This document shows positions 1-64,000 of a stretch of 64,000 nt of DNA, in pieces (the stretch's first letter is position 1; every line of letters starts with the position of its first letter). The DNA comes from Bryoerythrophyllum caledonicum. Taxonomy: Eukaryota; Streptophyta; Bryopsida; Pottiales; Pottiaceae. The translations under genes were made by a program, and so were the position numbers. Location: contig OZ020516.1 in the NCBI GenBank assembly GCA_963971425.1, positions 34,150,199 through 34,214,198 of the forward strand, read 5' to 3'. Below the pieces are notes generated by a model. The model was not told where the DNA came from and made no database searches. It worked only from the letters and a program-made list of their open reading frames with translations.

Positions 1-149
1 GTACGGTGGCTTAAAATATGTATTTGGAGTTGAGAGTGCCCATTCATGAAGGCACCACATTGAAATAAATAATTTTAAGGTTGAACCACCCTTGTACAAT
101 GTATTCTTTCAAATTCTTTCTACCTCAGCCCTTAAAAGGCGCAAACGCT

Positions 150-790
150 CCCCACAAGCGCGCGCGCCCGGCCCCTAACTGCGCGCGCCCGATAGGCAGG
201 TGCGCGTGCGACCCACAACGGTACGCGCCAGGCCCGTAACGCTGCGCGCCCGGCCCCAAACAGTATGCGCCCAGACCTTGACGGTACGCGCCCGGCCCTG
301 ATATGCACGCGCCCGGCCCTGATATGCACGCGCCCGGCCTTGAGGGGTATGCGCCCGGCCCTGAGTGGTACGCGGCCGGCCCTGACGCGTATGCGCCCGA
401 CCCTGATATGCACGCGCCCGACCTTGAGGGGTACGCGCCCGGCCCTGAGTGGTACACGCCCAGCCCTGACGCGTACGCACCCGACCTTGAGGGATACGCG
501 CCCGACCCTGAGTAGTACGCACCCGGCCCTGATATGCACGCGCCGGCCTTGAGGGGTACGCGCCCGGCCCTGAGTGGTACGCGCCGCCTTGATATGCACG
601 CGCTCGGCCTTGAGGGGTACGCGCCCGACCCTGAGTGGTACGCACTCGGCCCTGACGCGTATGCGCCCGACCTTGATATGCACGCGCACGGCCATGAGGG
701 GTACGCGCCCGGTCCAGATTGGTATGCGCCCAACCCCAAATGCTGCGCGCGCAGTCCGAAGGCACGCGCCCGCCTCTTGATGTGACGTGG
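150..790. repeat. GC-rich 21-bp minisatellite with 84-bp higher order
   Basis: Tandem units of about 21 bp built on TACGCGCCCGGCCCTGA. The variable part after TGA cycles roughly as ATATGCACG, GGGGTACG, GTGGTACG, CGCGTATG, giving an 84-bp higher-order unit. Because 21 is a multiple of 3, several frames on both strands stay open and yield long Gly/Ala/Tyr/Arg-rich ORFs; I treat these as artefacts of the period. The GC-rich array contrasts sharply with the AT-rich flanks. Confidence 0.9.
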
Positions 791-814
791 AAAGCCCTCT
801 GACGTGTCGTGCAC

Positions 815-3800
815 ACGTGTTTTACTAGGGGTAAAGTTGACAATTTGATTTAGGGTTTGTAATTTTTTTTACACACAACTGTCCGCCAAAAAGTGTTGTC
901 TGTCCTGTCTGTCCGTCCTACTGTCCGTCCGTCCGCTGTCTTTGGGCCCCTGTCTGTCTATGTAGACAACCCTGACCATGGGAACGTGCCCGAGATTTAC
1001 AAAAGCCCACCTCGAGACGTTTTGCAGTAAGGGGTTAAGAGATGGAGCTGGTTTGATCAAGGGCTGGGATTGCAACTGGCAAGGAACTTAACAAAGATGC
1101 CGTCCTGGCTGGCTGGTTGGGCTTTGGGGGCAGCGAGGCGACGACAGAACATCCACACGGATTAATAAATAGTTTGCTTTCTAGTGTGCGAAGCAAGCGA
1201 GCGACGTGACTCGAAGCAACCTGGTGAGATACGACGGAACCTTTTGTTAGCAAGAGTAGCAACCATTCTTCGCTGCCGTAATTCCTTGAGTTAGTATATT
1301 TGGGAAGACGTGGGAGCAAAAGGCGAGTGTCGGAAGAGGAAACGCTCGTCGTCAAGCCCGCACTGAACAGTTCACACCAATAGCTGCTACTTCATTATCA
1401 CGGGATTGTTGTCCGTACCAGGAGAATATACAATTCAATTCAATAGGGTGCAGCTTGGCAGCAGCTAATAATAATATCCTCAGCCACTGTGTCATGCATG
1501 ACCGAAGGCTAGGCTGCCCGCATTTGATTCCGATCGCGCCATTCCGCCGGCCCGGGATCCGCGACGCGGGCGCGGGGGAGCCAAAAAGCGTTCTACTGTT
1601 GCCCTCCCCGCGAGTCCCCCGGGCCAGGCTCCCCCTTGCCTGGCAGCCATTCGAAGTGATCACACCGAAGTGTCGCGCTGACGGAATCAAGCCCTTCCTT
1701 ATCCTAGTCCAAAAGCAAACGAACAGCGTCCATCGAGTAGCTAGTACTGTAGCTGGTGCATCTGCGGAGGTCGCCACGCAATATCATTACTCCTGCCCGG
1801 ACATATGATTAACCCATCCATCATAATCCTCCATTATTCCCTCTCCTGACATTCGGAGCCACCGTTGGAAAGTTTCTTCTACTCACTCTCATCACATGGT
1901 GGATGTACTGTACTGTACATTTGAATTCACTTCCAGTGGGCAGCTGGTTGCCGTACCGCTGGAATTAGCCTGGGCCCAACCATGTGTAATAAGTCAGTAT
2001 GACCACTGGATGACGTTGTTGACTTCCGCGGCGTGATCTGATGATGATGCTCTGCTGGGAAATTAAGCCCGACATGCCACCGTTTCGATCATCACAGCTC
2101 TGAAGCCTGTCGTCACTGGCCGACGGTGTTTCACGTTGACGCGGTTGATTTCCCCCTGCCTGCCTGCTCGCCCCTCCAGGTTATGACATGCATTGAGCAT
2201 GCACGAGACTTGGAGGGACCTGATGCTAGCACGACATCACGCACTGGCGGACTTCATCATGCCGCACATATGTAGAAACTTCGACCGCTCATGTTTCTGA
2301 GGATAAGTCTAAAAGGAGGCCATTCATTTCCGACGAGTGTTCAAGTCACTACCTCGTCTCGGACTGAACTGCCTCAATTGATAGTCAGAAAGGAGTACAA
2401 TATTTAGCAGAACATATCCTACTACTGGTACACTCCTACTGCCCATGATTATATTGGTTGTAATCCAGGCGGAATGTCTGCTTTGGCCAGTAATCATATG
2501 GCGAGGCGGCAACACAGGTGGACGAGCCTTTCTCGTCAACTGAGCAGACCAAGATTGAAGCACATCCGTCACCATCGAAATGGAGGGCTATTATTGGTGC
2601 GCGCCGTTGAGGCCTGGTGACTGATGCCTGGTGAATTGTCTCTTCGATTTCCTCGCCCGCCAGTCACTTTCCAGCAGCGGTGTTTTTGTCTTCACTTCCC
2701 AGTAGAGCCTATCAGGGCAGCTTCGGCAAAGTGAGAACCGCATTTATTTCCTGGCCCGGCGAAATACTAACCTAACCTACTATTTCACCAGTCTAATGCC
2801 TTGATCTTAGGCGAACGGTTGTGGGGTCAGTATCTTCACGAACCTAGCTCATATCCATTGACATCAAATTTCATCAGGAGGGTTGAAGCAAAATATGTCA
2901 AAATATGCAGCTTGTGCAAGGATATGTGCCAAAGATGTTCGAATTGCCATTTTTGCCAGATGAGCAGTTAGTTGACGTGATAGTTTTTAATGTATTGTCG
3001 GTGCAATGGACATGAGGTGTGTAACTGTGACTGGTTTTCCCAAACAGCCAGTAATTCATGTTCCGACAATTTGATTCAACTAAATCTGGAATGTATGAAC
3101 AGGGAAGCTCATTTGCTGGAAGTCGTGCAATGCCCGCCAAATTTCGGAATCTATCCTTCAGTTAGACGGGTCTGAAAACAGTATGTATACCATGTTTTGT
3201 TTGTTATGTTGGTCGCAACATTCTCCCTGCACCGACATTTCTTAGGAGAGCCCTCATCATGCACTTGGTCGACTCTGCCAAAAGAGTTGAAAGGTAGTGC
3301 ATTTTCTGTCAGCAGCAGCAGCAGCACTGAAAATGCACACTAAGTCGTACAGAATTTTCTCTCAGGGGTTAAAAGTCACAGCTCTTGATCGATTTCATAC
3401 TAACAAGCTACCTCTATACACAAAATCCTAGCTGTAACACAAAATCCTAGTTCCAGTTCAAACAGAACTACTGATAGTACGTCGCCCAGGCTGCCAGTCG
3501 TAATCTGCACCCGAATTAAGGCCACATGTGCTTTTCAGTACTAATCAGTACGTCTTCAATGTTTAGTACTACCAAGTGTGTGATCATTGAAAAAAGCGAT
3601 GTTCTTCCTTTCTCGTTCTGTTAAGACGTCCTTAAAAAGGAGAGCAACTAGTTGACAAGTACTTGGTTGTACTAACGCTGAAGTCTAGGTGTGCAGCAAT
3701 GGCGACCCTAGCCAGACCACATGACATTTTACAGAGCCCCACACGAAGCCCAAGAGACTTTTGTGCTGGTACACCGGCATGACGTTTCCAAACATGACCA

Positions 3801-6254
3801 AAGACGAATAAAATAGCATTTCTTCGTTGCAAGCAGAGAATGGGAGTGACAGATGAGCTTACTCCCGAGCTCACATTCACCCAAGCTCGAACAATCTGTA
3901 CTTATGTACGAATATTGTCTTTCACCAGTGGACAAAGATTTCATCGAACTTCTGAATAAGTTTACCTTCAGAAGCAAACGTAATGTATGACCTCACACGA
4001 CCTTGTACCGCAGGAATTTCTCCTTTTAACTTTGATTCTGTTCGATAGAAAGTGAGGAGTACTAGGGATTTTGCCAAGCAGCTGCGTAGATCCAGTATAC
4101 TGTGTACTTGAGCTCACATGGAAAATGAATGGTTGTGTACCATAAAGTATCTGGATAACTCTCTACGATGCATCGTTTTCAAGTGACCCCTAGAGCCTAG
4201 AATTGTAGCTCTTTTGTACAATAATTGCCTGTTTCGATCAGTGAGAGACTTTACCACAAATCGGCATACGGAGGAGTTTGCAATCATTAGAGCAGTAAAG
4301 AATTGTAGCTGAAATCCACTAGTACTCGAGCTCCACGAACCAGGTATGGTTGTCAATACATGTTCAAACTTGAAATTGAAGTGGTTAGAACTTTGACATG
4401 ATTATGAAGTATCTGCAGGTTCTAGAAGAAGAGTAACTCTAGAGGTCATGGTTTGGTGACTATGTTGGCCACCGGAAGCCACTCTTAACGGCGCTTTCTC
4501 TTAGAGATAAACTCTATTTAGCAAATGCAACTATTCTGATCATGGTCTGGGTTCAGATTTGATGCCAGGATGATCATACATACAGCTATGGATCAACAAC
4601 TTCGTGTGTTGCCTGCACATATTTTCTTTTTGCCTTCCCTTTGAACGAATGCGGCAAACTGAAGAAAAGAAGAGTGGCATGACCAGGCGGTACGCCGGCA
4701 TTTTTGTAGTACGTATTTTTGTGCTTCTATATTACTTTTCTCTCTTTGGAAAAAGAATGTAAATAGAGATTTCTCACAAGTAGAAAAAAATGCAACTGGG
4801 ATCATGATCCTCGTGACTTCGTACCAGTGACAGGTCAGATATACCACTGAAAGGTGAATAGAGTCCCAGATTTCTTGAGAGGTCGGGACCATTGATCAAT
4901 TATTGGCATGATCACTAGAATATGGCTAGGAAGAGCTGCATCTCATGTTCTTGGAGTAACAGTCACACTTGTGAGTTCGACTTGCTGCTAGTAGTACTGC
5001 TAAAGCTTTGCTGGATAATTACCAGTAGCATCAACTTCAAAAAGGTGGTGGATACTCATTGTGCAAGATTGTAATCAAGCTTGTCAGATTCTGCACCAAG
5101 TGTGTCAACGCGTTGAACTTGTTTTACCACGTGAGAAATGATCACCCGTGAGCGTTTCAAGCATTGACATGAAGATTAAGTACTGATCCAGACATAATCA
5201 GTAGAGAGAGAGGTTAGAATACAGTGTACCGCGAACCCGGACAGTGAACAGGCACCTGGTATCCACTGCTCTCATACGGACGCTCTCATACCAACAGTAA
5301 TAATATCCTCTCGTCTTATGACATTCTAAAGTCAAGGAAAACATTGGAATTTGGTGCCTGGCCATCAACTGCCTCTGATTACCTGGTCGAAAATTCCAGC
5401 CCTTTTCTTGTAATTAGTGGCTGTTAGGACAGGTATAAGTACTTGAGCACACAAGCCTGGGCTTCAAAAAGGTACTGTAATTCTACCTTTAATCAATGTT
5501 AGAATTGTACGCTTGGCTGCTTGCAAAGTTGCATGCTAAACCGGGTTGACACAATACAGAATCACAGATTACTGTAAATGTGTTCCGATAGGTTTAAGTT
5601 TATTCATTAAATGGAAACAAATCAAGAGAAACTCGATTGCAAGGGTTATAGAAATACATGGCCTCATCTCTCTATACTTGTGTCAAAAAAATATATAAAA
5701 AAATAAATACATGGCCTCAGCTGCAAGCAGCCGAAGGGGAAATTACAGAGTGTAAGCGGCAACACCTAAGGCCGAACAAAGGCTCAGGATAGGATGTTTC
5801 ATGGAAGGAAATATTCTTCAAGGCCTTCTTCCTTTTTCTTTCCAAATGTTAATCATTTCCTTTATTTGTGTTCTTTAACTTTTCAATTGAAGTGTTTTAT
5901 CATTTGCCTTTACATTTGTCGATTTTTTAAAATAAAAAATGTCCATCATTTTTAGTTGACAAGCCCAAAAGACTGTAAAGTTTTCCTCAAAAAAAATCCC
6001 AAAGAGGAAAGATATTGTGAATCCAAGGTGAGATACAAACACAATAAAAAAAAAATAGAGCATGAATAAATCTCACGCATTTTTTAATTTTCTTGCACTA
6101 ATGAAATGCAAGAGTAGTAATGGCAATGAATATTCTTAGGCCCTACCAAATGCAAGATGAAGCTCCCCCATAGTCCCCAAGTTCCCTAAGTATTGACCGG
6201 TGGTTCCCCACATCTCTTCCAAGCCAAGTCACTTACTTCATGTGGTCCTAATTA
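815..6254. other. Intergenic, no gene recognised
   Basis: ORFs here are short (up to 141 codons), overlap on opposite strands and show no domain I recognise. A CTGTCCGTCC-rich simple stretch lies at about 880-960 and a short CAG run at about 3313-3327. From about 5.6 kb the sequence becomes strongly AT-rich. Exons of an unrecognised gene cannot be excluded at 1.0-1.8 kb, where GC content is higher. Confidence 0.5.
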
Positions 6255-6366
6255 TTAACCCTTTAACGCCGGGTTGGCTATGGCGCGACCATCCATCTAC
6301 AAGTGTAGTAGATGTTATGTTTTAGATGATGGTCGCGCCATAGCCAGCTTGGCATTCATGGGTTAA
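6255..6366. mobile_element. 112-bp TTAA hairpin MITE
   Basis: A TTAA at each end (6255-6258 and 6363-6366) encloses arms of about 39 bp that pair almost perfectly; the inner part of each arm reads GGCTATGGCGCGACCATC or its complement. Ends read TTAACCC. TTAA duplication with CCC ends is typical of piggyBac, and TTAA duplication also of Kolobok. There is no coding capacity, so this is a non-autonomous hairpin element. Confidence 0.75.
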
Positions 6367-6490
6367 CTTAAGTTCACAAAGTAGGAGGCGACCCCCTTTG
6401 TTACATGGTAATTTTCTCTTTGACAACCTTCCAAAGCGAATTGTGAAAAATATCCAGTGAAGACACCTCGTTTTTTACCCCAAATACTCC

Positions 6491-6686
6491 ACCATTCACT
6501 TTATATAGTGTCAACGGGAGTAGTTCGAGTTTCTACACTAGTTGGCACTTTTCATGCAATCCTTGACTGGCACCCACTTGCTTGAAAATGAATAGCCAAT
6601 CAAAACTAGACATGCATGTGCTTGATGTAAATCAATGTAGATGATCCACATCATCAATACATCCACACTATATAAGGTGAACGGGT
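6491..6686. mobile_element. MITE family M1, copy 1
   Basis: Terminal inverted repeats of about 20 bp: ACCATTCACTTTATATAGTG at the left, and the complement of ACACTATATAAGGTGAACGG at the right. The interior (CTTGACTGGCACCCACTTGC..., GTGGATCATC...) recurs with changes at 34566-34754, which shows a dispersed family. Non-coding. Confidence 0.7.
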
Positions 6687-8380
6687 GTAGTGATATTCTC
6701 TTCACCCTTAAAAGTCCGTCCGGAATCATATACGCATGCATGTATTTAACTCTGTGCAATATTTTAAAAATATTAAATTTTAGCAAAACTTACACCTTTG
6801 GATCAAAGATTCTTCAACTTAGAACATCTTTCATTTGGAGGTCATTTCCATATTTGAACCTTATCATGTTCGCATACGACACCATACATGTAGAATACTC
6901 TGGCCACTACACTGATTTTGATGTTTATTGTCATGGGCAGTAAATGACTTGTAAATGCTATAAGTTTTCACTCTTGATGAATATTCCGCAGTAATTGTAA
7001 TGTCAGAGGCCCGGTAATTTTCCGTTCAACCAAACCTCTTGCATAAAAGAAGGCGAAGATGCAGAAAATAAATAAATGTCTGTGCTGAATATTGGACACT
7101 GTCTCATACGATGCCTGCAAAATGTGAATCTGAAGCTATGCAAGTTTGCATTTCGAGGCTCCGCTTTCAGCCAGCTTCCTTGTTTTGTTCTGTTTGGAAG
7201 GGAATGATTTCCCTGCATTCCTCGACATTCCCACACTGCTGAATATAGAACACAACACTGACAGAAAAGACGAGTCTAAACTTATGACCAAAAGCTAGAC
7301 TTTCACATCCTCTGTAAAGCTGGCTGCCACGTTGCCGACCATAGTCTCCAAGTCCCAGCTTAATCACTAGGATGAAAATTCAAGTGGGCGGAACTCAAAG
7401 CGAAAATGGAGATTATCAAGAATATAACTGCACTACATACATGCCGTGAATATCATCTTGGTGGCAAACCGAGATGTCCTCCATACCAGATCATTGATAA
7501 GAAAATTATTTGATCTACTCGTGACGGAGAAATGAATTATGAAGACGTAAATGCGCCTCACTGAGTAAAGTGACAGGAAAATATTTCTGATAGCACTCAG
7601 CTTGAACATACTTATCTGGCTTCATGGACCACGACAACAGCTTCCTGATGAGCACAAACCGACATGGGGCAAGTTCTAGTACGCAAATCAAACAGTGTGA
7701 TATATGCTCCCCACTCGTCGATGCCTGTGAATATAAATTTATTCATTTCTATCTGTCTTTGTCGACCTACCTCATACGTCACGTCGCCAGCTTTTAATTG
7801 ATTTCCCTCAAATCTGTATCAGCTTTTTGCTCCAAAACACAAGAGTCCATCTGGAATGCAAAGTACAGAATCTATTTATTTTTTAAAATTTTAAATCCAA
7901 CTTTGTGGCACACGTGAAAACTTTATTCAATGCGAAGAACGAGGAACAAGTGCGTCCAGAATCGATTTGAGGGACAGCTGGAGTGATGAGTGCCTTCAGA
8001 CTCATGTCAGAACCAGTGCAGAGGATGAATTCCCCAATACATTTCTGTTTTTTTTTTTTGTTTTTTTGTTTTTGGGTTTGACACAAGGAAAGGGTGCCCA
8101 ATACATATCTAAATGGTACTTGCCAACATGCTTAAAGTTATATTCTTCTCTGTCCAGTCAGAGCTTCTAAATTCGTGCACATAACGCGAATGAGTTAAAA
8201 TATTGCCACAGTGCTAACTTTTTGCTTCAACTCCAGCCTGAACACGCTTTCCACATTTCACAGGAACATTGAATCCCGTCACCAGCTTCCTGCCAAAGCA
8301 TCAATCAGATCTATCATTTGCATTCTCCAGTCGTAATTCTCACAGTCGGTACCCTTGCAACTAATTCACTCTTGTTAATC
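6687..8380. other. Intergenic, no gene recognised
   Basis: Moderately AT-rich sequence with only short ORFs and no recognised domain, RNA gene or repeat. Confidence 0.5.
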
Positions 8381-8736
8381 TAAGGTAAGCCCCCCTAAAA
8401 CCGACAAGTTAAGGAATGTGCATATATGGAGAGAGGAGATAATATTACTTTTATTTTTCGGCAATAGCCGATAGAATTACAATTCCAACCCAAGTGATTT
8501 CATATTTTTCTGATGAAAAGTGAATTAGTTATGAATTTTCAAACTGTGCAGCCATGTTTAGTGGGTGGCTAGTAGTAGGTACTCCCCATAACCAAAGACC
8601 AAAAGTAAGGGTCTTGACTAATAGCAAACCTCCATTGGAGGTGAGTTGGTGGTAATGGGATGGAAGAGGGTTGGATATACCCCAATTTTACAGGCGTTGG
8701 CTATGGATTTTTGTTGGTTATGGGGGGCATACCTTA
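8381..8736 (+). mobile_element. MITE family M2, left copy
   Basis: A 356-bp unit with ends TAAGGTAAGCCCCCC and, as complement, TAAGGTATGCCCCCC. The same unit recurs in opposite orientation at 10819-11175 with high identity over its full length. Each copy has its own inverted termini, so each looks like a complete MITE rather than one half of a long terminal inverted repeat. Non-coding. Confidence 0.75.
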
Positions 8737-10632
8737 TCACAAGTTCCTCATGGACGCTGCCATGAAACCTATCTAGATGGTGGTTGGATCATGTTGTATC
8801 CGGCGCTACAAGACGCACGTTTTCTTGAGTTTCAAAACAATAGATGTAATTAATCCTTTAATATTTTATTCTCCTCATGCTACTTTTTTTCATGTTAAAT
8901 TTCAATTATCATTACTTACTCAAAAATATGATTTTTTATTTTTTAATTTTAAAACCCTTAATCTCGTCTTTTTTTCTTCAACACTTGATCTCATGGAAAC
9001 TTTAGTGAAAATCTTCAAAGCGTGATTCTTTGTAATTTGTATTTCCCTATATGTGTGTTTTTATTGAAGATGAACCAAATTAATGTTAGTGAAATTGAAA
9101 TTTAAGTTTTAAGAATTCTCTATTATACCGTGACTTTATATTTTGAAGATCTAGGCTCGTTCGTTGTTTGCATCATAAACCTTTCGTGTCCATAGCAAGG
9201 CCCTTGAATGGCCTAGTACTCTCCGTTGGCATTGTATCAATCCTTTGTCAGTCCATGTGCCTTGATCAACTTTGGAAGTCATCCACTACGAGATTCATAA
9301 TCTTTCATTCATCCTCTCCCACACTGACATAACTACTTCATAATTCCTTGCTCCGCTTTACTATAATGGTAAGATATGGTTCACTTTTGGGTTGCATTGC
9401 ATCAACAATGCGTTTCCATTCCATCTAAGGTGGACGCATCCAATTCCGATCGGCCACCCAATTCCGATAAGTAGGGTATGCATGGCATGGTGTATGAAAA
9501 TGGTAAATGCATGAAATGGTGCATGAAGCAACCCTAAACCGATAACTCAAAATCTGAAAACCCCAGTCATTATCAACATTGGGTCATAAAGTGTGAAATT
9601 TTGGGTTGCTCCACCTCAATTGAACTCTCATTGGTGGCCTAGCCTCCAAAGTCAAACAAGGCCGATAAGCATTGGGTACCTTCCATGAGTTGGTTAATAT
9701 CCATGACATGTCTTCTCCCTTTTACTCACTCTCACTTGTTGGCATTGGGTGGAGGAGGGCACCAAATCTCACCTACTCAACAGTTTGATTATTGGCTCCG
9801 GTGGTTTCTGGGCTTTTAAATTCTATATCAATTCCAAATCTTAGTAATTAGATTTGAATTTTTTTTGTTGAGTTTCATTCCTAATTTTGCATCTTTCTAC
9901 ATAAATGTTTTTGACATACAATGTCATTTGAGTCCCCAACAAGCTTAAGTGATTGGAATTGGGTGCCTCCACCTTACTTATTCCGCGGCCTTCTCTAAGG
10001 TCGAAATGTAGACAAATTCACAAATTTGAGCAATACAAAAGTCTCAGCGACTGTCCAATCTCTCTATCTTGTACCTCGAACAATTCTCTTTGAGTTGGCA
10101 GATTTCATTCACTTTAAATTTTGGAAGTTTGATTTTACTAGCAAAGCTTTTAATTTTACACATAGAGCTTTTTGTTTTTTTGGGTAAAGCATCTAATATT
10201 TATTTACAAAACCTTTAATTTTCTTTGTGAAGCTTTTGATTTTATTAGAAATATATTCAATAATATTGATAAGCTTTTGGTTTCACTACAAAATCTTATA
10301 ATTCTACTAGTAATGCTTAAAATTTGTTGTTAAAGCTTTTAAAATTACTAGCAAAGCATGGAATGTCACTTGTGAAGCTTTAGAATATATCAACATCTTA
10401 CTTGAAAAGCCTTTAATTTTACAAGTAAATCTTAGATTTTGAGTAGTGCCTTCAATCTACAAACTCATTTCATTTTTATTCTCTTATATTATTATTTTTT
10501 AAATCATTTTGCAACTTGGTTGCTGTGCCTGTGAAAGATTTGGTTCAAACCTCAATCAGAAATTTGTGAAGGCGTAAAAGCTTTGCTGCAAGTTGTCATT
10601 AAATAAGAAATAAACATCACAAAATTATGGCT
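8737..10632. other. AT-rich spacer with degenerate repeats
   Basis: No gene recognised. From about 10130 to 10450 a degenerate motif close to AAGCTTTTAATTTTACTAG recurs every 25-40 bp. The same motif reappears at about 32.6-33.5 kb, so it is a dispersed low-complexity repeat. Confidence 0.5.
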
Positions 10633-10818
10633 TCAACCCCTAAAGGACTGTGCCTTATGCTTCACCAAAACCACCCCAAAACTGTCACTTTGAGATGAGA
10701 TTTTATTAGACTAATTCAAACCATTGTTTATTATTTTCAACTGTAGGATCTTCAAGCTAACTACTACAAAAGACAATCAAAACATTTCATAAACTTTGAC
10801 CGTGCGGATTGTAATATA
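10633..10818. mobile_element. TTAA-family element fragment, interrupted by MITE M2
   Basis: Begins TTCAACCCCTAAAGGACTG, close to the TTAACCCCTAAAGG terminus seen at 29190. Its end (TTTCATAAACTTTGACCG) matches the interior of the element at 30816-31741. The right M2 copy starts immediately after, and sequence resembling the continuation (CATTTGAAGAGTGC...TTCTTTTCC) resumes after 11175. This suggests M2 inserted into an older TTAA element. The far end was not found. Confidence 0.55.
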
Positions 10819-11175
10819 ATGTAAGCCCCCCCATAACCAACAAAAACCCATAGCCAACGCCTGTAAAATTGGGGCATATCCAACCTTCTTCCATCCCATT
10901 ACCACCAACTCAGCTCCAAATGGAGGTTTGCTATTAGTCAAGATCCTTACTTTTGGTTGTTGATTATGGAGGGTACCTATTGTTGGCCACCCACTAAACT
11001 TGGCTGCACAGTTTGAAAATTCATAACTAATTCACTTTTCATCGGAAAAATATGAAATCACTTGGGTTGGAATTGTAATTCTAATGGCTATCACTAAAAA
11101 AATAATATTATAATTATCTCCTCTCTCCATATATGCACATTCCTAAACTTGTCGGTTTTAGGGGGCCTTGCCTTA
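10819..11175 (-). mobile_element. MITE family M2, right copy (inverted)
   Basis: Reverse-complement copy of 8381-8736, differing by scattered substitutions and small indels. Inner end GTAAGCCCCCCCATAACC; outer end, as complement, GTAAGGCAAGGCCCCCTAAA. It lies inside a TTAA-family element, which argues for an independent insertion rather than one arm of a 2.8-kb transposon. Confidence 0.72.
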
Positions 11176-11579
11176 CATGCATTTGAAGAGTGCAAAATTG
11201 TTCTTTTCCACTGTGCCCGGAGAGGGCTTGCGTACTTTGGCTCAAGATAATGGCATATTTTCCATTACACATTGCATAAATTCAATGGATTTATGTTCTA
11301 TCTAAGACTTGTGTTAAGTCATCACACACCAAAAATCACAAGTGATGGAGGTGTTTACAATAAGAAAAATAGACCTACAATGATAGGGGTGTAGAAAGTG
11401 GCCCTTTATTTAGAAAGCAGTTTAACTTTTTAAGTAGCAAAATGATTGTTGGATCTAAAATCCAAAGGTTGAATAGAATTATTATGACTTATCCTAGCAT
11501 TGGATATAAATATTTATGAAAAAAGTAAAATCCTTAATTTCTGTATGTTTTAAAGTGAAAACAATGAATGTTGCCAAGA
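11176..11579. other. Intergenic, remnant of TTAA element
   Basis: The first about 40 bp resemble the interior of the 30816-31741 element; the rest shows no gene or recognised repeat. Confidence 0.4.
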
Positions 11580-11862
11580 AATTTCCTTCACTACTACCCC
11601 CTCAAAAAAGTGCAACTATCAACTTTGCAGGAATACTATTCATCTGTAATATACCATGGCCATTTGCCAAAAGAGTCAAGCTTTTAATGTTTGAAGCACC
11701 ATAATTTTTCTTGTATAAGTCCAAAAAAGGATAGAAAAAATACCCCGGAAAGACAACCCATATTTCATTTATCACAAAAAATTTCAAGAAATTATCTTTC
11801 AAAAATAGATTTCTAGAAACCTGTCCAAAATTGATTTGCCTAAATTTAAAGTGATAAAAACA
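11580..11862. repeat. Dispersed repeat R1, copy 1
   Basis: About 280 bp sharing clear but diverged similarity with 44330-44610 in the same orientation: CAAAAAAGTGCAACT versus CAAAAAAGTACACTG, then CTTTGCAGGA versus CTCTGCAGGA, then TTTAATGTTTGAAGCACC versus TTTGATGTTTAAAGCACC. Non-coding; family unknown. Confidence 0.6.
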
Positions 11863-12483
11863 CTCATGGATGAGTATTACCAATGAATTTTTCCATTTTA
11901 TTACTTCTTCATGTCTTCATTTGATTATTTATTGTTTTGATTTGCACTTCTTTTTAATTATATTATATTTATATTATGATTTCATTTTAATTACACTTGT
12001 AAAATTTTTAAATCTAACAAATACATCTATGGATTGGACCAATTACAACGGATATTTAACTAAATATGGACAAAACAAAGTCCAGAAATAAAAACGAGTC
12101 AAAAACAAGTCACTGAGAAAAAACTCAGTCAGCGGGCAACAGAGGCCAAAAGTAATAAAGCAAGAAAAACTCAATCGACAAATCCGATGTCCCAAAATAA
12201 CATATACCGGTTGCAAAAAAGAGACGTTTATTGATCAGAATAAATTACAGTGTCGGCTGGCAGCCAACCAAAAAGTGAACATCTCGAGAACAAATAAATA
12301 CAACTTCCTAGAAGAAACCATCCTATAATAAAGTTGAACGGAAACTAATGACACGTACATGAACCCTCAAAATCAAATTATACAACACAAATGTTCACTT
12401 TCATGAACTTTACAAAATGCATCCTTCAAATCACGGACAAACACTAATTTGAAGACCATCGGCTGGCAGCCGAAGGAGAAGAC

Positions 12484-13164
12484 CTAGTACCATTCGATTT
12501 CGTCCCATCGGACAACTGTGCACCCACACTCACGTGCCTTTGAAACCGCCCAATGAGACTGACCAGGTCGATGTGCTTGCTCCAAATATTCGGGCACGCT
12601 TGAAAATCTGTGGAGCGGATGGATGAAGGGAAGGATGTCGGTCACCACGTTAGGAATAACATGGTCATTGTCTCGAAGGCTCAAATGACCCTGAAACGGC
12701 CAGGGAATAAAACAAATGTTGTCGGGATTTTTCCTGAGAGACCTTGGGTTCACATCCACGAACAAAACTTGATGAGGCAGGCAGACAGAACGCGAATGAT
12801 TCTTCTTAGAAAGAATAGACATCGTTTTGTAACTCCAAGGAAAATTTTTGTTCTGCGCTAAGTCACGTCTGCTACAGACAAATGACAGCCTATCCATAAC
12901 ACCAACCGGAAGAATATGCCGCAAGACAAGTTGTAACTCCTCCATCGGCAACGTTGACCAAAGCGCAACGTTAAAGCAAGGGAGCAACATATCAAAAAGT
13001 TTCTTCAGGCTCGGCCGGCGAACTATATTCTCATGAGTGCAAGAACCAGAAGTTGGCACACGCGGTTTTACAAAGCAAAGGAGCCCATTGACACAGAGGA
13101 CAACACACTTTCGATACGGTGAAGGGGTTCCATATAAACATTTGAAATAAAAGGATGACCCCTG
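12484..13164 (-). CDS. NIF/FCP1-like HAD pseudophosphatase, gene E
   Basis: About 226 residues are encoded from a strong splice acceptor (TTTTATATTTTCCAG before 13164) to the stop at 12484. The order matches the FCP1/NIF (CTD phosphatase-like HAD) fold: a first strand reading VVLCVNGLLC where active enzymes have DxDxT, then RPSLKKLFD, then ALWSTLPM (motif II), then VLFVDVNP (motif IV region). Both nucleophile and acid/base aspartates are absent, so it should not be a phosphatase. The 5' exon was not identified; the palindrome at 13229 lies in the presumed upstream intron. It is the most divergent and last of four tandem paralogues. Role unknown; a binding or scaffold function is inference. 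Confidence 0.55.
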   Translation of the reverse strand, partial: QGSSFYFKCLYGTPSPYRKCVVLCVNGLLCFVKPRVPTSGSCTHENIVRRPSLKKLFDMLLPCFNVALWSTLPMEELQLVLRHILPVGVMDRLSFVCSRRDLAQNKNFPWSYKTMSILSKKNHSRSVCLPHQVLFVDVNPRSLRKNPDNICFIPWPFQGHLSLRDNDHVIPNVVTDILPFIHPLHRFSSVPEYLEQAHRPGQSHWAVSKARECGCTVVRWDEIEWY

Positions 13165-13490
13165 GAAAATATAAAAGAAGACAATCGTCATGATGCCGAA
13201 TATTAAGGAAGGATGAAAACACTGTACCGTCGGCTGCCAGCCGACGGGGCATAACAAAGCACATGACCATCATCAGAGATGAAGCACAAACATGTGATAA
13301 AGGCAATACATACACACAGGAAAGCTGGAATTAGAAAATTTATCATAAAATCACAAAAATTAAGAAATTACAAGGAAAGGAGGATCAGTTTCTGATTGTC
13401 AGTAGCAATAAAGAGGAATAGAAACTCGAAAAAGCCCATTCGAGAATAGATGAATACTTAGTTTGAGTAGGTTATTAACAGCTTCGATTC

Positions 13491-14657
13491 CTATTCATCG
13501 GGACAGTATGGAGCATCGAAACCCAAGGCCTGGGGATAGATGACCTCTCTGTACTTTTGATGCTGAAACGACCCAGGGTAAAGTCGAGAAGTTCCAAATT
13601 CCCAATTTGTATGGCAGTACTCTTGAACATTGACTCGAGACTTCAAAAGTCCCGAGAGAAAGGGAACTAACGCACTCAATAGATAAGGTTGAATCCCGGG
13701 AACTAAGATCTCCGGAATATTATACTTAAATAGAAAATGATGAACAACATTATAGGGGCTATTGAGGATATTCTGGAGAGGAAAGGGATCAACGAGAAGC
13801 GTGTTCCGCTCATTTGCATCAGGCCCGATTAAAAAGCGTCTATCAGGAAACATTTGGGCTAACCTCTTCAGCAGCGTCGCAGCTGAAGTCGAGGGATTCT
13901 TGGCCGCAGAGGAATCATAGTAGGTAATGCCCAACACTTTTGTGTTCTTTCGCAAGTCAGGGAAAACTTCGAACAAGTGATCCATGTGTCGATGGATCGC
14001 TCTGAAATTATCGGTTGACCAAAAGGGCAACGAAAAGGAGGACTGGCAGAAAGCAAGGAACTCTCGAAGTCCAGGCTTGGATTTCTGATAAAAGCTCTTC
14101 TTCTTAGCATTGCCACGACAAACAAAACTATCGGCGAAGAGAAGCCCCCTTAGTTCAAGGACGAGGTAGTAGCTTGAAGGACCCACTTGAATGTTCTTGT
14201 GAACCAAATCGGAGCTGAGGTCGGCTATTGGAACTAAAGCAGACAAAGGTGTCGGTTGGGAGCCGACGACATTGACACCGATAGGACAAGCACCATCCGA
14301 AACTAAATTGTCGGTGTCTACCACCTCGATGTGACAGCGGGTGGAGCCAGAAGCAACAGCGACATTCCCAGGACGCATCGGTGACACGATCTCAACTACG
14401 ACAACAGGTTTGATTACAACTGCAGGCTCCCCGACACGCTGAAGTGAACATTGGCCATAATCGACATGAAATCCAAGACCGCTAGCCGCAATAGGTAATT
14501 CATGATGCTCCAGTCTCTCGTAATCTCCCAACAGTGAGTAAAAGCCGCTGAAGCGCGGGGAGATATCCGTCAAGTCAACGTCTCCTGGATCAGTCGCAAC
14601 TGCAAATTGGTGCGAAATATTCCCAGGAACTCCGACTTCAAGGAATAAATTTTGCAT
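13491..14657 (-). CDS. NIF/FCP1-like HAD pseudophosphatase, gene D
   Basis: A 388-codon open frame. It has an about 165-residue N-terminal extension of unknown type, then a NIF-like domain: YLVLELRGLLF in place of DxDxT, KPGLREFLAFC, PFWSTDN, and NTLLVDPFPLQN around motif IV. The extension contains an in-frame palindrome copy (14251) read as GVNVVGSQPT. The frame begins ATGCAAAATTTA right after a CTTTATTGACTTCAG acceptor-like site, so the ATG may be a true start or an internal Met of exon 2. Catalytic Asp residues are missing, as in its neighbours. The motif IV context NSPYNVVHH closely matches gene B (NSPYNAIHP), which shows tandem duplication. Confidence 0.6.
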   Translation of the reverse strand: MQNLFLEVGVPGNISHQFAVATDPGDVDLTDISPRFSGFYSLLGDYERLEHHELPIAASGLGFHVDYGQCSLQRVGEPAVVIKPVVVVEIVSPMRPGNVAVASGSTRCHIEVVDTDNLVSDGACPIGVNVVGSQPTPLSALVPIADLSSDLVHKNIQVGPSSYYLVLELRGLLFADSFVCRGNAKKKSFYQKSKPGLREFLAFCQSSFSLPFWSTDNFRAIHRHMDHLFEVFPDLRKNTKVLGITYYDSSAAKNPSTSAATLLKRLAQMFPDRRFLIGPDANERNTLLVDPFPLQNILNSPYNVVHHFLFKYNIPEILVPGIQPYLLSALVPFLSGLLKSRVNVQEYCHTNWEFGTSRLYPGSFQHQKYREVIYPQALGFDAPYCPDE

Positions 14658-14825
14658 CTGAAGTCAATAAAGCAGACATGCATAGATTCAGTGAGGCACC
14701 AATCACAAATAATTGTTCAAAAAACAAAAGAGCTTTATTACCAAAAAATTGTATTTACAGCAAGTCAAGAAAGGTCTGACAAAATGAACATTCGAGGGCG
14801 TCGGCTGCCAGCCGACGCTACAATC

Positions 14826-15540
14826 CTAAGAGGAAGAAATACTAAGACGCATCGAGCTGGGATAAGCTTCGACGTATTCCGCCCACTTTGGGTCATCGGG
14901 CCAGAGTCTAGGATATCCGGTCGAATCGATTTTCTCACAAACATACTCAGGAACAGGCAATCCCGAAGAAACCAAACCGGAAAGGAACTGAACAACAGTA
15001 GGAAGAACGGCATTCTTCAGGGTCTCCTTCGAAGTCAGATTGAACGTCAGGGGATGCATGACATTGAGGGGACTGTTCCGGACACTAGCAAAACAACAGG
15101 AGTCGAGAAGAAGAGTGTTTAGGCTATTCGCTCCAGTGCCTAACAGGCCGGACGGATGTAAAAATAGAGTAGAAAGCCTTCGAATATATAGAGTCCGACC
15201 GTTGAACGAAGTCGTCGCGGTGTCGCAGAAACTGTTGTGGAAACGATGTCTAATTTCTCTAACGTTGCTACACTGTCCCTCGAGAGCTATCATTTGTAAC
15301 TTCAGAAAAGAGTTGGATTGGTCACTCCAAACTGCCACAGTGAAGTTGGAAACAGAGAACTCGAGAAACTCTTTCAGCATCGGCCGAAAGGTGGTATGCC
15401 ATTTCCTGTCGACTCCAACACCTTGCGCCATTAAGAGACCGTTCAAGGATAAGACAAGGAAGTACTTATTGACCTTCTCAGATGGTTCGGCGCAGAGCGA
15501 TAAAGACCACTCACTTGCGTCGCCAACTCCAGAGTCAACC
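14826..15540 (-). CDS. NIF/FCP1-like HAD pseudophosphatase, gene C
   Basis: An exon opens at 15540 after a clear acceptor (CATTCATTTCTTCAG) and runs to a TAG at 14826, about 237 residues. NIF-like landmarks: YFLVLSLNGLL replacing DxDxT, RPMLKEFLEF, VAVWSDQS (motif II), RRLSTLFLHPSG, and NTLLLDSCCFASVRNSP (motif IV). It aligns along its length with gene B, which marks them as recent paralogues. The 5' exon is unidentified; the palindrome at 15726 lies in the presumed intron and another (14800) sits just past the stop. It could also be joined to gene D by splicing, since a GT at about 14842 and an AG near 14640 are compatible in phase. Catalytically inactive by sequence. Confidence 0.58.
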
Positions 15541-15750
15541 TGAAGAAATGAATGGATGACGATGCATGAATTAAGAACCCATCAAGTGCATAGGAACTTG
15601 AGATAATTACAATCGATGTTTATTAGGGGTAAACATTCACACAAAGATAATATCTATGTGCGAACAAAAAATATAATTCCATAGTCATGACGAATGTCAT
15701 GAAAAGAAATGTAATGAATTTAAGCGTCGGCTGGCAGCCGACGGATTGAT

Positions 15751-16685
15751 CTAACGTCTACTTGGAAGTGACCTTGGACGCTTCTCGCTTGGAAAGGACC
15801 AAACAAACTGCTCCCATTCGGGTTCTCCAGGAAGCAACCGAGGGTTCCCCGGGACGGCTACCAGCCGAGTCTTATAAGGGTCGACAGGCTTAGGTTCAAG
15901 AAAGGTCACCCTGCGGCCGAAAGGCACATTAGAGACGACGGCAGCATCAAGCAAGACCACGTCTACACTGGCTGAGAGCCCATCATTCAACTCCGGATTC
16001 GCAACTTGAGGACGAGGACGACGATGCTTGTCACTTTGAAAGGGCAAGGCAAACTTTTTCACCAGGATAAGGTGGTCCACAGTTGAGGTGTACAAGGGTA
16101 TAGTCCAGCCCACTTCCTTCATCGCACTCAGAAAGGAAGTTATCACCGAGAGGGCTTGCCTACTCTCTTTGGCAGTCTCAGTTGAAGTGAGAGTGTAGGG
16201 TATGGGATGAATGGCGTTATATGGAGAATTCTTGACGTTCGAGTACGGATGAACGTCAATCAGGAGGGTGTTGGCGCTATTGGCTCCTTTCCCTATCAAA
16301 TCCCCATAACTAAGAAATAATGTTGATAGCCTCTTGAGGTAGAACTTCTTGCCATCGATAGAATACCGAGCTACGTCGCAAAGGGTATTATCGAAGACAT
16401 GTTTGATTATTTGAAGAATGAATTTGAACTGATCTTGCAGGTCGTTAAGAAGAGTCCCCACTCCAGCCGGGCTTTTGGAACTCCAAATCACGGCAGTAAA
16501 ATTATCAACACAGTACTTGAGAAATTCTTGGGTGTGAGGCCGGAACTTTGTAACACGGTCAGCGCCATGCGTGAGAACCAAACCATTCAATTCAAGTACA
16601 AGGAAGTAATCTTTAAGGGGTGTCAAACCCACCTGAACCATGTACTCAAACGCTTCGGATTGTCGATCTACACCAACCTGCTCCA
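15751..16685 (-). CDS. NIF/FCP1-like HAD pseudophosphatase, gene B
   Basis: About 310 residues. The frame starts at an acceptor (TTCTGGTGCAG or TGGAGCAG) and has no convincing ATG at its head, so a 5' exon is expected upstream of the palindrome at 16770. Domain order: YFLVLELNGLVL in the nucleophile position (E and N in place of the two Asp), RPHTQEFLKYC, AVIWSSKSP (motif II), FYLKRLSTLFLSYGDL, then NTLLIDVHPYSNVKNSP (motif IV), followed by an about 120-residue tail. A possible TATA (TATTTATAAAC) lies on this strand near 16877-16887. It is the first and best-preserved of the four tandem NIF-like genes, and lies directly downstream of the ParB/methyltransferase-like gene. Confidence 0.6.
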
Positions 16686-16952
16686 CTGCACCAGAAGCAG
16701 CAAGTACAGGAGTACTAGTCCCCTGATCAGCTGATTAAAGAAAGACCATAAAAGGACATTAGATCCCTGGTCGGCTGCCAGCCGACAAACCGACTCAGAA
16801 GATTAGACAAGGTCAGAGAATAATTCAGAAAATCAAACATAAAATTAGCAGTGTACCCCAGCACAGAATCATGATGGGTTTATAAATATTTCAGAAAATT
16901 AGTTGCACGTTGGGTCACTAAATTCTGAACCTACAATAAGCTAACTATAAAA

Positions 16953-19900
16953 CTAACCTCCAGATGGATTGTCTGCGCGATCCACGACATGAGACAGGGA
17001 CTCGTTTGGGAGATCTTTGCCATCGGGGGTCATTGGGGTGTTCGGTCTGGAAGAAGAATTGCTTTTTGAACCACGCTTTGCAGCAGAACCCTTCGTCTTT
17101 GCCGATGGTGACGTCGCCCGCTTCTTCCCTGAAGTTTTGCTGGTAGTCTTTGCCTTCTTTGCTTTAGGGCTTCCAAGAGGGACGCCGGTACCCGTTGAAA
17201 TTACGGGAACTTCATTCTTAGGTCCCGGCGGGACAACTCGAGAATCTCGAGTAATCGATCTTCGAGCAGCAGGGTCCGTTGCGAGATTCGGAGGATGGAC
17301 AATCTTTGCATTAGTACCCGCTACAGATGAGACGCCAGTCCGGACAACTCTTTCGACTTGCGGTTGCTCGGCCAAATTGATGACCACAGACCCGGAAGGC
17401 ATCGCCTCTTCCACTATTGTAGGCAACACAACCGGCATGGATGACTGAGGTCCTTGGACGATATGGGTAATCAGATGGTCAAGACTGGTCTTCTCTTCAA
17501 TTATCCCGACATCACGATCAGAAGTCTGGTCGTCCGATAAATCATACACATCCAACGAATTCCGTGACATGGATGCTTGGGTAGATTGAACCACAAACTC
17601 ATCCACAACCTTCCGAGCAAGACGAGAAAATTCACCGTCTTCCACAACCTTTGGCGGTGGCCCAGAAGTCTCTCCAAGCTGGGTAACAACAAATGTCGAA
17701 TCCGACGGCTGAGGCCAGGTGATTCGATTAGAAACGACATGTTCTTAACGCGCTCCTTCGCGATAGCAATGTCAACTTTCTCGCGCACAAATCCAATCAC
17801 AGTTGCTTTCGCCCGGTGGGAAAAAATACGAGAAGATAAGTTAGAAACCCGCTGCAAAAAACTGTCGGCTGCCAGCCGACGACATGCAATGATAAGAATT
17901 GGTAAATGCAGGACAAAAAAAAAGAGCAAGCATGACAAGGGTTAAGGAAACCAACCAAGGCCAAGGCTGTGACATTCCCACCACCCCAGGCATTGAAGAC
18001 AGCCAGGTTTGATTCCTTCACCGCTAAGGTGGGACTCAATATTGCGGTGAGCAAACCCATGCATGGATTGCACACATCTCCACACCAGCTCTCGGTCGAG
18101 GGCGAAGCAGCGTCGTCATAGACAGGATTAAGAGGCTTCGTCAGTCCCGTCACCTTCTTGAACTGGCTGAATCTTTCACGCTCATCACTAGGTTTGTTGT
18201 AGAGGATTCCGACGTTAGCCAGAGGTCTATCGTGCATGGCCGACACCTTGAACTTCCGGCTACTGTCAGAGAGGTAGCGAATTGTGTGGACGACACATAC
18301 TCCTGTCAAACTGTGACATTCCGACTCGATTTGGAAACTGGAGTTGTCGTCGGTAATAAGAATTGTAGGAGCAAAAATCTCAGACTGTTCATCATCACTC
18401 ACTCGCAGCACCCTCTGCACAACTACTTTGAGCTCGTCTCTGCCTATAAAGATCGATTCCCCGGCTTCGTCGAATCCAAACACAACGAACATCTCGCGAG
18501 CTCCCTTCTCGAGTTGCACGTCTCCTTTGTCGTCAATCTTCTTCACCAGTTCGACAAGCCCCTTCGCAACACGAACATCGAAGCGAATAGCAAACTCATC
18601 AACGAGATCCTCATCACAAAGAACGACGTACTTCTTTACTGCCAACCAGAACTCGGGCGGGGCCTCGTTGGTCGTTGGAGTAATCCCGTTGTTCCTCCCC
18701 TTCAAGAATGTTGAGCCAGCATCAAACTGCTCCAATTCGCGTCGGATGTTATCAAGGGTTTCATCGTTGATACCCTTCTCAGCGGCAAGCAACGGAAACT
18801 GCTCATACGCCCAAGGGACATATGCGGACTCTCCAGGCTTCTTCAGTGGATAATCGCGGTACTTCAGCATCAATTCGTTTTTGATGATGTAGTTCATCTT
18901 TACATCCTTTACCCACGACTTCATCGACACACCAATAGCCCCCTTCTCCTTTCCTGCGTTCACCTTAATATAGACCTTCTTATCCAGAATCGCCTCAGCC
19001 AGCTTCATGGAGTCCTCATCACGTAGGTTGACGAGGTACAAAAGGTCCGTGTGCGTGATCTCCCGCTGCGGCATTCGTGGAATCTGAAGAGGAGGTTGAC
19101 CGTTCTCCCCAATTAATTGACCCATCTGCCAAGCGGTGAAAACCACTTGCCACTTGTTGTAGAAATCATCAGGAACGAAAACAAGGGGTAGCTTCTGGGT
19201 CTCCACGTCTTTAGCCTTACTCATAATCACAGTGAGGTGATTCTTGCAAAAATCTTGCAACAATCACGATGAATAGAGTCAGGTTCCAACACATGTAAGG
19301 CCGTCGGCAGCCAGCCGACGGTCAGATACATTGAAGCCAAACAACAAGATGAGCATGAACAAACAAGTGAGCACTAAAAGTACCTTCCAGGCACCATGGT
19401 CTTGAAGCTTGTCAACGCGACCAAGCTCAATCCACCTCTCCCTCATTCTACGAAGCTGGGGAACGTAGGTCTCTTCCGCTTTCTTCTCGGCAACATCAAC
19501 GTTTAGGAGGTTCGAAATTTTCACCAGGTCGTCTTGAGTATTCGACCAGAGTACGATAATGTCCCACTCCATGAAATACTTAGCTCTCGACGATTCGGGG
19601 TCCTCCATCTCTCCGAGCTCCTTACACACAGTATATGTGTACTGCCCACCAATGATGAACCAATGACAATTTGGTTCTTCATACCACTTGTACGTCTGAC
19701 CGCCGAAATGAACTTGGTCCTCCATCATTTTCGGCACGCTCCTGCGAAGAAGTTCCATACCCTTTAACTCCTTGCCATCTTGAGCAGAACCTGGTGGAGC
19801 ACGCAAAGGAACGCAGTATAGTGGCGGTTTTGCCCGCCAAAGACCAACAGCTTTGTAGATGATTCGAAGCTGGTCGAGGCACCTTTCGACGAGTTCACGG

Positions 19901-20936
19901 TAGACCATTCCATGGGGCGCAAGTTGGATCTTTGACGAATGAATCTTTACTGGCAGAACCTGCTGCCCAAACGGATAACAACGCCCTAATCCTTTCTCGA
20001 CCGTGTTGTACATCTCTTCGACCTCCTTACTGTTGGTATTGGATGAGAGGTTGTTCAGACATACCAGCGCTTCGGCCACCGTCTTCTCCTTCGCAGTTTT
20101 CTTCGACGCCCGCTTCTTTGGAGCCGGATCAGGTGCCACAGCAACAACAGTCAGCGCAAAACTGCTAGCCTTTTTTTGAGGCCCTAGGCTTCTTTGCAGC
20201 TTTACGTCTGCCATTCCCCTCAGATCCGCCATTGAGTGCCACTCTCTGGTCCTTCGCCTCCACAAAGCATTCCACCAATTCCGCGCGGCTCTCTGGGTGC
20301 AAGTCGGTAAATTGCATGCCCACCTCCTGTGCTGACGTGCAGAGCTCCTGTGAGCAAAGGGCCCAGCAAATTCGAACAGCATAGGACTCCGGGTTGTCGT
20401 CGGCAACTCGAACCTTCACCTTTAGTAGGAGTCGAATAGAGTTGTCGTCCTCAGGATCTTCCATAATATCCATCACGGCAACAAGGTTTCCACCAAGAAA
20501 ACTCTTGTCCAAGTGCTTCTTGTTGATTTCCATTTCAGTCACCTCCCCTAGCCTCCAGGTAATGCCCCATTCGGTCAATTCAGGACGAGCCTCGAATGTG
20601 GCATTTGGAACCTGATTATCGAGCCAGACTGCCTCGTCCTCACTAATAGAAGGCCCAAACAGCCACTTCAGCTTACTCAACCTGCGCAACAAAATAGCGA
20701 GCATTGCTCGTGAGCCACATCCGAGTAGAACATCGTCGGCTGGCAGCCGATGCAAGAGAATTCCGTCGGCTGGCAGCCGACACTAATGATTACCATTGGA
20801 ACAGAGCACAATTGCTACAATATATAGCATTACTTCATTCAATGGAACTAAGAATTGAAAAATCCAAAATATATACAGCTTGCCGTCGGCTGGCAGCCGA
20901 CGGTGAAAGAGAATTATACCTATCGACTGACGTCAT
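16953..20936 (-). pseudogene. ParB-like and DNA methyltransferase-like fusion gene
   Basis: Four exons fit GT-AG and phase: 20936-20920 (ATG ACG TCA...), 20681-19384, 19242-17952, 17805-16953. All three introns contain palindromes (three, one and one). Exon 2 has a segment resembling the ParB/Srx N-terminal domain: QVLPVKIHSSKIQ, later WFIIGGQYTYTV near 19660 in the position of the GxxR motif, then DDLVKISNLLN. Exons 3-4 end with a class-beta DNA methyltransferase-like motif X/I region: LLTAILSP, FNAWGGGNVTALAL, then ATVIGFVREK...AKERVKN. I could not find the (D/N)PPY motif, so activity is doubtful. The tail is Lys/Ser-rich. The frame breaks twice by one base: at T7 (20171-20177) and near 17733. 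ParB-methyltransferase fusions are known from phages and mobile elements; assignment here rests on motif reading only. Confidence 0.55.
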
Positions 20937-22448
20937 TTTGTCGGCTGCTGGAAAAAACCCGTTGGCTGGTCACTTTGACTCTAGCGCTCGAGCTCCTCCG
21001 CCTCGTTCCGCCTGCTGGGTGCTCCTCCACTGCTTTCTTCAACTTCCGGAAACACTACATCGGCTGGCCGCGGACGGATTCAGTCCTAAACAAGGAAAAG
21101 TCTTACAACCTATTCCTGAAGCTGCTTAACTAAACCAGGAAGAGTAGATTGCAAATGACCCGGTTTGGTGGAAGCCTGACCTTTTATACGTCCTCAAATC
21201 TGAACGCCGCGACCGTTCGATCAACTTTTGTCCTTAATCGAAAGGCCATCGAAGCGTCTCGGTAGTCTGATTATCTGATAGTCTCGGTAGTCTGTCAGTT
21301 TTCATCCAACCGGCTGGATTTACAGTTGGCATTTTCAATTTCATTTAAATTTATTTTTTAATTTTCCAATATTCATATTTACTTGTCGTTTTTTGATCTA
21401 ATGTAACTTTCTTTTTAATATTCTAATTTAGATTTTCTTAAATGTCTCTTTTATATATTCTTTGATTTTTTGAAATTTCTTTTTAGTTTGGCTTTCGGAT
21501 TCGACTCATTCTTCCTCGTCATTTATATTTTGTTTTTGATTCTCTGAAAAAATCTTTTCGAATTTCGCAAGGAAGTTCCATGTTGAAATTTCACATTCGA
21601 TTCCGTTCAAATTTGAATTTGAAGTCCAAGAATGAATGCGCGCGAATTTCTGGGCGCGAATCCACGAAGGTATTTCTGGCGCGAAATTTCAGAATCGACT
21701 TTCGCGCACATTGTTCAGCTAAGAGAGGGATATCAACGCATCTACTCCGTATCCTCTGTCATTTCTCGTCTGCTTCTCTTTAATGCACCTGCTTTCATAT
21801 GCTTTCGTGTAGTATAGATATTGTCTCAGCTTAGATCGTCCGCTTTGCACTTTTCTGCACTGGCTGTATTTAGCATTCAAGCATTCTACCTGTTGCGCGT
21901 TGACAAGCACTTTCTGGAAGTAGGCGTTTATTTATGGTGTAGGCGATCATGTCTAGTTCAATTAAGTTCAATGCTTTCTCCGGTTAGAGCTCAGATTCCA
22001 TGTTCAGTAAAATCAGTGTATTGTCCTGCAGCTTTCTAGATTTTGAGAAGCAATTTGATATTGTGTAAGTCGACCTTGTTGCCTCACCTTAACGCTGATT
22101 CTGCGTTGATCACCTGACTACCTGAAGTCTTGATACCCTAAACACTGGAAACCGAATGTGTGTACAAAAGTGCTCCTTCCCAGTTTGTATCTGCATTCCA
22201 AGAAATCACACACATGCTCTTTTCGAATCACAAATTTCCAAGTCTCATGCAAAAGCACTGAAATCCTTTGGAAGTTCACCCAAAACTCGAAACCCTAATC
22301 TTGAACCCTAATCCAAAAACCTAATGCATCAGTTTTGACTCTGTGACGCATGCATTCACACACTCTCTATTTGTGAGCCGTTCTCGAGCTGGATCCATAG
22401 GTTGATATCTTCGACAAATTTTGTCGGCTCCCAGCCGATGAAGCCCAG
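20937..22448. other. Divergent promoter region between the two clusters
   Basis: About 1.5 kb without a convincing gene. It holds a leftward TATA box, degenerate palindrome halves near 20939 and 21059, an AT-rich stretch at 21.3-21.6 kb and a palindrome at 22423. CCCAG just before 22449 looks like a splice acceptor, so an unidentified 5' exon of the rightward gene probably lies here. Confidence 0.5.
21181..21188 (-). promoter_or_regulatory. TATA box of the ParB/methyltransferase-like gene
   Basis: TATAAAAG on the minus strand, about 250 bp upstream of the ATG at 20936 and within the divergent intergenic region (20937-22448) shared with the transposase-like gene. Just upstream, near 21257-21298, the phrase GTCTCGGTAGTCTG is repeated, a possible regulatory repeat. 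Confidence 0.5.
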
Positions 22449-25400
22449 TTGGCATTCTGGATCATGGACTGCGGACCCATTTTATCGTTTATGAAGAACG
22501 GAAAATCAAGTCGATGGAAGCCACGCAAAGGTGTTCAAGTCACCCTAACTCACTCAGGTCTCTATTATGCTGGACGCGCAGTTGTTCAAAAAATCATTCT
22601 GAGAGATCCATGGATTATTCGTGTCAAGGTAATCGATGTTTCCGATTCGATGGAAATGCCCATTCCGTTCCCAATTGATGGACTATCCATGCTTCGCGAA
22701 TGCTCTGGCCGGTCAATTGATTGGGATGCGGCTGACCTGCGTCCATTTGCTATCATTGACGAACTCAATGAGGATCAACCGGAATCCATATTGCAACCCG
22801 TTGAGGATATCAAACCAGTTTTGTCGTTTCTGAACCTTCGTGACGGAATGAAGGTTGCCCTCCTTGTTGATGTCATGGGTCACAACTGTTGTGCAGGCGT
22901 TGGAGTTATCGACGAGTGCTCACCAAAGGGATCGTGGGAAGGGTTCCTAATTCCTCACAACTTTTTTCTGGTTGTCCGAGTCCAGACAGTAAATGTTAAG
23001 TTCTTCACTCATACCGCATACTGCGAGCTCCCTGAGGTGATCACGCTTGGTGACACGGTGGGTAACCTTGTTCTCTGGAGTGGCTATCGAGTTCGTCCCA
23101 TGCGTGTCAGTGACGACACTGGATACTCCTCATCTGATGAATATTGAGTGAGTGAGATGTCAGGCGCTTCGGATGACGACGATCGCAGGGACATAATCTA
23201 TGATGAGAGCACTTTTCAAGTGTCCACAGGATTCAATGTGGATTCAGGAAGCGACTCCGAAGCATATCAAGAGCGATATGAGGACGTTCCGTCGGTTTGC
23301 AGCCGACGTTCAACTGATCAACCACCGATTGAAGCAACCTTCCCTTCAGGGGTCAATTGTGATCAATTTCAGTATCCGGATCGACCACAATGGAGGAACA
23401 AGTACTGCCATTTGCTCGACAATAATCTCGCTTTAGTTGGGCGGGCGATGATTCAAGTTTGTCTCCCGCATGAAGCATGTGATGCGGACGTTTTGGGCGA
23501 CACTGACGTTGGCGTACTCTTTGTTTCTAAGCATGAGAATCTTCAAATGACGACGCTGCGCTGGAAGATTTTGCACACGCGCCTTGAAGGTGGTCCACTG
23601 CTGTCAGAGTGCCTCATCTACTGCTCTGAGCACAATCAAGCCACATGTAAAGATGACGGGCTTGAGGGGGTGGCCAAAGATCCATACAGAGGTATGAAAC
23701 GGAAGCTTAAGCAGAAGTGCGATGTTTCTGTTACCAAGTTTCAACGCCTCCAGTCCAAAGATTCTTGTCAACTTGTTAGTTCGAAAAAGTGTTGTTCGAG
23801 ACGATGCTCTCAGATTTTTCTTTGGACGGACACTTGTAGAATCCGCCAGGAGTTCTACTCCTCAAGCTTTGAGCAACGGCGTGAAACTGCGTACGCTGTT
23901 CAGGGCCAGCTTCACAATGTTCCTGGCTTCCAGAAACCCTTCATAACTCTGCATGGTGTCGACGTTTGCAAAGTTGCGTGGTTTCGCATTCATGGCGTCT
24001 CCAAGTCTGCATACTACAAGTATAAATCGGATTCATTGAACGGACGCGTAAATGGTGGTCATGGAAATGCGGGAATTCTGCGCCCCAGGTCTCAGACTGT
24101 TCAGGCTCGTGGGACCATTTCCAGAATCATCAACGATAATGCAGACCACATGCCAAATGAGTTTCGAGTCATCGGCAACAAGAGGGTTGCATCTCTGATG
24201 GTTCTTCCTGCTGCGATGGACTGGAATCATCTCCGTGATATGTCCAACTTGGTATGGTTTAACATTATTACTACTTGTACATTTGACTTGCTCATATATC
24301 CCATTGTGTCGGCTGGTAGCCGATGCATGTCTATTTTTGCATCTCATTAATTCTACTTCATTAGTCTTGATCGCTATCTCTTTCGATTCGAGGTGAACTC
24401 TGAATGTTGTGTCAAGCCGATTTCGCAATCTGCTGTTAGTCGATTGAAACGGAAGTTTTTTCGGAACGTTGAAGTGAAGGCCGTGGGTAGCAACTTTTCG
24501 AGATGTACCGAGTGTGACTATCTGGTTGAGTTTCTAGCCAAATATCCTCGCGGGTCCGACGAATGGCAAGCACTGCATGATGATCGGGCGAGGCATCTCA
24601 ACTACCAAAGTGCTTGCCGTAATGTGTACTCCGGATGGACATCTCAGTCCATTAATTACCCGTCTGAGTTTCTCTGCATTATTCACGACAAGATGGACAC
24701 TTCAAAGACGGTCATTCGAAGAATACAGCGGATTACGAAAGCGACCGCAGGTCTTGGACAGAGATCCTATTTCATGTACTGGCATGCTTACTCACGGTCA
24801 CGGCGACGGTGCGTATGCGCATTACTCCACGTCTTTATGGCCTGGGGACTCCAATTTCACAATTTCGTCCATTTGCCGTATTCTTCGGGCATTGGAGCGC
24901 CGACCTGTGCGTGAGTCAAAGTAGCTTTTTACATGTCCACCTCAGAATTCGTTCTTTGAATCTTTACTCCATGGTAAATCTAGATGTAGTTCGTCGATTC
25001 CAGAAGCTAGGGGCGATCCCCTTCCAGTTTCTTCGCTCGCTCAACCGGAAGTTAAGCTTCCTCGGAAACTGTATCTCCAACTTGATAACTCTGCAAAGGA
25101 TAACAAGAACAGGTTCGTCATGGCCTTCTGTTCGCTTCTCACAGCCAGACGAATTTTTAAGGAAGTGACTATGGGATTCTTGATTGTCGGCCACACTCAT
25201 GAGGACATTGACGCGCATTTTAGTTACCTTTCAAAATTCATCAAACCGAAAAACATTTACTGCTTAGCTGACCTCATGAAATCTTTCATGGACTCTCAGA
25301 AGACAGTAGCATTTATTCCTGAACTTGTTCAAGAGGTTGCTGATTTCAAAAGTTACATTGCTGATTTCCATCACGAAGGCAAGAATAAGCTTGTTGGCCT

Positions 25401-26568
25401 TGGTGAGATGCACCTTTTCAAATTTTACGTTGAAGAGGAAGGTGAAGATGCGGGATGGCCGGTCATGAGATACAAGAGAAGTGCGACGGATTCATCATGG
25501 CTCCCTCCAGGTGAGGCTCATTTGTTTTTGTCATCGTTCTGTTTGCATTCATTTTCTGCTGATTTTCTTGTTACTTATTTGTCGGCTGCCAGCCGACGGA
25601 TTTTACCTTTGTGCTTCTTTTGTCCTTCATTCCTTCCATTTCATTGTTTTCTTGTCTTTGTCTAACTTTTTTGTATATTGCATTCAGATAAGCCTATGAA
25701 GATGTGGACGGCAGATCAATTCGGGAATCCTAACCTTCCGATTGGTGATCCAAAACCAGTACCCTTCAAGCCGCTTTGGGGTGACGTTCATGTCAACGAA
25801 TCGAAGCGAAACAAGGAGAAGGAGGTTGCAAGAGCGACTGGAAACAACGAGAAGCAGTCCTTTATCAAGAACGGTATTGCAAAGTATATTGAGTTCTGGA
25901 AGACAGGCATGGCTCGAGACAAACGATATGCCGCGGATATGGAGCCTTTCATTGATTATTGGGAGCGTCTTTTACAACTAATATTTGGTCCTCTCCCGCC
26001 AAACCCCGATTGTCTGCAAGAAGGATTCTGGCCGAAATCGGACTGAATGCGTGATCATGCTCGCGCAGCGTCACAGCCGGATGCAATTATTTCCGGCTTG
26101 GATGTCACACCAGAAGATGAGCCTGACGCTTACCCTTTCTGCGGCCCGGAGATGAGCCGTCCGAAATTATCCTTCAATCCATTTCGTGATGTTCTCGTTG
26201 GTGATTTTGTACTCTACCGACCTTGCACTGGGCATTACCTTCCTGTGTGGATGGGCCGGGTACTGGAGTGCGTCAACCACAGTCCTGGGGATTCCTACGG
26301 AAACTTTAAGGTTGAATGGTGAGTTCCACTCACGACCAAGAAAGATTCTAAGAAGATCATCGGGAAGGAGTGTTGGAATAGGCGGTGGGAGCGTGAGCAC
26401 AGGGATCCAGATATTCAGAACTGTAGTATCGTTCTCTTCTCGCATCACTACCCGTCTCATAATAAACGTGGGCCTCCAAAGACCCACCGTATTCCACCTG
26501 AAGCAACGAGCGCTGCAATGGCTTGTTTGGAGGCTGGTGGCATCTCTGTTCATGGCAGTAGCGAATGA
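22449..26568 (+). pseudogene. Transposase-like gene (HTHEDID family), decayed
   Basis: Exons read 22449-24251, 24393-24910, 25004-25510 and 25688-26568, with GT-AG borders and consistent phase; introns 1 and 3 each contain a palindrome. The N-terminal part carries a beta-rich module ending LGDTVGNLVLW, like the DUF8039 domain of plant transposon proteins. Then come CCSRRC cysteines, HGVDVCKVAWFRIHGVS, NGGHGNAG, FSRCTECDYL, FLCIIHDKMDTSKT, GMLTHGHGDGAY, LQLDNSAKDNKN and FLIVGHTHEDIDAHFS. This order matches a widespread transposase-like family (DUF7869-type) with probable acidic catalytic residues in DKMD, LDN and HTHEDID. Damage: in-frame TGA at 23145, 26044 and 26320, and a one-base frameshift near 24762. 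The reading frame otherwise stays open for about 1,300 codons. The first ATG is at 22464. Confidence 0.7.
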
Positions 26569-27073
26569 TATCATTTTCTTGGTCGGCTGCCAGCCGACGG
26601 GTTGATGTTTTCTGCAATGTAATTCGTTCATCATATATTAATTTGAATGCTGCCTGGAACAATAGTATCTGCCCGTCTTTCGGCCATTGATACATTTTTC
26701 AAGTAACTCATTTGTCATGATCTCAGTCTGAGTAGTTGGTGTTATTCTTGTCGGCTGCCACCCGACAGCCTCTATATTTTGCATATGCAGTTCGATCCAT
26801 TTTTTGTGGTCAAAGTCTTCGTGCGTGTGAAGGAAAGACTTAAATCTGTGGCACGTGTGTTGCTCAGTATCATAATGACGAGTAGATGGGTAGTTGTACA
26901 TGAGTAATTATTGTTGATGCGCAATTTGCGGCAAGTGAATTATAAATTCACGGATTCACTGTATGTGAAGTATGTCATTGTGTTCAGTTGTTTTTGTGTA
27001 TCTTGGTTTACATTTGCCACAGGTTGGAGTGATTTCTTCTTTTCTTAGTCTGATTTTGTTTCCAGCCGACGAC

Positions 27074-27508
27074 ATGGTTGAGACTCGTAGTATGGCGCTT
27101 GTCAGGAGAGCGAGAGAGGAAAGGGAGGAGAGGGAGGCAAATGAGGCCAGAGTTGCCAGGGAGGCAGAGTCTCAGAATAGTATAGTGTCTGAAAACTCTG
27201 TGGATAGCACTGTTCCGTCGACTGACGTTCATGAGGAGAATTGGAACGAGGAAGATGACGAAGAGGAGTCCAACCACGATGTCGATTCAGACGACGATGG
27301 CGGTCAGCATGTCGTTGCACAGTTGGGATGCTCTGATGAAGATGACCTCCACTGCAATGGATCGGACGAGGTGGACTTGTGGGCTACCGGAAACTTTGAC
27401 AGCGATTTGTTTTCAAGCTTTTCGGGTAATCCATTTGAAACCGGATGCGACACCGGTTCAGACGTGGACTCCGATATGTACGCTCCTGCATGGCGTAAGA
27501 ACTGGTAG
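27074..27508 (+). CDS. Small acidic protein
   Basis: 144 residues starting MVETRSMALVRR. A basic/Glu-rich helix-prone N-terminus (EEREEREANEARVAREAE) is followed by an acidic Asp/Glu/Ser-rich region (NEEDDEEESNHD, DSDDDGG, GCDTGSDVDSDMY). TATAAATT lies at 26941, about 130 bp upstream. A degenerate palindrome half precedes the ATG, and full palindromes at 26582 and 26750 separate it from the transposase-like gene. I recognise no domain. The acidic Ser/Asp style resembles residues 230-280 of the neighbouring transposase-like frame, which may mean common origin or shared function within the element. Confidence 0.5.
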   Translation: MVETRSMALVRRAREEREEREANEARVAREAESQNSIVSENSVDSTVPSTDVHEENWNEEDDEEESNHDVDSDDDGGQHVVAQLGCSDEDDLHCNGSDEVDLWATGNFDSDLFSSFSGNPFETGCDTGSDVDSDMYAPAWRKNW

Positions 27509-28748
27509 ATGTGAAGTGTAGTTCAGCTTGTAAATAGTCCTCTGCAGTTGCTTTTCTCTAATCGATTTTCGAGACTGTTGCCATCTATGGGGCACCTCCA
27601 AATGTAACATTTATTTTGACTAAAATATTGTGCTCTATTCGGATCTTATCCTTGATGTACTTTATTTTAGTCAAGCTTGTTTTACCTTTCTGTTTTGATG
27701 TTGTGCTTTGTAGAATGCTGTGTATAATAGAATTTTGTTATCAATGTATTCTCTTGATGGTCGTTTATATATGTTCAATATTTTACGTGCTGCCAATTGG
27801 CAGTCATCTTTTTATGAAACCCACTTCCTCTTCTTTGTTTCTGTCTTCAAATTGATCACTTGTATTGCATTACCCACTTTGCCGGACTTACTAGATGGAT
27901 GTTTTTTTCACAACATTCTGTTGGCAGGATTTCATTCTTTATCATTGAAGTTCTTCTTGTCGACTGCCAGCCGACAACCTTTTTTTATTTCGAGTTTGGA
28001 GATCATCTGTTTGCCCTTCTTACTCGGGCCTTTACTCTCTTAGTGTTTCCCTAATTTTTCAGGAGATCATTCTGCCATCTGCTACTATATTTGCAAGCTG
28101 CCTGCCGGGAGCCTTCTTTGTTTGTAGTCCACTAAAGTCTCTGTTGTCCGTCGGCTGCCGGCCGACGTCTGGACTCGTAGGACAAACCACGTTCTTTGTT
28201 TTCATGTTGACCACCTCTCATTGCTTCATATTTTTGGTTTAATTTCCAAATTATCACCTTATTTTTCATCCCATTTTTTAAATAATTTGTTTGATCATTG
28301 GAGTTTTTTTACTCACCTTTTTTGATCATGAGATTTCTTCTATATAAATATTCGGTGATTCTGATTCCTCCTCTTTCTTTGTCGGCTGGCCCCCGACCTT
28401 TAATTCTATCTTCGAGAATCCTTAGGGCATATGGACATTCTTTAGGATTCAAGGAGAATATTTAGGGTCTGGGAGAATATTTAGGGTCTACGGAGAATCT
28501 GTAGGTTTTTGGAGAATCTTTAGATTTTGTGGATTGACAGCCAACGCTTAAAGTTAAGGATTCTAGTGGTTTTGAAGAGACTTTATTATGATATGAGACA
28601 GTTATTATAGTTTTGTGTGGGACAATGTTTGGTGGCACGCAATTTCGAATGTATATGTTTAGGATTTAGCCCATATTTTCTTGTTTTTTTGTATGATATA
28701 GGAAATGAAATCCGAGTCTAAGTTTTTTTTTGGTCCATAATTGATCGA
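27509..28748. other. 3' flank of the palindrome block
   Basis: No gene recognised. Three palindromes (27959, 28150, 28381) lie here, then a short run of similar phrases near 28430-28530 (GAGAATATTTAGGGTCT, GGAGAATATTTAGGGTCTAC, GGAGAATCTGTAGG) with a period of about 20 bp. The last about 120 bp (28650-28774) resemble 32270-32375. Confidence 0.6.
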
Positions 28749-29189
28749 TTTGTCCATATTTAGTTAAATATCCGTTTTACCAATAAAGTTTTTTTTGGTT
28801 GGTAAAGCTATTAATCTAATGTTGATAAAAAGTTTATTAAAAGCCTTACTAAATCATGTTAATAACTTCACTCCTACAACCTTTATTTGTAGCTTGGGTG
28901 CCATGCTAATGGAAAATTTGGATTAATTCCAAGCTTAATTAAAAGTAGTCGAAAACCATATTGATAATTTCACTCCTACAACATCTATTTTGCAGCTTGG
29001 ATGCGATGCTTGTAACAATTTGGAAAATTTTAGGAAAATAGCTTCAGTTCCATGCTAATAAATTTTTTGTTTTAAGCCTAAGGTTTATTAAAAGTTATTT
29101 TTTAACTGTATTGATAATATACGCCTACAGCATTTGTTTTGCAACTTGGGTGTCATACTTATGGCAATTTGAATTAAACCCGAGTTTTA

Positions 29190-30502
29190 TTAACCCCTAA
29201 AGGACCAAGTGTCAAAAATGGGCTTTTTGAAAGTTCAGCCATGTTCCTATGGTGTCAATTTCCAACATTCCACTTTGAAGTTTTTACTGTAGAAGGGCAT
29301 GATTAAGACCTTAGTGGGAGAACCATTTTTCCTAAATCTGACATACCGTAGGTGAACCTCTAGTTTGGCACCTCCATGCCGAACAATTAATTAAAGTGAC
29401 TAAAGGTCATTTGGCATCCAAAATAAAAATAAATTTGTTTTTGGCAAGAAATCACAAATTATTGTATTTAGCACATTTGACGACCGTGGGGTTTGAAGCC
29501 AAGACCTTGGGGTTCTAAATCAAAGCCTCCATGCATGCACATCCTTGAAGGGAGGCTTTTCCAAGTCCCACTCCCCTTGATGTCTTCCAATGTGACAAAA
29601 TCTATAAATATATAGTTTCTCTAGTTTCGGCAATTTCATAAAATATTTTCCCACTTAATTCGGCAAGCATTTTTCTAATTAATAAACACCAAACTAGAGG
29701 TTCACCTACGTTAGAATGAAAAAGTTATAGGGTTTTGAATTTCAAATGGGGATAGCGGGCACTCCGGGCACCTCCAAAAACTCTTGCTAAGACATTCTAT
29801 TGATGGTGAGGTTTTCAATATCAGCAAGTAATACTTTTTCCCTTCATGTTTTCAAAAAAATTCTCGTGCTTTAGTGAAAAATAGCATATTAATCCAAGTC
29901 AAACATTTTCACACATTGTCCGGCAAGGTACCAGAAAAAACTTTTTTCTTTTCCATATAAAACTTAGAGATCTTCATATTTTTGACTTTTTTTTTCCACA
30001 ACAATATGTAGAATAACTCTTCTTACTGACCATTTGGATTATCAATATAAAACATATTAACTTCACAAAAAATTAAAAGGCAAATTGGCAATTTTTGAAC
30101 CTCTACTCCTTGCACAATTGTTTTGAATATGCTACACCCCCTCCTCTGCCTCTAAAATTTGGTGTATAAGGAACTAACATCATGCTTAACACAATGATAA
30201 TGGGTTTAGACCTTGTGTAGTGCAAAAAATTGACACCAAGTGAAGTCAAAGTCTCCAGATCCAGTTAACATGGGGAAGAAAATGAACCATTTGCTTGACT
30301 TCAAACACTATAATTTTTCAATTTGTGCGGTCAAAATTTATGAATTTTTTTGAGTATCTTACTGAATAAGTCTGAATTGAAATCCTACGGTCGAAGCTAC
30401 CTAGAAATCAAATTTTTTATTTCCTTCTTTATTTATTGCACTAGAATCCAACTATTTTGAAGTGTTTTTGATGTGAAAATGTCACGGTACATTTGGGGTT
30501 AA
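29190..30502 (+). mobile_element. TTAA element, 1.3 kb, inserted in satellite
   Basis: Bounded by TTAA at 29190-29193 and 30499-30502, with ends TTAACCCCTAAAGG and, as complement, TTAACCCCAAATG. The flanks rejoin into a satellite unit (GTTTTATTAAAAGCG). No long ORF; non-autonomous. Its interior is a diverged inverted copy of the next element (30816-31741), for example GGCAATTTTTGAACCTC here versus the complement there. Confidence 0.85.
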
Positions 30503-30815
30503 AAGCGTTTCAAAACCATGTTGATAGTTTCACTCAACAACATTTATTTTGCAGCTTCAATGCCATGCTTATTGCAGATTTGAAATAAACCTAAGTTTTA
30601 TCAAAAGTCTTCGTGAACCATCTTCACAATTTCACACCTACATCATTTATTTTGAAGTTTACATGCCATGCTTACGGCAATCTTGGTTTTAACCCAAGGT
30701 TTTAAAAAGCCTTACTAAACCTTGTTGATAAATTTTCACTAACATCTGAATTTGCAATTTGGATGTCATGCTTATGGCAAATTTAGTTTAAACCCAAGGT
30801 TTATAAAACGTCCTT

Positions 30816-31741
30816 TTAACCCTTAAAGGCCCAAGGCAATTTCACACCAAAAACACTTCAAAACTGCTCATTCTAGTACAATGAGTAATGAGGTAATCAA
30901 AACCTTTTATTTCTACATCCAACCGTAGTATCTATATGAAGACTTATTCATTAACGTCCTCACAAAATTTCATAAACTTTGACCGCATGGATTGAAAGAT
31001 TATAGTGTTTGAAGTAGAGAAAACCGTTCTTTTCCTTCCATGTTTTGAGTGGATCAGCAGACTTTGACTACACTTGGTGTCAAATTTTTGCACTACACAA
31101 GGTGTGAAAAAATTACCATCATGTTAATCATGATGTCATTTCCTTGAACACCATTTTTTAGAGATAGAGAAGAGGTGTAGCATATTCAAAACAAATGTGC
31201 AAGGAATGGAGGTTCAAAAATTGCCAATTCACGTTCTATTTTTTTGTGAACTAAATATGTTTTAGTATGATAATCCGAATGGTTTACACCACATCTTGTA
31301 GTAGAAAAATAAAAAGGTTTACACCACATCTTGTAGTAGAAAAATAAAATGTAAGAAATTTGAAGATCTCTAAGTTTTATGTGGAAAAGAAGAAGTTTTT
31401 TTTGTATTGTGCCCGACAAAGTGTGACAATGTGTGAAAATGTTTGACTTAGATTATTATGCTATTTTCCACTTAAGACATGAGTTTCTTTTTAAATGTGA
31501 AAGGAAATAATATTATTTTCTAGTATTGAAAATCTCACATTCAATAGATTGCCCTAAAATGTCGGATATATGATTTTTTTCATAAAATGTCAGATTTAGG
31601 AAAATATTGGACTCACACGAAGCTTTTAGCAATGTCCATCTACAATTGAAATTTCAATAAGAAATGTTATAAATCAACACCATAGGAACTTGTCCAAACC
31701 TTCAAGAGTCCTGAGGGGACTCTTGGGCCTTCAGGGGTTAA
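30816..31741 (-). mobile_element. TTAA element, 0.93 kb, inverted relative copy
   Basis: Bounded by TTAA at 30816-30819 and 31738-31741; ends TTAACCCTTAAAGGCCCAAG and, as complement, TTAACCCCTGAAGGCCCAAG. Inserted in the same satellite, 314 bp from its relative and in opposite orientation. Short ORFs only. Superfamily could be piggyBac or Kolobok, both of which use TTAA. Confidence 0.85.
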
Positions 31742-32190
31742 TTGTGTTGATAATTCCTCTCCTACATCATTTGTTTTGCAACTTGGATGCCGTGATTATG
31801 GCATATTTGGATTAAGCCACAGATACTTTAAAAGTCTTTCTAAACAAGTTCAATGTTGATAATTTCACTTCTACAACATTTATTTTGTTGCTTTGGTGCC
31901 ATACTTATGGAAAATTTGGTCTAAACTCAACTTTCATTAAAGGCCTTTATAAACCATGTTAACAAATAACCTCCTATAACATTTATTTTGCAGCTAAGGT
32001 GCAATGCTTATGGCAGATTTTTGGATAAAGCCCATGATTTAATAAAAGTCTTTCTAAACCATGTTGATAATTTCACTTTTTAAACATTTATTCTGCAGCT
32101 AAGGTGCCATACTTATGACAAATTTGGTTAAAACCCAAGGTTTATTAAGAGCCTTTCTAAGCCATGTTGATAATTTCATAACAACATTTA

Positions 32191-34110
32191 TTTTAAATCT
32201 ATCTTTGTGTGTTTGAGAGTAGCCAGCAAGTTTAGTTCATTTCAATTGTACATTCTTTGAAAAATTTCCCATATGTGCATTTATTTCTAGGATAAACGAC
32301 ATGAATTTTGAGCCTCTGTATTTTTGTTGGTCCATAATTGATTGATTTGTCTATATTTTGCTAAATATTTGATATAAATGTTTACTAATCACTTTCATAT
32401 TTGGTATTGTATAAAGTGTTGAAAGTACTCATGGCTAAGTGTTTATGTTAAACTCCTTCATTTCATTACTACTTCATGTCTTCATTTAATTATTATCATT
32501 TTGATTTTCACTTAGTTTTTTAAGATAATATTTTAGTTTTGGTATGATTTTTATTTGACTTGTGGAAATTTTAATTTTATTACTTAAACTTTTAATTTTA
32601 CTAATAATTTTTTTTTTTTACTTGTAGAACTTTTAATTCATCTTATATGCTTTTGATTTAATTAGTAAAACCAACAATATTATTACAAAATTTTAAATTT
32701 TAAATATTTTTACTCGTAAATAAATATTCTGACTTGACTATTAAAAAATATAATTTTTGTATTGAAGCTTTTAATATTCTGGTATAACTTTTATTTCCAC
32801 TTGTAAAAATGATAATTTTTGTGGGGAAGTTTTTAATTTTGATAGTTAGGCTTTCAATTTGTTTAATAAAATTTTGAATATATTAACCAAGCTTAAATCT
32901 AAATGATATAGCTTTTAATTTTAACAGATATTTAACAAAATATGGAAAAATGATCATAATTTTGTAGACAACTCAAACTCTGAATTTTTATCGGCGGCTA
33001 GCCTATGCTTCTCCTCATTTGGAGCTTTCAAATGATCATAACTCACTTAAATTTTGTCCAAATCGAACATATGAGGTGTTTTTTGACATTTAAATTTTTC
33101 ATAGATGTCAAAAAACACCTCATATGCCCAATTTGGATAGTATACGAGTGAGTTATGCTCTTCATAAGATCAATGATAAGATACTTTGTCAGCTCTTGGT
33201 AGACCACCAACCATTATTTTTGGATCCTTTTTTTTCCACATTAGTTATTTATTTGTTTTTTTCCTAATAAATCTTGTGATTATACTTGTGAATCTTAAGT
33301 ATTTCTAGAAAATATTTTAACTTATTTAATAAAGCTTTTCATTTCAATTGTAAAGATTATATTTATGTTATTCAAGCTTTTATTTTGACTAATAGAGCTT
33401 ATAATTTTACTAGTGAAGCTATATTATCTTGTTGGTTAAGCTATTAATTCCACTAGTAAGGCTTTTAATTTTCTTGTAAGGATTATATTTTTTCTACCGT
33501 TTGATTTCCAAAAGGCTATTTATCTCACTCTTTGCTAAGGTACAATAATACTATTGATATTAGTAAAGTTTTTAAGAGAAAAATTAGCGCTTTAAATAAG
33601 TGTGGCATTCTATTCCATATAGTAATCTATCTTAATTGAAAAAGGGATTAAGTATGAAGGTTTGATCATTTAATGTACAATACTTCTAATTTGTGTTGTA
33701 ATAGAGTGCATGTGTTGAAATGAAGCTTCAAGAGGTGCTTCATTAATAAATGAAGTAAGGTAACAACTCTGTTGATTTCTTATTTCTTTCTACATAATAC
33801 TCATTGAATAATGTAGTTTTTCTACTATTTCTTCAGATGCAGTCGACCCTCTTTAAATATTAGTAGTTGGGAGCAGAAAAAGTCATAACACTTATTGTAA
33901 ATAACACATATCAAAAAAAAAATTTATAAGACGTCAAAAATAATTGTAACACATATTGAAAATAACATTGTAAAGACTTCAAAAATGATTTTACAACGTT
34001 TATAAAAGTGAATGACAAAAGTACAATAAAATATGAATAGCAATTCAACTAAGCTAATTCAAAGAAAGAATATATTATGGTTTGACAATATTCCTTCACA
34101 TGCCAACAAC
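32191..34110. other. AT-rich region, no gene
   Basis: Very AT-rich, with the AAGCTTTTAATTTTACTAG-type degenerate repeat at 32.55-33.5 kb. Diverged forms of the 26-bp end sequence of the 16.7-kb block occur near 32350 and 32927, and a decayed palindrome (ATCGGCGGCTAGCCTAT) near 32990. These may be remains of an older copy of that element. Confidence 0.5.
33037..33157. mobile_element. Hairpin element, 121 bp
   Basis: Near-perfect hairpin: the arm core CATATGAGGTGTTTTTTGAC pairs with its complement across a loop of about 15 bp, and the ends CATAACTCAC and GTGAGTTATG pair as well. Likely a small foldback MITE. Confidence 0.6.
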
Positions 34111-34114
34111 AAAC

Positions 34115-34567
34115 TTCATTTGAAGTGCTCAAATGTTCTTGACATGTAAAAGAATGTCTTCTAGTCTTTGCTCCAAAAGTTTCTTCAACGTCTCAAGTGC
34201 ACACTCTGCATCATTGAATCCTACAACTTCTTTTACCATATCATCATCGTCTACCATAACCTCATCCATATCACATTCTTGATATTTAGAGGGTAACAAA
34301 TCTATAATACCATCATTAGCAGGTTAAGAGGATGATTCAGATCAAACTTCACCTCCTATATGATAAACTCATGAGCCTCCATAGTGTCATTTTCCTCAGT
34401 GTAAGCTGATCCAGTAAAGCAACAACATCATCAACTTCTTTGAGACGCCTAGTTTCATCCCTCTCATTTTCAACAAGACATGAAAGAATACATATATGCC
34501 TCCAACAATTCTGAATTGTTGATACAGTAACTCCACTACGCCATGCTCTCTCAACCATGATCACCAT
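34115..34567 (-). pseudogene. pogo/Tigger-like transposase C-terminal remnant
   Basis: On the minus strand a frame from 34567 reads ERAWRSGVTVSTIQNCWRH, matching the AW..V...TI.NCWRH stretch that follows the DDE domain in pogo/Tigger (CENP-B-like) transposases. After a stop at 34349 another frame continues with DLLPSKYQECDMDE and an acidic/Leu-rich tail ending HVKNI before a stop near 34137. Only the C-terminal part is present, and it is broken by at least one frame change. The MITE M1 copy abuts its upstream side. Confidence 0.55.
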
Positions 34568-34754
34568 TCCCTGAATATAGTATAGACTAGACTATTTGAA
34601 ATTTCCTACACTAATTGAAAATTTACATGCAATTGTTGACTGACACACTCTTGCTTGAGAACAAATACCTAATCAAAACTTGGCATGCACATGCTTTGAT
34701 GGAAATTAGTGTGGGTGATCCACATCTATAATGAATCCACACTATATTCAATGT
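34566..34754. mobile_element. MITE family M1, copy 2
   Basis: Diverged copy of 6491-6686. Ends CATTCCCTGAATATAGTAT and, as complement, AACATTGAATATAGTGTGG. The shared interior includes TTGACTGACACACTCTTGCT and GGTGATCCACATC. It lies directly against the transposase remnant, consistent with insertion into it. Confidence 0.6.
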
Positions 34755-35187
34755 TTAGTGTAGTGGTTACAAATGCAGATTCTACATGACAAAATCTTTT
34801 CGAAATGTGTGAAACGTCACGCTTCATCCCCAATTTCTCAAGAAATGAAATCACGTCACTACAATAAAGATGATATATAGTGTTAACCACCCAAATTTGT
34901 TTATAACCGCTATTAGTTTTTACTCTTGATGAATAAATAGTTTTACCAAGTATGTTTACAATGATCCCCCTTTCTAAGTAGTACAGATAGTTGTGCTCTC
35001 AAAAAAAAAAGAATTCTTCAAAAGGAAAAAGTCATAGCATATGCAAAACAATTAGCTTGGTTACACAAAATATCATCTTTAGTGTACTGGATTGAAATAT
35101 CATCTTGTCAAGTTCTTGCACAAACCTGGAATTCTCTAGACAGTATGTGACAGTACCTTTACCTGGATTACTACTGCTCATGTGAAG
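34755..35187. other. Intergenic, 3' side of BioF
   Basis: No gene seen; AT-rich with an A10 run near 35002. Probably contains the BioF 3' untranslated region (minus strand). Confidence 0.5.
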
Positions 35188-38034
35188 TCAGAGCTTTGGT
35201 CTCAGGCGGACTTGCTTCTCTGGTCCTTTTGAATGCTTCTTCTGCTGCAGCCATTTCTGTGAAGCTTCTTTCTCCAGTGATGGAGGAAACCAGGAGACAG
35301 GCGTCGGGAGAAAATTGGGAGAAGGTCCTTTTGTCTTGGCCCAAGCGGGTAGTGCTTTCACAAGTGCCTCCACATCACCAGGCGTATGTCCCGCTGAGAA
35401 TGTTATTCGAAGCCTGCTCCACATTCCAACACTTAATGCCGTTTTTTTACAATCCATTCCACGATTCTGTACAAGGTCTGACGCATTTTCTAAGCTTCAA
35501 AGCAAAAGGGGGCATGCTCACCGGGAAGAACCAACAGGAACGGTGGGAGGCCTAATTGCAGGCACATGGAATCCCATTTTAAGTAGCTTCCTGCAAGACC
35601 ATGACATCCGCTTGCTAATTTATACTTCGGAAGTACATATGGCTACCAACATTTCGAATAGCAGGGTAGCAAGTCGATGCAAAGAATTTGAGCAGTTTGC
35701 AGGTTGCAAGACAAAGCAAGCATACTCCATAAAATGAACTGCGAAGTTGACTGCCCTGTACCTGCTAGCTTCCAAGGCAGCGTCAGCATCTCCAAACAGT
35801 ATCGGAGCAATAGGACTGGTGAATATCAAGCCCGTGGCTTCCGAGAACTGTCGAACAAGTGCCCATACATTGTGCTGCCGCCACTTCTCCTCTTTGGCCA
35901 CCATTATTGCAGCTGTACACCATACCAAGTCACTGCTACCGGTCAGAACCTACAGATTACAACCAATGAGAAGCTCAAGATCCTTCCTGCTTTTGATTTG
36001 CAATGAAAGATCGCATCCAACTGCAGCAATACACCTTCAGCCGCAATTATGAGACCCCCTACCAAAGCTGTGATCATCGCTTCATGCATATGCGTGTTAC
36101 ACATTTAAATGTACGGTTTCTCAAGCAGTCATGGTTCAGTGAAGCAACTGCGCCAAGTTACCGTACGCTGCAGCAACCAAAGGTACTGGAAGAGCTGTCG
36201 AGAAGATGAAAGAGCGGCCTCTTGATTGAATCCACTGCTTCCACTTACGGCTGCGTCGTGACAGAGCGGTCAGAATTGAAATGAAAAGCAAGGAGACACT
36301 ACTGTTGATACAGAATTCTCTACAAGGAGAGCGTACGATATTGAGTTCATCAAAATATCTCGATATCTTCCCTAGGAACACAATTGACAACACTTTGATA
36401 CATTTTGGAAGCAAACCATGTACTACTCAACACATTCGAAAGACTAATCTTACAAAGAGAAATACCTGGAGGCAATGAAACCACCATGACAGCCTATTGC
36501 CTTGCTTAAAGTTCCAACATGAATGTCAATATGTTCTTGAACTCCAAACGCCTCTGCGACTCCTCCGCCGTTCTCTCCACACACTAACGTCCCATGGGCC
36601 TGCAAGATAGTGAAATCTCTTGAAATCAAGAAAATGTGGGCTTTCTAAACCATACACATACGCAGTGCTGTGGAATAGACCAAACAGATCGCAAAACCTT
36701 GTGTACCTCGTCAATGATCAACAAAAAACCGTGTCGCTTTCGTAGAGCAGCCAACTCCTTTAAGGGTGCAAAATCTCCATCCATGCTGAAGAGACTGCAC
36801 CATATTACCACATTATATCAGAAACCTCACAAGATGGTACAGAAGACACATGAGAAAAGGCATACACAACCACAACCCTGACGCCATCGTAGTACAAAAC
36901 TTCGACCTACCTGTCTGTGACCACCACCTTCCGTTCTAGTTTGCAGTTGGTCCTGATTTTGTCAAACATGATACACCACCGCCGTTATTACACAATTAGA
37001 AAAACATAATCTCTGAATGCACTGGTCAAGAACACAAACAAGTTACTTACAGCAATTGATGCAGATGCATCATATCATTATGCCTATACACATGAACTTC
37101 CGCATTGCTCTGCCGCTGCGCAACGCGCACTCCATCCACAATCGACGCATGGTTCAAAGCATCAGAGAAAATAGCAACCGGGCCATTTCCATCGCTTCCC
37201 TTCGGGCCAGGACCTGCACTTGTGATCGCTGTAAGAACTGCCATATTCGCAGAAAATCCAGTAGGACACAGCAGACATTCCTGCCAGCCACGAACATCAC
37301 GAATGAGCCAAAAAATCCACTGAACCCTAACAGATGACCTGATCCGTACAACACAGCTCCAATATTGAACAGCATCGATTTGAAAAGCAAGGAGATGTGT
37401 GACCTCGGTTTCCTTCAAGTCCGCCAGCGCGGATTCAAGCCGACGATGATGGGAAGTGTACCCACACACCAACGCCGACGCCCTCGGCCCCATCCCAAAC
37501 TCCACTGCAGCCTAACGAAACAGACAACCTCAGAGAATTTCACAAAATTGGGGTAGGTTTGTGCACGCTCCTCGAAACCGTATTCCAGCAGCAGCATGAA
37601 TTGGGTAAGGGTAAGCCGACTGCACCTGGGCGGCGGCTTGCCGCACAGCTGGGTGAACAGACAGGCCGAGGTAGTCGTTCCCGGAGAACAACAGCAACTT
37701 GTGCAATTCATTGTCGCTCACATTGGTCTCCTCTCCTGCACATGAGGAAATGAATCAAAAGCGCTCCAACACCGCAAACCTGACGAGTTCGCAGCCCACC
37801 CAGCTCACCAGTGCTGGTCGAGCCCCGGAGCCACGAATCCACGGTGGCCTGCGAGACCTCCACTGCCACGCCCGAGCGGTCCCACGGCCCCTGCCCGTCA
37901 AACGTCGGAAGCTCAGAGCTCACAACACGCTCCTCATCCGGCAAGAGGAGCGGGCGCAGCGATCGCAGCAGCATGGCCTCCTCCAGCGACTGCAACGCAG
38001 CGTCCAACCACGCATCCCACATTGCCCCCCCCAT
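35188..38034 (-). CDS. BIOF: 8-amino-7-oxononanoate synthase (KAPA synthase)
   Basis: PLP enzyme condensing pimeloyl-CoA (or ACP) with alanine in the first committed step of biotin assembly. Eleven exons fit GT-AG and phase: 38034-37809, 37735-37626, 37511-37404, 37280-37051, 36952-36911, 36794-36707, 36599-36466, 36250-36162, 35912-35762, 35590-35522, 35413-35188. They total 1,473 nt, or 490 residues, close to plant BIOF. Landmarks in order: [63 protein letters not shown] (across exons 6-7), the PLP lysine in [27 protein letters not shown] and [11 protein letters not shown]. The protein ends RPKL; PKL is the peroxisomal PTS1-type ending known for plant BIOF. An alternative ATG lies four codons downstream at 38022. 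Divergent from the B3 gene. Confidence 0.95.
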
Positions 38035-38764
38035 CCTTCGTCACAAAAACTTGCTGCAAACAAGAGAACAACTTCAGACAATGGAGCTGTCTCAGGCATC
38101 GTTCCCTTCACCGTGAAGAAGCCTTATATAGGCCACCTACATCCTCGATTTTGTCAATCGCTTTGGCCTTTCAAGGAAGAAGGGGTGGTCACTGGTCACA
38201 ACGAACTGGAGCATCAACGCGGCATCATTCTTCTTCTGCATTCAGTCATTCGTCAAAAACTATGCATCTGTACCTAAGAAACGAAACACGGAAAACAAGG
38301 TGAGACTCACCACATAAGAGACGAATGGTTCGATTTCTCTTGGAATTTGCTTCCATGTGGGAAATCATTGTATCCAGTGTTGGTACCAGATTTTAGGGTT
38401 TAGGGTTCAGGGTTTTGGCTTTCTTGTCACCCGATGGTACACCATAGCTGCAGTTGCAGTCGGTTGGGGAGGTAAATACTTTTGTCTGAGAATTAAAACG
38501 AGGTTGGATCAAAACATCAGTTGAACAATCATTTCCTGTGATCTAATGATGTCGATGGGAATTTGTGAAACCAGGGATTTATGGAGGGGCAGCTGGACCT
38601 GGCCATCCAGTCTTTCAATAGAACGGGGCCCAGATTCACTCTGGTGACGTTCGCATCCCGTTGTAGAATCTGTTTCCGTTAATTCATCCCGAATCGGGTC
38701 CTTAAGCAAGGGTTCATGAGGTAACCTGTGATGATCGATGTGTCTCGTTACAAAGGATCCAGAT
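38035..38764. promoter_or_regulatory. Divergent intergenic region BIOF / B3 gene
   Basis: About 730 bp between the two opposing ATGs, so both promoters must lie here unless 5' exons are missing. It contains a TTTAGGGTTTAGGGTTCAGGG stretch near 38393-38413, a telo-box-like phrase that in plants is common in promoters. No clear TATA was identified. Confidence 0.5.
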
Positions 38765-39826
38765 ATGGCCCTTGATGCTCCTGTAAACGTGGCCGAGGCT
38801 GGCAAAGCAGTCTGCGACGCCAGTGAAGAGCCATCGTTTCGAAAGACGCTCCGAAATTTGACGTCCCTGGTAAGATACCGTCATTGGGATGCATGGGACC
38901 ACCTCGCATGCTCTTTTCTCTAACTCTGGGTGGAGTGCATGTTCAGGAGCTTCCAGCCTCGTTTGTGAGGCAACATGGTTGCAATTTTCAAGCCAAAGTG
39001 GTGGTGCTAGGACCCAGTGAGCGACCGGTTCTTGTGCACATCAAGTTTGAAACGTCTCTTATTCAGAACAGAGTGCACTTCCGCGGCTGTGAGTGGAAAG
39101 ACTTTCTAGTTGGAAACGGGTTCAAGGTGGGGCATGACCTAATCATCTCCCTGGTGTCACATTCCATATTCACAGTGCGTCACTCGGGATCAGTTGCAGT
39201 TCAAGAGTCCGTGGACATGAAGGAAAGTACATTAGAGATCATGAGCAGAGCGAACCTGCAAGAAAGCGATGCCAGGCCATCCGAGAGGCAGTCCCCTGTG
39301 ATCGTCAACAAGACATCACACTCGAAGAGCGACGTTGTCTACGCTCGCGGCAATTCTTGGGACTCTAACCATGTTCACAGTGTGGAACTCCTTGTGGGTA
39401 AACTGCAGTGCCCTCATTTTGTTCTGAGGATAAAGAAGTCTCATCTGCGCGAGCGGAAGTCATGCTCACTGGTAAGGTTTGCAATGTTTGCTAATCAAGG
39501 TTCAAGGATTTAGTTGCATGTGGGATGGTTTATTTATTTGGTGACGATCGCAGAGTGTGCCTAGTGAATTCTACAACAAGTACGCAAGCTACTTCTCCGA
39601 CGGAGCCAACGCGTTCCAGGGACCGAATGGTCGTGTGATGAACATGCGATTCTCGGAGAACAGCTTGCGTGTCACAAGCGGCTGGAAAGCGTTCCACAGA
39701 GACAACGGCATCAACTTCGGAGACGTGGTCCTCTTCTCTCTTTGTGAACCAGCGAGGTGGCTCGTTCAGTTCGTTGAGCGTCCCAAGCTGGAAAAGAATC
39801 AGAATGCGACCATAGCTCTTGAATGA
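38765..39826 (+). CDS. B3-domain protein (REM-like, two B3 modules)
   Basis: Probable plant DNA-binding protein. Exons 38765-38869, 38947-39471 and 39554-39826 fit GT-AG in phase 0 and give 300 residues. The first B3-like module spans about residues 25-115: FRKTLRNLTSLELPASFVRQ, then VHFRGCEWKDFLVGNGFKVGHDLIIS. The second spans about residues 195-300: HFVLRIKKSHLRERKSCSLS, VPSEFYNKYASYF, SGWKAFHRDNGINFGDVVLF. The Leu-Pro ... Gly-Trp ... Phe ... Gly-Asp pattern is diagnostic for B3; in module 1 the usual GW reads CEW, so it is less canonical. A Ser/Lys/Glu linker joins them. ATG at 38765 is the first Met giving this frame. Targets unknown; tail-to-tail with the purine gene. Confidence 0.85.
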
Positions 39827-40727
39827 TGTTCAGAGGTTTGTGTAGCTCGCACTGAAATTCTTCAGGTTTTCAAGATTTTATCTCCTTTCGGTTCTGATAT
39901 CAACCATGGTGTATACCTGAGTCCACCTGAGGCAGTGTGTGCAGGACGATGTTACGTCAGTGTCCACATTTCATTGCAAGTAAATGTAAATAGCTGCATC
40001 GCTCAGTACTGTCATGTCAGTTATGTATTTTCTTTTCAGTGCCATCGTGTTTTCTACGTCCTGATGGCTGCGTGTAACAACTTGTATTGAGTTCCGGATC
40101 TTCTAGTGGGAATACCTCACCGAGAGCGTTTCAGAAGCTCATTAAACAGAGATGCAGTAACCAGTTTACATATTTTGAGGTGTTACAGATACTTTGTGAA
40201 CTTCCAGTATGGATATGGAAATGTGTGGCAATCCAATAGGTATGGAAGTCACGTGCAGTGTTCCCTTCACATATTTAACAGTTATTGTTCCAGGATTGTT
40301 GTAATCAGAACGCATTGGCACATTCAAACAAGTGACTAGTCCGAGGTCAATAAGAGCAAATGGTAACGATTGGATTCTGAACTGAGATTCTTGATTCCGC
40401 TGATATGCTCCAAGGAAGATGACAGTTTTTAGAGCAATCTGCACTTGCTCCACAAAATGAATCGTAGGGGCACCCAGGTGCTACGTCTAGCCTACGAACT
40501 GTCGATGATCCAGCAGTTCCACCTCTCATTGCCGCCATATTGTCCACAGTGTAGAGTAGGAAAAACATTACTAAAGGAGACTGTAAGCTCTTAAACACGG
40601 TGTCCCTGCTATGTTATCAGCTTGCACTTCACCATAGTTTCTTCAGGCTTTCCTGAGAATGTAAGACCAAGTGCTGATAACGTTCGACTGCTCAAGGGCC
40701 CTAGCAAGAGCCGGTACAAAGCGGCGT
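39827..40727. other. Intergenic between convergent genes
   Basis: About 0.9 kb holding the 3' ends of the B3 gene and of the amidophosphoribosyltransferase gene. No ORF or repeat of note. Confidence 0.6.
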
Positions 40728-43139
40728 TTATTGGGCAACGGCAGTAGCAGCAGCTTCTTCCTCCGCAGCGTTCGTCTCCTCCGCAGTTGCCTCCATCGTC
40801 CCCTCGAAGCCTTCGTTCACAATTTGGACGGGTTTCAGGGTCTCTTCCTTGAACTTGGTCAGATCTCTCGGAGGAACTGCATATGCCCCCGAAAAACAGG
40901 CATCACAAAACGTCGGGGCCTCATCGCCCAGCATATCCCTCAGTCGCTCAAGGGGAAGAAACGCAAGAGAATCCGCGCCAAGCACCTTGCGTGTGTCCTC
41001 CACGTTAAGCCTGTGCAGAAAAACGTCAAACATAAAATGAGATATGTGTGCACAGCGCGACAATGAACATTCCTGACTTATCAACCTCCGACAAGGTATC
41101 ATGCAAGTGTGTCATTCTAAAACCGGAACAGGGGAACAAAGACCTGTCACTGATAACTGCATGTCATCCATATCAATCAGAAAGTATTAAAACATACCTA
41201 TATGAGATAAGCTCCTCTTTGCTTGGGGTGTCCACACCATAGTAGCAAGATCCCGTGATGGGGGGGCTGGCGATTCTCATGTGGACTTCCGTAGCGCCGG
41301 CCTCTTTGAGAAGGCGCACAATCTTGATCGACGTGGTCCCGCGGACTATGGAATCGTCGATCACGACGACACGTTTTCCTTTCAAGACGTGAGCCACGGG
41401 TGCAAGTTTCAGTTTCACCCCGAAATCCCTGATCTTCTGGGAGGGCTCAATGAACGTCCTCCCCACGTAGTGTGACCGAATCAGCCCTTGCTGAAAGGGC
41501 ACACCTGCTTGCGCGGCATAACCTAGCGCTGCCACCACCCCTGAATCAGGTACGGCGATCACCACATCACACGGCACGGGCGCTGTCTCTGCCAAAATCC
41601 GTCCATACTTGTAGCGCGAGTCGTATACGGATCGTCCGAACACAACCGAGTTTGGGAGCGCGAAGTAAATGTGCTCGAAGATGCATGCTTTTCGCTCCAC
41701 CTTCGTCATGAGACAGGACGAGCTGAAGCCCTCGTTCTTGTCGATCACGACCATTTCTCCGGGTTGAACCTGCACACACATCACCGATGAGTAATCCAGA
41801 AACCACTTACGCTACAACTCAAGGCCAGCGTGAGCTCAACCTTAAATGCCAATGTGAGCATCAACAGATTCTACAATATGAAGCCTCGACCAGTAAAACC
41901 ACTAACCTCACGCATGTACTCTGCTCCGATGAGGTCCAATGCGCATGTTTCGGATGCGAAAACGTAAGCTCCATTTTCCTTTCGGCCCATGACCAGAGGT
42001 CGAAAACCGTGAGGATCCCGGACGGCCACCACCTTGTCTTCTGAAAGGAAGACGAGGGAATAGGCGCCTTCAAGCTGCTCACATGCATCTGTCAACCGCG
42101 CCATGAAAGGCCTTTTCTTGGATGTGGCGATCAGGTGGAGGATAACCTATACACCACACATCACGCACAATCAAAAAGTGGGCAAGCGCACAACCATATC
42201 TAGCACACAGCAGCGCATGCTCACGAAGTACATCCTCACGTGTTCCAAACTAGATCATGCAGCTCCTTGACCAGATCGGAAACCTACTTCAAATACGAGA
42301 GATTGGATGCTCGAGACTACCTCCGTATCCGACGACGTGTTAAAGATGCTGCCGCCTTCCTCGAGCTTTGCCCGCAGCTCCGAGTAGTTCACCAGGTTGC
42401 CGTTGTGGGCCACAGCAAGGGACCCGAACCGGTACCCGGCGACGAAGGGCTGAACATTCTTTAGCACGGAGGCGCCCGCAGTAGCATAGCGGACATGTCC
42501 GATTGCAGAAAACCCCGGAAGTTTTCTAAATTTACTTTCATCGAAGACTTCTGAAACAAGGCCCACCCCTGAAGCCATCACCCAAATCACCAACAGTATA
42601 AATACAACTCTCGACGTCAAACAGAGTCTCAGCAAACTCAAAAGACCAAATGAGAAAACAACACGAACAGAACCTCGATTACCTGTAACAGCATGCAGGG
42701 TGTGTTCGTTTGCGGTGACAATCCCCGCGCCCTCCTGCCCTCTGTGCTGCAGAGCATGAAGAGACAAATAACAGAGCCTGCTCGCCTCCGGGTCGCCGGA
42801 TATGGCCACAACGCCGCACTCCTCCCGCCAGGCATCCCCTTCACGCTCATCACCCCGCTGCAACCACTCTTCCATGGGGTTGCTGGTCGTGGGACTCAAC
42901 CATTCCATACTGCTCGCCTCATCGCTTTCGACGTCCCCCAAACTCGCCGCAGTTGAGCACACCCTCGCCCTGCTTTCGACCTTGACCAATCGCGCGCCAC
43001 TCGACCAACCTCCTCGGCCCAGGCTACTCAGAGAGCACGGCAACCTCGCAAGGCGAATCCGCGCCTCCAAATTGCCCCTCTCCACAGCAGCACACGACTG
43101 GGCCTGGACCTGGAGCCTGGACACCTGCACTGCCGCCAT
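40728..43139 (-). CDS. Amidophosphoribosyltransferase (ATase), plastid type
   Basis: Transfers glutamine amide nitrogen to PRPP, the first committed step of purine synthesis, in plastids in plants. Exons 43139-42683, 42568-42321, 42146-41907, 41769-41198 and 41010-40728 fit GT-AG and phase and give 599 residues. The first about 100 residues are Ser/Arg/Ala-rich, fitting a transit peptide plus propeptide. The glutaminase domain starts at the nucleophile Cys in REECGVVAISGD, then LHALQHRGQEGAGIV, HVRYATAG, AHNGNLVNY, FNTSSDTE. The PRPP domain has VVIAVPDSGVVAALGYA, RSHYVGRTFI and the PRPP loop VVVIDDSIVRGTTS. Later cysteines (GSCYYGVD, FCDACFSG) fit the Fe-S ligands of this family. An in-frame upstream ATG at 43205 would add 22 residues. 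Confidence 0.95.
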
Positions 43140-43205
43140 CGCAGCCACCCCCTCCTCCTCCACGCGCGCTGCACACAAACCGCCCACCCCCCGCTCCCCG
43201 CTCAA

Positions 43206-44329
43206 GCGATTAAATCACTTCATACCTTCTGATCAAACCGCCCAAATTCCTACACCACCACCACCACCAAACAAAACCCATCGGTCAAAACCAAAACTCC
43301 AACACAAAACCAACACCCAGCCCAATTCCTTAAACCCATGACGCAAAACCCAACGTACCAGGCAATCCAACGACGACGGCGGAATACTCAAAAAAGCAAC
43401 GATCACGATCCAATTGCGAGGAGCGCACAAGGTAGAGGGAGGAGAATGCCTACTCACCACAGCCAGGGGCTCTTCTATGAGACGAAATGCAGGTTGCTGA
43501 GGCTGGTCTGGCGACAGGATGAGAGCGAACTTGATGCGAGGGAATCAAGTGCAGGGAATCCAGCAACCAGGAGGGCCCCAGGCTCGCCACAAGAGGCAAT
43601 TCCACTACTTTCTCTGCTTGCTCGCGCTCACACTTGGCCTGGATGATGCGCTCCGCGAGTCACGTTGTAGTGATCTTCTTCAGCTGGTGCTCTCGGTGCG
43701 CGATTCTTTCCTCGGCAGTCGTGAGGCGGCGGCAGATTGCGAGGCTTCGAGTCGCCTCCCACTTTGCCTGCAGTTGCCGCCTTCAAGTCCGTCGAGCCAG
43801 TCCACCCGGCCACCTCCTTTGCCAGCTCAGCCTGCCTCTGTCCACGTCGGCTGATTCTCCTTCCACGTCGGCCTGGTTTGTCCACGTGGATCTGTGTTCT
43901 TGTCCCCACGGGTTGGGTCGAATCAAATTGCTTCGATCTCGTCAGCACCGAATCTCGGTGTTTCAAGTGCGACTAAGTAATGATGTGCACGCTTTGGAGT
44001 TATCCCGGAAGGAAATCAATTATTCCCCAAGTGATCCTGCTACTAAAACAATGGGAAATTACATGAGTATTGCATGAGTTTTGTACATTATTAATTCACC
44101 ATGGAGAATGTTCAAAATTTTGGATAACCCTCAAGATTTTTCTACGCGATACCCCTATATTGTATCCATGTCCATATCCATGTAATACCCAGGTGAAACT
44201 CATGTGATGCCTAGGTGAAACTCATGTGATATATAGGTAAAACTCATATAATACCTAGGTGATGTTTGTTGTATTCTAACCACTGCAAGTTGGCAAAATA
44301 AAAAATTTGATAGGGATGTCTTAAAATTC
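43206..44329. promoter_or_regulatory. Upstream region of ATase gene with G-box-like cluster
   Basis: No convincing gene; overlapping short ORFs on both strands. Near 43836-43893 there are two CCACGTCGGC phrases and one CCACGTGG, an ACGT-core (G-box/ABRE-like) cluster about 0.7 kb upstream of the ATase ATG. Direction of action is unknown. From 44.0 kb the DNA turns AT-rich, with AGGTGAAACTCATGTGAT-type phrases repeated near 44190-44260. Confidence 0.4.
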
Positions 44330-44610
44330 TTCTTTCAATGCTACCCACGTCAAAAAAGTACACTGTTCAACTCTGCAGGACTATTATCTAGCTCTGTAGT
44401 ACCATGTTGAGCTGCCCTAAACTTCAGTTTTTGATGTTTAAAGCACCATTACTTTTTCCCTATGGATCCAATAAAAATCCTACAAATATAACTTGTATTT
44501 CTATTCTTAGTAAAAAATTCAATTATTTAGCTTCAAAATTAGATTTTCAGAATCCTGCTCAAATTGATTTGTATACTATAGGTATAAATTGTCCTTTGGA
44601 AGTTAAAAAG
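44330..44610. repeat. Dispersed repeat R1, copy 2
   Basis: Diverged same-orientation copy of 11580-11862 (see that entry for matching phrases). Non-coding. Confidence 0.6.
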
Positions 44611-44938
44611 GGATTTTAAAACAAACAATCTTTATCTAAGCTATATGACCCACTATAATACTTAAAACACCACAAATCTAAGCACACATTTGAATATACA
44701 CAATTAAAACTTTATTGGGAACATCCACTCTTGTTAACTTACTAAGCATTACTTTCTTGTCACTCAATAGGCAACTAATTTGTACCACTTTTCTTGCTCG
44801 TAGTTCTCACTTATAGCACCATGTCACTACATGCTACAATATATTAAAATTCAAGTTAATTGAGATTCAAACCCAAACCAATTTTTTAGACAAACATTCA
44901 AACCAACAACATGAGCAAATGACTTGGTGTATCACGCT

Positions 44939-45319
44939 CTTTCCAAATGCCAAGAAGAAGAAGAACTCCAATCTCCGAAGGAGACCCCCGTGAATATAGT
45001 GTTTGTTCATTCTCTTAACTAAGCATGTGGCCATGAGACATAGGCTAGTGTAATAGAACTACTCCCCCCTCTCAAGGATAAACACTTTTCTACACTAAGT
45101 GCTTCCCTACACTAATTGCCTTAGAGACAACCGACATGTCATCTCCCCCAAGGGCTTTGTGGGTCCCCATACAACGAGGCCATGGGACCCCGTACCATAA
45201 TTGGGTGGACTATGGTGGTAAACACCACGCCGGCAATAGGACTTGAACTCACAACCACCTCACCGGTGTGCCATGACTCAAACCACTACACCAAGGCCGT
45301 GGTGCCTTTCCAAATGCCA
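44939..45319 (-). mobile_element. tRNA-derived SINE with 14-bp target duplication
   Basis: Flanked by identical CTTTCCAAATGCCA at 44939-44952 and 45306-45319. Read on the minus strand, the 5' head is tRNA-like: TTGGTGTAGTGGTTTGAG fits the A box and GTTGTGAGTTCAAGTCC fits the B box. The body then runs to a (TTC)n 3' end at 44953. Its last about 135 bp resemble the 3' end of the 13.45-kb LINE (50266-50400), including AGTGTNNGTTCATTC and GGGGGNAGTAGTTC-type phrases (minus-strand complements). So it probably used that LINE's machinery. Body about 353 bp. Confidence 0.85.
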
Positions 45320-45660
45320 CCTATATTGGTCACTTGCTACTGAGCATTGCTTACTAGAAGTGTCTATCCTCAAAAATGGGCAATAGTTTCAATTCATTAG
45401 CCTATATCTTGTAACCAAAGATGTAGTGGAGGGAATGAACATGTACAATATTCACACTAGCCACTCTTTAGGACTAAAGTGAATCTTTCTTTTTAACTCC
45501 TTTGTACATCTACATACAACCTCAAAATAGAAAATAAATAAATTATATATACATGACAAGAATATACTTGTTAGAACCATAAAAACAAATAATTACCTTT
45601 AAGCCATCCACCAAAGAAGACATTGTAGAATTAGCAAGAATATTATCAAAATTGAAGAGG
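45320..45660. other. Intergenic spacer
   Basis: No gene or recognised repeat. Confidence 0.5.
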
Positions 45661-45919
45661 TTACCCCTTACTGCTAAAGGACCAAGTGTTTGTTTGGGGG
45701 ACAATATTTTTCATTGTTTTAATTAATGATTCTAGAGAGAGGACTTTGAGTGCAAGCATCTTCCGATCCTATTGTCAAAATTCACAAATTTTTACCACAT
45801 CATCTCATATAAGTTTAGAAGAAGGCTCTATGTTTACATTCTCAAAAAGTTCATCTTGGCAATTTCTTAACCAATGGAGTAGAGAGTCTTCTAACATACC
45901 TTGGTCCTTTAGAAGTTAA
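45661..45919 (-). mobile_element. Small TTAA element (family T-b), copy 1
   Basis: Ends TTACCCCTTACTGCTAAAGG and, as complement, TTAACTTCTAAAGGACCAAG. The interior is the reverse complement of 46148-46372 (shared CTACTCCATTG, AAGATGAAC, GAATGTAAAC, ATGTGGTAAAAA). The left TTAA has decayed to TTAC. Confidence 0.65.
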
Positions 45920-46147
45920 CACACATTTAAAAAGGAATTTCTAGGAGGCTACTTGCATAAAAATCTTAATAAGAATAAAATAAATAACTGCACATAAAAC
46001 AAAAACATTCATAAGGTTGAAGCGAGCAAAAAACTATACTAAATACAAAGTATATAATGTATCTTATCTTTGATTGGAATCTTGCTACACGCACAATTTC
46101 AAGAATTTGGTGTGTTTGAACCTGGCTTGTCCAAACTAAGTTCTCTC

Positions 46148-46372
46148 TTAATCCTTTAAAAGAACCAAAGCAATTTAGAGGAATATCTACTCCATTGATT
46201 AAAGACTAGCAAGATGAACACTTTGGGAATGTAAACGTGGGATCTTCTTCTAAACTTGTTTGCAATGATGTGGTAAAAACTTTGCCAGTTTTAACCGTAT
46301 TGATTGAAAAATAATTGCACTCAAAGTGAAAAAAATTCTCCCCCAAAGGAAACTTGGTCCTTCAGGGGTTAA
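46148..46372 (+). mobile_element. Small TTAA element (family T-b), copy 2
   Basis: TTAA at 46148 and 46369; ends TTAATCCTTTAAAAGAACC and, as complement, TTAACCCCTGAAGGACCAAG. Same family as 45661-45919 and 47264-47484. Non-coding. Confidence 0.72.
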
Positions 46373-46699
46373 GATTGTTATTCCAAGACATATTGCTTCA
46401 TTACATAACAAAAAATAAGAACAGTCAAAAGGCACATACACATTGTGCAGTTCTGAAAATCTCACACCAGAAGTGCAAGCATAAAGTTAACGATGAGTTA
46501 TGAAACTCAACTTGCTAGTACGTCGTAGTCAACATTTTTGTGTTGAAATTAACCAAAGACAAGCAACAAGTATTATAAGCGAACAATTTTCTTAGAATTA
46601 TTCCAAGCCGAAGCAAAATAACTACAATATAATTGAGATAAAATAACTATCTTGAAAGTGAAAGGCGTCACCTTGCATGTCACCCCCTACTTTATGGTC

Positions 46700-46971
46700 T
46701 TAACCATGTAAGGACGATAAGCGCATGGGTGGTCATTTTTGAAGTGATATGCGTAACATATCCAGCAGTTCATCACAACATGATCCACAAACTAAAATAA
46801 CTTGCGTGGATCTGTGCACTTTTGACAAATGTGCACTGGAGTCTGATAGGCGAACTACAGTGATTTCCATGAAGTGGGGTCATGGTGAAATGTACCCTAT
46901 GATGTTCTCATGATATGTTACACTCGTAGATTCTCTGAGGCCTTGTGAGCTCGTGGGCCTTAAAGGGTTAA
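46700..46971. mobile_element. Small TTAA element, 272 bp
   Basis: TTAA at 46700 and 46968; ends TTAACCATGTAAGGAC and, as complement, TTAACCCTTTAAGGCCCAC. The interior does not resemble family T-b, so it is probably a separate subfamily. Confidence 0.5.
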
Positions 46972-47263
46972 GTTAGTAATTGGAAATACTATTTGTTGTT
47001 TTTTTAAAAAAGATCGTGCTTCCTCAACCAATTAAGGTTTAGAACTTATCTTTTGATATGGCTCCTAATTGAGTTCATCGTAGTAATATTCTCCCAATGT
47101 CCATCTCATTGCAGCTTCCAACGTATATAGCTCCAAAATCTATTGATGCCAATGGAGTCTTTCATTTACTTCTTGCCAACCTCTTCCTTCTTCAACCAAG
47201 ATTTCTCCATGGATTGATTTGAATCAGTCTCTATGAGAATCCTTATTTCTTCACCCAATTTCT
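46972..47263. other. Intergenic spacer
   Basis: AT-rich; nothing recognised. Confidence 0.5.
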
Positions 47264-47484
47264 TTAACCCCTAAATGACCAATTTTTTTTAGAGGAATCC
47301 CTACTCTATTAATTAAAAACTATCAAGATGAGCTTTTTGAGAATGTATCTGTAGGATCTTCTTGTAAACTTACATAAGACAATGTGGTAAATTTTTTGTG
47401 AATTATGACTATATGGAATGAAAGATCATTGCACTCAATGTGCAAAAAATTGTACCAGGTACATTTGGTCTATTTAGGGGTTAA
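47264..47484 (+). mobile_element. Small TTAA element (family T-b), copy 3
   Basis: TTAA at 47264 and 47481; ends TTAACCCCTAAATGACCAA and, as complement, TTAACCCCTAAATAGACC. Interior shared with 46148-46372 (GATGAGCTTTTTGAGAATGT, GGATCTTCTTGTAAACTT, ATGTGGTAAA). Confidence 0.75.
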
Positions 47485-48126
47485 TTCTTCATTAGTTGTT
47501 TTTATGACTCCATCCAAAAACACACTCTTCCATTGTTCACTTTTGATAGGCTTATGATTTTCTCTACAAATAGGCGTTCATTAACCTAGTTCGAGGCAAA
47601 ATAATCCATCAGCTTTAGTAATTCATATACACTCACTACCCAATCTAGGACCCCTTTCCTCATTAACTCTTAAATGTTAGAAGGTGCCATTGGTGGTCGT
47701 AATATTCTACACCTATGGTGTTGTATTTGAACACGATAATGTTTAGATTGATTGAAATGACCTCCAAAAGAAAGAAGTTAGTGAAAGAATCTCCAATCCA
47801 AAGGTGTAAGTCTTGCTAAACTTTAATACATATTGTGTGTTCTATAAAGTAAAATACGTGCCTTTATATTTGATTCCTAGCTAACGTTTAAAGGTTTAAA
47901 GCCATTGGGCATTACCTCCATAATGTGACAATCTCCAGGTGACTCACTTCAACAAAACTGCTCTCATAATTTCCCATTCTCCTCTTCTTTTATAAACTCT
48001 TCAATCTCCTTTATATTTATTGCATGGTTATTTAAGCAAAATTTTAGTCAATAATATTATTTATTTATTTTCAAATTGTTTTTTAAAAAGATTTTAGACT
48101 CAAAGCCGATGTGCTCCAATCATACC
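47485..48126. other. Intergenic spacer
   Basis: AT-rich; nothing recognised. Confidence 0.5.
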
Positions 48127-48739
48127 CTTAACCCCTAAACGCATGTAGATACCTGGGCCCTTGCAATTGCATGAAGACACCCAGGCCCTTGTAAAGACCT
48201 GTAGATACCCGGGAACTGCAAACGCCTCCGATACCTGTTTCCGCCATGAGGTTGCGCATTACCTTCGACACTGTTGTTGTCCACCTCTGGAGCTCCTCTC
48301 ATCTTGGTCTCCCACCTACGAAATAAGCAATCACCACGCTCTTCTGGAAGCGCTCCATTTCTTTCTTTATTCGTTCTGCATCTACGGTGATGGTTGTTGC
48401 CTCCTTCCTGACTAGAAAGCCAGCACTAGTGCGAAAGAGAGAGGCTAGAAGTTTTTCACGTGGAAATGCTTTGGTCGGGCTGAACTCCGCATGTTGTCCC
48501 AAATGTGCTGCCGCCGCTATTAATTCCGGTTCTATGATCTCCTGCCTCTTGAGGTCTTCGGCTCTCCTCGCGTTTTCTGATACGGTTGCCAGGATAGGGG
48601 CGTGCGCCAACTTCGACGTTAGCGCTGCAGCATAGCTCGCCGTCTTTGTGCTTTGCAGGGGGGCTGGAGCTACATCTTGTATTTCCTGCCCTTGCCTTGG
48701 TGACGAGGTTGGCCTTGAATTAGGGTTCGGAGTAGTCAT
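48127..48739 (-). pseudogene. Gag/ORF1-like retroelement fragment
   Basis: A GC-rich island in AT-rich DNA. The minus-strand frame from 48739 begins MTTPNPNSRPTSSPRQGQ and continues through Ala-rich sequence to IKKEMERFQKSVVIAYFVGG. This resembles the start of the DUF4283-type gag domain of plant LINE ORF1 proteins (a helix then a strand ending in G-rich loop). A TGA at 48299 interrupts the frame, which then stays open (EELQRWTTTVSKVMRNLM...) to a TAA at about 48128. No downstream ORF2 is adjacent, so it is a truncated insertion or a domesticated remnant. Assignment is weak. Confidence 0.4.
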
Positions 48740-49571
48740 GTTCGGTACCGTCCTTGCATCCTCTGTCTTTCGTTTGTAGTTGAGAACGGCCGGGGATGCC
48801 CGCTGTGCCCCATCCGACGGTAAATTTCGGCGCCGCCGCTGCCGAGTGAACTGAGGCAGCGCCCTTTGGCGTCCTGAGGAAAAACCCTGAAATTTTTTTA
48901 TTTGCCGTGCATGATTAAATTTTGCAAAATTTTGAATTCATTGATATTTGCAATCAGAGGCTCGAAAATAAAGTGGAAGCACTCTAATGCAACACCTATT
49001 CTGAATCTGCAGATCTTGAGAGTAGCTACAAATTAAAATGGTGTGAGTTTGTTTAAAAATGATTTAGGAAATCAACAATCTTGGTTTGGTATTTTTCTGT
49101 GCTTATATGAATATATTATGAATTTTTGAAAACAACTATGTAGACTCACCTATTGTGAACGTTAGACTTAGAGCAAAGTTGGTATGGAAACATCCAAAAG
49201 CGACATACTCTAAACGTTGAATAAAATTTTACTTAAAACCTTACTTAAAAGACGTGATGTGTGGGACACTACTTAAAACACCCCTTTCTCTTGTAGTGTT
49301 TAAAAGAGTGACAACTTCTTGAAAACTCACATGTCTACTTTAAAACCCTACATGTCTTCTTTGGGTCTACTTGTGCTTGGATTTAGCTTATTTCTACATG
49401 TCACTAATCAACTGGTGCTACAATTGGGTGCTTTTACCTCAATTGGGAGAGGTGTAGAAGATAATTAAATGAAGCACAAAATAGAATGTCCTTTTTTTTC
49501 TTTTTCCAAATGCAACCTCAAAATGATTTGGGTGGGACAAGCAAGGGATCCATTTGCCCAGTCCTTTTACA
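48740..49571. other. Intergenic spacer
   Basis: GC-rich to about 48880, probably part of the same retroelement fragment, then AT-rich with nothing recognised. Confidence 0.4.
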
Positions 49572-49899
49572 CTTGACCCCATCGGGTCGCAAGGCCATTT
49601 TTCTATCAAAAACGATTCAAAACTACCAATTCTACTGCATATATCCAAGAAAAGAGAAAAAATAATTTTTTTTAGATCTAACTGTAGGATCTTGTACTTA
49701 ACTTATCTCAAATTGTTTGCTAAAAATTTCATAAAGTTTGACCACATAAATTAGAAGATATTAGCATTTAAAGTTGAAATTACATGTCAATGTGAAAATT
49801 TCAACGAAAAAATAGAAACTTCATTCACAGTGAGTTGCCCAAAATCACTATCGGTTGCCAAAAAACCAAAAAATGTAGTTTTGACCTTTTAGGGGTTAA
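49572..49899. mobile_element. Probable TTAA element, degraded left end
   Basis: The right end as complement reads TTAACCCCTAAAAGGTC at 49899. The left end, TTGACCCCATCGGG at 49572, is decayed. The interior shares TTTCATAAAGTTTGACCACA and ACTGTAGGATCTT with the 10.6-kb and 30.9-kb TTAA elements. Confidence 0.5.
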
Positions 49900-50265
49900 A
49901 ACGACTGATCTTCATTTTTCTTAAAAGACCACAACAATTTCAAATCTTCGCCAAAAAAATCTGAGAATACTATGGCCTACAGAAAAAAAAAAAGCGTTTC
50001 ATTCATTTAGTGACAACGTGGAGAATACCAAATGAAGGATAAAGAAAGTTTGACACCGTCCTTATAGGATCAAGGTAACAGGAATCGTGAACCAAAGGAA
50101 GGAAACATTTATATGTCAAGCACTCATTTTTTAGTATGATAGATTCAAAACTTTTATGCAATATATTGTCACAAAAGAACTTCACTACTCCAAAGATCAT
50201 TGTGGACTTGCCACGACTTACCGAAGACTATTTCAAGGTACTCATAACCTTCTCATATGCCGCCA

Positions 50266-50493
50266 GAAGAAGAACGCCGGTCCCTGAGGCGGCCGGCGTG
50301 AGTAAAGTGTCTGTTCATTCCACCACTAAGTCCATGCCCACCGGGCATGGGTTAGTAGTATGGAACTACTTCCCCCTTTCGAGGGTGGACACTATGTACC
50401 AGTAACAAGTAACCAATACCAAGGACCTAGGTCCCAAATAGTCCAAAAAAGAGGGAGGGCAAGTACGGTGAAATGCAAAATGTGAGTGTAGAT
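50266..50493 (-). other. LINE 3' UTR, tail shared with SINE
   Basis: 228 bp from the ORF2 stop to the (TTC)n terminus. The last about 135 bp (50266-50400) resemble the 3' part of the SINE at 44953-45090 and include a CCCACCGGGC-type stem. This is the region expected to be recognised by the element's reverse transcriptase. Confidence 0.75.
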
Positions 50494-53400
50494 CTATGGA
50501 GGGGGGTTTGAAGCGTCCGGAAGGGGTTGGTTGTTTTCAAGTTTACGTTTATGTAGGAGTATCGACATAGCATGTTGAATTGCAATAGTGTTAATATTTG
50601 AAAAGGTGGTTTTGATTGAAGTGATGGGGATTTTAAATGTTTCTTCAAGGGTTGTCATTGAGGGGATGAAGGTGGTGGCTCTAGCCCCCGCGATGATGAC
50701 AATGAGGGGGTCTACTTTCCATCCTAGTGCTTGAATATCGTCAAGTAGTGGTTGGTATTTATTTGTTTTGTTTGCAATGGTGTCCGGAGAGAATCTGTCA
50801 TTGCAATATGTGAATTCAATAAATTGGATGGTGAGATTAGGGTCTATGTGGTTTGGTGGAGGATCTTTGTATGAAAGTCCTCTAATACATGGTAGGTCTG
50901 GTTTAAATCTTGCATTACAGTGGCATCTTTGAGTATGACATATGCAGGGTAATAGCCAAGGGGGGACCGTGTTTTCTTGTGGGTTGTCATTAAAGGTTCC
51001 GGCATTCATGAAAATGAAACACTGGGATTTGGTTGATGATATGAGTAGTTTAAGAATAGCCCATACGGCTTTGTTATGTCTTTTGACAATTAGCGAGTGT
51101 ATATGGGGGTTTTGGCACTTGAGTAGGACATGTAGCCATGTGTCTGGGTCTGTGGTGTTACAAATTGGACATGTAATAGTAGGAAATCTTTCTATTCCAA
51201 AGAAGAGTTGTTTTCGGGCATTACCCATGTATTGTCCGGTGCGGAATTTAATTAGGCATGTGATTTGTGGGTCCGTACTTATGGGGTTTTTCCAAAAATT
51301 GTTGGACAGTACTTTATGAATGTTTGGGTTGCCGGTCCATTATCAATATTAGGGAAGTTTTCTGTAAGTTTTTCTAGGTTATTTACAAGATCATGTTTTT
51401 TGAGGTATTTGTCCAAGAATCGTATGGGGCCTTTATCTGGAGTTTCGCCCATAGAGGGCCATTCATATCTATGAAAGTAATATGGGGTGGCATGGGCGTG
51501 TTCGTATGGGTGTTCGGCATTCTTGTGGGTTTTTTCTCTTCCTTCCTTTGCTAGTTTGTCGGCTTGTTCATTGCCGTCGATATTAGCATGAGCTCGGACT
51601 TTGTGGAGTGTAGTAATCTGTGTACGGTTTTGGAGCATTTCAACCATAGATGTAAGGAGAGTTTTATCCGGGTGACTGTTGTGTAAAGTAGGGTGTTTGA
51701 TGTGTGTATTAAGGAGATATAATACATTTATGCAATCTGTAAAAATGTGAGCCGGTTCGTTTGGGTATTGAGTGGTGATTATTTTAAGGGTTTTATTAAT
51801 AGCCATCATTTCGGCTCTTAGAATATTTTGGAGTCCATGTAGTCTTTTTCCTAATTTTATTTGTTTGGTTGGATTGTATATCCCATAACCGGTTTTTTCT
51901 CGATGCCAGTGTCCCGGGCTTACTTCGGTTGGTTCTTTAAAGGAGCCGTCAGTGTAGTAGCTAAAGTTGGGGTCAAATTTAAGGTCTGTATTAATTTGGT
52001 AGTAAGAGAGGGGAAGGCTTAATTCGGTAATTGGTGATGCGGAGATGCTTGTGTGGGGGGTTTTAGACCATTTCTTGTTGCGGTTTACAGGGGTTGATAT
52101 GGGTGTGGGAGAGGCAGTTGCGGTGTATACCTTGTTAATGTTTAGATTTCTTGCTATCAAAGTAATATGAGTGAGGTTTTCTAGATTACCTATTTCTCGA
52201 GTTTGGTGATGTATACATAGGATACGTAGAGTTGCTGGTTCAAGGCGGGGTGTTTGTATATGCGGGGGTATAGTGGGTTCTTTGTAAGTCATAGAGTCGG
52301 CTTCAAATAGTACTATAATGTGTGAGTCCGGGAATGGTCCTAAGTGGGGGTTAGAGTTGTGGTACCAATGAGTGTCGGGAGTGATAATAATGGTGATGTT
52401 GTAGTTGGGATCATTGTTTGCCGCTAGGCGTGCCCAATGTGTTGCTTGTCGTGTTTCTTCTTCGTTGTGAGGGTGTGCAAGGCCTATTCCGCTCCACCTA
52501 TAATCAAAAGCTTTTCCAAGAGAACCAAAAATCTTATCACGTTCGAATGGAGAGTAGAATTTTGAGATTTTTGAAGAGCATGTAACGGGGGATGAGAAGT
52601 ATGAATGTGTTATATTAAGAGATGTAATAAGGTAGTCTAAAATAGGATCGGGTAATGCGTAGTGTGCATTTTTAAGGGGGTCATTTTTGGATATTTGGTA
52701 TTTATATCTTTGGTATAGCCAAACAATTTCGGTTTCAAATGTTTGGGGTATTGGTTCAATGTTAATGTGGGTTTGTAGTGCGTTGTGATATTGGTTCCAG
52801 AGCCATTGTAGTCTAGCGAGTGGTATGGTAATTAGATGTCTCCCATTATCTTCATATATGTGGGCATCATCTTGTTGTATTTTGATAGTATTCGTTTGTG
52901 CGAGGATGTCCGTTTCGGGGTTGCATTCGGTTGTAAAGATGTTAAGGTGGGGGATAATAATAGGTGGTGTGACAAATCTACTATCTCGAGGTTGTGCTTG
53001 GGGGTGGTGTAATTTTATGATATTTAGGTAGTAACTGTTTTGAGATTTAAGGTAGTATTGTTTGAGGATTTCGGTGTTATGTAAGGAAGTGTTTGGGTTG
53101 TGCCAAGGGAAAAGATTTCTTTGTGGAAGCCATTTGGCGTAGGTGTTATTATTGTGGGACCAATGGCATAGGTATGACGTATATTGCTTGCTTATGTTGT
53201 GAGAGTCAATGTACTTTCTATGTTTGTGCGCGGTTATGTTGTTTATTGGGTGTATGGAAGGATTTTTAATATATGTGGTGGGGGGGTATATGGTCGTGAA
53301 TGTGGTGGATTTGGAGGGATTAGTGGGAGGTTGGTGTTATGGTGAATGTCATTGTGATCGATGATGTATGAGTCTTTAAGTGTGCGCGGTGTGGCGTGAG

Positions 53401-56400
53401 TGGTGCAAGGGTTGGGGCATGTAGGGAGGCATGGAGGGTGACAAAATAATTGTTTAGCAATATTTAGTGCACTTTTTATTAATTTGTGAGGGGTGCCGTA
53501 GAATGTTTTGTAGCTCTTGTCATCCATAAGGTGTGTTCCATTTGGTAGTGTGATTTGTTATAGATCGGTAATGTTAGCAGAAAAAAGTTTTTGTAGGAGT
53601 TTGTCGGATAATTGTCTGTCAAGTCTAGGGAGGTTATGTATTTCATTTGCCCAATTTTGTTCGAGTGGCGCGGGGCCTAGTAGAAAATCTTCTAGTGTGC
53701 TTTTTAGAAATGTTTGACCTTCTGTTTTGAGTAGAAAGAGTGTGCGGGTAATGGGAGACAAAAGACAATCAGTTTTTTTAAGTCTTTGGAGGTATTGTGC
53801 TCCTCCATAAATGGCAAGGATGTGTCGAAGGAGTCCACTATAAATTAGTCCTAGTCGTCCCTTGTCGTTGAGTGCATTTTGGAGTTGTTCTCCAATGCAA
53901 CGTAGGTAGGCATTTTTTAGGGAGAAAGCTTCTAATCCGAATAGTTCGTGGGGGAGTTGTGTTATAACATTGGGCGTGCAATTAGGGAGTCCGCATACTT
54001 TCTTTTGTATGGCTATGATTTTTTTATCAAGTTTGTTTATGGCGGGCATGGAGTAAGGGACGGCATAGAAACTATATGAGATACCCGGACGTATGACGGT
54101 ATCTATCATTTTTATTTTTTGTTGCAATGTGGCCGGACATAGTGTGAGTTCCTTGCATTGTTTAATAAGTTTTGTAGTAGTAGCGTGAATTTGAATTTTC
54201 CATTTTAAGGATGGGACTAGGTTTATTCCAAGGTAAATGTAGGATTGGTTTTGGTTGAGAACCGGAATTGGTTGATTACGATATTGGATATTCGTAGCTT
54301 GAATGAGGGCTTTAAAGGCGGTCGGATTTATTTTGGATTTGTTTGGGCATCCGGATACGGCACATTTTTCGACCCCAAGTTCCATCCCGGTCCATAGACA
54401 GAATTTGTCTATTTTGTCTAATTGAATTTAAAGTGATTTAAGGCGACCGGAGATGGCCGCTAGATCGTCGGCATATGCGGCCGAGTTTATGGTGATTTTT
54501 GAGGTGCCAAATGTGTAGCCATTATTGCCTCTTTGAAGCCATCTCAATAGAGGTTCTAGAAAAATAATAATGAGGTATGGGCTCAATGTGTCGCCTTGGA
54601 TGGTACCACGTTGGATGGGGATAGGGTGTGTTTTCCCAAAGAATTCTCCAGTGTATGTAGTGGTAGATTGAGAGTATATATTACCAACAAGTTTGACTGC
54701 ATCTTCCGGATATCCAAGATCACTCATTATGGCTAGCAATCGAGGGTGGTCAATGGAACTGAATGCGTTTTTAAAGTCGATGTAGAGTATGTAAATGTCT
54801 TTATTAGTGAATTTTGCATCTTCTAGTGCGGCAATGAGGGTTTGAAGTTGCAGTGTGGTACTTCTCTCGGCTCTAAACCCTTCTTGGTTTTCGTGTAATA
54901 TTTGGTGTATTTCCCCGTAAGCCGATAATATTGATGTTAGTGTGCTCGTATATAGTTTATAAATGGTGTTAGCTAAGGCAATAGGTCGGTGGTTAGGTAG
55001 CACGGATGGGTTGCCTTTTTTGTATAATAAGATTGTTAGACTTGTTTTCCAAGATGCGGGAATGGATTTTTGTTTGTAACAGTGAAGGAAGAATAATGAT
55101 AGGAGGTCATGGAATTTTGGGGGCATGTTTTTTAGAATTGAGTTGGGTATATGGTCCGGGCCGGGGGCTTTGTTAGTTCCCAAATTTTTTAGGCACATGT
55201 TGTATGTGTCTCTGTTATAAAATGTGTGGAGAGGTATTGTTGGTTCACCTCTTTTGTCAATGGAAAAACCGTCTAAATCATGCCACGGGTATTGCCTAAC
55301 TCCACACGTGCATGTTGATGTGTGTTGTGGTTGGAAGTGACATGGGGGGGTGGTTGGTCTATTGTTTATGGATTGTTGAAAATGTATTTCGTTTGCGATG
55401 TCATCAGGGCTGGTTAGAATGTTATTGTTTTGGTCTAAGATACAATCTAGTGGTAGGTTTGTGTTATTTTTAAAGACTTTTCTATTAATCTTTTTTGGGC
55501 TAGTTTCGTATAGTTGCCGATACTTAGATATGGCTTTTTTGACACATTCTCTTGCATATTTTGTAGTAATTTTCCGAGCTTCTTTATTGGGAGTTTTTGC
55601 AATGGTTGCGATGTCTTTTAGCCATTCTTCATGAGAGGTGTTAGGTAGTGGTAATTGTGGGATATGAGGGTGACGGAGGTTTTGTAGTTCGGATATTATC
55701 GGGTGGGTTTGCCAACTTTGATTAGTTTTAATGGTGTAAATTGTTTTACGAATGGTGTGGTATGTGGCAAGGTGTTGTTTCCACATTTTGGCTAGTTTTC
55801 TCGGGAGATATCCCCCTTGTTTTGAGGTTCTAGGTGTAAGTTGTGGAATTGGGGGGGCTTTACAAGTTTTTTCTAATATAGTAGAGATTTCATTAATAAG
55901 TTTGTCAAGAGTCGTGCAAGCTTCTTTCCATTGTATTTGTGTGAGGTGTTGGTGGTTAGAAAGAATATTTGTAAGGGAGTCTATTTGTAGTGAGTTTTTT
56001 TCAAAGAATATTGTGTTAAATTTATGAAGGTTTTCTTTTGGGATGGGATTTAGTATTTTAGTATCATTTAAGTTGATGGCTGTGTGAAGTCTACTTATAA
56101 GGGTGTTGTGAGGTATATTGAGTTGGATTGGGAAGTGGTCCGAGTTTAAGTTGGTTGTGGTGTTTGTGGTAGATGTGTAACGGGTATGGTTAGGTGTTTT
56201 AATGTAAAATCCATCAATTAGGCTAGTGTGTGTGTAGTTATGTCCACCTTGACGAGAGTATTGTGTATTGGTTGGGATTAGATATAACCCTAGGTTATCC
56301 GTATAATTTCGCCATTGATAGTCTATGTCCATTGGGGGGGTAGAGACCCCTCCGTTTTGCCGTCCAATAAGGGCAATATCTCGGTTAAAGTCTCCGCAAA

Positions 56401-57528
56401 GTATTATTGTGTGGTTAGTGTGTGTATTTATTTGTGATGTGATGGAATTTTGGATTTCCGGGATAAGCCGCGAGTCCTCTATGTGTGAGGGCATGTATAG
56501 GTGAAGAATAAGCCATGGTTGCAGGGGACGGTTAGTAATTTCAATTACTTGGAGATAAGGTGATATATTAACCGGGGTGGGGATTTTGGTAATATTCCGG
56601 GGAAGGCATATGATTGATGTATGAGCATGAGTAGACCTCCTCTTGCCGGTGTATATGGTCTTCGTTGTTGGATGCATCTTGTGAGAGAATGAGTGTTATT
56701 AAATATGAGTTTATAGTCGGGGAATGTTTTTTGGATGTATTTTGTGGATTTAGTAGCTGTTAGTTTAGTTTCTTGTATGGCAATCATGGCGGGTGGTGTG
56801 TTGGTGTGGGCGGTTAAATTATGGATGCATGGTAAAGCAGTGTTTAACATTGTGGCGTTCCATGTAGTTAAATATGTGCTTCTATTGTCTATATTGTCGT
56901 AGTTACCGAGTGGAGGGGAAATGTAGGCGGGTATCGGGGTAGGATGTGTGTAAGCATGAATTGGTTCAAAGCATCTAAGGGCTTCCAAGATAAGACTGTG
57001 CGGGAAGAAGGGAAATTTTAGTTGTACCTCATCGGGGGAAGGAGGTGGGGTTTGGCTATGTATAAAGTTATATAGGTCGTTGTGTAGAGAGGATTTGTGT
57101 TCAAAGCGGTGTTGGTTTTCTTCTAGAAATTTGATGTATGGGTGGGGTGTATCTATATGTCTTTCGGGGGGGTTATGTAGAGAGGATAGGGTGTTTAGTA
57201 ATATATTTGTCCAATATGTTGGGTTTGTGTTGGCATAGTGTAGGTTAGTAATATTGTTGCATTCTTCTATTGAGGGGTGGAGGGTGGTAATTATGGCGAA
57301 TAAGATGTGTGTTGATGGGTGGTTGTTGCTTTTTTGTTGTTTATAGTGGGAAATGTTGGGGTAGAGGCTAAGATAATTTTGGTGAAGTATGTGATTATTT
57401 TTTAGAAGTGGTGCAAAGGAGGATGCCAAGTGTTGATATTCAGGGTGGAGTTTTATAGTATTCGGAATGAAATATATTTTTGATACTCGTTTGTGTGTTT
57501 TTGGATGGTTGTGGAAGACATTTGGCAT

Positions 57529-57564
57529 TGGGCCGGGGTTAGTTTCTATGTCTCCGCAAAGTAT
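57529..57564 (-). other. 2A ribosome-skipping motif in ORF2
   Basis: The frame reads ILCGDIETNPGP followed by Met. GDIExNPGP is the core 2A signature, where the ribosome omits the Gly-Pro bond. 2A motifs at the N-terminus of LINE proteins are known from trypanosome L1Tc/ingi and from sea-urchin elements. Here the Met after NPGP is the first Met in the frame. Confidence 0.85.
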
Positions 57565-57630
57565 AATTAGTATTTTGTAATAAGTAGTGTTAATGGTTAC
57601 TAGTGGGAGGGGTATGGAGTGTTTTTGTGT

Positions 57631-57723
<93 letters not shown>
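57631..57723 (-). repeat. (CAA)31 microsatellite encoding polyglutamine
   Basis: 31 perfect TTG repeats on the plus strand, in frame with ORF2 and encoding 31 consecutive Gln between a Lys/Tyr/Asn-rich leader and the 2A motif. On the plus strand the same run gives meaningless poly-Val, poly-Cys and poly-Leu ORFs. Confidence 0.98.
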
Positions 57724-57726
<3 letters not shown>

Positions 57727-57929
57727 TGTTGTATTATTGTTTTTGTATTTTCTTTTCTTTTTGTCTTTTCTTTTATATTTTTTGAATATAGTATATATAT
57801 ATACTTTGGTATATTTGATTTTTTTGTTTTTATACTTTTGAGTATAGAAATATACTAGTAGATATTTGGCGTATTTAGTATAAATGTATACTGTTAAGCA
57901 TATATTTACTATCTCGTTGTGTGTCAAAC

Positions 57930-59573
57930 CTAGTTTGACGTGTCCATCCCTTCAATGGTTAGTTGTACTCTTTGACTAGCTCTCTCTTCTTCTTCCATGA
58001 TAGTTTGAATGATGTTTTTCCTAAGAGATGTCATTTCGCTTCTCAATACCTTTTTGGTGGATTCTTGCACCATATCAGCATAGTTTCTTGCCTCTTCAAT
58101 AATCTCACCCTTCATGGCTGCCATTTCTTTTCGGAGCTCAGCGATAGTGTTTTGTGTGCCCTTGTTAACAACTGTTTCCACCATCTCGTTTAGATCCTTG
58201 GCACGGATTTGGTTTGGAGCATTCTCCATGGCAATGACCGCATTCATAGCAGCGGAGTTCACATCTGTCAATCCTAGTCTTTTGAGTTCTTCGGCGGTTG
58301 GGGGATTTGTACCATCAAGACTCCTAGGGTGGGGAGAAAAATCGACATACTTCCCATGAAGCTCTACACTTTGTTTCACATATTTCTTGTACACGGCAGC
58401 ATTGAGGCATTGTACATTGCAAATCCCCACATGTTTTCCATTCTCAAGTTTGAAATACATGCTCTCAATGTTGTTTGCACCAAATTTTGATTTTAGTCCT
58501 TCCTCTAGTTTCTCAATACATTCTATTTTACTAAGGTTTTTTGCAATTAAGATCAAGGCATTTTTTTTCAATTTTCCATCCTCACTCATTTTCCCTTTGC
58601 TCTCAAAGTTTGGCACGAAAATTTCATTTGCAAATGCCACTTTGTTGTTTTTGACTATGGAAGCCATCTTTGGAGATGTGGTTTTTATCCATGCAAATTC
58701 ATTAGCTGCCTTTTTCTCTACCCCAGTAATTTCAAAATTAAATCCTCTAGCGAAACTTTCTTTCACTATTTCCTCATGCATAGTAAACCATTCTTTGTTT
58801 GCTAGTGTAGAGCCCGTAACTTTAACAGAAAGGTTGTTAGACGAAGCCAATGGGTCATATGACTTACTTACCTTGCCTTTGTGTGGAATACCCTCATTCA
58901 GAGTGAGAATGAATGGTTTCACACCTTGTAGAAGAGCACATGCGTCCACCTTTGGATTCAGCAAGTGAAGTTTGATTGTCCCACTCCAATTCTCCGATTT
59001 GTGGTGGCAGAATATGGCAATTGGTTCCCCTAGTATTGTGCCAAGAGGTATCTCCAACTCCACAAGCTTTTCCACAACCATAGTGTGGATGACTTTGCGT
59101 GCACATATTTGGTCCCCAAGTTCAAAGTTAATTGCCACTTGGTAACCATTAGCAAAACCATCATCATCAACCACAACTTCGCTTGGAACTTGTGTTAAGT
59201 TAAAATGGTTACCTTTCACCCCATCGGGCCTTGAAGTTGGCCACTCCTCTTGTGCAACATACGGAAAAGAGGGCAACGCTGCTATGTCAGCTTTTGCATG
59301 ATCCTCCCTCATACCCCTCAATTTTAAATCCTCTATGCTAAGAGCTGGGATTTTGGGCAATCCTTTGCTCTTAGCAATGGTATTGAGAGAGCGAAATCCT
59401 AACCAGTACTCAGGTCTAGGCATGGTGGCAGCCTTGGCCTTTTTCTGGTTAGAGGGATTCAGGCCGTCTAAATTCCGTTTCTGGGCAGCATTCATATCAT
59501 CGTCAGTCTCGACCACAACAACTTTGAAAGAGAGGTGTTTGACAGTACATGCAGCGTTACTTGACTGAGACAT
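57930..59573 (-). CDS. LINE ORF1 protein (RRM-like, C-terminal coiled coil)
   Basis: 547 residues from the ATG at 59573 (MSQSSNAACTVKHL) to TAG at 57930. It probably binds the element RNA. The N-terminal third has a Lys-rich stretch (SNQKKAKAATMPRPEYW). An RRM-like segment lies at about 58575-58310: NALILIAKNLSKIECIEKL, YFKLENGKHVGICNVQC, YVDFSPHPRS. The last 70 residues are a charged coiled coil (ELRKEMAAMKGEIIEEARNY ...). No CCHC knuckle is seen. TTGATTGCAG just before the ATG is a possible splice acceptor, and the same frame stays open upstream to 60380 without homology, so the true start could be further up. The ORF1 end overlaps the ORF2 frame by about 20 nt. ORF1 is intact while ORF2 is broken. 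Confidence 0.8.
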   Translation of the reverse strand: MSQSSNAACTVKHLSFKVVVVETDDDMNAAQKRNLDGLNPSNQKKAKAATMPRPEYWLGFRSLNTIAKSKGLPKIPALSIEDLKLRGMREDHAKADIAALPSFPYVAQEEWPTSRPDGVKGNHFNLTQVPSEVVVDDDGFANGYQVAINFELGDQICARKVIHTMVVEKLVELEIPLGTILGEPIAIFCHHKSENWSGTIKLHLLNPKVDACALLQGVKPFILTLNEGIPHKGKVSKSYDPLASSNNLSVKVTGSTLANKEWFTMHEEIVKESFARGFNFEITGVEKKAANEFAWIKTTSPKMASIVKNNKVAFANEIFVPNFESKGKMSEDGKLKKNALILIAKNLSKIECIEKLEEGLKSKFGANNIESMYFKLENGKHVGICNVQCLNAAVYKKYVKQSVELHGKYVDFSPHPRSLDGTNPPTAEELKRLGLTDVNSAAMNAVIAMENAPNQIRAKDLNEMVETVVNKGTQNTIAELRKEMAAMKGEIIEEARNYADMVQESTKKVLRSEMTSLRKNIIQTIMEEEERASQRVQLTIEGMDTSN

Positions 59574-62500
59574 TCTGCAATCAAGAGTATAGTTTTGAAT
59601 TAAGGGTTTGTATACGGTTTTACCTCTTTTGACCATGAGATTGCCTTCATTCCACAATTTGATTTGTGGGCCTACTGAAGGCAATACTAACAAGGAGAGG
59701 TATGTTTTTAAACTAAGACCAATATAATGGTAAACATCAAAATTACAAAGAGAAGTGAAGTACTTCTGATCAACAATTTTAACATCAAGCATACAATGGA
59801 TTGTTAAGCAAAAGTTGTTATTCTCAAAAAGTACAGTAGGATGTCTGATGGTTTGTCTTACCTTTTGGGGTGACAGGTGCCCACTCGGGTTTGGGGGTTC
59901 TCTCTGATGTGAGCAACGCGATGATTGCCGTAAAGCAACAGTCAGGAACGTGGCCTTAGTTCCGCCGTTTTTAGGGCCTCCGTAGGTTTCGCCTGTCAGC
60001 GCTCCTGCACCGAGGCTTCTAACTCCACGCTGCTGAATATCGCGATGTGGGGAGCAGGAAGGGAGGGCGGCAAACGGTCGCCGAGCGGGTGAGCTTCTCT
60101 GGTAGCGGCGGAGGGGCGACTTACCGTTGTGCTTGTCCACAGGGGTTTGCGTGGAGGAGGGGAGCGCCGCGTATTCGCCTGTCGTGTTGGGCCTCTTCGA
60201 GCTCGCAGGGGTTTGAGGAGAGAAACAAAGCGCCTCCTTCGCGCCTGACGTGCGGATACCCTCCCAGCAGGTTCGTGTTGCTGCGTGCTGCACTTTCGGA
60301 TAGGTCGGGAGACTGTTCTCATTCGGGTTCGCAGGGGTTCTAGTGGGGAGAAGGATCGACATCTTCTCGCCTGTCGTCACGGGTCTTCCTCGGCGCGTTT
60401 GCTCGGCTTGTGTCCTTCGACTTTGGTCTTCCGGCTTGTGCCCTCCGGCTGTGCTCGGCTTGTGTTCCCCGGGCTGCTACGCGCTCCGATCGGTCAGGTG
60501 GTTGCCAATGCTCGACTTCAGTCCTCGGGCTATTCCGGTTGTTCCTCCGTGTCTAGCTTTAGAAGTCTTGGGATTTCCAGTGGAGGCTGATACCTGCAAT
60601 TGTTGATGCAAACTATGAGTTAGCGGAACTGTCTCTATACACACTACATAGAATGCAAAAAATAAATAATGTGACTGGGCAGACAGCAGGTAGGAGATGC
60701 TGTTTAAGAGGTCTAAATCGCAGTAGTTGTTGCGCTTTACTGCTGCAGTGCGCCGCCTGGGCTTCTCCTTGCACTGCCGAGGTGTGAGTTGTCCCCCCAG
60801 CAAGTTTTCTGTGGCTTGGATGTTCTGCGTAGAATACGACAAGTCTAAGTCAGCATACTGATAGATCGAATACTGATCATGCAGGGCGCATAGGAAGGAC
60901 AACACATTAAAAAGAGAAGGTGAAAATTCTACACATAGGGGCAGGGTCTGCTCAGCTCGACTCAGTTCGAGGTCCTTCGAGCTACCCTGACGACGTCTCT
61001 TGCAACTCCAGGTAAGGCCTCCTCTCCAAGTGTAAGCAACGAGCTATATCTTTCGGCTAAGATGATCAAGAAGAGATGAGTTGAGGGGAGAGTGCGGGTG
61101 TCTCTTATACCTTGTTGATTTGCTTTCGATGGATTTCATTGTTGTCGTCGATGAAGGACTTCGTTGTGGAGGTTGCTGAAGGTTAGGGTTGAGTTCTCCT
61201 AGGTGTATGTTTGGCCATTCGATTTGAGTTTGATGGTTGCGATGTACTGCCCTTGACTCTGGATCCGTTTGGAGCCTGATTTCGTCGTTCTTGAGATTGA
61301 GGCGGCTAGGGTTTCGTGGCAGACTTTGCCACCTTTTCGGTCTGTTGATGTTGTTGGTGCAACCTAGTTGATTTCGGCTAGGTCAGTTGCTCTTCAGTCT
61401 CCTATTAAAGATTTGTATGGAGAAAAATGATGAAATGGACAAAGAGGTGAGGGGACGTACCTGGTGGTCTTCATACTTCAGATTTGCTTGTTGAAGTCGA
61501 ATATGCTCGGTTGAGCTTGGACTAATGTCGCCGTTTTGTTGGCAGGGATTCTTCTTGGGCGTGGTCTCCAGCGTCTTGCTTAGTGGTTCACCTGCCCTAT
61601 GGCAAAATAGAACTTCGACGTAGATCATCGGTTTTGTTGAGTAGTACCTTATTATACTGTTGCACAATACAATTTGTCTACGAGTTGATGGTTGTTGTAC
61701 GTTGTCGTTGAGTGTGTGGGGGCCTTCTCTCTGCTGCCGTGGGTTACGAGCGGTTGAGGTGATGATGTTGGGGTTTTGTGTTGTTGCTCTCTTGTGTCCA
61801 TCTTCTCTTCCTGTTCCTATATGTGATGTGTCCTTCTTTTCTTGAAGTGGCGGCAGCTGTGCATTGGTGTTGTCTGTGCAGGGGGTTCCTCTGCTCTTCG
61901 GCAAGTGCCGATCGTCTGTGGGGAGGGCGTCTTCCTTTTCTTTGGTTCCCGTTGTTGTGTGCGATGGGCTCCTCCCTTCCTCTGTTGGCAACTGTTCGGA
62001 GTTCGTTTCTGTGTTTGTGCTGCGTGTTCGGTGGGTTATCGTACTTGGCTCTTGTACTTGTCTGCTGGTCACGGTTCCTGTCTTTGGCTGCTGTTCTCTT
62101 GTTTTTGACTCCTGTACGTTCGAGCTCCGATTGCTGGTGTTGGATGCGTGAAGGACCTGACTTCTCTTGTTCTGTTTGTCTTGATGCAGCTGTTTCTTGG
62201 TCTCGCCGGTTTTGGGGCTTCTAATTTCTTCATTGTTCGTGTTGTCTGCTCCAGTTCTGGAGCTCCAGGAATGAGCACGCCTCTTGTGCTGCGCGTTGTC
62301 GTTGGAATTTCGAGGTAGTCTCTTGTTGTGGTCTTCTTTTCTTGGTAACGTGTGGTCTTCTTTCTTAGTCTTGGCCTTCTCTCTTAATCTCCAGTCTTGA
62401 CGTGTTGGCACGTTTTGTTGCTTGCAAGTGTCTGCTCTAAATGGTGCATTCGAGAAGTGCCACCACAACCAGCTTTCTCGTAACTTTTTTCCTACTGTAG

Positions 62501-63715
62501 AATTAGGTTTTGATCTAGGAGAAGATATATGACTAATCCTTATGTGAGTGCATTGTGATTTTAGTATAATTTCTGTGATATCATACTGTATGTAAGTTGC
62601 AATGGTAAAGGAAGTGTGCTTTTTATAAGAAAGAAAGGAGGATGGAAGTGCGTTTATCTGTATAGCTGGAGCTGTTGCTTGGGCTGCTGGACGTGCTGCA
62701 ATCTCTTGTTTCTGGGTCACAAGTCTGGGTCTTGTGGTTGGTGTCAGCGGTGCATTCCGTGGGTGTGCTGGGCTGCTGTCATTGGGCACTCCGGGTTCTC
62801 TGTCTCGGGCTATTTGTGTTGAGCTTCGTGGGAGCGTCCGTCTTTGGTCCTTCTCTGTTGGTGTGTGCTGCTTTGTGTCTAACTCCGCGACTTGGGGTTT
62901 GTCTTGTTCCTCTCTAGATTTTTGCTTAAGCGCTTTGCCTACTCCGGGACTGGTCCTGCATATGGTGTCTGTTTTGATGGCGGGCTTGACCGCGACTGAG
63001 CTTCTCTACTGCTCCTGTTTTTTCTCAGTGTATCTAACTGTAAGTGATTCTATGATTATTGATGCAAGGCATAAGTATACAAGAGAGTAATAAACATTAG
63101 AGAGAAGGGAGGGTTTAGAAATAGCCTTGGTGCTTGGTCTTCGAGCTTGTGGATGCCTGTCTTGTGCTGGTGCTTGCGAATTCATGCGCTCACGTTGTGG
63201 TCGCCCTTTGTGACACGGATCTGGTTGCCAAATGGTTGTTAAGTGCATGTGTCCAAGTGATCTTGATGGCTTGTTGTGTTCTCTAATCTCTTGTATGCGA
63301 GGATCATGGATCAAAGAGGGACAATGACTAAATGGTGGGCATACAGATTCTCATCTAATTTAATTCGATCTGGGAAAATCTAAGATTGAGAAGGGTTAGT
63401 GAATTCAGATCTGTGCACCAACACTAGTTTCCCAAGCTTCAGTTTAAACTTGCAATAATCTCTCCCAAACACTTGTCCATCACCTCTCAAAAATCCCAGA
63501 TCTAAAGTTTTGAGCTCTCCCAACTAGTTCGATCTGCCTTCTAAGCCACACCAACGCTTAGACCTAAACAATGTGGGCTCTCAGTAAGGCCAGCGACCTC
63601 TTACTGCACATACATTCAAAAATCTAGGCTAAGTCCTTGTGCCTCCTCTCACCACGAAATGCGGAGCTCACTCTCTACTCATTTTCCCAACCCTTTTGCT
63701 CTATAGAAGACTACC
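59574..63715 (-). other. LINE 5' region, 4.1 kb
   Basis: Long leader between the target duplication and ORF1, T/G-rich on the plus strand. Its extent is set by the 12-bp duplication. It contains a GC-rich stretch at 59.9-60.6 kb (promoter-like) and a 468-codon open frame (61383-62789). Several AG-rich acceptor-like sites suggest it could be spliced. Nothing in it resembles a host gene. Confidence 0.6.
61383..62789 (-). CDS. Open frame in LINE 5' region, function unknown
   Basis: 468 codons rich in Thr, Asn, Gln, Lys and Arg (for example NTNNEEIRSPKTGETKK, NTETNSEQLPTEEGRS) with no domain I recognise. The composition is that of a disordered, basic polypeptide, which could be a third nucleic-acid-binding product of the LINE. 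It could equally be a chance frame in a skewed leader: the opposite strand is low in A, which depletes stops on this strand. It lies wholly inside the element and upstream of ORF1 on the same strand. Confidence 0.3.
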   Translation of the reverse strand: MPNDSSPAHPRNAPLTPTTRPRLVTQKQEIAARPAAQATAPAIQINALPSSFLSYKKHTSFTIATYIQYDITEIILKSQCTHIRISHISSPRSKPNSTVGKKLRESWLWWHFSNAPFRADTCKQQNVPTRQDWRLREKAKTKKEDHTLPRKEDHNKRLPRNSNDNAQHKRRAHSWSSRTGADNTNNEEIRSPKTGETKKQLHQDKQNKRSQVLHASNTSNRSSNVQESKTREQQPKTGTVTSRQVQEPSTITHRTRSTNTETNSEQLPTEEGRSPSHTTTGTKEKEDALPTDDRHLPKSRGTPCTDNTNAQLPPLQEKKDTSHIGTGREDGHKRATTQNPNIITSTARNPRQQREGPHTLNDNVQQPSTRRQIVLCNSIIRYYSTKPMIYVEVLFCHRAGEPLSKTLETTPKKNPCQQNGDISPSSTEHIRLQQANLKYEDHQVRPLTSLSISSFFSIQIFNRRLKSN

Positions 63716-63727
63716 CATATGCCGCCA

Positions 63728-64000
63728 ATCACTGCTGTGCCAATAAAAACATGCCTACACTGTCATCGACGAAGATTCGCATATCAATAATCTAGACATT
63801 ACTGACGCTGTTGCAACGTCTCCTACTATAGTATTAACTGCGTATCTTTGGACTTTCTAACTCCCTAATTTTAGCTGCATCTGACCAACACTTAGCACAT
63901 GTGACACTACAATCATCCTCATCTATCTTCACAAATTTCAAAGGATAATTATCACACATTCCATATCACACGACCTAGTCTCACATCAATCAGAACATGC
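63728..64000. other. Flank beyond the LINE
   Basis: Nothing recognised; this is presumably the pre-insertion locus continuing from 50253. Confidence 0.5.

Follow-up and report, generated by a model that had tools for sequence, protein, structure and literature searches.

We found that a 16,736-bp block of this moss DNA, spanning positions 12044-28779 of the 64-kb window (the whole stretch that was analysed, 64,000 nucleotides), is almost certainly a DNA transposon, and that it carries along its length an array of one palindrome which could be a label for the element's recognition of its own DNA, because the palindrome occurs 23 times inside the element and nowhere else nearby. The block is likely one copy, now decayed, of a giant DNA transposon of the cut-and-paste kind that resides in moss-type genomes. 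The features of the element are collected in Table 1.

Table 1. Positions in the 64-kb window of the element, its genes and palindromes, and of a second copy of its right end.
Feature	Position	Strand	Basis or remarks
Left target-site duplication copy, CCAAT	12039..12043	.	flank comparison
Left terminal inverted repeat, 31 nt	12044..12074	+	inverted-repeat search
23 palindromes GTCGGCTGSCAGCCGAC	12252..28397	.	at 12252, 12458, 13229, 14251, 14800, 15726, 15853, 16770, 17864, 19303, 20735, 20765, 20885, 21059, 22423, 23291, 24308, 25581, 26582, 26750, 27959, 28150, 28381
NIF/FCP1-like putative pseudophosphatase exon 4, stop codon included	12484..13161	-	E 3e-7
NIF/FCP1-like exon 3, below cut-off, ORF to stop at 13491, weak upstream splice edge	13545..14635	-	E 0.044
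NIF/FCP1-like putative pseudophosphatase exon 2, ORF to stop at 14826, weak splice edges	14843..15513	-	E 1.6e-6
NIF/FCP1-like putative pseudophosphatase exon 1, ORF to stop at 15751	15773..16730	-	E 1.2e-10
Low-complexity K/S/P-rich coding segment, in phase with first NIF exon via intron 16957-16731	16958..17744	-	gene model
ParB-motif (HWFIIGGQYTYT) gene	17741..20704	-	motif, gene model; exons about 20704-19384, 19242-17956, 17851-17741; first acceptor weak
Transposase-type gene, DUF7869 with C-terminal SH3-like/BAH-like part	22464..26568	+	Pfam, relatives, gene model; 4 exons: 22464-24251, 24393-24910, 25004-25510, 25688-26568
Transposase-gene intron 1, palindrome 56 nt past donor	24252..24392	+	comparison with P0005
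Acidic ORF, 144 aa	27074..27508	+	no family above cut-off
Right terminal inverted repeat, 31 nt, 30/31 to left arm	28749..28779	-	inverted-repeat search
Right target-site duplication copy, CCAAT	28780..28784	.	flank comparison
Older second copy of right end, about 80% over 89 nt, outside block	32239..32376	-	local alignment

The two arms of the terminal inverted repeat (TIR) are 97% complementary and match without error over a 28-nt core (12047-12074 and 28749-28776); the perfect 26-bp inverted repeat described in an earlier note on this DNA is present and proves to be slightly longer. The same note had placed the block at 12049..28774; the block is real, but its true ends lie 5 bases further out on each side. 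CCAAT, absent from that account, directly abuts both TIRs and reads as a 5-bp duplication, a 4-bp version of which would need element ends that differ in length by one base. An insertion that duplicates a 5-bp target site leaves this pattern of CCAAT on both sides, and the block has the class II features of terminal inverted repeats and an adjoining target-site duplication. Furthermore, the older relative of the right end near 32376 aligns with a local score of 91, compared to a maximum of 30 in 100 shuffles, and as this homology ends at the TIR, the right boundary is supported. A further TIR-like match, with 3 mismatches, was found at 32923. The rest of the element has no match at E <= 1e-3 in the flanks within the 64-kb window, and an Rfam search of the window returned no match.

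Collectively, the TIRs, the target-site duplication, the second right-end copy and a transposase-type gene whose moss relatives include ones on two different Ceratodon contigs bear out the earlier description of a transposon-like block with its own gene set. We consider it very improbable that the block is instead composite, an unrelated host gene cluster having come to lie within or next to a TIR element. Capture from the host is conceivable for the NIF genes, but everything lies between the two TIRs and the two copies of CCAAT, and the palindrome occupies both halves of the block, the transposase half as well as the NIF/ParB half.

The plus-strand gene previously called transposase-like matches the Pfam family DUF7869 (PF25273) with an E value of 2.6e-37, and its product is very likely the transposase of the element. 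A weak structure model of the DUF7869 protein resembles integrase cores, which suggests that the protein is probably a DDE-type transposase; together with its tail, it would be a DDE-type transposase carrying a chromatin-reading (BAH-like) part. A comparison of the model with a viral fold library gave no match with E <= 0.001, a profile search against PDB sequences gave no convincing match, and no mention of DUF7869 was found in the literature searched. The gene is damaged in the window: a frameshift lies near 24760, and in-frame TGA codons interrupt it at 23145, 26044 and 26320. With three in-frame stops and a frameshift, this copy is unlikely to make transposase protein itself, and, its gene being broken, the element would now be mobile only if another copy supplied the transposase.

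A protein search with the transposase gene yielded 10 relatives among 3557 candidates, the closest being a metagenome ORF, P0001, with 66% identity. Proteins of Ceratodon purpureus (two, with 57% and 59% identity) and Physcomitrium patens (55%), annotated as hypothetical or DUF7869 proteins, align across 71-76% of the query region, and a protein of the liverwort Riccia, P0009, is more distant (29%). Judged by these similarities, the Ceratodon and Physcomitrium relatives indicate that the DUF7869 protein family is present in mosses, in keeping with a moss as the source of the window. The two Ceratodon genes bear the locus tags UG068900 and 7G136300, which come from two annotation sets, and lie on contigs of 112 and 18 Mb, respectively; as we read the tags, they would stand for the U sex chromosome and chromosome 7. 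Among the relatives, P0005 and P0004 are 83% identical over 515 columns. P0005 aligns with the first 227 residues of the window transposase (56%) and then continues without a stop, which shows that the first ORF belongs to the transposase gene and that some copies lack the stop in question.

The ParB-motif gene runs on the strand opposite the transposase gene, from which it is divergently transcribed. Its model gives a product of about 906 aa, with one frameshift in the first exon at an A7 run near 20184. The labels ParB and methyltransferase given to this gene earlier found no family match in HMM searches: up to an E value of 10, neither a ParB nor a methyltransferase match was obtained in Pfam and NCBIfam, and the ParB label is a reading of the motif, the methyltransferase label being weaker still. 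Comparison with PHROGs gave chance-level matches only, to unknown or tail families, a PDB profile search returned nothing, and no methyltransferase chain was matched in PDB by sequence. A structure of the ParB-like protein predicted from a two-sequence alignment had a pLDDT of 33 and was unusable. A first protein search gave no relative among the 7993 candidates listed, under length limits that may exclude exon-sized ORFs; a single relative, P0011, appeared among 7999 candidates listed, with 37% identity over 31% of a chimeric query. P0011 shares with the ParB-motif protein the motif HWFIIGGQHTYTA, and the HWFIIGGQ motif is common to both.

A viral or prokaryotic origin was rejected because neither relatives nor palindrome arrays were found in the viral, prokaryote and phage sets searched. 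With two peptide patterns per contig scan, tblastn found no relatives of the transposase or the ParB-like protein in viral contigs, and none of the ParB-like protein in prokaryote genomes or phage records. The palindrome was found in IMG/VR in only 9 stretches on 8 contigs, with one site each.

Also on the minus strand, four ORFs match the NIF domain (PF03031), three above the Pfam cut-off and one below it (13.9 vs 21.8 bits). Phosphatases of the NIF/FCP1 type, which act on the CTD, have a catalytic DxD motif. Both Asp of this first catalytic motif are replaced in all four domains (C..N, E..R, S..N and E..N), which suggests that the four NIF domains are probably catalytically inactive. The four tandem pseudophosphatases of the earlier note can be retained as four ORFs with NIF similarity and both Asp lost, with the reservation that one is below the cut-off. 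The ORFs can be joined as one open chain of 1394 residues with all junctions in phase, the junction scores being good at 16957/16730 and 13544/13161 and poor at 15772/15513 and 14842/14635. The NIF domains possibly belong to one gene, the alternative being separate genes, some of them without an evident start. The chain and the ParB-motif gene are in different frames where they meet. The acidic protein reported earlier is present as an ORF, and the statement that all genes bear introns applies in part. Introns that keep the phase can be placed in the transposase gene (3), in the ParB-motif gene (2) and in the NIF chain (4, of which two have weak splice sites); none is indicated for the acidic ORF.

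The palindrome GTCGGCTGSCAGCCGAC matches 23 times at no more than 3 mismatches (9 exact), always within the element, where about 21 copies had been noted before; the expected number is 0.02, and 23 was reached in none of 100 shuffles. At the same threshold no match was found in the other 47 kb of the 64-kb window. Under a looser limit of 12 of 17, there are 31 matches, 27 inside the element and 4 outside that represent background. Coding sequence contains 3 of the 23 palindromes, compared to 67% coding in a hand-made exon model (binomial P 1.7e-7), and the same three remain coding after the exon edges are mended. Of the nine drawable introns, eight contain a palindrome; among the seven better-supported ones the exception is 24911-25003. 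The palindromes are spaced more regularly than expected by chance, with P 0.0012 when judged by the largest gap and P 0.017 when judged by the variation of the gaps, in a test that merged sites within 100 bp, a merging chosen after the data had been inspected. One palindrome lies 13 nt past the transposase stop and another 9 nt past the last NIF stop. Two more lie 8 and 9 nt past the stops of NIF ORFs 1 and 2, respectively, where they would be intronic under the joined model. No palindrome lies close downstream of NIF ORF 3 or the acidic ORF, and those at 20735-21059 are upstream of the minus-strand gene.

CACTA and Ac elements have subterminal repeat arrays that are bound by the transposase, and by analogy the palindromes might be binding sites of the transposase itself. 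They are specific to the element and some are near both ends (12252 and 12458; 28150 and 28381), but the array spans the whole 16.7 kb, centre included, rather than being confined to the ends, and the palindrome is unlike the TIR sequence; we regard this explanation as distinctly unlikely.

In these sites, which were selected for likeness, mismatches to the palindrome fall about symmetrically, TCGG and CCGA having the fewest, and 44 of 46 CpGs are kept. The central base is found in both orientations (11 G and 12 C), and covariation of the would-be base pairs is no greater than in shuffles (0.120 vs a mean of 0.103, with 89 of 500 shuffles as high). Taken together, these observations fit a DNA site with dyad symmetry, bound by a dimeric protein, better than a hairpin in RNA. 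Overall, we lean slightly towards the palindromes being protein-binding sites used at the DNA level.

Giant viruses have hairpins at gene ends, and in parallel the palindromes could form hairpins in the RNA, within introns and untranslated ends, and so direct how transcripts are processed, in 3′ end formation or splicing. The placement agrees with such a role, since 20 of the 23 palindromes are outside coding sequence, 6 of the 7 better-supported introns contain one, the transposase gene and the last NIF ORF are each followed by one just past the stop, as would be NIF ORFs 1 and 2 if these are separate genes, and the places relative to the ATG and the intron donor are conserved in P0005. We nevertheless consider it unlikely, as covariation is at shuffle level with few compensated pairs, each half of the gene set has the central base in either orientation, and copies are found upstream of the minus-strand gene and in coding linkers.

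The palindromes of the relatives were read from protein sequences only. The ORFs of P0005 and P0001 read through into non-coding DNA and there spell the palindrome as RLPAD, with RLSAD before the P0005 start. In P0005, a Ceratodon-like relative, one palindrome begins 61 nt past the intron-1 donor (56 nt in the window) and another ends 21 nt ahead of the ATG (24 nt in the window), so that its palindromes are at places that match those of the window, before the ATG and in intron 1. In P0001, a palindrome is located in the same intron 1, 44 codons ahead of the next exon. Near-matches to the palindrome-type pentapeptides, which are readings of the consensus, were found at least once in 6 of 11 relatives, and exact matches are restricted to P0001 and P0005. 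In a shuffle test devised after P0001 and P0005 had been inspected, P0005 alone was beyond all 500 shuffles; P0001, P0004 and P0008 were at 0.02-0.05, P0010 at 0.07 and P0002 at 0.29, and the five remaining relatives, including P0003 of Physcomitrium, had none.

We also considered that each palindrome is a tiny insert, mobile or prone to recombination, and that such inserts came to occupy non-coding gaps by passive spread and have no function for the element. The preference for non-coding DNA is in line with this, as is the peptide VGCPPT of P0005, which a palindrome could encode and which stands in a linker that is gapped in the window, so that the places seem to differ between relatives. However, none of the copies is in the 47 kb of flanking DNA, the spacing is regular, and places are conserved in a relative whose protein identity is about 56-60%, all of which makes passive spread quite improbable.

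Returning to a DNA-level role, we propose that the element would recognise itself by means of the palindrome array. One of its own proteins, the ParB-like one being the likeliest, would bind as a dimer to the TCGG...CCGA half-sites spread along the element, and binding or modifying the palindrome DNA would keep the element accessible or mark it as its own. The ParB-like protein is a tentative candidate for the binder, which we put at somewhat below even chances. A more specific version, in which a ParB-like/methyltransferase protein made by the element would bind the dispersed sites of 17-19 bp and leave a mark there that protects the element from silencing or labels it as the transposase substrate, as a eukaryotic counterpart of parS or of modification sites, is speculative and rather doubtful. 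If true, the array would be the cis half of a land-plant transposon self-identity system, with sites at regular density throughout the element.

EnSpm elements have a target-site duplication of 3 bp, as against 5 bp here. The giant EnSpm elements of red algae (Petroll et al. 2025, via PMC12477816), a reference that is also cited for ParB/methyltransferase-like proteins, resemble the moss element in being large and in having several accessory genes, as far as the passages of PMC12477816 describe them. The same passages describe Sola1-1_Ec32 of Ectocarpus, a 21.5-kb giant DNA transposon with a ParB-like and DNA methyltransferase gene (1104 aa) opposite the transposase, cite green and red algal cases, suggest that such proteins may bind and modify their own transposon, and state that transposase genes of giant families are often broken. 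The moss element is like this published one, as described there, in its giant size and the extra gene opposite the transposase, its broken transposase gene has parallels in the giant families of that paper, and it differs from Sola1-1_Ec32 in that its ParB/methyltransferase label has no HMM match and its product has about 906 aa. In the account of Sola1-1_Ec32 in PMC12477816, the stem of "palindrome" is absent from the main text and the passages contain no NIF proteins; similarly, neither a NIF array nor a palindrome array is described in the passages on giant transposons examined.

According to the passages of PMC10741241, the Sola superfamily has TIRs, a DDD transposase and a 4-bp duplication, includes elements of more than 15 kb and is found in the moss Physcomitrella patens. 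As described there, Sola shares TIRs, large size and occurrence in a moss with our element and differs in the target-site duplication, 4 bp in Sola and 5 bp (CCAAT) as read here. Because the duplication reads 5 bp and the comparison with Sola is by description only, we do not file the element under Sola; a Sola-like superfamily is plausible. Likewise, we do not class the minus-strand gene as a confirmed ParB/methyltransferase gene. With a ParB-like/methyltransferase giant transposon published in Sola1-1_Ec32 and Sola known from Physcomitrella (passages of PMC12477816 and PMC10741241), the earlier wording "of unknown family" was too strong. Our best reading is that the moss element is a variant of the giant DNA transposons with a ParB-like/methyltransferase accessory gene.

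For the giant algal transposons, it has been proposed that accessory proteins bind the element that encodes them and mark it chemically, in passages of PMC12477816 that name no target site. The palindrome is a concrete candidate target for this published idea, and for this reason the array is the notable part of the element. With a candidate site present in 23 copies in the window, all in one element, and in two copies at matching places in a relative, the proposal becomes testable. Our results suggest that element-wide DNA labels and arrays of probably dead phosphatases can travel on a plant transposon.

Two of the three in-frame stops of the decayed transposase, the TGA codons at 26044 and 26320 on the plus strand, lie opposite tryptophan in P0001, the best match among its protein relatives found, a correspondence that was read from a side-by-side placement by eye. 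The locus tag of another relative of the transposase, P0002 from Ceratodon, looks like a designation for the U sex chromosome.

To the right of the element, one part of a repeat of about 102 bp begins less than 60 bp from the right end. Two diverged element ends are found further along, at 32376 and 32920, with about 540 bp between them, and the bodies belonging to these ends face opposite ways, away from each other. Both are possibly remnants of earlier insertions.

Elsewhere in the window, several frames of the array near its start could be translated as repetitive protein, and the host gene in the right flank looks like an amidophosphoribosyltransferase. Besides RNase H, the minus-strand ORF adjoining the reverse transcriptase (RT) ORF of a non-LTR retrotransposon shows a match to PCIF1_WW (PF12237; E 1e-10), a family with a link to a cap-adenosine methyltransferase. 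As LINE cargo, PCIF1_WW is unusual.

Further features located in the window
Feature	Position	Strand	Remarks
GC-rich 21-bp tandem array	217-731		
Repeat of ~102 bp, right of the element	28833-28990, 30501-30808, 31853-32178		
Amidophosphoribosyltransferase-like host gene, right flank	41176-43214	-	GATase and Pribosyltran domains; two ORFs
ORF with RNase H, adjoining the RT ORF	51282-53336	-	
RT ORF of non-LTR retrotransposon	54431-56695
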